Assembly (NCBI GenBank): GCA_914767715.1
Contig: OU612067.1
Span: 15,133,001 to 15,197,000, forward strand
Length of the DNA: 64,000 bases
From: Membranipora membranacea
Lineage: Eukaryota; Bryozoa; Gymnolaemata; Cheilostomatida; Membraniporidae
Reading direction: 5' to 3'
Shown: positions 1 to 64,000 of the stretch, piece after piece
Layout: the number at the start of each line of letters is the position of its first letter
How positions within the stretch are numbered: the stretch's first letter is position 1
Program-made: the position numbers and the translations under genes
Notes under the pieces: model-generated
Seen by the model: only the letters and a program-made list of their open reading frames with translations
Databases searched by the model: none
What the model was told of the DNA's origin: nothing

Positions 1-83
1 TCTGACATTGCGCTGACCCCTATTGAGACATCTTCATCTACTAAGTTTTTGTCTGAGACCACAAGGTCTTTTCCATCCCCCAT
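1..83 (-). CDS. Possible 5' end of a minus-strand gene running off the left edge
   Basis: Reading the minus strand from position 83, an ATG preceded by TCAA opens a frame of 27 codons that stays open to the window edge (start MGDGKDLVVSDKNLVDED). It is acidic and hydrophilic and I recognise no domain. It is too short for a family call and there is no splice evidence. It could equally be chance open sequence. Confidence 0.25.
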   Translation of the reverse strand, partial: MGDGKDLVVSDKNLVDEDVSIGVSAMS

Positions 84-2437
84 TTGAAAGTCGGTTGAAA
101 ACATGACAAAATTAAGCTATTGGTTGTAAGCATAGACTTAATATATAAGTCTATGGTTTTACGGGTCAACATAAATTTAAAGCTAGTCTGATGATAATAA
201 AGATGGAAACACTGTGGTCAGTGTTATTAAATACTGCACACCTTGAAGAGATTCCAAGCTATTGATGTGGAAGGCTCAACAAACCTTATTCGATTTGATA
301 AAGGCGTTAAAGCACATTTTAAAAGTCTATCATCCTTATTACATTGTCACCCCTATAAAGCCCTTTGGATGCAACCATGAATATATAAATGCTTTATATT
401 TATGTTTATGGATGCAATGCGCAACTTCTGTAAGCTCATAAAACTTTTATACCTCTGCTGCTTGTGTGCCACTGTAGTGGTCCTCGTGTGGACGTTAGGT
501 CATCGTTGCCACTGTAATCATCACTTAGAAAGTTATGTAGGCAGACGACTCCCAATGCTATTAGCTGGGCTGACAGTGACACCACTAACATCAATCTTGA
601 ATCTAGTCAAAAACAAAGTACAATTCATCATCAATTAATGCAAATATTAATTTTTTTGCAATAATTATCGGTTGATTCCCCAATTTATTTTTAATCGGAT
701 TAACGCAAAATTTGGTATCGAATGATTGACAGTTACAATTTATTTCATTGATAAGCCAATTTTATGGTTCCTTCTTGGCAAATAAAACCATCCGGCCCCA
801 TTTTGCATTTTTTGCAATTCTTTCACTTAATAAGTGTCACTGGGACATGGATATTTTATTTTGATGGATTTTATGGCGCCACCTCTGTCTGGTAAAGTCA
901 AGCGCCACATAATCAACTCTAGTTTCTCCACAATTTTGTTGTTTAAAGGGCAACTAGGTTTTCAATCGATTGAGAGTATAATGACTGAGGTACTCTGTTA
1001 TGGCCATGATGTTGACAAAAGATCGTGGATATTTCCGCTTACATGAGCATGTTTTGTTTGGTTCTAACTTGTTTTCTGACAGAAGTAGTCTAGCTAGTGT
1101 AGGGGTGAATGCCGATGCTGTCAGGAGGGCACAACCCCGTATAACATCAAGTCGAGGTAAGGCATAAAATAGCAGAGCGCATACTCCCAATGTCGATAAC
1201 GTATGGCTCAGTATCAGCTACAACACAACAGGAGGAGACAAGTTTTGATCAATATATAAAGGCTCATATGCACATGGAAGGGATGGAAATATGGAGATAT
1301 CAGTTTGCCTGTCATGTGATATTTTTTTCTCATATCGTAATAGTCTCCCATCCCTACCTGTGTGTACATGGTAAAACTTTGGGTGTCAGAAAACAAGGAT
1401 GCTTTAACATCCTGATTCATCACACAGTAAAAGAAAAAGAAATAGTAACCCAACCTACTCATAATATTATTGTCATTTAATCTTATGAAATATCATATTC
1501 ATTGTATTCAGCAAAGAACATAAAACATGTCTGGGCTGACCGCATTCACAAGCTGGAAGTCTTCCTTAAAATTAAAATATGTGTTTTCCCAAAATGCCTC
1601 CGGTGCATAAAATAACCTGCAACGCTTTTAGTATTAGCCATAGACTTAATAATAAGTTGATAACAATTAAAATTTAATAACATATTTTAAGCTACAGCTA
1701 TAGCTATTGCATATTTGAAGACTGCAGAAAAATCGAATTTAGATATTTTCATTACGATATTCTAACCTGCAGGGTACTAACCCAGACTAATTTTCTTACT
1801 CACCCAGACAACTATTCCTGCGCTGGGCCACGTCTGACTGTGACTCCTGCAGAGCAGTATGAGATTCTTCACAAAGTTGAACAGTTCTAGAGTTCCCATG
1901 CATATAAGTGTATATGTCACTGCAGACTTTGATATATTCTAAATGAACAAAAATAAAGCATGATGTACAAGATAATATGATGGAGGTGAAGAAACCGTTA
2001 CAATCATAGGACTGCCACATTTCCTTACTTTGGGAATGGGGTGGTGTGGGTGGGGGTGCAGCCTCCACACATCCAAAGCCCAAAGTTAGGAAATACTGCA
2101 GTAAAATGAATACCATTTTTGATTAGACAACATGGCAATAATTATTTAACATGATAAATGACCACAGAAAAAAATATCAAGATTTCCATAAACAGCCTCA
2201 GAACACCGGGCCCAAAATATTGTGACTCTTTCATTTGAAACATAGGTTAATTTAGAGTCAGATCAGTCAAACTGCCATTAAGCTTGTTTTCCAAAACACA
2301 TCTTTGTGATGAAGGCTATTTACCTTTATGTGGCGAGGGGCCATCGGCGAGGGGCAAAAGTCTGGGGGGCTCAGACTAGGTGAGTTACAATGTAACATGT
2401 AAACTTTATGATATTACAGATTAACTGAAGAGTTTAC
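84..2437. other. Intergenic or intronic DNA with no supported gene
   Basis: Several short open frames occur on both strands, but none has convincing splice sites or a recognisable motif. A G-rich stretch at about 2334-2385 carries the short repeat AGTCTGGGGGGCTCAGACTA, which recurs near 43.8 kb and 54.0 kb. Confidence 0.5.
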
Positions 2438-2585
2438 CTGCAGTTGACAGACCTGAGTGTTTGAGTAATGTATGGACGGAGTTAGTAATAATAGCAGAGA
2501 TACGGAGGACATAACTCCGCATGAAAGCACCAGAATAAATAATATCACATTGAATAAGCGTCGTATCCACGCCATCCTTAACAAC
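2438..2585 (-). CDS. Candidate internal exon, unidentified gene
   Basis: On the minus strand a good pyrimidine tract and TTACAG acceptor precede position 2585, and GTAAAC follows position 2438. The 148-nt segment is open in two frames. In the frame from the acceptor it reads VVKDGVDTTLIQCDIIYSG onward (49 codons, out phase 1). In the second frame an ATG at 2575 opens a strongly hydrophobic signal-like sequence (MAWIRRLFNVILFILVLS onward). I cannot choose between frames and found no partner exons, so gene identity is unknown. Confidence 0.25.
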
Positions 2586-4056
2586 CTGTAAGTACCAAAA
2601 ATAACAACTCAAATAACAGTATGCTCACACACGAGAATCAGAGGAGTTCAGCAATTATTCTTCTGCGCTTAACGTTGAATCCAGTCTCATTGTGGGAGCA
2701 GATGTTTAGAAGAAAATTTCAATGTCATTTTTGAGTAGCGCATAAATTTGGGGCATTCAGTATTCCATTAGCCCTATGTCATGACAATGCTGTGTTAAAA
2801 TTTCAGAAACCGTGAATCGTCTGTTTTAAAATCAATATTTATGTCAACTATTGAGATGAGATTATTGCAAAAAAGTTAAATAATGCAGATGTGAGAAGAT
2901 CGTTTCAACAAATTAAAAAAGCTAAACTTTTGTCGGTCGAAGTAATCCGATCATGGTTTTTTATTCATCACGTGCGCGAACCATAGCTATTATTAACTTG
3001 TGAAAAAGTCATCTTGAATCATGGGTACTTATACAGCAGCTAGTTTATAATAAATAAAAACAAGGCTTTTGTATGAAAAGCACCTTTTTTATTTTGTGAC
3101 CTTGTTGATGAAGAGTGAAATTTTTGTTTTGCACTCTTTGAAGAACTGACAGATGAGTTTAACATAATAATAATATATTTATTTATGTAAGAGGAATTCA
3201 TTTGCGTAATAGCTACTGCTTTTTTCTGATTTATACCGAGGAGCATAAATTATTATTCAATCCACTTCAAAGCGCTAGGCGAGATAGCTACAAATCAATT
3301 CTATCAAGCAATCATCAGTTGTGGTCCTTGAAACATGCAAAAAAATTAAAAATTATGCAAGAGAAAACTTGAAATTGTACAGACATGGCACCTATTCTCT
3401 AATGAAAAACTTATACAATACAAAGTCAATCCATCTTAATCTCAATGCACAACAAAATAAAAGTCGGAAATTAAGCCACACAAAAGCCAACAACCAAAAA
3501 CTGAATGTGGGTTGAGGTCATTCTTTTTGCGACTAAATATTTCTACCAACTCGGTCAAGGAGTCTGCAAAATAGACACATTTTCAAACAAACACATCAAT
3601 GGCCGATAAGAACTGCAGAAGTACATGCAACCCTCGATAGACATAAAAATGACTCGCAGACAGAAATGTCTGCTGATGCTAATGATAGCCTTGGAGTCAA
3701 GTCTGAGGTTTAGCCCGACTCTCCACAATCCTCAGAGACAACTATCTGAAGAATCAGACTAGAGTCAGAGACCAAAGTAAAATACTGTTAAATAGCCTAT
3801 TCAAAGGAACAATGTTTGTCGGTAGTACAACATCTAGATGATGAATACATGTACACAACTTTTACTCTTTTCCTATTCTGTTCTCATAAGTTGAGAGTGA
3901 AGATGGGAAGTTGCAAACTTTATATACCCACAACTTGGAAAGACACATAAAGTTCACGAGGTAAAAACTCAAGTTGCTTTTAATCCTCCAAGTTGAAGCA
4001 CACTTTCACAGATAAATTTTGCTTTCAAAGATGTTCGTCAATCTTTGTTCACGTAC
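2586..4056. other. AT-rich stretch, nothing supported
   Basis: No coding exon, RNA gene or repeat could be supported here beyond AT-rich low-complexity runs. Confidence 0.45.
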
Positions 4057-4136
4057 CTTTCCCAGCAGGTAGTTACCTCTGCGGCCTCTTCCTCTTCCAC
4101 AGCACTGATCATGACTTCAATTTTTAATTCTGTCAT
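4057..4136 (-). CDS. Candidate first exon, acidic peptide, unidentified
   Basis: A minus-strand ATG at 4136 opens MTELKIEVMISAVEEEEAAE, followed by a possible donor GTAACT (exon end 4077) or GTACGT (exon end 4057). Coding-like composition and two donors make it plausible, but no downstream exon was joined to it and no family is recognised. Confidence 0.2.
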
Positions 4137-5502
4137 CCTCAGATAAAACATTCATATCCACAAACCCAAAGTACTTTGTTATAGCTACGCTCTGTTTTTG
4201 AGAACTTTGTTGTAAAAGTTAAAATCCTCTGCCATGTCGCTCCAAGCAGCAGACGAATGGCCAAAATTTCTGAGGCATATCTCTTTTGTCAATCACACAA
4301 ACATTAATTGCGCCGTAAAATTGGATTAAAAAGAGGGATGCAGTCCACACATTAATCCCTTTCATGACGTGTTGTGACAGTTGACTAAGTCTCCGCATGT
4401 CATTGGTTGAACTTTTGGCAACATCAACCAATCAGAGAGCCGTAAATCCTATTTGCGGGTTGCTAAGATGATCTAAGCATAATTTTTTACCTCGATAAAA
4501 AGTACAAAGAAAGAATGTGACATAGTAATGGATGAATAAATACATTTTATTAGCAAAGAAATCCTCTATTCCTATTGGTCAATACATGCAGATATCTAGG
4601 TTATTGACAGATACCACAATCTGCGCTTGCCAAAGGTTTGTGGTAGATTAATAATGATGCATCATTGGTCTATGAACAAAGAATTCTCAGCACAGAAGAA
4701 TGAATGGTTCCAGTGTCACCTCACGATGTACCTATGTCCAGGTGCGCGGACCCTCTTGCCTTGCTCCATAGCCAAAGAAATGACAGAATATTGGACTCAA
4801 TACAATTACACAGGCCAATAATCAGGAAGGCCATAGAATGACATCCAAGTAGGAATCTCCAAAATACACCAGCAAGGTGGCCGTAATGCAGGTAAAACCC
4901 AAAATCACTCAACCAAGCCCTGTAGCAAACATAAGACAACCTGCAGACTGAAAGGGTTACTACGAATATGGTTGATACTGAATGATGGAAATCAGCTATC
5001 GAGACATGCGTACAGAGCTCACCAAAAGGAGGACCAATGATTCATGCTCCCTGGTAAAAAGTAGTGAGGGGGGAGGCGAATCTGATTTACGTAAGATCTC
5101 CATAGTCTTTGCGCCAGGGAGTTTGGGACAGCCTCTCTGTCTGCACTATCCAAACACACTATGTACAGAATGCCCTACTTTTCCGCCATGACTGCTTGTG
5201 ACTATTGGTACCAGACAGCAGAGTATCCATGATAATGATATAACTGAAACCACTGACATCCTCATTCTCAAGAGGTAACCTTTCCACAGTTTTATCCTCA
5301 TCATATCTGAATCTACCCGTCGTTAGAGACCTAGAAATCCTCCCCTAGAACATCTGCATCATCGAAAGAAACAACTTTACAGCTCCACTACTAACTTGAA
5401 GACAAAGTCCCCATCACCACCGGTGCATCCTGATATATGATTGTAGATGATAGATATCACAATGAACTATCCAAGACCGTATCAATAAGTGAGTGTACTT
5501 AC
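4137..5502. other. No supported gene
   Basis: Only scattered short frames without splice support were seen. Nothing resembling an RNA gene was found. Confidence 0.45.
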
Positions 5503-5574
5503 GGTTGCTTCAGTGGATGTTTGGAATTGGTCAGAAACGATCGGGTTTGTTATTTTAGGTATTTGCTGGACCAA
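5503..5574 (-). CDS. Candidate small exon, unidentified
   Basis: A strong minus-strand donor (ACC|GTAAGTAC) ends a 72-nt open segment of 24 codons (LVQQIPKITNPIVSDQF onward). The acceptor is weak (TATTAG). It may belong to the same unknown gene as the candidate exon at 4057-4136, but this is not shown. Confidence 0.18.
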
Positions 5575-5768
5575 CTAATACTTCCACTAATCTGAAATAG
5601 AACACAATAGGTAGGCTATGAGCTGAATGTGAGAGAAAAGTTGTCAATCAACTATATTGAACAATTGCTCAATAACCACAAGAACCATAACAACCACTTG
5701 AAACCTTAGAAGCTTTTGTTAACAATGTAGTGTGTAATTTATGTGCCTTCAAGGAGAGAAAACATATC

Positions 5769-6027
5769 CATCTTCTAAATTCATAAGCGACTGCAGAAGT
5801 TATCGGTTCCAGATGTATGTATGAACTTGGGTGGTCTAAGCTGTAGCTTGGTTTGTGGTCCAGCTGAATGTGTAATGTGTAATGTATTTGCCAACCTGCA
5901 GGGCAACAATGGCCATCTTTTCCAATTAGAGATGACTGCAAAATTTGTCAGTTCCAGATGTATAAACGAAGCACCCAAGAAGAAATGCAACTTGTGTGGG
6001 CTCAGCCGGAGCTATGTGTGTGGTCCA
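5769..6027. repeat. Imperfect direct repeat, two copies
   Basis: Two related segments, about 5769-5862 and 5912-6027, share CCATCTT, GACTGCA, GTTCCAGATGTAT and TGTGGTCCA landmarks in the same order. Short frames through them are not convincing as protein. They look like a diverged local duplication. Confidence 0.45.
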
Positions 6028-6385
6028 TTTGATTCTTAGTATATAGACATAAGGTGGTGCTTATGGATAATGAGAGGATTAGCAAGGGCACACCACCGCA
6101 CGCACAGTCATAGTTTTGGAGGCAACCGATGGGACTAGGAGTTGAGAGGATTAATTTGTAAAGAATAACCAATCTTGGTCCAATATTATGTAAGTCAATT
6201 GAGACGCCATGAAAAAAAATTATTCTTGGGTCAATGCCATGCTCAAAGCTGGAAAGGAAGGGGGGGGGGGGGAGGCAGGGAGGAGGAAAATGTTTACTTT
6301 GATCCGAAATTTAATTCTGGAAGACAATGACAATGTATTTTTATTGTTGATCATGTAATATGAAGAAACAGAGAAATTATACATT

Positions 6386-6724
6386 CACTATGGTTCCATG
6401 GGTCGATTTTGTGGTTCACTCCAATTTCGAATGGTTAGAATCCAGTGGATTCTAACCATTCCCATGATGGGAAAAACATGAAAAGAATCTACCGCGGCCG
6501 AGATTTGAACCCCGGCCTCCCGCATGAAATCCCTTTGAAGGCATTGTGTGCAACGCCGCTAACCATTCAGCCACGACGCCAATTAGGAAATGCGTTGAAT
6601 AAACACGGTTTGGATATTCGCGTCCAAAAAGTCATTCGTCACAATCGGAATTTGACTTTAATGCCATTTCCATGGGGCGATTACTACCGAAATCCTTACA
6701 TAATCGATCCATGGGACCATAGTG
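6386..6724. mobile_element. Inverted-repeat (MITE-like) element carrying a tRNA-like sequence
   Basis: The ends are near-perfect inverted repeats: CACTATGGTTCCATGGGTCG on the left and the complement of a sequence ending CCATGGGACCATAGTG on the right. ATT flanks both sides, a possible 3-bp target duplication. Near the left end, GAATGGTTAGAATCCA faces its complement at about 6430-6462 and would form a tight hairpin. No transposase is present, so it would be non-autonomous. The interior contains a decayed tRNA on the minus strand. Confidence 0.6.
6491..6580 (-). pseudogene. Degenerate tRNA-like sequence (long variable arm type)
   Basis: Read on the minus strand this 90-nt segment has an A-box-like TGGCTGAATGGTTAGCGG, a B-box-like GGTTCAAATCT and an anticodon-type stem GCGTT/AATGC. 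Its length fits a Ser/Leu-type tRNA with a long variable arm. The acceptor stem pairs poorly (GGCGTCG against CCGCGGT has mismatches) and the T stem has one mismatch, so it is probably a pseudogene or the head of a tRNA-derived SINE rather than a working tRNA. Confidence 0.5.
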
Positions 6725-7650
6725 ATTAGGCTGATGGCAGGGTATGTTAAATTCTGGTAGGGCATGTAAAGGTAACTTCAAAAAGGGAACAGCCTGGGAA
6801 CCCTAGCCAGTGTGGTGGCTCTAAGCTGTCCAGCCAATCAGAGCCAACACATTAGCAAGGGAACCCCAGCTACTGAACAGCCTGCCCATAATGGAGCATG
6901 CATGGAATTGCTTGGAAAACCCACGATGATAAACCTCTGTTATTGTAGGCCTAATCTCACTGGGAATTCGTCAAAACTCCCTAGCACGGGACACTCTTCC
7001 CAAACTTAATATTTCATTTTTGGCACAATTTCTAACATTATAACTAATGACTGATAATTAATAATATTGGTATAAAAGGGTCATCCACTTGCCCCACAGA
7101 ATGGATGGCGAAACGTAATGTGCTTTAGGGTGCTTTAGGGCTGCAATCACTGCGGTCAGTTAGAGACAGGTCTAAGTTCAACTGAGCCACCTCCAAGTCA
7201 TCTATTTGGAATACCATAACCCTGCTATCAGGCTCTTACAATACCAAACAGATTATAAGGGCTTTCACCCCCATATTTTATATACTAAATTTAGGAATTT
7301 GGATTAGCATGGAACCTGATCATTTATGTGTTCCGAAACTGTCCCAGTAATGGTAGTCATCTCTCTCATTGATATGACCTATCAGTATCAATCTGAAAAT
7401 GATTTAATTCTACCTGTCCCCTGAGCCTATACAAGATATCTACAGAGAAAGGATATTTCCTCTGTGATATCTACTATACTATCCAATTTGAGAAATTTGA
7501 GTGTATAAACTGTCTGATGCAAGAAAACCCAATAATTGCATGAGAAAGCCATGATATAGCAAAGTGCGCCTTAGCTGATATTACAGTTCAAGCTCTTGTT
7601 GACAGATGAATCACTGGTGCATTGATAACAACAGTGTAATGATTAATCCT
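6725..7650. other. Upstream intergenic region, no supported gene
   Basis: Nothing coding is supported. GTGCTTTAGG occurs as a short tandem pair near 7118-7140. Confidence 0.4.
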
Positions 7651-7658
7651 ATCCTAGT

Positions 7659-7710
7659 GCGACGTGTGTTTAGAGAATATGCGACGTGTACTTATTGTAG
7701 TATATAAGGA
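7659..7710 (+). promoter_or_regulatory. Candidate core promoter of the secreted sHsp: two GCGACGTGT sites and a TATA box
   Basis: GCGACGTGT occurs twice, at 7659-7667 and 7681-7689, followed by TATATAAGG at 7701. The first codon of the downstream gene is at 7861, so a start near 7730 would give a leader of about 130 nt. GACGTG matches the ACGT core bound by XBP1/ATF6-type factors of the unfolded protein response, which would suit an ER-targeted chaperone. The motif match is seen; regulation is inference. Confidence 0.45.
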
Positions 7711-7756
7711 AAGCATTTCGCTGAACCATTTACACATTAGAATAAAATTCAATTGT

Positions 7757-7807
7757 ATGAAGATTGAGGAGTTGAAGGTGATTGTGGAAGACAGTGTTCC
7801 ATTTTAA
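7757..7807 (+). CDS. Possible upstream ORF, 16 codons, in the sHsp leader
   Basis: An ATG at 7757 opens MKIEELKVIVEDSVPF and stops at 7807, 53 nt before the main start codon. It lies downstream of the predicted TATA box, so it should be in the mRNA. It could lower translation of the main frame; its peptide has no recognised function. Confidence 0.3.
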   Translation: MKIEELKVIVEDSVPF

Positions 7808-7860
7808 TATCTACAATTATTGAAAGTAACCCCAAGTGACAGGTTAAAAATTAGAGAATA

Positions 7861-10346
7861 ATGACACTGTGGTGGACGACAGGTGCCCTGGTTCTGGGTG
7901 TTATGCTGACAGGCAGTAACGCCCAATGTCAGCATAGATACAACTCACCAGTGTGGAGGTAAGAAAACACAGCGTTCCATGGTTTATTTGTATGATTTTC
8001 TCTGTATCTCTTTGCAACATAGGTGAATTTGTAGCATAGAAAGTAATACATATGCTGTGAAAACATATCTCAGCTTTGTAAAACTTTATTTGAGCAGGAC
8101 GGACTTTGATAGACCGCACTGGAGGATTTTACCATCGTGGAGAGATTCTCATTTCCACGGACTTACCTCTGTGTTCGATGATGACTGGTTTGACGACGGT
8201 TTTCACAGGCCGATGTTTCGTTACCTCAATGACGAGGATGCACACAGGAATAAACAAAACGCACATCAATTAGAGGAGGTTAGTCAAATAGCCAGTGCAT
8301 TGAAAATTTTTGGTTATCCCAATGAAATAACTTCATACTCAATTTTCCTTGCAATGATGTTACAATGATGTTGCAATATAGCTGATCAACCACCAAAAAA
8401 AACTGTTAAATGATTGTAAACCATTGACACCAATTTAAGAATATATTGCAAAATTTATGCTTACAGCAAGAAAGAGAATCTCAGCATGCACAAGAATATC
8501 AGCAGGTCAACTCAGAAAGGCCATCACAAGCCCAGAACAGATGTGGGCCAGCTCAGAATAGACATGTTACCGTAAGGCAAGATAGACAACTCCAACAGGA
8601 AAAACAGGAATCACTGCGAGCGCAAGAATATCAACAGCACAACACAGAGCGCCCTACACAAGCTCACAACAGGTGCGGTTCAGCTCAGGAAAGATATGAT
8701 ACCATACGACAGGAGAGACAACTCCAAGAGGATGCCATCAGGCAGGGTGAGGAGAAAGTGGAGCAGCTGAGAATAGAAGAAGCGAGGAGGCAATCACAGC
8801 TAGAACAGCTGGAGAGAGCAGAAAGATTACTCCTACAAGAGAGACAAAGAAGAGCTGACCAGTACACGAGAGAGCAAGAGGTATGACAACTCTTATTTAT
8901 CTCCTACATATAGAGCGCTATTTTACATCCCTGTTTACATGTAGAAATATATTTGATACAACATTAAAATTTGCCAATCTGACCTTGGTAGTCAGATTCA
9001 TTGTGATACATCTTTTGGGGATGGAACTGAAAATTAGGACAAGCAAAGTTGGTCTGATCCACTAAACCTGTCCCAGTAAGTGACCCAACCTAATAAACTT
9101 GACTGCTTGAATTTTAGGCATTTGAGCAGAAGCAGAAAGAGATCCAGCGTCTCAGACAGGAAATTGGTGAACCAAAGGGTGTAGATAACTCTGAGCAGAC
9201 AAGTTCTGAGAACACAAGAACTGGACCTACTCCAACTCACAGAGCGCAGGAGATAGCTGAGATGAAACAGAGGCAGCAGAAAATGGCTGAGGAGCAGCAA
9301 AGAATCGCACAAAACAAACAGTACCATAGAGAGGCGGAGCTAGAGAGACAGAGAAAACATGCTGAGCTAGAGCGTCAGAGGATGGAGGAAAGGGAGAGAG
9401 CCCGTCAACAAACGCAGAGGGAAGAGGAACTGAGGCTACAAGAAAGACTGAGATCTGAAGAGGCCAGAAGGATTGAAGAGAAAGCCCGCCATCAAAGACA
9501 ACAAGAACAAGAGAGACTTAGGCAGGACATGAGAAGAGAGGATGAAAGGTAAGACATCAAACAACACCAAGAAATAAAGTTGCTCATATTAAATGGCTTG
9601 CATTAATAACCAATGTCGGAACTCGGGTTGAGAGAGTGTTGTTGACTTCTCAGACTACATGTTGCCTTCATTGATGCGTAATATGATTAGCCTACAGCAA
9701 TGAAAAATTAAGCACTTGGTGGAAAAAAATCACCGGCTTTCACCACAGCAAATCAGTATCTCCAATACTCTTCTTACTATTTTACAGAAAAAGACAAGCT
9801 GAACGACACCATCAAGCTAATCAGATGATTATAGCTACTCATCAAGTGACAGGATACGACCCTGATGACATCAGAGTTAGCGTCGCAGACAATAAGATTA
9901 AAGTAGAGGGAAAACATATATGTACTTGTACTGAAAACTGTGTAACACGAGAATTTGTGAGAGGATACCAACTACCATCAAACATGGAACCCAAGTCAGT
10001 AACAGCCATGCATGATGCTCAAGGTATCATCAGCCTCCAAGGCGCACTAGTGCGAAACCCAACTCAGCCAACCAACACTATCAAAGTGAAAGTACAAGGA
10101 CTCGGTATACCACAATCCACCAGACCTAGCGTTGATGAACTGAAGAAATGTCTTGGTGCAAAGGGCGGGATCAAACTTCATAAAATAAATAAAGGCACAG
10201 GTAAACTTTACAAAGAGGAAAAGTTTGAGTATGACCATGATATCCTAAAACCTAAAGTCAATAAATCAAGTGAGTTATACAAGGGAGACAACGATGAATT
10301 TGATTATGACGATAGTTCTATCGAGGTTGAGGAGTTGGATTATTAA
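7861..10346 (+). CDS. Secreted/ER small heat-shock protein with long coiled-coil region
   Basis: Five exons join in phase: 7861-7958, 8098-8278, 8467-8880, 9118-9548 and 9788-10346, giving 560 residues. Residues 1 to about 21 form a signal peptide (MTLWWTTGALVLGVMLTGSN). A short aromatic/acidic segment follows (HWRILPSWRD, DDDWFDDGF), as in sHsp N-termini. Exons 3 and 4 encode about 280 residues rich in Gln, Glu and Arg, predicted coiled coil, beginning with two tandem 44-residue repeats (AQEYQQ..N.ERP.QA.NRCG). Exon 5 holds an alpha-crystallin domain at about residues 387-460: YDPDDIRVSVADNKIKVEGK, the FVRGYQLP strand, and DAQGIISL in place of the usual GVL motif. Such domains bind unfolding proteins without ATP. 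Typical sHsps are 150-250 residues and cytosolic, so signal peptide plus coiled coil is unusual. No KDEL; the C-terminus is acidic. Polyadenylation signal at 10727. Confidence 0.88.
8476..8737 (+). repeat. Two tandem 44-codon repeats inside sHsp exon 3
   Basis: Unit 1 starts at 8476 and unit 2 at 8608, 132 nt apart and in the same frame. Both encode the pattern E-S-x-x-AQEYQQ-x-N-[ST]-ERP-[ST]-QA-x-NRCG-[PS]-AQ, then R-x-x-T-[VI]-RQ-[DE]-RQLQ. Each contains a single cysteine, so disulphide cross-links between units or chains are possible if the protein enters the ER. Confidence 0.75.
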
Positions 10347-10726
10347 GCTAGTCTCATGTTTTTTTTTCTCTGATCAAAAGTCATAACTGCTCTTCCAATG
10401 ATCTCCATAACTATACAATGTGACTTCTATTCTATTTTCATACTTCTTTAATACAGCCATGTTATGTTATTATGATGTACGAACCAACACACCATTTGGT
10501 TTTGACTTGGCTCTTTTAACAAACATTTTATAATGCAATAATTTAAAAAACAAACCAAATATCATACTTTATATACATGTTTCTGCTGCGTAATAATCTC
10601 AATCAAAATTCCTTCAGGAGCAACTTTCTAGGATGAATATCCCAAATCCAGGGTTGTCAGGAAAATCTCATTCTATTTTTGAACAAACATTTATTATGCT
10701 ATAATTATGTGTTTACACAAAGGAGT

Positions 10727-10732
10727 AATAAA
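10727..10732 (+). terminator. Polyadenylation signal AATAAA for the sHsp gene
   Basis: AATAAA within AATAAAATAAAATAAATAG lies about 380 nt after the stop codon on the coding strand. Confidence 0.5.
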
Positions 10733-12256
10733 ATAAAATAAATAGAATATTTAGTTTGTTTCTTTTGTCAGACAGTGTATAGTTTCTCTGTCAGTCCATA
10801 CAACATGTAAATCACAACATGTCAACAGGGAGGGTGGGTATATATCCCACCCTCCCTGATGCCAACTTTACCATGAGTGGATCCACAGCACCAAATAATA
10901 AAATATCTATTCATGTCTTATTAAAGCAAACTCTATAAATTTCTAGCAAGAAAAAGCGAATACCAGTCTAAATTTCTAGGTCTAAAGCTTATCACCAAAA
11001 TGTTGCCAAGACATGGCACAACGAAAACCAAGGACAAAACCGTGAAGAAGGACGAAAATTACATATGCATTTAATGATACCAACAAAAAATATAACATAT
11101 ATAATATAATATATTGTTGCACGTTTATAATATGTACATTGTAATGATGAGATCTAAAATCAATATACAACAACATCAGTTTGTAAAGTGATCTATAGAT
11201 TGGGCGATTGTTTTAAAGCAGCCACTAATATATTCACCAGTTCAACCAAGTCTTTAGCTATTTGGCAAGTCTTGATAGTCTAAATGTAGCATGTATTCTT
11301 TGGAGTCGTGTCCACTTACCTACTTGTAATAGATTGTTTTGTAACATATTATGAGTTGAGTATAATATCGTTATATCAGACCGTGTTTCTGTCTTTTAAT
11401 GGCACGTCCCAAACAACAGGAGAACATAACTCCAACTATCTGTGGAGCAAAAGCAAAAGGATGTGATAAAGCAAGGAAGGTTGATGGATGAAGGGTAAAC
11501 TGATATCAAAAAAGGCTTCAGAGGAAAGGTTTGAATGCACATTAATCGCGAAGTGTCCTTAACCACTCCTCTGCCAATGACTACTAAAATAATGCTTACA
11601 TAATATAACTAGCATTACCGAAAAGGAATCTTCACGCATATCACGATGACGGGCGAATATTTTTAATGACCTTTTATTAGTCATCGACTAGCCTTGTCCC
11701 TTTTTTGTTTTTCCCCCCAAAACAAAAAAAATAGCCGCGTAACAAGCTAGTTAGCAACAGTAGAAGTTACTGGTTAGTAGAAGACATGGCGTAGGAACAA
11801 GTTATGGTGCTCCATATGGTGAGGGAGGGTTTGAGCACAGAGAAATCCTAAGAAATCATCACATAAGGTTAATACCATTTAGCAATGATCACAATATTAT
11901 ATCTGCTAAAATCTCAAATCTCAAATATTTAGTTGCATTAAAAAACATGTAAATAAGTATTTATATGTAATATAAACCTATAAATAAGTATTTATATGTA
12001 ATATAAACATATAAATAAGTATTCATATGTAATTTAATCATATGATAACAAAGAGGATTTAGAGACCATTATTATGTCGATGTTCTGGCAGTGCCTTAAA
12101 TAGGAATATATACATATAAATTAGTAGAAATATGTTGATGGTTGCACTGATCTGATCCTAAAGACTTAAAAGAAGACAATTAATCAGTTCCCATTACCTT
12201 GATTATAATATTATACCAGTAGTAGCAGCAGCAGAGGCTGGAGATGAGAATGGGTA
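10733..12256. other. Space between the convergent sHsp and tetraspanin genes
   Basis: No coding exon is supported. Three AT-rich tandem units of about 32 bp (ATAAATAAGTATTTATATGT type) run from about 11950 to 12035. A poly-A/poly-T patch lies near 11700-11730. The tetraspanin 3' untranslated region should lie in the right part. Confidence 0.45.
11950..12035. repeat. Three AT-rich tandem units of about 32 bp
   Basis: The unit AAATAAGTATTTATATGTAA is repeated three times with small changes. Confidence 0.7.
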
Positions 12257-15200
12257 TTAAGCAACCTCATATTCCTTTTTGACAGCGCGAGCAAGGCAGC
12301 ATGATAATACTACACCCGTAACCTGAACAGACAAAGAGTATAACCTTTTATACCTCATCAGAGAAGGAGGGATGGAGCACCCCCGTCACAGGAAATCCAG
12401 CGGTGGGTAAGACCTCAGTCTTAATTAGCTTGCATCATCAGAGCGGGAGGGATGGAGCACCCGCATCACAGGGAACCCAGCCGTGAGATATGACCTCAGT
12501 CTTACTTAGCTTGATATGATAGGTGTATATCTTATGTATCATCAGTGAGGGAGGCATGGCACACCCGCATCACAGTGGCATGAAAACCAGTTGTGGGTTA
12601 TGACCTCAGTCTTACTTTGATTCATAATGATGATAGGAGAGCAAAATCATAAGAGCAGCAATAAATATCTACAATTGTCATTTCTGGAAGACACAAATGG
12701 ACAAAACAAGGTTTGGTTCACATGCAATTGGACAGTTTAAATCATGACATAAAGACATAGGGGAAACTGCACTTGTGAAAACCAGTAAGTTAGCGACACA
12801 AACTTTGAGTTCAGCTGAGGGAAGCAACTCCATATTCAGGTAAATTGGATCACATTTGATCTACAGCATTATTATTAGTCATTTTGGTTAATTAAATATA
12901 GGTTGAGTACAATTTCAAAACAGTATCACCCTTGACTAACAAATCAACCCCCCCCCCTCCCGCATCATTTCAAACATAGGATATTGGGTTTGGCACAGAA
13001 AAATTTCACACCCGAATCAAAGCAAGCAATTACCAACTCCACACAATTATATGATGTATAATCATAGTGATATGATTAAATATGAGGTTCGATGCTTTGA
13101 AAGTTTTTTGAGCCTGGAAATCACTGCCAAAATCCTTTCAAAGCTGTGGAAAGCAGTGGAAATAGATTCTTTTGATATTTTGGCAACAATGGAAATAAAA
13201 GCTAATGAGAAATAATTTGAAATAAAAAGTTAAATGAATGTAACTTTATCGTCAGCGCTAGTAACAGCAGCAATCATAGCATCAATTTTTATTGTCCGAG
13301 AGAAATGGTGAAATCTATGTGAATCATTGAACAAAGCAGAATTTAGCAGGCTTGTTTCTGACATTCATGATCTGCTGGCCAATTGGATCAAAGTTTTACT
13401 CAAAAATGGCCTCTCTCGAGTGGAACGGCGTTATTATTTGTTGTTGTAACTTCATCGCCAAGTGCTAAAGGAATGTCAGCATATTTCAGCAATTTTGAGT
13501 TATAAAATTTCCACTGATTTGTAGCCATATGGATGTTGGCAGCAATTCATCCACCAACAAACCAATCAAATCGATACCACAAAGCGAGTCACAGAGACTA
13601 AATCCATGCGATGACAAACATGAAATACAGACGTAGGGGGGGGGGGGGGAGGAGTGGAGATTTGATCTGCTTAATAGTTACTTAATAATCTGCTTATAAT
13701 TTGCGTTTACAATAAAGAAGACACAAAATAATCTAGCCACTTCTTAACATTGCTAAATGTCACCATGAACAAGAATAGCTTGAAGTAACACACAAATAGC
13801 CTGAAGTAACACACAAATAGCCTGAAATTACACACAAATTTAATTGAATTGAATTTAATTGAAATACAAACGATGAGCCGGTACAAACCTGAATTACAGC
13901 CAGGGCCATGCCGACGGCTCCGATATAATATACGTTCTTCTCGAGCAAAGTCTCCACTTTCTGCACACAACCCTGTTAAAAATTTAGAAAGACTCAATTT
14001 AGTAAAAAGGTATAAAATCTCAGAACAAACATGGCTATACTTATAGTTTAAGCGCTTGTGTCGAGATATCGGGATGACGTGTCGGGATATCCGGTAGTAG
14101 CATTTCATTATCAGCCACATAGGTGGTGAAAGTGGTTGCTGATGAAATGCTGCTACCGGCACAGTTTATACCCCCAAATCTTTGTCCCCACCCACCCCAA
14201 ATAATGCTGCAATTATATCACATAAGAGAAAACATGAACTCGGTACATTGGTACTGAACAGGGAGAAGCTTCTCAAGAGACTTGGATATGATGCCAGCTA
14301 ATTGCCAGCAGCTAATAAGAATACTCGTTATTTCATGAAGTAGAGAAATCCTGTAGAAGAGAGTTATCCGTTTACACAAGTCCCCAGAGTAGAAGATGTC
14401 GGGCAAACCGACTGGTCATGAGTTGGTCAAGCCTCACATTACAACACCATTGCATATGCAAAGTTTTCAAGGTCATAACTGGTATAGTTGTAGCCTTGTC
14501 ACATGCTCGCTTTTTTGTTAAACAACAAGTGGCCAGGTGATAAGGCTAGTGTAGGCAACTGTGTGTTTACAAAATCTAGAAGAAGAGCAACTTAATTTGG
14601 TATGCATTTGAGTTTCTTTGGTAATTCCGAGTGATTGACTTCAGTGCCTAGGTCCCACTAACAAGGAACGAATTGATAGTCCTTGGTGTGGTTGGCTCTA
14701 TGCTAGATCAAAATTGGTCCAGTCTGCATGCATTCGGGTCTGCTCCGATACCACTGATAAGACGCAGGCCGATCCGTGGCGGAGGGGGAGCAATTCCAAA
14801 TGCAAGTAAACTAGAGATCAACCTAACATCACAGAGTAAAACATACTGTGAATTCTGGTTTTTGATTGTAGGTACACTCAGTCGTTGTGTTACAGCACGA
14901 CTTGGGTGGTCCAGTGGCATATTTACTCTCGCTAGCGTAAGTCTTCCAGTCCAGGGCGCCCTCAACACCGCAACAACCAAACTGTAAGGATCAAGCTCAA
15001 TCATTAGAACACAGCAACATATCAGAAATACAAGATATAAATAAAAGGCCTTGAAAATGATGGCGTTTCAGCAAAACTAACAATGAGTTTAACTGTAATA
15101 CCATATTACATAATAACTACTCAAGGGCAGGCGAGCTAGCTTAGGTGGCCCACACTGTATCAAACTTTATCGTCGCAGCATGAAGTAGCAAACACACAGT

Positions 15201-18200
15201 CTCGAGCATATCTTGGACCTAAAGTGTATTCTCAGAGGTTCTACGCCACTGTTTTGTTGACTAAATGGTACAAGACTGTATGAAATTAAAAATCATATAA
15301 CTTGAATGGAAACCAAACAGGTCTTCGCTGTCTTGGTAGACCAGTCCTCTCTATCATTGATGGTTTTCAAGCTTATTGTTGAATATTTAGGTGGTGGCTG
15401 GTAATGGCATTTCATCATCAACTCCTTTCCCCACCAAATGGTTGATAATGAGATGCCACTACCAGCTATCATGCCACAGTTTGAGGTCTACATGAAACTC
15501 AACATCAACCAGCATATCAACTCCCTAACTGAGGAGCAGATGTAATAAAAGCCTCCATGATGACTAGACTAGTCATATATGATATACAGTGTCACTCAGG
15601 CGCAGGTGTTTTTAAGTATGCAGGTTCCCTTTATCAAGTGCCCCTATCTATAAAACAGTGTTGTATTTTTTTCTACTGTCAAAACAGCCCATCAACACAA
15701 TAAATATTCTCATTCCTATTTATAGAATACAAATAACCATAGACTACATGGTTCCATGGGCATTTAAGTGGAGATATATACATAGACTAGACCATGTGTG
15801 ATAGGTCTCAGTTGAACCGATCATCAGTTACAAGAGTCTGAATGAAGTTCGGTCTGGTTAAACAATCTCTTAATTACCATTAAGACAATACCAGGTTAGG
15901 CTGTGAGTAAGTCTAAGTGCTCAGAAATTGGGTGTTTGATAATGTAAGTAATGCCACTAACGCGCAATGCTGCCGCCTGAGCACTTAGATTAGGCTGAGA
16001 GTTATCCTACCTCAGACTGCAGATCGTTCCAGGATCTCATGATGTCATCCTTCTCATTCACCTCCTCCAGCGAGTTTATGAGCTGCTGTTTGGCGAGTGT
16101 CTTCATCTCGTTAGAATAGACAAACCCAGCGATGGCTCCTCCGATCTGACATACCAGAATTATCATCATCAAGATTGAGAACTAAAAGACAAATATTGAA
16201 GTTAAAAATGCGAATGAAAATTAAAAATTTACCATGGTGTACACTGGACCAACTTCTTGATTGGACCAATAAGGTAGGTTTATTGACTATTTACCGTAGA
16301 AAACTAGATGTATTTGCATGAGAAATATTTATGGTAAAATATATGGCTAGCCAACAGGCACTCAACCTCTGTATTCCTGCCTTAGCTAGTGAGAGTGCTA
16401 GATATTATTAAATCACCTCACAACTATCAAAACTAAACTCTTATAATATTTACCAGTGTTATTGAATCAGTATCATTGTGATGTTTTCAGGTTTTGGGAA
16501 CTATCGCTGGCAGTAAAATTCAAATTGTATATTTACTTTAGGAGACATGCCCATAGTGTTATTATATATTCTATGTTCATGGACATACCCTAGAACCCAA
16601 ATAAATGTATCGCATGAATCACAAGCTTTGCATTATCAACAATGAACACCATTTTTTTTCAATTAAATTCCATGTACTGTTTACACAGCAACGCTATGTC
16701 GTTGCTTTTTTATCCTTTTGTGTGAGCTTCCCCATGTATGTGAGTAACAAGGTAATTTGTACAAAGTAGTCAGACACCCTATCTAAGTAGGCCTACATAT
16801 TATCTAAATACACAGTGCAGTGATTGAGAGCGGTGTAAGCCTTTAGTCTCCCTCATAGCAGTAATAATCATCGATATAATAATTAATTCAAGTAGTCCCA
16901 CTAATCATGCTTATTGATTGAGCTGAGAAATGAAAACAGCTTTTCTATACAATCTAATAATCTACAGGCAAAGGCAGCATGTCATAACGTCGGCAGCATG
17001 TCAATTCTCAGGTCAGCCTGATAACTACTGACTAGAGTCAGCTATTAGCAGGTGACACAGAAAATTTAGATATTATCTATAGTCTCTGGTTTACATTGTT
17101 AAGACAAGATATCACTGTTTGCTCATTCACCAGCTTGACCAACTCAACATACATACTACATACATACATACATAATCTGGCATTTTTCTGCATTTCATGA
17201 AGCTGAGCCAGCAAGAGCAGGCTGTTTTAGTAGTTGACATACAATTAATTGAATATTGGCAAGACAAGATGATATAGCTGTTTGCTCATTCACCAACCTG
17301 ACCAACTCTGCATACATTACTGGCATTTTTCTCACTGTGGGGCTGTTGAGCCATCAAGAGCAGGCTGTTCTTTTGCAATTATACTACTTGAAAGGTCACC
17401 AGTTTTGTGTGTATATTATACACAGGCGAGCAGGATTACATTTTGAATAGCTTTCAGCTGTGCTGGGTTGTAATAAGCAAAAAGCGCAAACAGTTTTACA
17501 GTTCTATATATAGTTGATGCCTCAAGATAGGTGACAAAAAACAGCTCATATTGTGAGCATGGTCCTTCCCAGTACACACCATACACTGCAGGTTGCGCTG
17601 CTTTTTTTTCAAATTTCTAATTCACATTCAGAAAGGGAGGAGATTTTAACGGCAGTAGCTTTTAAATGGATTCTCTAACTGTTTTCACAGTCTGTCACCA
17701 TTCTGCTGCACAAGCCTATCTAAAAGGCACTTTTTCTTATACGTTTTTGGAATCTTTGACATAAGACTTCTCCCGCAACCTTCAATACAAAAAGCGCTGA
17801 CACTAAATGATATGGAATTCAATGGTTGTAACTATTAAACTTACCGTTAGAACCATACAGTAGTTCTCTTTGATAGCTCCGCAGCAGCCAAAGAATGCTA
17901 TAACAAATATGACCAGCCCAACAATGATGAGCAGTATGGCCGGCCCATTGATCTTAGTATCAAAGAAGTTTAGATAGTCCGTCATTTGGTATTGTACATA
18001 GGCTCCAACTGCTACCATAGTAATCCCAAATAACTGTAACAATAAACAAGAATGGTATGAGAACCTGAGTATAGGAAGGCCCACAATATATACGAGATGG
18101 ACGGTCATAGCAGAACATGTACCCTGAAACTTCGCAGACTACGTTATTTGTTTACATATTACTGCTTCTTAGTTGAGACGGTCCGGATGAGTGTTCAGCT

Positions 18201-19233
18201 GGTTTTGTGCTATGCTGGCAATGGCTACTACCCCTGAAATACCATAGGCCTTTATGAGCATCTATAGATTTGATACTTGAGCCCTTTGTGCTTCAAAACA
18301 AGACATGCATGAAGAACTTACCTGTTTATAAAATTCTCTTATCAACCTCAAAGTTACTTAAGCTGCCATATCAGTACAGGTAGCTTAGTAATTTTTAAAC
18401 AGAACTACATTAGAAGATGTGAATCCTTGACCACAACCAGCCACAGTTAAGCTTTGAACAGTTATTTTGAGTTTTGATGTAAGTCGGCCAAATAAATCCA
18501 ATATGGCGGCAGGCTGTGAGAATCACGTGGTTGGCGCAGCGTGGGTCGGTAATGCTACAGCGCCGCAGTCTGTTGTTAATGTGACATCAAGGATATTGTA
18601 GACCCACTATACCCTTTGATGGTATGCAATATTATACATGTCTATTACATACAGGTACCAGCAGGGGCAGTCATGTGAATCAGTCATAGATGTGAAGCGT
18701 GGCAATTGATAACCAACACATGTACATAATTACCACAAATCGCAACATAACTTAACCCTTTGTTAGAGAGATTCCGACAAGAATTCGGGCCTAAGAAAAG
18801 AATTCACCGCCCTCCCTTACTTGACCATAACAAAGTATGTAGAGTTGTTGACTTCTAATCTATGGTATACAGGGCAAACTAAGGTATCTAACAGACAGAC
18901 CTGTAGGTAGGTAATGTATGATGTAATCAAGGAGACTCCTTGATGAAATAAATATGTTGACCCTACTGAGTGTTGTCAGTTAAAGTGGCCTAGGTGTAAG
19001 ACAATGCATGCATAAATGATACATTAAGCTTTGAGTTGTTAAGATACTGTTGTTTGGATGAACATAAATGATGATGGAAATCCCAGGTGTAGGATACCTG
19101 GATGGATGGAAACACACAAATTAATAATGACAAAGAATCACACCAAATGCACTTATTGTAGGATACTTACAAAGAACAGCAGGTTGAATATAAACACCAG
19201 GTACTTCACACAGTTGATAGGTCCAGACACCAT
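12257..19233 (-). CDS. Tetraspanin, 235 residues, six exons
   Basis: Minus-strand exons in phase 0 throughout: 19171-19233, 17845-18033, 16011-16181, 14847-14981, 13889-13972 and 12257-12322. Start MVSGPINCVKYLVFIFNLL leads into TM1. TM2 (AILLIIVGLVIFVIAFFG) is followed by the family CCGAIKEN loop. TM3 is FSILMMIILVCQIGGAIAG. The large extracellular loop carries the diagnostic CCG (FGCCGVEG), a PKSCC motif and two more cysteines, six in all. TM4 (YYIGAVGMALAVIQ) ends at SCCLARAV, and the tail is KKEYEVA. Tetraspanins sit in plasma or endosomal membranes and organise partner proteins. Cysteines beside the membrane are likely palmitoylation sites. The tail resembles the YxxPhi lysosomal signal of CD63-type members, but its last residue is Ala, not a bulky hydrophobic one. 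Divergent from the scavenger-receptor gene, 817 bp between start codons. The exact subfamily is not assigned. Confidence 0.93.
12357..12628. repeat. Three tandem units of about 80-105 bp in the last tetraspanin intron
   Basis: Units near 12357, 12435 and 12540 share CATCAG, GGAGGGATGGAGCACCC, CATCACAG and GACCTCAGTCTTA in order. They sit just upstream (in transcription order) of the final coding exon. Confidence 0.7.
14091..14159. mobile_element. Palindromic MITE-like hairpin, copy 1
   Basis: Arms CCGGTAGTAGCATTTCATTA and the complement ending ATGAAATGCTGCTACCGG enclose a short loop. The same family recurs at 15396 and 29341. It lies in a tetraspanin intron. Confidence 0.6.
15396..15466. mobile_element. 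Palindromic MITE-like hairpin, copy 2
   Basis: GGCTGGTAATGGCATTTCAT faces ATGAGATGCCACTACCAGC with a loop of about 20 bases. It belongs to the same family as the hairpins at 14091 and 29341. Confidence 0.55.
15904..15993. mobile_element. Small foldback element
   Basis: TAAGTCTAAGTGCTCAG at the left faces CTGAGCACTTAGATTAG at the right. The right part (CTAAC.CGCA.TG..GC, then CTGAGCAC) is related to sequence near 26375-26410, so this is probably another short inverted-repeat family. Confidence 0.4.
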
Positions 19234-20050
19234 CTTGACAGTTTGATATGGTATAGAACTAAGCTTTAAAATGAGTAAGATTGGAGAGATTCTTCAGTAG
19301 AGCACCTGCCAAGGACTGTAAAGGAAGTGTCACTTTTTGAGCTTGCGCATTGGAAATGTAAACAAAAACTTATGACTGTAGCCTTAGAGAACAAACATTT
19401 CACTGATGGGATGCTGGTTGCGCTCCATAATCCAGTCCATGGCATTTTATAGAGATATAGGCTGAGAAGTTAGTTTCATTTTAATTTCAGAAAAGGCAAG
19501 CTGCCTTTGAGAGGAGAGGGAAAATTATTCTGAAGTAAGTGCAATGTAATGGTGTAGAAACATGGATGATATTAGTTTGTCGTGAAAGCCATTTCATTTT
19601 CCTCTGGACTACAGGAGAGTGAGGTGTCATGCAGTTGGTGACATATATGAGACTTTTGTCACATTGATTGTTGTTGCTGACATCATGCAATCATCTCAGC
19701 ATCTCTAGTACTTGATTGATGCTGCATGCAGTTATAACTTAATATATAAGCATGGGATGAATAAGGAATCATTAGGACCAATTGGGTGCTTCAGATTTTA
19801 ACTAAGCTCCTGAGATAATTCATGACTAGAGTTTCAAACCTTCACTTAAGTGGGAGTTACCCTACTCTACTGCAGGAATGCTATAACTCAGGGTAGAATT
19901 GGCTCCAACTGCCTCCTAGTCCAGCCTACTTGCTACCAACTCTCGATCACAGATATTGAATCAACACCCACTGACTTTTGAGGCGAAATTATTTTATGTA
20001 TTTTAGAGCCAACCTCGCTCAAGCAACAGAGTGAGACTCCGAGCAGTGCA
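19234..20050. promoter_or_regulatory. Divergent intergenic region between tetraspanin and CD36/LIMP-2 genes
   Basis: The two start codons point away from each other with 817 bp between them, so this stretch must hold both 5' leaders and promoters. I could not pick out a convincing TATA box. A shared or bidirectional promoter is possible but not shown. Confidence 0.4.
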
Positions 20051-23000
20051 ATGAAGAGGCGAGAGTGTGTTTGTACATCATGCTGGTTTATCGCCGCTGT
20101 AATACTACTCATAGTATCACTTGTCATACAGTTTAGTATCATACCATCTATGTTCAAACAGGTAAGTGAAAAGTGTATTCAGTCAAGTCTCCTCATTACA
20201 TTGCGTATCCTTATATCCTTGCACCGCCATCTTCTTTCTGGTCTCAGAACTGATGATCTTCTACATCAGCACTGGAATTCATTGAAACCATCTTATTTTA
20301 TCACAAAGTCAAATGATTATACCCTTGTACCTGAAAGGATTCCCAGCTGGTTACTCCTCAAATTAGACTCATACTTGGTTATAGGCCAGTTCTGCTGGCA
20401 AATGTAGCATTCAAGATAGATATTTATGTGGAACAATTCAATAGTCTATGAATAATCTCTGTTATTATTATTACAGTACAGGATATTTTGTCGCTCAATC
20501 CCCAAAAATACCTAAAGAAAGGTGTAAGAGGAAAAAAACAGGCTTGTCAGTTTTGTCTAGAACTGGATGCAGATTGAACAACAGAGTTTTCTGAAGATAT
20601 ATATATCTGTTTGCCAATAAGTAATTGATAGCAGTAACTTACCTTTCCCTGTCCTCTTCCCCGGCCGGGGGCAGGAGTATTGGGGCACAGACTACCATCC
20701 TCTGGATTGCTGTGCTTCTGACAGATTTTTTGCCCTGATTGTAGAACTTGGTGATACACAATGGATCTATGCAGTATAAGAACTGGTATGAGCCTGAGGT
20801 GCCTGTCTACTATCAATGGTACCTGTTCAATCTCACCAATATGGATCAGGTGATAGCTAAGATTGAGAAGCCCAGGTTCCAGCAGCTTGGTCCTTATACA
20901 TACAGGTTTGTAAAGTATGAGTCCCCTGACTTCAGATCAGATTGGATCTTGGGAGGTTGATAGATTGATTGGTTTATTTGTCACTCACAAAGGAGTATGT
21001 TGCGAAATTTGTTGTTTAAAACACTGCTGATCACACAGAGCATAGAAGAAGAAAAAAAGAGAGTAGTGAATAAGGTTTTACCCACAGCCAGCCCTTAACA
21101 CATTCGTGATGGCGATTAAAGACTGGCTGTGGGTTTGTCAAAAGTGTCCTGTAGAGATACATGAGCAACACACTTTTTATACAGAGCTTTAGTTTAAAAG
21201 AAGTCCATGAAGATTTCAAGTTTTATAAATTCACACAACCCAGCGCAGCAGGTGTCTGCATATGTTTATCATCGTTTATAATGATGTCAACATGCTAGGA
21301 TAGTTGGCTTTCAATTGGAAGAAAAGTGAAAGGAGTGCAAGGATGAAGCTTGTTGCTTCGGCACTAAAATGGCAGGAGAACCTTGATTCGAAAGCTGCTT
21401 GCTCATGACTCTCTATAAAAGATGTTGCACTTTGGACCTTTAATTTATAATAATGCATCATTTGCAATGCTGATGACTTATCGTATATGTATAGTGAAAG
21501 TCACATGATGCCTCTTTGTCATCTTTGATGTGCGATGCAGGTCAGCTCTCTGGCCGTATATTTGGGAGCTTATCATGGCAGGTCAAGACAAGCTATCATA
21601 CACAAAAATGGTGCCCAATTCCTATACCAGCAAAGTGAAAATTTCTAAAGAAAAAGCTAGATTTCCAGTCTTGAGATTCTCAAACTGCAAGAAGATTTAC
21701 CTTCTGACTTATCAAAGAAAAGGCTAAACAAATATTACAGGAAGCAAAAGTAATAAAAAAGTGCTTAGTCAGTATTGGTTGTTGTTGAAGTTGCTAGGGA
21801 CTGGAAGAAAAATGATGGGCTTCCCTCAATCAACATGGTATGATTAGTCCGAATATTTCGTCTGTGGTTGCAGAGAATACAGGATAAAGACTGATTCAGT
21901 ATGGCATGATAATGGCACAGTCACATATAAGAATCTTCGGTGGTATGAATTCTGTCCTGAGAAATCTAAAGGGACAGAAAATGATACTATAGTATCCGTC
22001 AACCTGCCATTTGTGGTAAGTCTTGCTTACTGTTACATTGTATTGTACTTTAAAGTGACTGTGAAGGATTCAGGTATCATTCTGGAGTTCTCAGTCTAAT
22101 TTAGAAAACTGCTATAAAGTTCATTAACAGCATATGGCCCAGTATTAACTCATTTTCACAAGTTGAGATGAGAAGGTACTAAAAAGGTACAATTTTAATG
22201 ATAGTATATACAAATAATACTTTTTAGTACCTTCCAATCTCAACTTTGAGTTAAAATCAGTGGAAACTGGGCCAATTGATGTTAATAACATTTGTAGCAG
22301 TTTTCTAAATTAGACTGAGAACTCTAGAATGATACCAAAAACCTGATTCCTTCACAATCACTTTAAATAAAGTGATGCCTTGTTGCAACACTTGATTGCA
22401 GTCTGTTATATGCTCTCAGGTGCAGTGAAATACAATATTTGACATAAGCGAAGACTGAAAAATTGTTAAAGACTCCTTGCAAACAGTTTTTAGGCTTATA
22501 CATGATGGGATGGGGTCCACTGACAAATAATACTAAGTTATGCTTCCATAAAAATGCGTTCAAATGCCACAATTCGTGTCTCTTCCACAGACATGACCAG
22601 CTTGCCCAAACTGTTATAATGGTTGAACTGATATTCCGGTCGAAGGATATATACTGACCTTTGGGACATGTTATGGGACTTTATTATGATAACTATAATT
22701 GCCAATATAACCAACTTCACAATGGTCATCACATCTATAAACAGTAATAATCAACTATGTAATTTATTGTTTATCGTCAACATCATCAGAAAAATCGCCA
22801 CAACATCAACAGACAAATTGCCACAACATCAACAGATTGTCTTCGTTTTCCACTGATTCTTAGTATAAGTTTGATACAGATACTTTCGCATGTTTAGCCT
22901 CATGAGCAAACAAACCAGCTATCTAACTTATCAATCGGTTGACTAATCTGAAATGCTCTGACCTTCAACAATGTACCAATGATAAGTGCATGATAAGCTT

Positions 23001-26000
23001 GTGCCAAAATACTCTGATAGCTGATAGGAAATATTGTTGTTTATCATTTACCACTGCTATCTCTGAAAGTATTACCAAATGTTTAGAAGCAGGTTATATG
23101 GTTATTGGTTTCGATGATGAATGGTCCCAATACCAAACACTCATCGGTGTTTCAAATGTGTGTTGGTGTTGTATTGTTGGAGGGCTTTTTTTAAAACTTT
23201 TTGGGTATAACTTTTATGCGATGTACTTTAATCAACATTAACTGAGGTTTTGTGGCACCAAGCCCTCAAACAAACTCTGGATTTGTCTTAGACTGAAGTG
23301 ATAAAGACTATGGGGCTTATCAAAAGTACAAAAGTTGTTTTTTAGAGCTGTAGCCGACCAGACATGTCACCCCACCGAACTCACTGATCAATTATAACTT
23401 ATCTTATATTTGTTTTTAAAAGATTTTGATTATGTTTATATATGTTCACTCTTTGTTTTTTTAGACAGTAGCTGAGGCGTTGGCCAATGAGAATTTGCTC
23501 ATCAAGTGGGCCTTTGATGAGCTGATAAAGCAGTTTGGAGACAGTTTATATAAGGAGTACACAATGAGCGATCTTATCTGGGGTTACCATGATCCTATGA
23601 TGACCATGGCTATGAGACTACTGCCTCATATGTTCTACACTGATTTCCTGGGCATCTATGCTGGGGTTTGTTCACTTTATATATCAATCCGTAGACCGTG
23701 CTCATAATTATCTTCTGCTATTGATATCAAAAAATCTATGAGGCAGAGATCATGAATTAATGGGAGTTATCTGCTTATTGACCTTTTAGTTCAGGGACTG
23801 GGCAACTCAAAATTAATGAAATTGTGAACAAAAATCAAGTTTTCCGCACTGTTCCATCTGACTCCATAATTGAGTGGGGAACAATATTGGTCTGCAACTT
23901 TTTCTGATTTTCAAAGTTAGGAATCTTTTAGTTTACTATGATAATGCTAGTGTGCATCCTTGGTGTAGCTAAAGTTGAATTCGATGATAAACATTACAAT
24001 TCTGACTCACTGTTGATAATCATAATAAATAAGATTAAACTGATTAGAAATGTAAACTTACTCTGTTAGGCCAAACATGTGTCTGACATGATTTGTATGA
24101 TTGTAGAAAAACTACACAGATGACGGAGTCTGGACTGTAGATACAGGAGTAAATAACCTGACTAATGTAGGTCAGACCCAGTTCTATAACGGAAGTAAAT
24201 ATCTCAACTTCTGGTCTACTAAGTACGCTAACATGGTCAACGGTACTGGTAAGTGTAACATGACTACTAGTACTAAACCTATGACTTACATAGCTGGGTT
24301 TGATAAGTGCTCGATTAGCCTTCATACCTAAGATCTAGATAGGGTTGTGTAGGTTGTGTTGGTTTACTGCCCCCATTCCTCTTCTTTTGTGACTGGCACT
24401 GAACAAACAACCAATCTAGGTCAGTCAGGGGAAGCTCAACCTTTTGAGTTAGATGGCTCATTAACTGATTTATGCAGTGTAGATACTAAACAACATACAG
24501 ATCACTCGCTAAGCTCAACTGTCAACTGTTGTAATACAGCTGTAGGGTGAACAGCATGACAAAGATTGTGAAGAAATAAGGTTTTCAGTTTTTTGTGTGT
24601 ACTATCATTAAAATAGAATCTTTTTAGTACCTTCACAACTAAACTTTGAGGAAAAATTAGTTCAAGCTGGGCCATACGTTGTTAATGAACCTTTTCTAAA
24701 TTAGACTGAGAACTCTAGAATGATACCAAAAACCTGATTCCTTCACAATCACTTTAACATTGCATGTGGTTCGCACAGGGTTAGGATAGAATAGTTTGTC
24801 ACTTATCCTGGACAGATTTCCGACATGTCGGTAAAGATAAGCACAGCTGTATATCATGACTTAACTAAAGATCAGCTGATACATAATAGATAAGATTATA
24901 TATTGAGTTTATTAAGTGTGACTCCTTGGAATAAAACTTGGCTCATGCGGTTTAAAGTTTGTCATTGGAATCTTCCACCATATTGTTTGTGATACTTGTG
25001 GTGCCTTGTTTTATGTAATAGGAATGATGCAATACTAAAGCTGATGAAAATTGAACAGATTTTTAAAAATTTTTACAGATGGAACTATTGGACCACCACA
25101 TTTGACGAAGGACCACACAGTGTACTTCTTTGTTCCTGATATTTGCAGGTAATATATAGCACATCATGCATGTCAAAATGAGATTATGTTGCAGTATCAT
25201 AGTGCAATGATTTTCTGGTCTGTTTTGTGCCGAACTATAGTGATATCGTCCTCTATGGTTGTAATGTTTCACCTGCCTTTATTTTCTTCATCGGCATCAT
25301 CAGAAGTAAGATAGAATGGGATTTTGTGTATGCTAACAATGATTCGTAAAGTTCTTTTTGACATAAAAACATGTGAAGTGTCATACTAGCCGTTGGATAC
25401 GACCTTTCAACAACACCACTCCACTTCTCACATTACAAAATACCACCACAAATGTTAAATTCAAGCACATTTTCCTTTCCTCAGGTAACTGTATGAAGAT
25501 GAATTTCTTTTTGACATAAAAAATGAGTGATGTCAAACCAAGGGTCATAGTATAGTATATCTAATACCCTTGGTCTAACTAGACAGACAGACATGATCTT
25601 TCAACAACACCACTCATCTTCTTTCATTCTAAAATTGAAGCACATCTTTCTTTCTTCAGGTCTTTGTACGCAACTTATGTTAATGAGGAGAAGACGAGTA
25701 AGGGTATCACTCTGTATACATTCTCATCTCCCCGAGAGGAGATACTAAACGCGAACTCTAATCCTGATAACGCTGGCTTCTGTACTCCACCCGGTAACTG
25801 TATACTGGGGGACGGTATGATGAATATAACATCCTGTCAAGTGTGTAAGTATCACTAGTCAGCATAACAGGTCTAGTCTGAGTACCATAACTGTTTTGTT
25901 TGGGTGGTGCCTTGCTCTCACCCCAAAATAAACATCTGAGAAACTCAGGCAGTACTCGATCATCACACTGATGACGTAATATACTATTGCATGTATATCT

Positions 26001-29000
26001 CTGATCGATAGAGCGCGAACTTATTCACGGAGCATGAGTACCATCACAAGGATTTTGGTGTGACGACCCGTGTCCAAGTTCATTAATTGGGGCCGGAACA
26101 TGTTAGGTACTCATACTAAATTGACTCTAACGATCGGAGATACACATGATAATAGTGTAGTCTCGAGGTCAGCGTATCACTACTCAGCATAACAGGCCTA
26201 GTCTGAGTATCAGAACTGTTTGGTTTGGGAGGTGCCTTGCTCTCACCCCAAAATAAACATCAGCTTAACCAGGCTGTACTTGCTCATGGGGTTGTTCAGT
26301 CCAATGGCTCAGACGGCTGCAATGCAGGTAAGTGGCATTACACTATGAACCACCTAATGAGTGATTCATAATGTAAGCCCACTAACTCGCATTGAAGCAG
26401 TCTGAGCACCTATACTAGTGCTTGTTCCATTTCGAATTGCCTTGTTGCTGGGTTGTAGCTAGCCTGTCTTGTCAAGATTGTCTACGTAGCATGATTCAAA
26501 TGCAGCACTAGTGGATCTAAACTGAAATACATTTACTCAGTCACTAAGATAGTCCAATGAATACCTTTACCGAAGAAATACTCATGAGACAAGTTTTGTT
26601 ATGTATATTGCTGGTTTTTTGACAGTGGACGGGTTTAATGTACCGATAGTAGCATCACTACCTCACTTCCTGTACGCCGATCCGAAGTACCTAAATGCGG
26701 TGGAAGGTCTCAAACCCATCCCTCTGGAACACAGAACTGATGTGTGCATGGAACCAGTGAGTTATTATACCAAACCACTTGCTATTTAGAGGATATAAGG
26801 GTCAGAACATAATATCATTGGTTGGCTCTGATAGGTTTCAGTGTCTTCAGTTTCTGCGGGCAAAAACCCTCATATTGAGTTGCATTTCTGACTCCTTTTG
26901 TGGGGTCCGTTTGGTTTGGATTGATGTGACATGACCATTTTCTATATATAACAATCAATTTGAAAACTCAGTCAGGTACTGGCAACCAGAAAACTGTTAA
27001 CTTAACTATGAAATCCATGCATTCATATGAACATAACCAAAATCCATCCTCAAAAATTAAACACAGCAACTGGGGCAACCAGTGATGATGCACTAAACTA
27101 GTAATTTTTATCTCAGTAATACGATTTTTTTGTGATGTGACACAACCCACAACGAATGGTTGGAAATCTCTCGTGGGAGTCACAGTTACATGTGATGTAT
27201 TTCATATTGAGTTTCTATGAATTGTTGAATTACTTTTACCCCGCTGATGGTCTTGCACTTAGCCCATTTCCCTTTTGATAATATATCACTAATACTGGTT
27301 TGTTCACTCCTCACAGAAAACAGGCATAGTGATGAGGATAGCTAAGAGGTTACAGATAAACATCTACCTGAAACCTGTGAAGCATGTCAGCTCTATGTCT
27401 AATATCTCTGAGATTGTGTTCCCTGTCGCCTGGCTCAATGAGGTATGTAAACTTATCATATCTAGTAGGTAGAATTAGACCAAGTTAGGTCGATTTGCCT
27501 GCATTCGGAGTTGTTTCCCCTCTACTGGTCACGCCGCAGGCCATAAGGTTTTGCCTGTGGAAGGGAGCAACTTGAATCCAGGCAAGTGGACCAAACTTGA
27601 CCCAGCAGGTAGAATAGACAATGTTGTGGAGCACGGTGTGTGCAGTTTTTTGAATTCGGTCTTCTTTAAAAGATAAATTTAATAATTAGCAGCAATTTTT
27701 GGAAAAACTGGTGTTAAATCTTTAAGCTCGACAAAACATTTCATTCCTTGACCACATGTGGCAGAGACAGGATACAATATATAAATATAAACATTTATAT
27801 CTATATATCTATATATAGAAATATATGTTTATATATGTATTGAGATTGCAACAATGTAGGGTTCAATCTACTGATGACAAGTTGGCATACTGCCTAGGGC
27901 TCCTTGAGTTACATTGTATCACACCAAGTACAGAAGTTTTGCAGAAGTGCCCGATAAAGGTGACCCACAATGCAGTTTTCTGGAATACTACTGAGATCAA
28001 ACCAATGAAAAAAATAAAAACAGGTCTTGATCCACTGAGAATTGTCATGAATCAGTTTGTTGTGTATTGGGCCAGTCAGTAAGTCCACACATATCTGACC
28101 CATCACATACAGTAAAACTTGTTCTCCCAACTAATTAGTCATACAACTTTAAGTTGTATGACTTTTGTTTTGGTTGGATTTATTATTATTTTTGCAACAC
28201 TTTTTGGGCTTCTATAAGTCAAGAACTACTAGACACAATTTCATATAACTTTGTCACAACATGGTTCCATATGTCTAGATGAGAAATTACGAAATGAATT
28301 TTTTAATTGTTATGTAATATTCGCTAATTAGACTAATTAGTGACAGACGTTTTTTGCTCTTCGTTGGTAATATCTTGAGAACAAATCATGCGATTGAGTT
28401 AAAACTTGGAATATGGGGGTTTTGACATATACCGAATCTAATGACATCATTGCCTATGATGTCACATGGCCCGATATACAAAATGGCCGCCATATACTGT
28501 AAATTGCAGCTAACTAACAATTCTTATGATGCGATTGAGTTAAAACTTGGGATATGGGGGTTATGACATATGACATCTTATGACATCATCAATTTTAATG
28601 TCACATGACCCGATATCCAAAATGTTAATGTCACATGAACCGATATCCAAAATGGCCGCCATAAACAGGAAGTGGCTGCCGATAAATAGCTCTTATCATT
28701 CGATTGAGTAACAACTTGGGATTTCGGGGCTATGACATATACCGAATCATATGACATCATTGAATTTGATGTCACGTGACCCGATATCCAAAATGGCCGT
28801 CATAAACATTAAGTGGCTGCCGATTAACAGTTCTTATCATGTGATTGAGTTAAAACTTGGTATTTGGGGGTTATGACATGTGCCGAAGCTGATAACATCA
28901 TCAATTTTCATGTCACATGACCTTGAAAATCATTATGGTCGGTTGTATGACTTCATATTTGCTCGCAAATATTATTACCGTTTCTAGTTATTATTTCTGT

Positions 29001-30955
29001 GCATATATATAAATAAATATATATATATTTTCGTATTTTTTGTTGATGAGGTCAAAAGTAATTTGTTATTTTTGTTTGTTTATTGATATATTGAAAACCT
29101 CAATAAAAACGCATAATAATAGTTCTTTTTATATCACCAGAGCGCAGTGATCGATGACCCTAACCAGGATAAATATCTCTCTCTGATGTCACTGATGAAC
29201 TCTGCCACTATTGTATGCTATGTTATATACGGCTGTGGTACCGCTGTATGTGTGATAACTGGTGGATTATTTATATACTTCTATCAAGCGGTGAGTAAAG
29301 AAAAGTAGCAGGATGTACTTTAAGCGCTCACACTCCGCAAGGGTAGCTGGTAGTAGCATTTCATTGTCAAACATTTTCCCACTTATGTTGGGAAATTGGT
29401 TGATAATGAAATGCTACTACCAGCTACCCTGGTACAGTTTAAGCGCTTAAACTAATAGACAGTTTTCTGAGCTCTTATTTATGCCTCAATTCGGAGTTGT
29501 CCTCTCTCCAGTTTGGTACTTTTAACCCACGCCGCATAGGAAAAACCTGCTGAAAGAGGGCTATCTTGAAAACCGCTTATGTAACGACAAAAATGATTTT
29601 TGATTCAGAGTCTGCACCATTGAAAACCCTGCGAGACAGGGTTTTCAAATCATTGGAGGCTTGAATGTTGATAAATCTTAATTTTAGTGACGAAAATGAT
29701 TAAAAATTCTGCCAAATTGTCCGCAAAACAGGCAGAAAATGCTATAATTGACTATCCAAACACCAAAATCATTTCCCAAACCATGTCCATATGAGTTTTC
29801 AATGTTGCAGATTCTGAATCAAAAATCATTTTTATCCTATCATAATCGGTTTTCAAGATAACCCTCTATTCAGCACGTTTTTCCTATGCGGCGTGGGTTA
29901 AAAGTACCAAACTGGAGAGAGGACAACTCCGAATTGAGGCCTAAATCAGAGCTCAGAAAACCGTCTATTAGGATCAAGAGTCTTGATACTTAGTAGGTGA
30001 GGAAAGGTAGTCTTGCCAATAAAAACCACCAGTATGGACGATAGAATGAGAAAAATACTGACAAGGAATATAGCTAGATGAGTTTCATTCAATTGACCTG
30101 CATTTTGAGTCACTTCCTCTTTAGTCGCTGCCTGAAGAATGGAAGATACATCTTCCCTTCTCCCTTCTAGATTGTAAAATAAATTTGTCGAGTTAGAATT
30201 TAAAAGATTAAGATGAAAATCTTAATAGATTGTAAACTTTAAAGAAAAATCTAGGTTCCTACGTAGAGAATCCCTTACACAAGTATGTGTTACATAGGGA
30301 ATCGATCGAGACGTTTTGGTGATTACCCCAGTATGCATTGAATCACACATAGCCCCATGTATGCTGCTTGGACCGAAGCTAGTTAGAATTGCTCTCTTCC
30401 GCTGATAAGCCACAGGGAGGTTTTGCCTGCAGCTTACCAGTAGTTGGGTAGCGATTTCAAATACAGGCAAACTGGATCATAGTTAGATCTACTAAAAACC
30501 CTTAAATTATCATGAAGTCCTCAGTTGATAAATAAAATACCCTATTCTGTAAACCATTGAAGTGTCCGTTCTACTAGGCCATGTTTGGTATGACTTTAAA
30601 GGTCTCAGGCTAAAAAGTCATTAGGGATCCACTATGATCCTTGCTAATATATATTTTTTTAAACTTAAAATCTATTTCCACAATTTTCATTTCTTTACTA
30701 TTTTTATTTGCCCTATCAACTCACAATATTCAATTTACTTGGGTGAGATATCATTTTTTCTAATAGGAATGACCCTTTAACACTAACCAACATTCTCACT
30801 TTTATTATCATACATAGAGTAAGAGAACTGGAGAGAAAACACCACTTCTCTCTCCACGTCAGGGAGGCTCCTCGCCGTCCACATCCGCTTCCTCCTCTGA
30901 TAAAAAGCTCAACGACGCAAGTACCAGCAGCTCCGACTCTCAACTCGAGACTTAA
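20051..30955 (+). CDS. CD36/LIMP-2 (class B scavenger receptor) family protein, 518 residues
   Basis: Eleven exons join in phase: 20051-20161, 20745-20905, 21874-22015, 23465-23665, 24107-24248, 25079-25148, 25660-25844, 26626-26756, 27317-27442, 29141-29290 and 30818-30955. Family landmarks in order: a short cysteine-bearing N-tail (MKRRECVCTSC) and TM1 (WFIAAVILLIVSLVIQFSII); NWYEPEVPVYYQWYLFNLTN; QQLGPYTYR; LIWGYHDPMM; a cysteine cluster (GFCTPPGNC, ITSC); ASLPHFLYADPKYL; EHRT; a second TM (YVIYGCGTAVCVITGGLFIY). Many N-x-S/T sites lie in the loop. The tail contains EKTPLL, matching the [DE]xxxL[LI] adaptor signal used by lysosomal LIMP-2, then a Ser-rich stretch. Family members bind lipids, lipoproteins or lysosomal enzymes through the large ectodomain. 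N-tail cysteines fit palmitoylation. A LIMP-2-like role is inferred from the tail. Possible AATAAA at 31422. Confidence 0.93.
22049..22367. mobile_element. Foldback element in scavenger-receptor intron 3
   Basis: The first about 65 bases (TTTAAAGTGACTGTGAAGGA onward through CTCAGTCTAATTTAGAAAAC) are repeated as their complement at the right end, with inner inverted arms around TACTTTTTAGTACC. There is no coding capacity, so it is a long-TIR MITE. Confidence 0.65.
24559..24756. mobile_element. Truncated copy of the 22-kb foldback family
   Basis: The right half matches the 22049-22367 element closely (TAGACTGAGAACTCTAGAAT, CCTGATTCCTTCACAATCAC). The left terminal repeat is short and eroded, and the middle is deleted. 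Confidence 0.6.
25353..25660. repeat. Duplicated acceptor region in scavenger-receptor intron 6
   Basis: 25353-25485 and 25506-25660 are diverged copies (TCTTTTTGACATAAAA, CTTTCAACAACACCACTC, AAGCACAT, then a pyrimidine tract and CAGG). Copy 1 therefore presents a decoy 3' splice site (CCTCAG|GTAACTG) before the real one (CTTCAG|GTCTTTG). Confidence 0.65.
25849..26262. repeat. Direct repeat in scavenger-receptor intron 7
   Basis: 25849-25936 and 26174-26262 share GTATCACTA, AGCATAACAGG, TAGTCTGAGTA and GGTGCCTTGCTCTCACCCCA. The first copy starts within the donor site of exon 7. Confidence 0.65.
27481..27599. mobile_element. Small foldback element in scavenger-receptor intron 9
   Basis: The left end CAAGTTAGGTCGATTTGCCT and the complement of the right end (CAAGTTTGGTCCACTTGCCT) match over about 37 bases. 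The motif TTTGCCTGCATT also occurs near 30090 and 59800, and in reverse near 30455 and 54962, so this is a dispersed family. Confidence 0.5.
28392..28950. repeat. Four tandem units of 140-170 bp in scavenger-receptor intron 9
   Basis: Units begin at about 28392, 28532, 28702 and 28842 with GATTGAGTTAAAACTTGG and carry ATGACATCAT, GATGTCACATGACCCGATAT and CAAAATGGCCGCCAT. Unit 2 is longer through an internal duplication of about 30 bp. Complementary TAGTCATACAACT (28128) and GGTTGTATGACTT (28941) flank the array, suggesting one composite element. Confidence 0.65.
29341..29429. mobile_element. Palindromic MITE-like hairpin, copy 3
   Basis: GGGTAGCTGGTAGTAGCATT faces its complement ending TACTACCAGCTACCC; this is the best preserved of the three copies. 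TTTAAGCGCT lies on both sides and also beside copy 1, so it may be part of the element. Confidence 0.65.
29452..29971. mobile_element. 520-bp foldback element with arms of about 165 bp
   Basis: CTAATAGACAGTTTTCTGAG at the left matches the complement of the right end. The arms stay complementary through CTCAATTCGGAGTTGTCCTC, GGTACTTTTAACCCACGCCG and TGATTTTTGATTCAGA. It is non-coding and sits immediately beside the hairpin at 29341, in the last intron of the scavenger receptor. Confidence 0.7.
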
Positions 30956-31789
30956 TCTGAGACATGAGACTTAGTTCTCAATTTGAGACTTGAAGACTAA
31001 ATAAGGACCATTGCAATATTTAGTTTGGCAGCCAAGTTTTGCAGTATTTTGGCAATATTTTTATGCTGAAAAGCACTAGCACTAGGCATAAATACCTCAT
31101 AGATGGGAAGGGGGAACAGTTTCTAACACAATACATTATTTAGACCCAGAAATGCTATGAACTTTCTCAGTGTAAAAATGTTGCATAACTACTGCAGAGC
31201 TAGCTGTAAGAGTATAATAATTATTGCTTCAGTCTTTAGGTAGCCTTTAATCCTCCTAAACAATCATGTAATATATTCTATCTGCAAAGAGAGGATGTAT
31301 CTGTATAGGATAAATGGTAAAAACCTTGCCTAGATGAAAGATGAACTGACAGACTGTATGATGTAACCTGTGTTCACAAGCTTTTTTTTATCAGTGAGGG
31401 AGGACAAACGCCCAATAATTCAATAAACATTGTCACTACAGGCTCAGTACATCAGCTATTTCCATTTCTTGTCAATATTTGCATTATTTCAATACTCTAT
31501 ATCTATTACATACATAGTCATGGTGCTTTATATCGTATTCATTGAATTTTCTTTTTGAGATTCTATGCAAACTATCCCGTGTTACGGTATCCTTTAATGC
31601 TCCAAAGTCTTTCCTATGTGCAAAAGGTGGACAGTTTTTCATTCTTTTTTTTGTATTTGTGTCTTTATTACTATTTACTATTTCAAAAATAAAAAGGGTT
31701 TAAACAAAAGCCTAATGCAACAGAATATGGGGGCATTGATTTTAGTGTTTTTAAGTTTGGTACGCAGGAGATATGTTGAAGTTTGAAAA
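30956..31789. other. 3' region of the scavenger receptor, and intergenic DNA
   Basis: No coding exon is supported. A possible polyadenylation signal AATAAA lies at 31422-31427, and AT-rich sequence follows up to the caveolin pseudogene. Confidence 0.4.
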
Positions 31790-32081
31790 TTAAGAGGACA
31801 TTAGAGTGATCTTGATCCTCGAGAAGCATTCTCTGTAGTCGGCCGATTGGGTTCAGATACAGCTGTCCATGATGGCAGCAGTGTATCTGATGGTGCAGGC
31901 GCAGCAGATCTCCCATACCTTCAGAGAGGGGGTTACTGACCAAACCATGCAGCATGAGGTAATGGCGTAACAGCGACCCCAGCAGAGACCAAGCATCCAA
32001 GTGGAAATTACAGTAAGGAAATCAGGCAGGAAAGTTGTTAGAATCCCTGTTAACAAGGTCTGGTCTTCCATCTTCACCCAT
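31790..32081 (-). pseudogene. Caveolin pseudogene (internal deletion plus premature stop)
   Basis: From 32081 the minus strand begins like exon 1 of its neighbours (MGEDGRPDLVNRDSNN), then jumps without an intron into the middle of exon 2 (FLTVISTWMLGLCWG). The last six codons of exon 1, the intron and about 36 codons of exon 2, including the caveolin signature, are missing, and the two parts are in different frames. A TGA replaces the GGA codon expected after SCI. The 3' end still reads like the family (FSRIKIT) and stops at 31790. One deletion explains the structure better than retroposition. It is closest to the genes starting at 34510 and 40070. Confidence 0.85.
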
Positions 32082-33148
32082 GTTTAGATCTATTAGTACT
32101 TTATGAAGAAAAACACACAAGTGAAAGGTTACAACTGATCATGCTGTTGCCAATAGATCAAGCATACGGCTTTATTTTGCTTTAGCCCGTTGCTAAAGAG
32201 CAAGTTCTCAAGGTTAAGGTAGGCTTTTTTTCCCCTCATTATTCAGCAACACAAATGACTTATGTTTCTATTTTTTATGGTGCATGAAATGTATCAGATT
32301 CCTTGACCAATTATCAATTTATAAAAATAACAAAAACAGTTTTTAAATTGTTTGTGAATGCAACAGGTGTCGTTGATGCTGACCGAACCTTATTTCAATA
32401 CGCTTTAAGCTATAGCTGCCACATGAAGGTCATTTTAGGCTAGCTTCATAATAACTGCTGAATTTGGAATCAGCAAGTCCCATTTTAAGCCATTTGGACA
32501 TGTTCTGGACAGAGTGACAATGCGATTCTATAACCTGAAGATGTAGTGAGAGTGAGAGATAATTCGTTCAATATTAAGAGAAAAGAAAATATAAATTCAA
32601 GCCTGAAATTACCCAGAATGCCTTTTGTAGAGACCAACCTTGATAACGTGGGTAGAGGAGCTTTGCTGCTTACAAATTCAACAAGCTAGTTAGAAGGTCA
32701 CAGTTTTTCCTAACTGTTTAATAACTACCAATTCGGCAAGGCATATTCCAGTGCTGAATGTGTTGATTCTGATTGGTTGGTTTGCTCCCCAGACCAATCA
32801 GTGCTAGCACATAGGCTAGTGCTGAGTGACAATGTAATATGTACTCCAAGGGAAAGTATTCATGGGGAGATAAAGCCTAAACATTGATTTTAGCGAAAAT
32901 TTAATTTGTTCTAAAACAATTTTATTCAACAGAATGGTCTACGTTGGTGACAGATTGACTTTCTTTATTGATTCATTGAGTCAGCTTAATCAAACGGAGC
33001 ACTTCTAAAATGGGAGGTTTGGGTGGCAATGAAAAAATAATACTAAAACCGATGAATGATCTATTTAAAATGGAAGAACATGATAAAGCAAGCAAAGATT
33101 TTAGTGTCTTTAGGTCTGTAAGCTGGAGATCTGTTGCAGCCTGAAAGA

Positions 33149-34510
33149 CTAAGAGGAAGATTGAGTGATCTTGATCTTCGAGAGGCATTCTCCATAGGCG
33201 GCATATTGGGTTCCGATACAGCAGTCCATGATGGATTGAGTGTATCTGATGGTGCAGGCGCAGCAGATCTCCCATATCTTCAGAGAGGGAGTAACTGACC
33301 ATATCATGCAGCAAGAGGTAATGGCGTAACAGCAGCCCCAGCAGAGACCGATCAACCAGGTGGAAATAATGGTAAGGAAGGCATAACAGCACTTTCTTCC
33401 ACCCTCATAACCACAGTAGCCACATTTCCATGCACAGTCGGGCGAGTGGAGGTTTTCTGGCTCTCCAAATACCTCCTCAAATGTGGCCTACAGAAAAGTA
33501 ATATTTCACTTTATGATACTGACAAGTTGCAGCATGAGATAAGACTCACCAGATTTACCGGATAGGAGAAGAACATAAAAAATTTGAATTCTTAGCAAGT
33601 TGAAATACCTGAAAAGTGAATTGGAATGGTATACCTTTAAGGTCAAGGGTGAAGTTTAACACGCAATCAACAAAAGCAAATTAATAAAAACTTGTTGTAT
33701 TTTCAATATCAAGTAACAGCAAATTTTTAATTGTATATTAATATCAGTTGTCACAGAATGGATTTGGGTATTTAATTTAAAAAAGACACAGTTTATACAT
33801 TTGTACATGGAGGTTGAATGATCTTTCATTGTAAAGAAATATCTGTTACTGCTGACCTGTTAGATGTTAAAACTCACCCTAGCTCTGATTCGTATTAGAT
33901 GAAGCATCACTATAAAGTCAGCAGTTAGGAGTCAGCAGTTAGGAGTCAGCAGCGAGCAGCCAGTATTATTGTAAGCAGCATTATCAGATCAGGTAGCAAA
34001 CTAACTTGTTGGTATATTTGCTTTTGTTATAGTGGCTGCACACATTAGTAAAATTTTTTTTTGCGCCCGGCTTTGCTCTGGCAAAGTTATAAGCAGTAAA
34101 AAATCAGTTGTAGGTGAACAAATACAAATCAACCAGCACAAATGACAAGTTTTGAGTTTGTGGTCTATTCTGAAGCTGAAGGGGTTGTCGGCTAATTTTG
34201 AGAGAGTATTTCAGGATCTTGTAGGAGATGATCAACTTTTTTTCATCACAATTAGCCAATTTAATTTAGTTTTGATTTCACCTCAAGATACTCGACCAGC
34301 TTTGCTGGTCGTTGTCAAAATTCACATAATATATTGAAACAAAATGCCAGCGTTTTCCAAGCTATGATCATGCGTTTTCCATGCTAACTCGGCCACAGGC
34401 ATTATAATCATGAAGCTTTGAATTCTCAGCAGTGGTTAACTTACGGATAAACTGTCGTTCAGGTTGTTAGGATCCCTGTTAATAAGGTCTGGTCTTCCAT
34501 CTTCACCCAT
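33149..34510 (-). CDS. Cysteine-rich caveolin, two exons, 134 residues
   Basis: Exon 1 is 34445-34510 (MGEDGRPDLINRDPNNLNDS onward, 22 codons, donor GTAAGT). Exon 2 is 33149-33487 (112 codons plus stop, acceptor TGTAG). The family signature appears as FEEVFGEPE (vertebrate FEDVIAEP), followed by SPDCAWKCGYCGYEG, a long Cys- and Trp-rich hydrophobic hairpin (TWLIGLCWGCCYAITSCC, WSVTPSLKIW) and the C-terminal SKIKITQ, matching the SNVRI region of known caveolins. Caveolins insert as monotopic hairpins in the cytosolic leaflet and assemble into discs that shape membranes. About 17 cysteines are likely palmitoylation sites. It is a close paralogue of the gene starting at 40070. Confidence 0.9.
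33915..33970. repeat. Short tandem AGTCAGCAG repeat in a caveolin intron
   Basis: TAGGAGTCAGCAG is repeated about three times, then GCGAGCAGCC. It aligns in position with a GGCAGC-rich patch in the intron of the gene starting at 40070. Confidence 0.5.
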
Positions 34511-36120
34511 GTTTGAACTTTGAATTTTTCTAAATCGAGGATCGGGAGCGGCTGATTACGACTTGTTATGCTGGTGATAACAGTGAGAGTGAGTATGGCG
34601 CTAGTCCGAGTGGGCGGCAGCGACTCTACAGGGCCGTAGTTAAAAAAAATGGCAGGGGAGGCAAATATCTGAGACAGGTCCAAAACATCACTCGGAGGGA
34701 TGCTACAGTCTCCAAAAGCAATTTAGGTTATATAATAGTCAAAGGAAATCCCAAAAGAGCTGTTTATGACATGGATTATTCAATTTATTTGTTTTTAGGC
34801 CACCTCATTTAACTTTTTGGGGGACCCAGTGCCTCCCCTATAACTACGGACCTGTTATATTTGTTTTGCCTCGTCGCTAGACAGCCATTTTTACAAAGTT
34901 TATGCATGTTTTTTTCCCATTATTCAACCACACAATTGTTTTTTGTTTTAATTCATGAAATGTTTTGAAATAATATCTGATTTAATGTTTATAATAAATT
35001 ATTGTTCAATGCACATTGTCATGAATGAGCATTGGTTAACCTACATTTCAAACTAGTTTATCTTAAAGGCTCGCAGACAGGGATATTTGAGAGCCTAATG
35101 GTTATCAGATTTGGAATCCTCATGACTCATTACATACAACTATTGGAAGACATGGAAGATTGACCAAAAAGCTAATATTTCCATCACAAATTGCTTATCA
35201 GATCTGAAAGGTCACCTTGACTAGTCGCTAGCGATAGGTGCATGAATGCTCATATGACCTACTGTCGGGCAGATTTGAGACGTTGTATGACAGTCTTGAG
35301 ACATTGTTAGGCAGACATGATTTGTGGCCTAATGCATAGACTGAAAGACCAAAATACTGGGTTGGATAACTATACACCCAATCCCTCGATTTTTATGGCA
35401 CTGATGTTGGGTACCTTTCAGTACTGGGTTAGTTTTCTTATGTCTGGAACAACAGAGGTCAGAGGTCGCAAGTCTAGTTCAAGATAATAGGTTGAATAAA
35501 TGTTAGCTAGCGATAAATGTTGTTATTTCTAGCCTCCTAAAATTGGGGAACTTTGACAAGAGAATATTTTCCAACATGCGCTGAAGCCTGTTTCTAGACA
35601 TTAAAACTGGGATATACCTTCACCTAGCAAAATGTTTACTTCTCACTATGAGCGATTCCTATTTCATGACATATTAAATTTTGTTTGTGTCTTGCCCGTC
35701 TACGGCTGTTTCAGACTTAAAACCAGTAATTGCTCTGCATACCTGATGCATAGATTGTTTAAAAGTATAATAGAATGGTTGAAGTTGTATTGAATTAAAT
35801 TGTCGAAGTAAATCTTGATTAGACATGTTTCTGTTTATTTTATTATTGCACAAACATTGAAACAATTTATTGCAATTGGGATTGATTGCACTGGCAGTAA
35901 AATGTACAATAAAAATAAAAATAATCTTGTAAGAAACACTCCAAGTCTATACTATAAATCCTGCTTTAGTGATTGCGAGGAGTTCAGATCGTCTATCCGT
36001 AATATTTTATGAATTATCCTGATGGAGTTGTTGTGTATCCAAGAACAGTTAGATGATGTAGTTAGCGAGATCTTAATATTTATATTGGTTGAGCTGTGAG
36101 TCAGAAGAATAGTGGTAGTG

Positions 36121-36210
36121 GTCAATTAACCAGAGGTCTGAATGACTTTGGTCAATTAACCAGAGGTTTTAATTACTTTGGTCAATTAACCAGAGGTCTG
36201 AATGACTTTG
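36121..36210. repeat. Three 30-bp tandem units over the end of a caveolin reading frame
   Basis: Exact 30-bp spacing at 36121, 36151 and 36181 (GTCAATTAACCAGAGGT core). The unit at 36181-36210 contains the last codons and stop of the caveolin exon at 36186-36524. The other two lie in its 3' untranslated region in the same frame, each with its own in-frame stop. Confidence 0.85.
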
Positions 36211-36524
36211 ATATTCGAGAAGAGCAGACCTAAGGCTGAGCAGCATGGTCCGATGACGCAATCGAATACGAGCTGTAACATTTGTCTCAGACACGCAAAC
36301 TGGTTTGTGTAGAGCTTGAAGCAAGGTGTAGTGCACCAGATCTGCTCGAATATGGTACAGGCGTAGCAGCATCCCCACATACAACCAAGGATCCAGGTAC
36401 ACAGGAAGGAGAGAAGCTTATAACAGCAGCTCAGCGCTCCCTCGTAACAGTCAAATCCACATTTATAGGCGCAGTCAGGAGAGTGAGACGTGTCAGGCTC
36501 TCCGACAACCTCCTCAAAACGTAC
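36186..36524 (-). CDS. Caveolin terminal exon without its own first exon (partial)
   Basis: A TTTACAG acceptor at 36525 opens 112 codons and a stop, the same length as exon 2 of two neighbours. It reads V-R-FEEVVGEPD, SPDCAYKCGFDCYEG, a cysteine-rich hydrophobic core (CTWILGCMWGCCYACT, TTPCFKLY) and the diagnostic C-terminus LLFSNIKVIQ. The frame is intact and looks under selection. No ATG exon resembling MGEDGRPD was found between here and the next gene's second exon at 38021. Options: it is an alternative last exon of the gene starting at 40070 (phases match), its exon 1 has diverged beyond recognition, or the copy is dying. It is more divergent from the 33149 and 38021 exons than they are from each other. 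Confidence 0.75.
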   Translation of the reverse strand, partial: VRFEEVVGEPDTSHSPDCAYKCGFDCYEGALSCCYKLLSFLCTWILGCMWGCCYACTIFEQIWCTTPCFKLYTNQFACLRQMLQLVFDCVIGPCCSALGLLFSNIKVIQTSG

Positions 36525-38020
36525 CTGTAAATAAAAAATTGATTTGTTGTTAAAGGAAATGTTTGTAAATTAAATATAATGTTTTGTTAATACTTGAATG
36601 TATTGTTACTACCACCTAAACAGAGATGGAACAACTCCTTCGATGAAAAGATTTATTTTTCAGTAGTTTTCGTCAGTATTGTTTTTACGTTGCTTGGTCT
36701 TATTTGTAATGCCAACAATATTTATATGTGAAGCATTCATTTTGTAACAGCAATGCGGCTCTATTACTTTTTTAAATGATTTGTTTATGATATTACTTTG
36801 ATATCGATCACCGAAGAAAAACCTAGCCTGGGGTAGAAGCTACGTGTTTATAAATTTAGTTCTGGTACTGGTTTTCCATCCATCCACAACTGTTATTTGT
36901 GCCCACTTTTCATATTATTCATGCTGCTACATATGACAAAATCCGGAAGGCTTTCTATGTACAATTTATAAAACTGAGCCATTAAATAAAACAGTATTCT
37001 AAATTTACTCCCAAATTTTGGAAACTGGAGTGTGAAACTAGTCAGTGTTGTAATGTCGAAATTAAGATTCTTTCGAATAAAAAAACCAATACTGTTGTCA
37101 GATGGGCTAAGCTAGACAGTAGTATCTGCTTTCATTATGACAAGCAACCTGCCTGATAGTTTGGCGTAGTTTTTAATTTTTCCCAAGAACCCCGAATATA
37201 TGATGAAAATTGAATTACATCAATATCAAATTCAAATGGTCGTTAGAACAGTAATAGATTGGCAGTGAGACTACAACAGCCAAATTTTTCACCTATTGTC
37301 CCCCACCCCCTTCCCACAAGCTAGAATCAATTTCTGCTAGTAATTATAACTTGGATTAACAACGTCAGATGAAACACAATTGATAGTTTCCATCTCATAT
37401 AACAAATAACGAAATAGTAAAAAATTGGAATTTATCTATCTCATTGATTAGCATCAATTCCCTACATTGAGCAGAGAGTTGTCTTCCTTTTTATCGGAGT
37501 GGGACAACTGCCCACCATCGCTGTGAAACACTAAGCTAAACTAAAACTAAACAGGCTTACGTAAATAAATATTGGTGAGTGATGTACCTGAGAGATATAC
37601 AGTAAACACAATCTAAAACATTCAGTTTTGACATAGCTCAATTGAATTCCTTTCTCCTGACTAAAGTTGTTCTCTTAGACGTATTGCCATTGAGGAACCA
37701 TCATCGGCTTTTTACGCAAGAGAAACGTGATGTCCTCCCCTTCCCCTCCAATGTGAAAGTTTTCACATTAAATGAAATTCGCCTTCTGTTGCTACGTAAC
37801 TGTATTTTTATTCAGATAAATAAAATATGAAAGGCATGTGGTACTTTAAAAATTACATTGACATAGAAAAAGTGCAAAAGTGTGAGGTGATGTTTTAACT
37901 TGGCAAAGAGAGCACATAATTTAACCAAGATTTTTAGTTAGTTTAGACTGTGGAAGATTGTCGGAAGCACTATTAATCACAATCAGCTGTTGAAAGCTAA
38001 AAAAGACAAGTGGATTGACG
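36525..38020. other. Gap where a first exon for the 36186 caveolin was expected
   Basis: AT-rich sequence. No MGEDGRPD-like exon was seen on the minus strand and no other gene is supported. Confidence 0.5.
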
Positions 38021-40070
38021 TCAGCCCGTCTTTTGAGTGATCTTGATCTTCGAGAAGCATTCTCCACAAGCCGCTGACTGCGTTCCGTAACAGCAGTCCA
38101 TGATGGCCTGAGTGTATCTGATAGTGCAGGCGCAGCAGATCTCCCATACCTTCAGAGAGGGGGTCACTGACCATACCATGCAGCAAGAGGTAATGGCGTA
38201 ACAGCAGCCCCAGCAGAGACCGAGAAGCCAGGTGGAAATAACGGTAAGGAAGGCATAACAGCACTTTCTTCCACCCTCATAACCACAGTAGCCACATTTC
38301 CATGCACAGTCGGGCGAGTGGAGGTTCTCTGGCTCACCGAATACCTCTTCAAATGTGGCCTACAGAAAACAAAATTTTCCAATTTACTGAGGATAAAATG
38401 GTTAATGTTTTAGAAAGGTGGCGCTAAGATAAGCATTCTGTTCTATTATGACCATCCGGGTTTGCCAAATAAAAAAGTGCTCAAAGATTTCATTGAAGGA
38501 CAATTGATCATTATGCAGCGGTAATCCAATTTTGCCCGCAGATTCTTTTTTTTTTGCGTTATGGGGAAACAAAAAAGAGTAACTGTGTGACAAGGCTAGT
38601 GTTGAATATTATACATCGCAATAAGAAGTATAAAATATTACTTAGCATTGGCTTACCTTTATAGAAACATGCCGTTATGTAGAAGCATCACTCGGCAGCG
38701 ACAGCGTTTAAAACTGTTAAAAGCGGCAGCATCATCAGATTGGGTTAACCAGGTGTTTGGATTAAAGACACTCGATGTTAAGAAACTCTATGTAGCAGGA
38801 TTGTTAGATAAAGCCATATAATTATTTATACATATATATATATATATATATTTATTTATATATACACATAAATATGTATTTATATGTTTATGGATAAAGC
38901 AGCAAGTTCTATGTCACTTCATACCGATAGCTGCAGGGAAAGTATCTCATGTTTTTAGATGGTATTTAGCGTTTAAGGTTTAATGTTACAGCACCAATCT
39001 CAAAAGAACTAATTTTAAAATGCTTCCAATTTGATAAAACACAGTATACATATTTACAGGTTTACATATTTATAGGCACCCCTACCAATTACGAACACAT
39101 ATTTTTCACCACATGTGGAAATGGGAGAAGAAGTTGTTTGCATCTTTTACGTAACTTGAAATGAAATGGAAATTGGATTAGTTTAACTTGTTAATTAAGT
39201 TCTTGTTCAATGTAATGTAATATCAATAGAACTTTGTTACAATTTTACACTGACTGAAACAGACCTTAGTATTGGAAATCAACACTGCTGAATTCTTTCT
39301 CTGAGTTCATCAATTCAATTCATTTAATAACGCTAATTGTAGTGACATCAAATCGATTTGAGAGATAAAAGCCATATTGTTCACTATATTAAACAAGAAT
39401 GTTGGCATCATGTCACCATAGCAACCCTCCATGACAACGGCACCATAGTAATATTGATTTTACACACCATGTGTTTTGAGTCTAACAATTTGCCTGATGA
39501 AAGTGAGAAAGCGGATCGCTGCCCTGATGAGTAGAGAGAGATTTTCAACTTGAATAAAATTAAATTCAAGTGCATCACGTATGGGATATGTAAATTGTGC
39601 CTAGAAACGTCCCAGCATGCATCAAATATTTAGACAAACAGTTGTTTATCATAGAAACTCAACCCAATGAATTGAAGAGGGAGTTTGTTGCTCTTCAATT
39701 ATTAACTAACTTGAATTGAAAACCACTTTCAATTTCATTTGATCCAGACATAAAGGTTTTTTTAATATTATATCGTAGCAAATCGATCATTTTTATAGCG
39801 ATCACCACAGTTTAGTGACTCCTCATGAGTGTATTGAGGAAAATATGATGCTAAATGAAATATCCACTCCATTCTAGCTATGCTATTGAAGCTATAAAAC
39901 CATTCCATCCACTCATTTCTATATGTACCACGCATTAAAGGTGTTACAATTATGAAGCTTATTGAGTAAATAGGCTAGCGTAGAATTCACAGCGGTTAGC
40001 TTACCGATAGACTGTCGTTCAGGTTGTTAGGATCCCTGTTGACAAGGTCTGGTCTTCCATCTTCACCCAT
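38021..40070 (-). CDS. Cysteine-rich caveolin, two exons, 134 residues
   Basis: Exon 1 is 40005-40070 (MGEDGRPDLVNRDPNNLNDS onward, donor GTAAGC) and exon 2 is 38021-38359 (acceptor CTGTAG). The signature FEEVFGEPE, then SPDCAWKCGYCGYEG, hydrophobic hairpin STWLLGLCWGCCYAITSCC, WSVTPSLKVW and C-terminus SKIKITQKTG. Function, membrane topology and cysteine content are as for the gene starting at 34510, to which it is nearly identical in both exons, so the two are a recent tandem duplication. The 1.6-kb intron holds GGCAGC-rich sequence near 38690-38735 and an AT microsatellite near 38835-38880. Exon 1 could also splice in phase to the orphan exon at 36186-36524. Confidence 0.9.
38826..38890. 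repeat. AT microsatellite
   Basis: A (TA)n run followed by TTTATTTATATATACACATA sequence, in the intron of a caveolin gene. Confidence 0.7.
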
Positions 40071-40815
40071 GTTTAGATTTTTGTGTGTTTTTTAAAGAGA
40101 GGAATAAACCAAAAGATGTAGCGACTTTGCTGACGATATCACAAATTGTGAGCGAGGGTGCGGCAGCAATACGTTCATATACGAGACGAGTTGGATGTTT
40201 TATTTCGTTGCTAGTTAGCCGTGTCTTAGGCTGCTTTCCTTTTCTTTTTATTCAGCCACACAATTATTTTTTGTTTCCGTTATTGATGTCTTTTGATATT
40301 CTTTTCTTACTACTAGCCATTATCAATTAAAAAAACCAAAGGCCTTTCTTTTCTTTGATACATGAATCGCTTGTTGTATTGTGGCTTACATGCCTTGCTA
40401 GAGTAAGACACATCCAATCAGCTTTGCTAAAGCTCAATGTAGGAATGTCAACCATTGAAAACCTAGAATGATACATTTTATAAATCAAATTGTTAGGGGT
40501 ATTGATGTGTGCCTTGATGTATTGATAAAATTAATTGATGATGTGAAATTTTAATGTCAATGAACTCGTGTTGGAGAGTTAAATAGTTGTACTGTATTAA
40601 TGTGAACAAAAAATGACTGTGATGTAAACTGTTAAAATAAACAAAGTCTCCGTTGTCGGTGGCGCAGACAAAATGTTTTGGCAAATGGGTGGAAGAAAAT
40701 ATAAAGAATGAAATATCACAGATCTTGAAGATGTAGTACTGGTCCTAAGGTATTAGTCCGAAAAGTTTTCTTTGGCTCAGAGTGCGGCAGAGCACTGAGA
40801 ATCTAAATTGTCAGA

Positions 40816-41656
40816 TCATGATTGCGTGACTTTGATATTACTAAACATCATACCACATGCAGCGCAACATGGGCCGAGGCAGCAATTAACGGCAGCTTCA
40901 CAGAACTGCTGTTGTATTCCGCACACCATTGAAGTGACTCTGAGTGAGGGTGTCCACGACCAGACATATGAGAAAGTGACACAGGCGAACTCGCATCCCC
41001 AGCAGAGAGCGTATAACCATCCGCACAGCACTGCCATACACTTGTAGCAGCAACCTCTGGCTCCCTCGTAACACTTAAAGGCACACTTCCATGCGCATTC
41101 TGGTGATCGGACGCCTTCAGGCTCACCAAATACATCCTCAAACTTTACCTGTAAGATACAAACAAGTGATGTGGTGAATTATTAACAAAACCAATGTCTT
41201 CAGTACTTTCAATGCCTAATGAACTGTCTAATTGTCTGTGTTGCTGTCTAAATGTAGCTGTCTAATTTACTATCTAATGCAGCTTTCAAACTATAAGAGA
41301 ATACAACAACTTCACACCACAGTGGCATGTTTTTTTAAGGAAGTTTGTACCAATCCAATCATATGAGTTTCTAGCAAAATAAAGTTCAATCTCCTATTAA
41401 TGAAAGCAGTAGACTCAAGAAAAATTCTTTGATACAAAACTGCTCTATGATAAGTCTGTTATGAGTGTTTAATTAAAGATATAATAACTTGAGAGTATGG
41501 GAGATAACTTCCAATAGAATATTATAACTTGTTAGTAAAAATATGTAACGGTCGAGTCGTTAAAAAGACAACGTGGGCGATAATTACCTGCAGATTGTCA
41601 TTGAGACTGTTTGGGTCTCTGTTGATGAGGTCAGGTCTTCCGTCTTCTTCACCCAT
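40816..41656 (-). CDS. Cysteine-rich caveolin, two exons, 133 residues
   Basis: Exon 1 is 41588-41656 (MGEEDGRPDLINRDPNSLND onward, 23 codons, donor CAG|GTAATT). Exon 2 is 40816-41148 (110 codons plus stop, acceptor CTTACAG). The signature is FEDVFGEPE, then SPECAWKCAFKCYEG, GWLYALCWGCEFACVTF, WTPSLR, and a C-terminus GMMFSNIKVTQ very close to that of vertebrate caveolins. About 17 cysteines. The intron is only 439 bp. The upstream region contains ATGGATACGGCA at 41955-41966 and several GGCAGC motifs, shared with other members of the array. It groups with the genes at 42.5, 45.0 and 47.1 kb rather than with the 33/38-kb pair. Confidence 0.92.
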
Positions 41657-42521
41657 TGTGATGTGAAAGTTGAAATTAAAATCCGAAAAGATTTAAAAAA
41701 TTGAGCTCAAGGAAGATCGGTCGACTTATATAGGTCTAACTCCTGTGTCAACTATTCGTGAACTGACCAGCAATCGGCAGCAACGGGCCTTAAAATTCTC
41801 AACCCTTTGGGTCAGCAAACACGTAAAGCAAGCAGAAATCACCACCATAACATACTTTGTAGTTAGGGATGTTATTTGCAGATAGTCTTATGCCTGTGAT
41901 TGAGTGCGGGTTCATTTCGGCGGCCAGCAAGGGATCACCGATGCCCTATATGTTATGGATACGGCAGCATCATAAGGATAGCGCTGCCGATGCCGAGACA
42001 GGCACCGTGGCTATTATGCAAACTGAATCACTATGATGTTTCATAGCACACATAGTAACCACTTTAAAGCTTGCTAAAAAGTAAACCTAGAATTTCACTG
42101 ATATGGGAGTAGAGTTTGTATGAATATTGACAAGTCATAATAGATATGTACACATCCTGTCCGCTTGTATTGTTGAGACAACCCAGATTAATTACTATAT
42201 GATTTGCAAAACAATCTGTAACCTGCGCTCGCTCGTATCAGATATCACATACACATTAGGAAGGAAAACAATCCAATAAAAGAAAAACCATCAAAAAACT
42301 TTGACCTGAAATGGTCCTTCAACTGACCAATGAAAAACCAATGTCTCAAAATCCTTGTCATTTGCAGTATAGAGAGGATAGTCTGTATATTTATCTCATT
42401 GTAACATTAAATCCACTTTCATCAAATCGCCAATACAGAGGAAAAAAGAATCAAGTTTCAATCATCGGAAAAATTTGTGAAATTGATATTTTGTTAGCAT
42501 GACCTTGAAACTTGACCTTCA

Positions 42522-43343
42522 TCAGCCCTGCTGAATTTGAACTCTAATGTTACTCAGCATCATACCATAAGCAGCACAAATCGGGCCACAGCAGCAATTT
42601 ATGCAAGTAGTGAACAGCTCTTGGACGACTCCACATGTTAGCTTGAAAGTTTTCAGTGTAGGGGTACAACACCAGATGTATTTGAAAGTGATGCAGGCGA
42701 ATGAACAACCCCAGCAGAGGGCATAAAACCAGATACACAAGACGCTCAAGGTCTTGTAGCAGCAGCCTTTAGCACCTTCGTAGCATGTGTATCCACACTT
42801 CCAGGCGCAGTCTGGTGAGTGGGCGCTATCTGGCTCCCCGAATACATCCTCAAATGCAACCTACAATAATAAATAATTAGTATATAGCTTGTGAGAAGTC
42901 TTAAATGGGAACAGATTTATGCTCTGATTAAAATTCTTAGTTAATGTATTTTCCAATGTTTCCATGTTACAGTTACAATTATACCACGGCACATAAAACT
43001 TGACCATTAAATTAAAAAATAACAGGCTCCTTTAGCTCAACTTCATCAAGATAGCGTATAAATTATTGGTAAACCATTATTTAAAGAGCCTGGTCTTCAA
43101 TATCATTACAGAGTTTTTTATGTTGTAATTAAAGTTAGCAAAAAAACCCCAATTAAGCTAATGATAATTATTCTAATTTCATATTTATAGCATATTGAGA
43201 ATGAAATACATTATTTTGATACCAGCTTGCTTCTATCGCTCACTTGTTTTATTGACTAGGTAGGTAGTGAAGCTTACCTGCAGATTTTGGTTAACGCCGT
43301 TTGGGTCTCTGTTGACCATGTCTGGCCTACTATCTTCTCCCAT
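42522..43343 (-). CDS. Cysteine-rich caveolin, two exons, 134 residues
   Basis: Exon 1 is 43278-43343 (MGEDSRPDMVNRDPNGVNQN onward, donor CAG|GTAAGC). Exon 2 is 42522-42860 (acceptor TTGTAG). The signature FEDVFGEPD is followed by SAHSPDCAWKCGYTCYEG, the hairpin IWFYALCWGCSFACITF, CCTPTLK, a CCCGPIC cluster and GMMLSNIRVQ. The C-terminus has an extra Gln-rich tail compared with neighbours. Head-to-tail with the gene at 40816 and transcribed in the same direction; its start codon lies 1.6 kb from the oppositely oriented gene at 44958. Membrane-shaping caveolin role by family. Confidence 0.92.
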
Positions 43344-44957
43344 TGTGCGAAAATAGATGCAGTAACAAAACTAAAAGATATATTACACTAAATATTGTGT
43401 GGGGTTGAAGATGCTTCTAAAACTATGCAGACCTCTGAAGCTCCAAACTACGAATGCCAACAGGTAGCAACAGGATCATGTTATTAATTTGAGGCAGCAG
43501 GTTTTTAAATTGCGGCAGCACTTCACCATCACTAAGTAATGGCATTTTGGAAAATTATTTATCTCAGAATACTCTCATGTTATCATTACAATGTATAAAA
43601 AGTACTTAATAAAATAAATTTTCATTTGATATTCAGGAGCCTGTTCAAGCAAACAATTTCTTAGATAATAACCCAGCACAGCATAGCTACTGGTATCAGC
43701 TATAAACACTGTTTAATGAAAATCACATAGCCAAGGGGGGCGTCGGGCGGGGGGGGGGGTGGGGCAAAAGTCTGGGGGCTCAGCCTAGGAGAAAGGGGGA
43801 GTTTGCTTGTTTGTTGGTGGGTGTCCAAGATAGACTTCTATCTCGGCCCCTAGAGACCATGTCCAACTCAGAATATTGACTACTTTTGTGGACCGAAATC
43901 ATAAACGCGAAAGTGACACCAGATAAGATATGTTATATATTTAAAGGCTTCCGATCAGCCCAGTTTAATTTGGGGTCAATAATATCAAGATTTGGGAGTT
44001 GCATTGATCAAAGCGAGTACCAGTGCACTTGTGCACAGTTTGTTCCACATCTTGTACAGTAGTATTGTGGAATCAGTACTATAATTCATTTTAAAATAGA
44101 GACAATTGCGACTAATTTCAAGGCCAATGATAGAATTGAATGTTTTTATAAACCCGCATTTGAGAGGTTTTCAATACAGTTTCAATCAAGAGCCTTTGCA
44201 ACTCATTGGTTCAATGTACAGTCATGTAGTATACAGTAAGCATATTACAGCCTGTCCCATTTCAGCTTGATGTATTTCAGATTTATAGTCAGTATCATTG
44301 AGTATTGATCAATGTCACATACACTTATGATAACTTGTAGAACACTAAGTTCAATTGATTTTTATTTTGTTTCTTGTTTATGACATACACCTGCGATCCT
44401 TAACCTCTGTTCGATGGCCACTGACAGGGAAGGACCAGAACGAGAGGGGAGAGGGGGGGGACTTAATACCATATGAGCTAGCTTCGCTTCGCATGAACTT
44501 TTTTGTGTGACAATTATACAATGAAGATGGACCTTTTCTTTGTAGCAAGGCTGAAGTTCGAATTGAAGATGAGGATTTATGAGTCATTGTGTTCCCTAGG
44601 AGGAATTAAAACTATGCCCCCCTTGTCCGACTCTCTCAAAACTTGCACGCTCCTTTCTCAAATTATTGGCAATTTAGAGGGCAATTGCAATGATACAAAT
44701 CTACTGAATAGGAATCCCCTGGACCACTTTAGAGGCTAATAATTGTCATATTGTTTCTAATTTAATCCCCTCTGGGACATATGTAAAGTTTCCTAGCGAC
44801 GATGTAAGCTTGTTTTTAGCAGCATCCTATGACCCCCCTTTTTCGAGGCAGCGCCATCTGCATGTTTAAGTCAGCGTCCGACAGCACCTGACGACAGTTA
44901 CGCTACATCACCGGAGAAGAGAGGTCGTTCCGAGAAATAGAAAAGCCAGAGATAAAA
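43344..44957. promoter_or_regulatory. Divergent region between two caveolin genes
   Basis: Start codons at 43343 (minus) and 44958 (plus) face apart. The region holds GGCAGC motifs near both genes (TGCGGCAGCA at 43511, GAGGCAGCG near 44845), a G-rich repeat at about 43735-43790 and no supported coding exon. Promoters of both genes must lie here. Confidence 0.4.
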
Positions 44958-45842
44958 ATGGGTGAAGATGACGGACGTCCCGATATGGTCAACAGAGATC
45001 CCAATGGACTCAACGAGTCACTAGTGGTCAGTATATTTATTGAGAAACTAATTTTCTTTTATATTATTTTCTTTAAATTAATGAGTCGCCTAAATTTTTT
45101 ATAAATATTGAATCTTAAAATAAGATCTGCTTTTATCGAAGTTCCGACTCTTATGTTTTGTGTAAGGTACATACATTTATTGTTATAATGGATGAAATGA
45201 GGCCATGACGGCTATATTAGAACACTGAGGGCAGAAGGAATGGGATTAATAACGGTTCACATTAATATTGTTCTAGACCATTTCATATGACTTCTACTGC
45301 TTCGTTAGCCATAAGATAGTACTCCTACCAAGTTTTACTCATGCGCATATTGGAGGTTTTGAATTCAATATTATCCATATTATATATTTATTTATATATT
45401 AGGTAATTAAGTATAGTATTGTCAAATGAACTCTTATTATGCGGTGATACAATATGGTACCCTTAAGTTTTATTATCTTTAATGACCTTTAACCTTATTT
45501 TGATTATAGACGACCTTTGAGGATGTATTCGGGGAGCCTGATAGCGCCCATTCACCAGACTGCGCCTGGAAGTGTGGATACACATGCTACACTGGAGCTA
45601 AAGGATGTTGCTACAAGACCCTCGCCTATCTATGCATCTGGCTCTACGCTTGTTGCTGGGGATGTGAATACGCCTGTATCACATTTGAGTACATCTGGTG
45701 TTTCACTCCTTCCCTACACATATTCAAACTTGCCTGCGGAACCTTCCAAGGACTTTTCAACACCTTCCTCAACTGTTGCATAGGTCCGATATGTTCTGCA
45801 TGCGGCCTCATGTTCTCTAATATCAAAGTAACTCAGGGATAA
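44958..45842 (+). CDS. Cysteine-rich caveolin, two exons, 133 residues, plus strand
   Basis: Exon 1 is 44958-45026 (MGEDDGRPDMVNRDPNGLNE onward, 23 codons, donor GTG|GTCAGT). Exon 2 is 45510-45842 (acceptor ATTATAG, 110 codons plus stop). It reads FEDVFGEPD, SAHSPDCAWKCGYTCYTG, hairpin CIWLYACCWGCEYACITF, FTPSLH and the C-terminus GLMFSNIKVTQ. This is the only plus-strand member of the array. Exon 2 is about 97% identical (9 differences by eye in 333 nt) to exon 2 of the convergent gene at 47133-47981, but introns, first exons and 3' flanks differ. Polyadenylation signal at 46111. Confidence 0.92.
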
Positions 45843-47132
45843 CAACCACTGCTTGGCGGCAGCCAGAATCTCTCAGCTCAATGACTCAGTCTGCCCAGAT
45901 ACGCCGTGTTCTGTCACGTTGCGTCCAGATGTCATGTTGTCGAATTCTTTTTTACCATCAAGTCATTGTACTACTGTGGTATTTGTATGTTGAACTGATC
46001 ACTGCAAAATCACATTTTTTATAATCATCAACATTTTTTTCTAATTTCACTGGCTTCTAATATTTATATATATGCTATTATGCAGCAACACTCTCTAAAC
46101 TCTCAGCCATAATAAAGATCTTAACCAACCTCGCCAAGTCTTCAATATGATCTTCATTGTTTTGCTGATTCCATCAGCTAGGGATTTGACACACAAAAAA
46201 GGAATTGGTACGCAAGATTTCCAATGCAATCGTGAATAAAGTTTGATGAGGGCACAATGAGGATTAGCAAGGATGATCTTATTTTACGACACGGATCCCC
46301 TTCTTCTCAGTGAATTTTATTGTGCCTTTCAGATAAAAAAACAGCAGTAGTATGTAGTCTCTAAAATTCTCAAGAAATTATGTGTTGAGAAGGAATAACA
46401 ATCATCATCGACTCCAAACACTATGCCACATTGACATATATGAGGTTGTACACAAGATAAAAAAATGGGATATAAATAGTACCACCAGTGTGGTGAGTTG
46501 CAACACTGTTTCAGTGTGCCTGGGTTGATGAGCCATTTATTTCATCCCTGTGACACGACACACTATATCTGTCACACATATTACAAATTAGAGACCCACC
46601 CCTTGTTTGCTGGCTGTTATGAGAGACAACTTCTGACAAATGATTTGTGGTTTGCATGGATACCGATGTCTAGTAGTGTGAGCCCTCCATATTTTTGCCC
46701 TGTCTGGCGCCCCCAAAGCTTGTGGAGATCCCTCATAGAGTATATTTAAGAGTCTCCCATAATGCAATTCTCCTTAACTTTGATGACTTGTAATTCTGAC
46801 TGAATATCTATTGTGTTCTGGGTTTGAGAAGGTTAAAACATTTCACTGATAAATAGTAGCTTTTGAGTTTTTTAAAGTTTTTTATTGATATGATAGTCTT
46901 TAAGGATAACAAAATAGATGAAAATTGTAAAAATATGTTGAAATGCAAATTTTACTGGCAGATAGATTTGACGGAGGACAAATTATCCTCTTATAGTTTC
47001 TATGCGGTTCTTGATTTTGACAACAAATCTAAGAAAGTTGCCACAAAGGCACAAACATTGCCTGATATAACCCAAAAATCAGGTCTCATATCTTGTGTAC
47101 AGCATGCATGGTCAGCAAAAATACAAGCCACG
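45843..47132. other. Space between the convergent caveolin pair
   Basis: No gene is supported. The 3' flanks of the two genes show no similarity from the first bases after the stop codons. AATAAA at 46111-46116 is a good polyadenylation signal for the plus-strand gene. Confidence 0.5.
46111..46116 (+). terminator. Polyadenylation signal AATAAA of the plus-strand caveolin
   Basis: AATAAA lies 269 nt after the stop codon at 45842. Confidence 0.55.
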
Positions 47133-47981
47133 TTATCCCTGAGTTACTTTGATATTAGAGAACATGAGGCCGCATGCAGAACATATCGGACCTATGCAAC
47201 AGTTGAGGAAGGTGTTGAAAAGTCCCTGGAAGGTTCCGCAGGCAAGTTTGAATATGTGAAGGGAAGGAGTGAAACACCAGATGTAATCAAATGTGATACA
47301 GGCGTATTCACATCCCCAGCAACAAGCGTAGAGCCAGATGCATAGATAGGCGAGGGTCTTGTAACAACATCCTTTAGCTCCAGTGTAGCATGTGTATCCA
47401 CACTTCCAGGCGCAGTCTGGTGAGTGGGCGCTATGTGGCTCCCCGAATACATCCTCAAAAGTGGTCTTTAATAAAAAAATTAGATAGCAAAGTTATAAAA
47501 TGATGACATTTTATGTATTTACTTGGTTTTATGAGATGTTGTATATATATAGGATACTTGAAGACTAAATGGATCCGCTGATAACATTTTTGAAGGTACT
47601 GCTTGGAATTTCTTGAATTCAGAGTTTAAAAAAACCAAAAGAATTTCATCTCCTAAAGCTGCCTTCATTGTTCCAGTGAAATTTGATCAATTGATAATAA
47701 TAATTATGTCCTGTCCTGGTGTAAAGACGAATTTTGTTTGCAATTCCAAATATAGTAATGGTTTATATTTATATTAGTTTAAAATTCAAAGCGACTTGTC
47801 TCATGAAGCTGCAATTCCAATAAGTTGCGGTTTATATATATATTTATATAAAAATAATAATAATAATATAATATTATAATAAATTTAACAATAGTTTGTA
47901 TGTAGATGTACCTACCACTAGTGAGGCGTTGAGTCCATTGGGATCTCTGTTCACCATATCAAGTTCATCTGCTGCACCCAT
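47133..47981 (-). CDS. Cysteine-rich caveolin, two exons, 132 residues
   Basis: Exon 1 is 47916-47981 (MGAADELDMVNRDPNGLNAS onward, donor GTG|GTAGGT) and exon 2 is 47133-47465 (acceptor ATTAAAG). The signature is FEDVFGEPH; only two residues in exon 2 differ from the convergent gene at 44958-45842 (Asp to His after GEP, Glu to Asp before YIWCF). The N-terminus lacks the GEDGRPD string of every other member. The acceptor has A rather than a pyrimidine before AG, which may weaken splicing. ATGGATACGGCA at 48121-48132, about 140 bp upstream, is shared with the gene starting at 41656. Family role: membrane hairpin and scaffold. Confidence 0.9.
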
Positions 47982-48132
47982 TTCGGAATATTTTTTTTTT
48001 CACAAAAGAAGGAAGAAAAGCTGAGCGTCCTCTTTGGTTCAGTGATGCGGAGTAAATGTTGCCATGAGGCGGATCAACACTGGCTTAAACATAAGGGTGA
48101 TGCCGATTGAAGAAGAGATGATGGATACGGCA

Positions 48133-51100
48133 CATTCCGCCATTGTTGCTAGGGAACTTTGGTTGTGACCCAAGGGGGATCAAATCTGAAACAATATAAC
48201 AATGATTGGATTGAAGTGGTTTTGGGGATTCACATTCATGGTTTTTGGCGTCAATTTCAATGTAAGGAAGCTAGTCCAAAAAGGGGTGCACCATGAAGAA
48301 GCCTACCGGGGATTGACCATAGTTCCAGCATCGCCTCTGAAGATAACCAACAATATTTGTCAAAAACATTCCTCAATTTGTGTAAAAAGCTCATTGCTGA
48401 CCCTCTCATTTGAGATGCAAAAAATTATCCTTTTGAAAAATCCCTTTTTGTGGTTTTTAAATTTCAAACCCCCTCAATTAAGAGGTCATTTTACAAGTTG
48501 GGGACCTTAACTGCCAAATTATAGATCACACACTTGTGTCAAATTTAAAACAAAATAAAAATCAATTTTCCATTATACTGAAATAGCTATTACAGATCAA
48601 TACTATTAAGGCTTATTCAGCCTAATTTATACCTATTGAAAAAATAAAAATAGTAAATTAATTTCAAAGAACATTATATTATAGCACTACTAATTACAGA
48701 TTAACCAAGGTGAATTAATTTATTCACTTCTTACATTTACACAATTGAGAAGCTGTGCCACTATTTGACCTTCTTTTTGGAGCCTCTACAACTACTGAGG
48801 AGGTTTCTTGCTAGGGTCATATGTATGGAGTTATTATATACTACATAGAGTATATAATAACTATGGTTATATCTCACGTCATACCATTATCTATATTTAT
48901 TTTTGGTAATATTTTAATGGCGCTGGCTACCGCATGGATCAGAAGGAACTCGGTTCTGAAAATTCATCGATAATGGTATAGGATTACTGATGCCATTCAC
49001 ATTTCAAAGCCCTAACTTCAGGGAACATTATTTCAATCCTAACCTAGAAGAGTTAGAGTAACGTTAAGATAGTTTGGGGTTGATTTTATGATAGCCAGCA
49101 GTAAATTTTGGCTAGCTGGGGTGAGAGTCTATATGAAGTAAAGAGGATGAGAAAACGTAAGCTACCCAAGAATTTAGCTATTTCAATCATTGAACTTTTC
49201 TCCTGCAAATCTTTTACTTCAGGAAATAACCAAGTCACATTGTCACTTTTTAGCTGACAGTCTGGATGTTATGTAATCAAAACTTCATGGGTCTAAATTA
49301 AATAGAACATTGGCGGAACAGTCACTCTGAGTTAGAATGAACTGAGGAGCGCCGTTTAGATGTAACACATTTTGCAGCCAAGGTAATATCGAGTAATCGA
49401 CATCCATTATGAATAAACAATAACTAAGAGGTGACAAAAAAGCAAGAGGCTAAGGTTTATCATATTGACAATAGTCTAATCTCACTGACAGCCAGTTATG
49501 TTGCGGTGCTTTTATGGATTTTTCCACTCGCAGCAATTGCCCATTTGTAATAAAACACACCTCATACTATTGGGAGAGTTATGCTGGCACACTATCAGAG
49601 AATATCAATCAATACCGAGCATATTTATTAACAGATGGATAGATAGAAACTGTGTGCAGCTGTAGTGAGATGTTCCTATTGATCTGTTTTGCTCACTTTA
49701 TTACATTATGTTTGTCCGTGGGTAAGACAAACAAACAAACACTAGAAGTAACACTAAACTGTTCTACTTTTTCAGCACCATTGAACTCGTAATTTCAAGG
49801 CCAAAAACTTTCATCTGTTATAAAGATCTATGCATGGAAAAAGTCCTTTGCTGTCACAAGGTAGATAGTTATCATACTTTAGAAATATGGGAAATTAGCA
49901 TAAGATGAAGCGGTTCCTGATATTTTTGAGTTTTATTGTAAAATAATTACTGAGGGAGGAGGGGTTTACCTTGACATGATAAAAACTCCGATGGAGAGTG
50001 CGATATTCTTACCAGTTTTGAACTTCTAATTGTATAACTTCTTCCCCGATTTCTCATCATGATACTTTTGAAAGAGGAAAACTTGTACAAAATAAGTTTG
50101 GCGACATACCCCAAATTGCATTGTTCATGTTGTATGATGCGATGCAATGAATTGACTTGCGGGTTTTTTGGTGGCAGATCACTGTCACCCACACATGCAA
50201 TGTATTATCAAATTTTTTGCCTATGATCAGCATCAGACATTATTTTTGAGACGGGTGTTTCAGCTTTTCTGTGGGTTCACCTTCAGCAAACATTATCAGT
50301 ACCATAATATATTCTATATCTGTTTTTATAAGTATGGTTATCATATTTACAGTCTGACAATTTTTATTTGCTAAGCTAACATTCCTAGTTACAAGTGTCA
50401 ACCAAAACAATCTATAATCTAGAGTCTAGACTGACTCTGGTGTGTGCTCCACCAGAAAACAGAGGACGAAATATATCTATCTAAAATAACGTTTAGTTTC
50501 CTGAGCTTAAAACTCCAATCATTAAACTCCTAGATTGAATAACAGTAACTTAATGTTCACATATACTACTCCCTTGACATGTTTGTAGAATGTAAATAAT
50601 TAAGGTCCTGAATTTCAGCAACTATGCAGCTAGTGAAATGTTGCTGAATTTTGTCATTATGAAAACTTTTCTATGAGGATGGATCTTATGTTGGTACTGT
50701 TTTGTAATCCAAACACCTCAAACCCATTACGAATATTTACAATTAAATATTCGGACCCTCAGTCTACTCGACTCAGTCTCACGCTGTCAGATCAGGTCGA
50801 TGATTTCTTACAGCGCCGTCATCGTGGTGGGCGAATAGAGTTTCAACTGACAGTATGCTCTAACAATATTACAGGTTATATGTTCCTTACTTCATATAAC
50901 AGGATATGGAGGTTACTCTCTACACAAACTGCACTCGCACAAGCATGATAAAACAGTGGTATTTTTCAGTAATCTTACATCTGTACCGTGCTTTGGCGTT
51001 TATGTACAGGGCAAATCTTTCAGAGATATTTTACAATTTTACAAGAATAACCTAAATATGTGGGCATTTAACATTTCAAAATTAAAAGGGTTAGCTAGGG

Positions 51101-53530
51101 TTGATAAGTGTATATCAGTTCTCAGAGCAGCGCATAGGCAGGCTGTCCATACGTCATGTTGTGTATTATATATCAAATTTTGTCTTAAATAATTTAACGG
51201 TCTCTGCAGGTCTGTTTTGTGACAACTCAACAACCCAGTCTTTTCAGATGATTATAAAAATTCTACTTATTCCACAGGGAGAGATCCAACAAGAGGGACA
51301 GCAAGAGAGAGAAATTTGGTTATCAATATTTGTGATCAGTGTGTGGGGGCGTTACTAAGGCCTTTCACTGTTGCCATGCGATGCCGTAACTATGGGGTGA
51401 TATGGGAGCAATATTTACATATAACATACCACACTACAAGAATACAATACACTGATTTCAGTTTCAATCAATTGCAATCGCTAAAACAACAAGACATATT
51501 GTTTTCCACAGGCCAAGGCCATGGTACAATACTCATATTTCAGTGTAGAGCGCAGGCAAGCTGCTTCTATGAATGACTAAATCTGGGCCAAAAACAAAAC
51601 CGCATTTCGTGGAAATTCAACTCGCTCTGGGTAAAGAAAACTTGGGTAATGAAATGCTTTGATTGAGAGTGAACTCAAAAATTTCAAGGCTAAATTAAAT
51701 CCCAAGTAGAAAAAAATTGAATTTAAATTAAGCTTGATTTTTAGAGAAAACCGACATTAAATCTAGAATTGTTCCTGCTGAAGGTTAACTTTAGCTTACA
51801 AACTACTAATAGGGTTGAAAAGCTTTCCGTATCACCAAATAGTTCTAGATGAAGACTTTTATAGAAGCAGACATTCCGAATGTAGTGGAAACCATTTACC
51901 TAGTGGAATACTCCCAAAGTTTATCTCAATTTTGCTAGGTTTGGTGTTTCTTTTTAAGGCTGTCCTCAGACATTTATTTCTACAGTCTGGTTAGGTTCAT
52001 GATTGAAAATTTAAAACTGTTTTCATTTATAGTATCTATATTTAATTCCTGACCCGATTAGAAAGCAATATGAATTTTAATTATGTGAATTAAAAACTCC
52101 CACTAACATGCAAAACAATACATCCTCCACCCCTAATAAGAGCAAGCCTAAGACTCTCTAGGGCCTCATCTACTACAACAGTTAAATTACCTAGGATAGC
52201 AGCAGAAATTTTGAGCTAGCTATCTCAATTTTAGCAGCATGTATGAATTGTATGTAGGGTATTGATTCCTCCCTACCTAATCAATGTACAAGCATGTCAA
52301 ATAATACTTTGCCATGTTGTTATTTGCAATCAATAACAAACTCAGCTTCCTTCGATACAGGCACCCAGCTAAGAGCAGCAACGGCCTTCAAAATAACTCA
52401 CTGGCCCACTTGTATTTGCGTTTTGATAATGAATTCATGCTGGCAATGTTTGATAAAGGTTAAGAGCATGCTATGAAATATTATGCAATGCAAAAATATT
52501 GTAATTATGCCTTGGGCTTTTTTAAGTTCACTATTTGACACAGGTAGAACCTTTCACTAGATATAATAAGCCTAAGGAGTAAAATACTTTTGCTCCTTGA
52601 TTTAGCCACATCCGTTGTACCACTGAGACTCTAAAAAAATTTCAGACGAATGTTTAGTCATTCTATACTGAATGTTTATTTTGAAGAGGCCACTGCACAA
52701 TATTTAAGGCAGCAGCGCATTTCTATGAAATTGCTATTCAAACTTTTCCATGAATAACGGGTTATTCAAAGTTTAGGGTGTTGTCCGAGGCTTTATTTAA
52801 CTTTCGCATACCCTTGTGACCTTAAATTCATTTAACTAGAAAGCTGTCAGCTTAAAAATCCAAGAAATCAGTACAGAACAGCTCAATTGGAGTTTAGACT
52901 TAAATACAGACTAACCCCATCTTCATCTCCAATTTTCTTGAGCTTCTTAGGCCTCACTAAGATGAGAATCTAGATGCTTTCTTTAGCTGCTTAGTTTTGT
53001 TGCTATAGTAAGCACTATGGATAGTAAGCTTGGTAGCTGCTTGATAATTGAATCTCAATGTAACTAACTAAGAGTGAAAATGTCAAAGAATTCTGATGAC
53101 AATAACTAAATATGTTAAGGGTATATATTAATTAATTTTGAAGGTCTTTTCTACAATAGGATAATTTTCATGATAGTTTTTGTCTGAGCAAAGGGTTGGA
53201 TAACACTTCGAAAATTCTCTCACAACTTGAGGACTGCCGATTTGGCAGTGGTGCCTGAGAGCAAACCTGACAAACCTAAACCTAATTCAGTGAACAACCA
53301 GCGAACTTCTCAAGATTCTGCTTGAAAATATACTTGTGATGATTAATCTGTGTGCTGAGAAAACTTTAGACAAGAATAAAAGTATCTGAACTTTCCAAAG
53401 GATTCACTTTTGCAGCTTAATGCGCATGTCGTGTGAACACTATGCGATAGCTGTTTTAATCACAGTTTCTGGTTGGGTTAAGAGCTAAGCTTCATATTTC
53501 AGGCAATCAACTCCCTCTAATTGCCCCCAG
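48133..53530. other. Long gene-poor stretch
   Basis: No gene can be supported. Possible plus-strand fragments: a signal-peptide-like exon at 49670-49721 (MFLLICFAHFITLCLSV, donor GTAAGA) and open coding-like sequence at 50673-50948 (STRLSLTLSDQVDDFLQRRH within it). They could not be joined in phase into a gene and match no family I know. Confidence 0.4.
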
Positions 53531-53638
53531 ATTATAAAGACAACTGCTACACAAGTCATGACTGATATCTGCATACCATTTGGCCTGAGTATACCGATGA
53601 GTATACAGATGGTCCATAGACAGAAGTCCAAGGAGGAG
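53531..53638 (+). CDS. Candidate internal exon, unidentified plus-strand gene
   Basis: A CCCCCAG acceptor and GAG|GTGAGT donor bracket 36 codons open in one frame only (IIKTTATQVMTDICIPFGLS onward, ending QKSKEE). A further segment after ATTCAG at about 53729 continues in phase (THLAIRRQEDGKNLLL). The splice sites are strong and composition is coding-like, but no family is recognised and the rest of the gene was not found. Confidence 0.35.
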
Positions 53639-53922
53639 GTGAGTGAGGGGATCAAGAGTTAGAGAGACTGGGCACCCAGCCATTGATTCAAAGAGCCAAA
53701 AGATAGGAAGTTATATACAAATTCAGACTCACTTGGCTATCCGCAGGCAGGAGGACGGCAAAAATCTCTTACTGGTGGTATACATATCTCTACACTATAT
53801 ACCTTCTGTCTCAAAAGTACCATTGTATCATCACTTCTGCACTGGAATACTGAAATAAGAGTTAACCAATCTTTACGACCAAGATTAAAACTTAAAACCA
53901 GCAGCTCAGAGTTATGCTTGCT

Positions 53923-53967
53923 TTATTGTCCTCTCCTTGAACTCATAGTTCAAGGAGAGGACAATAA
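53923..53967. repeat. Perfect palindrome, 21-bp arms, 3-base loop
   Basis: TTATTGTCCTCTCCTTGAAC and one further base face their exact complement across CAT. Confidence 0.85.
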
Positions 53968-53998
53968 GGGGACTCTTTATTTCAAGCTCAACTTTTGA

Positions 53999-54052
53999 CA
54001 CAAAAGGGGGGGGGGGCGTCGGGTAAGAGTCTGGGGGGCTCAGACTACTATT
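53999..54052. repeat. G-rich short repeat (third copy)
   Basis: A G-run followed by GCGTCGGG and AGTCTGGGGGGCTCAGACTA matches copies near 2334-2385 and 43735-43790. Confidence 0.6.
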
Positions 54053-55195
54053 TTCATGGCTTTCCAATCCAATGTTACTTTTGAGGAAATGCATAAGGTT
54101 TTTTTACTTCTAGCAGTGTACTTTACATAGATGGATATCACACTACAATAGATGAAACAAGATCATAGCTGGATTGATGCCTTCAAAGATGAGATGATCA
54201 CAGGTCAATCATGATATTTTTGTTTTGTTGTGTCGCAATATCGAATAATGTTAAGTAACTTTACCGAATCCACAGCTCATAATGAGATCAAAACTGTGTC
54301 ACACCTACTCCTTGGTCACACAGATGGACTACATGGGGAAAACCCATCTTTGCAGGTTACATTTAGGAAGCTGTCTAACAAAGAGGCCTATTATCATACC
54401 GCTGTTCATAGTATAACTTCACTCGTGTATGAGCTGAGATACTGTCATGTGAAATGTGGAACAGCAGTAAAAACAGTTATAGTTAGCATTTGTGTAACTA
54501 GCCTGAAAGGACCAGTTGTGTCTCTCCACCTCAGTTAGCCTGTCTTGACAAGCTTTGTTCGGAACAAAGCTTGTCAAGACAGGCTACAGCTCAGTATACA
54601 TTGCATATGGAGGAAAGTGTCTACATACATGTATGTGAGACCAAGAAGGAATACTCCTTGGTGAGACAGACAGACAGAAACAATCATGACTATCCAGAGC
54701 AGTCTTCATAAAATATGTTAAGTGCCTACATACATATATGAGGAGGCTCATGGTGATTATCATTCCTAAAATCATACAAGACAGAGCAGACAATCACTGT
54801 GATAACAATAGCCATGCTAAAAGAAACAGCGGTTATCTTAGGATAGGATAGAGTCTTAGGTCCAGTTTGATCAAATGTGACTTCACCTTGACTCTGATTG
54901 TCTTTCTACTGTTACCGGTAAAGGTTAAAGTTAAAGGTTAAAGGAGAGCAACTCCTAATTCAGGCAAATTGAACAGGGACAGCCTTGGAAACTGGCCAAG
55001 ACTTATGCTTATGCCTGTAATGCTGGAGTGATACCAAGATAAGATTGAAACAAAAGCTTTTACTAAACTCACCTGTGAAACCTTGATGTTGCTTGGTTTT
55101 TGTTTGTTTCCTGTATCGGTATGGCTCTACGGACTGGATCCTGATGGGGCACAGGAGCATTTGAGGTCAGATGCTCTTCTTGAAACCACTGTTAT
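54053..55195. other. No supported gene
   Basis: One perfect palindrome (54536-54586) and a GGTTAAAG-type microrepeat near 54915-54945 are present. Short open frames on both strands lack support. Confidence 0.4.
54536..54586. repeat. Perfect palindrome, 25-bp arms, 1-base loop
   Basis: TAGCCTGTCTTGACAAGCTT and five further bases face their exact complement across a single G. Confidence 0.9.
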
Positions 55196-55266
55196 CCGCC
55201 AGGAAATGAACACGGGACCTCTCGATTGAAAGACCCATGCCCTACCCATTGCACCGCGGCCGCTCT
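55196..55266 (-). repeat. tRNA-derived (SINE-like) sequence
   Basis: On the minus strand it has TGCAATGGGTAGGGCATGGG (A-box region), TCTTTCAAT (anticodon-loop-like) and GTGTTCATTTCC (B-box-like). The acceptor stem does not pair, so it is a SINE head or tRNA pseudogene. Confidence 0.4.
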
Positions 55267-55677
55267 CATGTGTACGAAGGTCAAGTGATCTCGAACATAA
55301 CTGTTCTACTACATCAAACCCTTCAATCATGGTTTCATCATGACCAAAGACATCTGAACTTTTTAGTGGATATAGGATGAATTGATTGAATTGATCTCTT
55401 TGTCTTTGAAATTCTTTTGGCACAAGTGATTTTCAAAAAAACTATGAAATCTGATACAGCAAATGTCTCAATACCTTGGTCTCCCACCAAGTTACAAACA
55501 TAGAAAGGGATACAAAACTATCTAACTTTTTGTATCATATACTTCGCTGCAGTGTGATTGCACATCTTACATACAGTCTTTTCTGCTGACAATGATTCTG
55601 TGTTCAGTCAGTTTGGCACATTTCCTGATATTTTACCAGGTCACCTGACTAGTCATAGTGTATATAGTTTGAAAGTT

Positions 55678-58600
55678 TTATAGCTTATAAGTCCACAGTC
55701 CTATATGTTTACCCACTCTGTCGTTAGTTTGTACAGCGGCTATAACTGGTAATACATCCTGTCCAAGATGTACAATTCTAGCTGTGGTAGACTCTAAAAT
55801 GGGAAATAACAAACATTTCACAATAACATGAAGGGGTTTGGTCAAGAAGTTTGGTCATTGAATAAATTCAGTACTTCAATTTATTTAGGAGTTGTCTTCC
55901 CAAATTGCTAGGGTCATGAAATACTATAATGTGATAATGATTACAGACAAAATAGCCCTTGTAGTTTTGCTTCATGACCGATCTAATTGGTAAAGGAAAC
56001 TGGTTCGAAGTCTACACAATGTGTTCTCAATTATATAGTTAATTTCATAATCTTTATGTTGAACATGAAACTATCTTAAAAAAGGGGATAACTTTTTGGC
56101 AATAATAATGTTGCTAACAGGAATGATAACCAGCAATACAAGTTTCTTAACAATTCATAGCAAAAACCTAGTCTGAGAGATAACAGTATCAGCTGGTTAA
56201 TTAAGACTTTATAATTCAGAATTCCTGTCAATTCAGACAAGGAAAATTGGTTTCCACAGCCAGAACTCAATGCATTCTAATGTCACTTAACTCAGACTCT
56301 GGACAAATTTTTTAGTTTCTCAGATGTTTGAATTAAGTGAACTGCTCTGTACTTACGCTCAATATCACTCATACACCTCGTATTAACTGCCATACACACG
56401 GGTAATTCCTCGTAAAAATCACCACCAGCAACATTGATCACAAGCTCTGAAAGATAACAGGAAAAATGCAGAATACTGAATACAGTGCACTCCACTTAAT
56501 TCTAACCTATGGCGACCAAACAAAGTTGTTATAATAAAGCAGAGTCTGAATAAAGTGACATTAGAACGTATTGAGTTCCGGCTGAAGGGACCACTTTTCC
56601 TTGTCTGAATTAACAGGAGTTCTGAATTATTAAGTCTGAATTGACCAGCTTACTCTATCTATTGTTGTGTTCATATAAAAGTTGATAAAATTCAAGTTAG
56701 ACGAATGGTAACAGATGAACAAAACGATTCATGTTCTTGGTTGAATGCCTCCTACCAAAGTGGGTTTTGGGACATTGGTCTGATAAATAAAGCACTTCTA
56801 AAACCGAGTGAGTGTCAAGAAGGCGCAATCGGTTAGTGGGCTTGCTATTCACTGCCAGGCAAATGGTGCCGCAGGAGTTGTGGGTTTAGATGTGACTGTT
56901 GATTGCATGATAGGAGAGAGGAGAATTTGGTGGAACCACTGGGTTTCTCTTGTAATGTGGGATAATTTCAAGCAATCGCAATAAATTCGCTTGTAATGTT
57001 ACATAAGAATAAGAGGTATACAACCAAGGGTGCTGGGGGCTGGAACTATTAAACTTTGAAAGCTCCCCCAGGGTTGATTGTTCCAGCCCCGAGCATCCTC
57101 GGGTATATACCTCTTTTTATTTATATAACATTACGAGGGAATTTATTGTGTTTGCTTTAAATAATCCCACATTCACAATAAATTCCCTCGTAATATGTCA
57201 TATAAGTGTTGGTATTTCTCGATCGTCATAAGTTGTAATAATCTAGTAGGCCTAACCATGTCAAGCTTACCACTTATCTCCCCTTCTCTCTTCAGAGCAG
57301 TTACTGTAACTTTATCGTTGAGTGAGATAGATGCACCGCTAACCTGTAATTTAAAATAACAGAAACGTGTTTAATGCACTAAATTTATTCATCACTAGAA
57401 CTTTAATTGGACACCCACATCTATACCTTTTATTTCGTGAAAACGAAATAAAAAAAAGGCTGCCTTGTATATGTCTGATCCATTATATTCGTCTAAGTCG
57501 AATAATATCAGAACTTCATGTACATGCTAATTTGGATAGTGACACCGAGGAGTTAAAGTCTTTAACTCCTCGGTGTCACTATGTTATGAAACACTCATTT
57601 ATCAGTCTTTAACTTGCTGACCCTAACCTTGTACAGGGGTGGACTAAATAGATGTGATGATTTATATGTGAATAGCAATAAATTTCATATTGTAGGAGAT
57701 CTCACCATCCCAGCTGAAGGTGATGTTCTGTGTTCACACATAGTTCTATCTATTACTCGAGTCAAACTTATCCCTTCACTCTCGCCAGCTTCAATCTCGA
57801 AACATAAAAACTGCAACCAGCATGGATTGTGGAATGTCAGGTGATTTCCAACACCACAGGACTTTTCCTCATCAAAGAAAGGTTTTTTAAACACGCTGAA
57901 AGCACAACATTATGTAGATGAAAGGGTGTTTCATGGCCAGCTAAACATTTGACAGAGAAAGTATGAACCAATCTCAATTATATTTATTATGATATACCAT
58001 GTATATTATCTTATTTATGCAACTAGATGTATAATTACATACTTTCAAGCTTCACAATGATATCATAGCCATGCCAATTTGAGTAGGACATGAACCCGAT
58101 TCAAAGAGGACGCCTGGTATGATTTATAAACAGGAACCCAGGTTTGAAACCATTGGGGCGTAGACTGTTTATGAAATGATAGCAGGATCCTAAGCTACAT
58201 TACTCGATCAGTCATTACATAATAGTGATATGATCACAGGCTATATTTACCTGTCAGCTGGCGCCGGAGTGGGTAAAGGTACTATAACAGGATCCCAGGC
58301 TATTTTACTCATGAATGAGGTAATGGCGTAATGATCACAGGCTTTATTTACCTGTGAGCGGGCGCCGGAGTGGGTATAGGTATTATAACAGGATCCCAGT
58401 CTAGTAGAGTATGCTCACTAACTACAGCCACATGAGAGACGGAGTTACCTCCACATAACATAACCAGAATATCACAAGGCATTGGAGTCTCTGAATAAGG
58501 GGTGACCTCCGCAACTTTCTCTACAACAAATAATAATAATAATACAATAATGATAATATCATTGTTGGATTGTATGTGTATGTACGTGTGAGTGAACCTT

Positions 58601-60681
58601 GTGACTATGTTTACACTATCAATGATATACCCAAGAAGAGTAAATATTGGCTAGTGTTAATCCGAGCGACTGTGGTGTCGGGGAGCTTAATATTAGCTAC
58701 CAACAATTTCCACCAGCTAAGGTTGGATTTGGTGTAAAGTGATGCGGTTCAGTAGTTGATTGCGAGCCATAATTTCACTATTATTACAAAACTGGAAAAA
58801 ATGGTGAGCCTTTCCTTCTATGAATACTCTACTCTCCTATTTGAATAAAACGAGCGAAAACAACAAACTGATGATGATTTGATAAGGGGGGGGGGTAACC
58901 TCTATGGCTAGTTCAAACACTCGCCGCATGCTTTTGCAAACATTAAATATAATATAATATAATATCCATATAGAACTATTTAAACATTGGAGACACCATT
59001 AGCTTTCAGTAAGGTTGAACATCTTGGGAGGGGAGGGGATGGGATGATTAACAAAGGTCTTACTTCTCTTGACATAAGAATGGTGTATATTGTAGTGTTT
59101 GGGTTGGTATGTATCCAGCAGAGAGCCAGTAAATACATCTATCACATAAACTAGTGGCCCTTGTGTGACAACCAAGAACGGACCTACAAAATAAACAACA
59201 TGCAACCATAACTTTTTATTACATCCTCATTTAAAAATTGTATTATCCACATTGCTTAAAACTGGCTATTATTAATCTATTAGTTCTTGAATAAGTACTA
59301 GTCCGAAAAAACCGGAAGACAATCAGGTTTTGGTGAAGAGGTTTAAGCATTCCCAATCACATCTCTGTTTGCTCTTTGGTTCCTAGGCTATGCATAGCAG
59401 TCACTGTGATATGGCAGTTTAAGCTCATCAAACTTTATCTAACTAGAGAGCCAAAAAACTGTGACATATGTTATTACCATGGATAATGATTTGACACAAC
59501 CACCATAGAAAAATGACGATGAAATTTAGAAGTGACACAACAGGTGGGTCTTCATGTGTGGGGTTTACAGTAGGCAGATGAAGTAATATCACGAGGATAA
59601 AATGGAAGAAAGTTCCATACTTCAGGTAATAAGGAAATACAAATGGATCAACCACAGATCTGCATGAGAAACTACTAATTGAATGGGTTGTTACATCGAT
59701 GAACTCCCTCCAGCTCATTGGTTACATAACGTTCCTATTGACTTATTCGCTAAGGTAAAGTAATTCCCATTTCAAGCGTACAATTATCAAAGTTTGAGCC
59801 AGTTTGCCTGCATTTTGAATTGCTCCCCCACTACAGATAATCCATGGACGGGAACATCTTTCATACTAACCGAGTATATTGACACAAGTGGCATACTTTG
59901 AGAATCTTGGTGCCAGTAGAACATCAGTATACTTTAGTTTTCTCATGCCCAGTGAATTCTGTATGTGTGCTGCCTTGTATACAGCAAACCAGTCGTCAGA
60001 GAAATCACCTGTAACAACAAAACCAAACCAGAATCTCACATGGTTTGCACGTGTAAAAAACAATTCTTCAAAGTGACAGAAGAAGCATTGTGTTATGGTG
60101 TTATTGTGTATCTACAATGAGGTTTACATCATTTATTAAGTGGACACTATGAGATATTTATTCTATTTAAATTGTGATCTAGATGCCGTTACCTCCATAA
60201 TCTTGACAAATAAAACTATCAACTTCGTCTTATTATGTTTTTTTTTCTATTCAAAGAGTACAGTTGTTAGTACTGGTATAGACTGTCAATGAGAGTATAC
60301 ATGTTAGCTATTTCATATGCGTGAGATATGGAGAACTTTTTGTACTGTGAAGTATGAATTCTTTAATTTGGCCTACAAATGTTCAAGCGAGTGGGAATCC
60401 CCGACGAAAAACAAGCGTCACAAACCTGACAGACATAAGTTCTTCTGCCGGTGACTCAGATCTGTATCACACTTCTCTTTCCAGTACTTCTGTTTGCCGA
60501 AGCGACTAACATAGAGCTCACATAGGGAGTTCCAGTGTTTATTTACACAAGAAGACGCCAACAAGGATACCCCATCCATGTATGATAAGATCACCTCGAA
60601 TACATCATATGTGATCGAGTTAAACAGTCCGAATGTGGCCTGGGCCAACGGTCCTTCCAGATCTGATGCTAATGTGTCCAT
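55678..60681 (-). CDS. F-box protein, eight exons, 383 residues
   Basis: Minus-strand exons in phase: 60426-60681, 59871-60008, 59064-59183, 58352-58520, 57706-57895, 57271-57343, 56357-56446 and 55678-55793. Residues about 18-56 form an F-box (LFNSITYDVFEVILSYMDGV, then SSCVNKHWNSLCELY), the segment that binds SKP1 in SCF ubiquitin ligases. The rest, expected to choose the substrate, has no repeat or domain I recognise; it is rich in short hydrophobic strands (GPFLVVTQGPLVYVIDV, CDILVMLCGGNSVSHVAVVS) that could be beta-propeller-like. The last exon is read through to a TAA at 55678; a GTAAAC at 55712 could instead be a donor, extending the gene. The start of the upstream small gene's 3' end is only 214 bp away on the same strand. 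Confidence 0.82.
56954..57173. mobile_element. Foldback element in an F-box gene intron
   Basis: AATGTGGGAT at the left and ATCCCACATT at the right start long imperfect inverted arms that share AATAAATTC, TAATGTTA, AGAGGTATA and GGGGCTGGAAC. The right arm's ACAATAAATTCCCTCGTAAT is repeated again just outside, from 57175. Confidence 0.55.
57428..57582. repeat. Cluster of short-loop palindromes
   Basis: Three palindromes lie within 155 bp: TTTTATTTCGT facing ACGAAATAAAA (about 57428-57453), TATTCG facing CGAATA (about 57487-57505), and a perfect one at 57536-57582 (ATAGTGACACCGAGGAGTTA plus three bases, one-base loop). Confidence 0.8.
58184..58400. repeat. Tandem duplication of about 103 bp covering an F-box exon donor site
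   Basis: AGGATCC-led units start at 58184, 58289 and 58390. The middle unit contains the real 3' end and donor of exon 4 (at 58352). The unit at 58184 holds a copy with a matching decoy donor near 58250. Confidence 0.75.
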
Positions 60682-60895
60682 AATGGTATATTAAAGATTT
60701 GATCACAATTTCCAGTTCTTTTTAAAATCAAGCCAAAGCATTTGATTCACTGCCATCCCAGGCAAATTTGTACTTTTTTTTATCAATTGTCATCGAGTTA
60801 GGAAGAGTTTGTAATCAGTTGTGTGTGTATATATAAAGTTGAGGGGTGTAAATAGTGATCGGTGATGCTGTTTGGTTCAATTTGGAGTTGGGTGA

Positions 60896-63467
60896 CTATT
60901 TGCCTACTTTCTTCTTCTCTTTTTCGTATTCCTCCAAAAGAGTCTTTTTGAATCTCTCTGCTCGCTGCTGCACCTGTGGTACTGTAAAAAGATACAAATT
61001 TATATATTTGTACCTTAGAGAGGGAGCACAGCAATGAGTCTCTAACTCCCTGCGTAAAGTATTCATATTGGGAAATAGTGAAATTGATGGCTGAGTAATA
61101 TTTCTATGAGTATGAGTGTATTGGTACATTAATAATTATCATTTGAGGTGTGAAGCATCAACAAAAGTACTTGTATATTTACAGCATTCACAATGTGACT
61201 CAGCCTCATTACTACTGACATTGACAAATTTTACATAAGGCAACTGTTAGTTTCGAGTGAGGGGTTTATCTATGCAGCATGTCAGGCTAGAGTCCTCCTC
61301 TCCTTTTCTAATCAAATGAACACAAATTATTATATCTTACATTTGTCCTTTCCTCGTAGGACCCAGTAGGCTGTCACACGAGCGGCAGCTTTCATAGGCC
61401 TAGAACTAGCAAGCTGCAAAAGTCAAGAATTTGAATACATTAATTAATCACAATATGAAAACAATGATGGAAATTTTTGACACAAGCCGCTTCGGTAAGT
61501 TTATCTTTAAAATTAATGATGAATTGTTCATCAATTTATATTGCATGATCTGGCAACAATAGGCAGAAACTTGCAATATATTGAAAACACCAACAAGACC
61601 ATTCAAGCAATCTACTAGTATATCCGAACTCTATCTCTCTATCATAGGCCTACCACTTCTAGATCTTGATTGTTATTACTAAAGTCTGAAGCACAAAGGT
61701 CAGGACTTATGACATCAGTGTCTTCCCAGCTACTCAACTTACCTTTTGGATTACTTTGTCTTGGTTTTGATGGAGGAAAATCCTGAAATGAGAAAAAACT
61801 ATTAGTTCCTACAATGAACTCCCTCTTCATTGGTTCCTATTTATTATGTAAATAAAATTTTTGTATGCAGTGACCACCATGAGGCATGTGGAAAGTAAAT
61901 TACTGATGAATCATATATGTAGTCTAATTAGTACGTTTTTGTTTTGAATATGAATTGTTATAGTGTTTGAATTTAGTGTAAGCCTGAGACTGCAAGTTGT
62001 GATTTAAGTATTAAGGGGATGTGTGTTTGACTATCATTGTTATTTTTTTTATGAAACTTTGTAAGTACATCAAAACGGACAGTATCTACGTACACACTGA
62101 TGACACTGACACTGATGGTTCCCTTCATTAAACAATATTCATATTCATTCAAGATCAGCATTTCTTGCTTTCCATGGTTAATATATCACAACATTAATTT
62201 TGATCATAACTAATCTAACAATCAGGGAGAATTCTCCTGGATTAATCAAGACGTTACTCGATTCAGTGCACATTACTTTCTTCATCTTTGAGTTGTCTAC
62301 TAGCACTTTACAGTTTACACACTATAGTATAGCCCATCATTGTTTTGTGACTGGATTCATTCACTTTGCCATTTCTCCTCAAAAGACCCTTTTTGAGACA
62401 AGGCTAGAGTAGATTCACTTGAAGTTTCTTTCTCTTAATTTCTTTCATTTTTATTATTATTAATAAATTTATGTTATTATTATCATTTCATCATTAACTT
62501 ATAGGCTAGTAGCTTATGAGGAAGTAAGTAAAGTAGGTACCTAGCTAGCCTTAGTAAGTAAAGTAATGCCTAGCAAAGCTAGCTGGGCATCTCTTTTTTT
62601 GTAGTTATACTTACTTTACTCAAGGGAAGGAGTTAATTAATTATTTATATTAAAATTAAATTAAAGACTCCTTCCTTGCTTTACTTTACTACATGCCAGC
62701 TCAGTTCCACTTACCCAAATAGTCTTCGCCAAGGCATCTGGTTAGTTTTTAGCTCATCTAGAAATAATATTGCAATTCTATGCTTGTTTGTACTTTGGCT
62801 TTAGACTGCTACACTGTATATCTCCCTCTTTGGTTATACAACCAACAACAACATGTATTCAATGCTGCAAAGTTCTGTTTTGTGCTTTGTAAGAGTCCCC
62901 TTCCTATGACCTTGGAATTGCCTGAGTTTATTGTATGATATTATTGGCTCCAAAGTGGGCTCATACCACAAAGCCACTCATAAATTGTAACTATGATTTT
63001 GATGGAAACTCTTTTATGTGTGAGTCAGTAAAAGCATAGCTCATCAGATGCAGACGAGTTTTACAGAATATTGACAATTATGAGATTATTATTATAATTA
63101 TAATCAAAATCAGTGGATAAAATATTAAACTAACCAAGGGCTTCATACACCACCATGTACTTGAACTAACTATTATACATACATACACTGTACCACAGCT
63201 TAATCTTTACCGCTTGACAAAACACTCTCTTGGAGGAACAATGAATAAATTATCATTTGCTTTTATTTTTTTTTTTATTTAGTTAGTAGTATTATTATTA
63301 TTTTATGTGTCAAGCCAATCCAATCCCAATCTCTCTGTCCTGGCTCAATTGACTTGCTGTCAATGCAGGGCCTAGCTAGTTGAAGTAGGCTTAGTAGTTG
63401 CTTGGTTTTCGATGATAAAACAATGCAATCAACCTGCTGTCAAAGTGGAGGTATCCTCCAACTCCAT
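60896..63467 (-). CDS. Small basic protein of unknown family, five exons, 91 residues
   Basis: Minus-strand exons join in phase: 63434-63467, 62715-62757, 61743-61782, 61341-61413 and 60896-60981. The protein starts MELEDTSTLTADELKTNQMP, has a central segment WRRLFGIFLHQNQDKVIQKL then RPMKAAARVTAYWVLRGKD, and ends in a charged helix (QQRAERFKKTLLEEYEKEKK). There is no signal peptide or clear membrane span. Acceptors are good (TTTCTAG, ATTTCAG, TTTGCAG, TTTACAG) and the reading frame runs across four introns, which is strong evidence for a real gene despite the short length. The exon 3 donor AAAAG|GTAAGT is stronger than a later alternative near 61654 that would use another frame. I do not recognise the family. 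The F-box gene follows 214 bp downstream on the same strand. Confidence 0.7.
62458..62700. repeat. AT-rich and short inverted/tandem sequence
   Basis: TAAGTAAAGTA motifs recur near 62524-62567 and in reverse near 62605-62695 (ACTTTACT), giving a foldback-like region in intron 2 of the small basic protein gene. Confidence 0.35.
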
Positions 63468-63675
63468 CTTAGTTTGTATTCAAGTAGAAAATATATGTTT
63501 GTCTATAATATATTATATATGCAAAAGAAAAGAGTTTTCGTTTCAGCTGGTATATAACGAATGAATGAATGAATGATTTGATCCAAATGTCTGCTGGCAA
63601 ATCTGCGCTGAGCCTGATGGAATTAAATTGCCATAATTAGAACACCATTGCATTGCATATAACGGGTCTAGCTAG

Positions 63676-64000
63676 TGGAGTGGTCTGATGGTTAAGGGTG
63701 CGGACTTGTGATCTGTGAGGTCCAGGTTCAATTCCTAGTGCTGTCAGTCATTACTGATTTGGTACTGGTGCGTCATTCATCCTAGCCAGGTCCTTGCGCA
63801 ATGGGACTAAAACTACCGGAGGTCCACTGTGTGTGTGCGCTCCCCACATGCAGTAAAAATATCCCCCTCTGCCTATTCGATAAAAGAGTAGCTGGATTTC
63901 CGGCGGGCATGGGTATAGGGTGCCGCTTGAGTACTATGGGTCACTGTACCTGTACTCTAGAGGGGATAACCCTCTCCACAATGAAGACTTAGACTTGATG
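63676..64000 (+). mobile_element. tRNA-derived SINE, cut by the window edge
   Basis: The head has TGGTCTGATGGTTAAGGGTG (A-box), CTTGTGATC (anticodon-loop-like) and AGGTTCAATTCCT (B-box). The acceptor ends do not pair, and a non-tRNA body follows to the window end without an obvious tail. An RNA polymerase III-type SINE is the best reading. Confidence 0.5.

Follow-up and report, generated by a model that had tools for sequence, protein, structure and literature searches.

The genes at this locus of Membranipora membranacea encode small, cysteine-rich proteins and lie within some 16 kb of each other, which raises the question whether they represent the recent expansion of a peculiar protein in one species or an older set of genes that is still changing. 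Within the window, i.e. the entire 64,000-nucleotide stretch of contig OU612067.1 that was analysed, the array spans positions 31793-47981 and comprises six two-exon caveolin genes (A and C to G), an orphan second exon (B) and a deletion pseudogene (psi), just as a preliminary description of the sequence had it. The reading we favor, with a probability of roughly 0.7, is that of a bryozoan caveolin cluster shaped by old duplications, gene birth, one gene death, and conversion of the protein-core exon between F and G, in which the roles of B, of disc assembly and of the cysteines are those that we infer below.

The open-frame listing of the window contains seven long second exons with the caveolin signature, and 5′ of six of them lies a first exon of 22-23 codons, followed each time by a GT donor (Table 1). 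In A, C, D, E, F and G, the reading frame continues from exon 1 to exon 2 across phase-0 GT..AG introns of 957, 1645, 439, 417, 483 and 450 bases, respectively, and the products have, in the same order, 134, 134, 133, 134, 133 and 132 residues with 16, 17, 17, 17, 16 and 16 cysteines. This cysteine content agrees with the one first described, and the motifs SP[DE]CA[WY]KC and C-terminal [FL]SN-I-[KR]-V or SKIKI were likewise recovered by alignment in all seven intact second exons, together with FE[DE]V[FV]GEP, a signature resembling FEDVIAEP. When a 22-residue profile of exon 1 was run over the window, the six stretches scoring 71-98 were all known exons and the next best scored 20; the scan passed over stretches containing stops, and the exon 1 part of psi, found by tblastn similarity, was not scored. 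In gene D, TATATAAG is located 76 bases 5′ of the ATG. dN/dS is low in the comparable gene pairs of the array. In psi, the first part of exon 1 runs into the middle of exon 2, and in a blastn comparison with A and C some 13 bases at the junction are unmatched; this arrangement indicates a DNA deletion rather than a processed copy. The database protein P0001, from a jgi source, spans the exon 1/exon 2 junction and shows 2 differences from the gene E product in 134 residues. As a continuous protein on a 1572-base contig, it may stem from a spliced transcript or from a gene model, and is thus a hint of the junction-spanning transcripts that the preliminary description called for.

Table 1. Exons and pseudogene of the caveolin array: positions in the window, strand, and supporting evidence
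Feature	Positions	Strand	Evidence
psi, A/C type (exon 1 start and exon 2 middle, with stops)	31793..32081	-	tblastn; blastn blocks against A and C
Gene A exon 2	33149..33487	-	Pfam Caveolin, 4.1e-20
Gene A exon 1	34445..34510	-	22 codons
Orphan exon 2 (B)	36186..36524	-	Pfam, 2.8e-23; open over 112 codons, 16 Cys
Gene C exon 2	38021..38359	-	Pfam, 9.3e-20
Gene C exon 1, possibly common to B	40005..40070	-	similarity, donor, in-frame join
Gene D exon 2	40816..41148	-	Pfam, 3.8e-24
Gene D exon 1	41588..41656	-	exon 1 profile, in-frame join
Gene E exon 2	42522..42860	-	Pfam, 1.6e-28; whole protein matches P0001
Gene E exon 1	43278..43343	-	donor, in-frame join
Gene F exon 1	44958..45026	+	donor GTCAGT, weaker than usual
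Gene F exon 2, near-identical to G exon 2	45510..45842	+	Pfam, 3.5e-24
Gene G exon 2, near-identical to F exon 2	47133..47465	-	Pfam, 1.3e-24
Gene G exon 1	47916..47981	-	similarity, donor, in-frame join

The assignment to the caveolins, which the preliminary description had made to depend on a match to the family model, is upheld by Pfam PF01146 (Caveolin): all seven intact second exons match it with 71.4-99.7 bits (E 9.3e-20 to 1.6e-28; in B, D and G the scored frame extends a few codons into the intron), the curated cut-off being 25 bits. A profile comparison with the three solved caveolins gives 151.2 bits for Cav1 versus 60 and 37.2 for the other two, and by this proximity to Cav1 the proteins would class as Type II caveolins. 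The alignment of their NRDP stretch with Cav1 begins at residue 46, the Type II pin motif being Cav1 49-60. SNI[KR]V or SKIKI is present at the C-terminus, where Type II caveolins have a beta-strand and the monomer model shows none, and a Foldseek search of the PDB with an E-value limit of 10 returned no match. The Type I caveolin 9dn0, which we take to be the sea urchin entry, is also matched by the profile (2.1e-15), but more weakly than Cav1, and has a single cysteine in 118 aligned residues. The intron of human CAV3 presumably occupies the same place, in the same phase, as that of the array genes. An N-myristoylation site was considered for the MG- starts and discarded, since the PROSITE pattern fits neither MGE nor MGAADE. 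With human CAV1 and CAV3, Type II caveolins according to PMC12330381, which also names a vertebrate caveolin clade CavY, the array proteins share the NRDP region, the FEDV..EP signature and a core that aligns with 7sc0 without gaps.

Among the 72 proteins found with the array alignment, the nearest named ones come from the bryozoans Watersipora subatra (P0002, P0003, P0005) and Bugula neritina (P0004, P0007). They are 47-63% identical to gene E and resemble the array proteins in length (132-133 residues) and cysteines (16-18), but lack a near counterpart of the F/G pair in the trees. The seven array genes, these five named bryozoan proteins and seven others form one group of 19 rows, with a support of 98 in a first tree of 69 of the 72 proteins (P0070-P0072 left out) and of 100/99 in the second; the later trees took 24 and 20 chosen database proteins. 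By this grouping, the probable source of the window would be a cheilostome bryozoan. Within the trees the array genes do not stay together: A and C are joined, apart from the other array genes, by P0036, Watersipora P0005 and Bugula P0007 (100/100), the closest partner of D is Watersipora P0002 (tree with B, 86/79; tree without it, 82/95), and E, F and G fall near P0003 and P0004 with weak support (78/74, tree without B). A recent expansion within a single species is rejected: constraining the array genes and P0001 to one clade (8 rows) costs 70.6 log units (p-AU 0.0002), and the same constraint without B (7 rows) costs 71.6 log units (p 3.6e-5). The corresponding test in the tree without B did not reject a clade uniting D, E, F, G, P0001 and P0006 (p 0.12). 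Since A and C group with both Watersipora and Bugula members, at least one duplication predates the split from both, and the cluster would have grown by such old duplications.

The linkage of caveolin genes in bryozoans may be old too, as suggested by the longest contigs recorded for the relatives, which are equal for the two Bugula caveolins (413,818 bases) and for the three of Watersipora (77,133,738 bases). In a wider search, of which the best 120 of 242 matches were considered, caveolin protein clusters sharing one longest-contig size numbered at least four in Mactra, at least four in Dreissena, and at least three each in Lineus, Gigantopelta and Watersipora. Multi-copy linkage is therefore probably not unique to this array. 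The array had at first been thought to be without a described animal parallel in size; among the matches listed in searches of the open-access literature (PMC), no title dealt with an array of caveolin genes, with caveolins of bryozoans or with caveolins rich in cysteine.

Two pairs of genes resemble each other in their second exons. Those of F and G are 97.3% identical (dS 0.11), whereas the last 150 intron bases and the 300 bases of 3′ flank do not rise above the shuffled background (z 1.1 and 0.8); the whole intron gives a weak signal (z 3.1; first 200 bases 2.1). For A and C, exon 2 is 89.7% identical (dS 0.28), the intron end and 3′ flank are again at background (z 1.0 and 0.3), the 5′ flank reaches z 2.6, and the intron start gives a weak signal (z 4.0). 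The exon 2 match begins 10-12 bases 5′ of the exon and stops within 12 bases of the stop codon. It could be that these pairs are recent whole-gene duplicates in which non-coding sequence decays fast, or unmerged haplotypes. This would fit A and C, in which exon 1 (dS 0.26) is as close as exon 2, and the still homologous 5′ flank of F and G (69% identity, z 11.5); the weak intron signals of both pairs likewise tell against conversion. However, F and G lie in inverted orientation on the same contig, separated by about 1.3 kb, their first exons are more diverged than their second (dS 0.33 versus 0.11, with only 4 changes in 15 sites in exon 1), and in both pairs the intron end beside exon 2 and the 3′ flank are at background, so that we consider duplicates or haplotypes an unlikely explanation overall. 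The simplest reading for F and G, as far as one genome can tell, is that their core exon has undergone gene conversion. For A and C, also seen in one genome only, the case for conversion is weaker and ambiguous because of the equal divergence of the two exons, which raises the standing of the duplicate or haplotype explanation. Gene birth, the death of psi, and a conversion confined to the core exon of F and G would then be the signs of ongoing change.

Exon B poses a problem of its own, in that no first exon belonging to it was found in the window with the exon 1 profile, which scored high only on the six known exons. Its branch in the tree is long (0.84). Nevertheless, it retains the signature motifs, a TTTACAG acceptor and an AATAAA 315 bases 3′ of its stop. 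As each of the six first exons ends in a phase-0 donor, exon 1 of gene C could splice to B, skipping C exon 2; B may thus be an alternative last exon of gene C that borrows its first exon. Another possibility, to which we give somewhat less than even odds, is that B is a dying fragment and not a used exon. No first exon was found in the interval separating B from C exon 2, the only match to B as a single query was Bugula P0004, at 48% identity, and a 30-base tandem repeat of about three copies (36119-36210) overlaps the 3′ end of the coding exon. On the other hand, the frame has stayed open over its whole length despite the long branch, and in neutral simulations a B-like exon was still open in 17.5% of cases at distance 0.1, 2.4% at 0.3, 1.1% at 0.5 and 0.5% at 1.0; this, and the preservation of motifs, acceptor and poly(A) signals, speak against a dying fragment.

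The abundance of cysteines, which had been regarded as unusual to the array, proved to be anything but. Over 103 aligned core columns the array genes have 16-17 cysteines, compared with 16-18 in the named Bryozoa (n = 5), 11-19 in Mollusca (median 15, n = 44), 13 in Brachiopoda (n = 1), 12-16 in Nemertea (n = 3), 14-16 in Annelida (n = 3), 13 in Rotifera (n = 1), 14-16 in Hemichordata (n = 2) and 14-17 in Vertebrata (n = 5, caveolin-3-like proteins of frog and bichir); Arthropoda are lower (8-17, median 10, n = 21). The census took the 152 of 157 proteins that measure 110-240 residues (7-19 core cysteines, median 15), and the 85 named ones were sorted by phylum on the basis of their names, Watersipora with a look-up of its taxonomy. 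The cysteine-dense core is a widespread animal type, not special to the array, 11-19 core cysteines being usual among the named relatives, arthropods excepted; as both profile searches began from cysteine-rich queries, which favor cysteine-rich matches, the census speaks to how widespread this type is and not to how common cysteine-poor caveolins are. The mollusc, hemichordate, frog and bichir members have 11-19 core cysteines and, like the array proteins, an NRDPN-like start, but the trees place them apart from the bryozoan group. The mollusc protein P0073 (Tegillarca granosa, 276 residues) has, by eye, two caveolin units in one chain, and may be either a genuine fusion or the result of neighbouring genes having been merged in the gene model. 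Vertebrate caveolins had been said to have few cysteines, and this is true of human CAV1 and CAV3, which have three and six, listed as potential palmitoylation sites in PMC10212548, versus 16-17 in the array, but not of the five frog and bichir proteins.

As to their position, the cysteines had been placed throughout a membrane hairpin; they are indeed spread in the core, but the hairpin belongs to an older model, the regions concerned being called scaffolding and spoke in PMC12330381, which also gives the Cav1 signature as residues 68-75, so that residue n of gene E is Cav1 n+43. Columns 40, 44, 55, 56, 74 and 111 hold a cysteine in all seven array genes, in a count that, like the one at the Cav1 sites, took 69 of the 72 proteins (P0070-P0072 left out). 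The columns of the Cav1 acylation cysteines, which we take to be C133, C143 and C156 (E90, E100 and E113), are mostly non-cysteine in the array genes, with one, three and one of seven. In a helical projection, the 19 columns in which at least 40% of the 159 rows have cysteine tend towards the hydrophobic face (mean 0.32-0.40; random columns 0.03-0.04; fraction 0.006-0.021), although some, column 40 among them, clearly depart from this. The cysteines, with this mild bias, may act both as S-acylation sites and as small hydrophobic packing residues. An explanation to which we give slightly less than even odds is that they are mainly packing residues of this kind, or a thiol redox buffer, with no dense acylation, as they occupy sites that in the Cav1 alignments are taken by common small or hydrophobic residues, and are mostly absent from the Cav1 acylation columns. 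Several columns (40, 48 and 56, with cysteine in 89-93% of the 159 rows), however, appear to be better conserved than free exchange among hydrophobic residues would lead one to expect, which argues against this explanation.

By analogy with human Cav1, the array proteins would form putative discs in the cytosolic leaflet, and conversion could keep some of the subunits interchangeable. A more far-reaching proposal, which we regard as rather improbable, is that cysteine-dense caveolins are the old bilaterian form, the cysteine-poor CAV1/2/3 being derived, and that in bryozoans linked subunits, some homogenised by conversion and one made via an alternative last exon, build mixed discs that are heavily S-acylated or redox-responsive. 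What the sources consulted here, as far as they go, tell of caveolin acylation concerns cysteine-poor vertebrate proteins, and the main text of a 2025 survey of diverse caveolins (PMC12330381) contains no word starting with cysteine, palmitoyl, acylat or lipidat. This silence contrasts with the cores of 11-19 cysteines in bryozoans, molluscs, annelids, hemichordates and frogs. With linked paralogues sharing one core exon, a single animal would allow tests both of mixed-disc assembly and of what acylation does.

The remainder of the window contains several other recognizable features. On the low-coordinate side of the array lies a CD36/scavenger receptor B gene of at least three exons (20745-26786, + strand; PF01130, E 1.2e-17, 2.8e-12 and 2.6e-12), the first of its matched exons lying some 11 kb away from psi. 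A tetraspanin exon is found at 17803-18138 (- strand; PF00335, 1.4e-13); an exon-like stretch near 14874-14978 resembles, by eye only, the tetraspanin large loop, and the frame covering it (14711-15067) has no Pfam match. An HSP20/alpha-crystallin frame (9687-10346, + strand, 1.6e-9) adjoins charged frames rich in Gln, Arg and Glu at 8428-9552, and an F-box frame is located at 60418-60690 (- strand, 1.4e-6). Finally, positions 28459-28922 are occupied by tandem repeats that overlap each other, their units measuring 141 and 169 bases and present in about two copies each.
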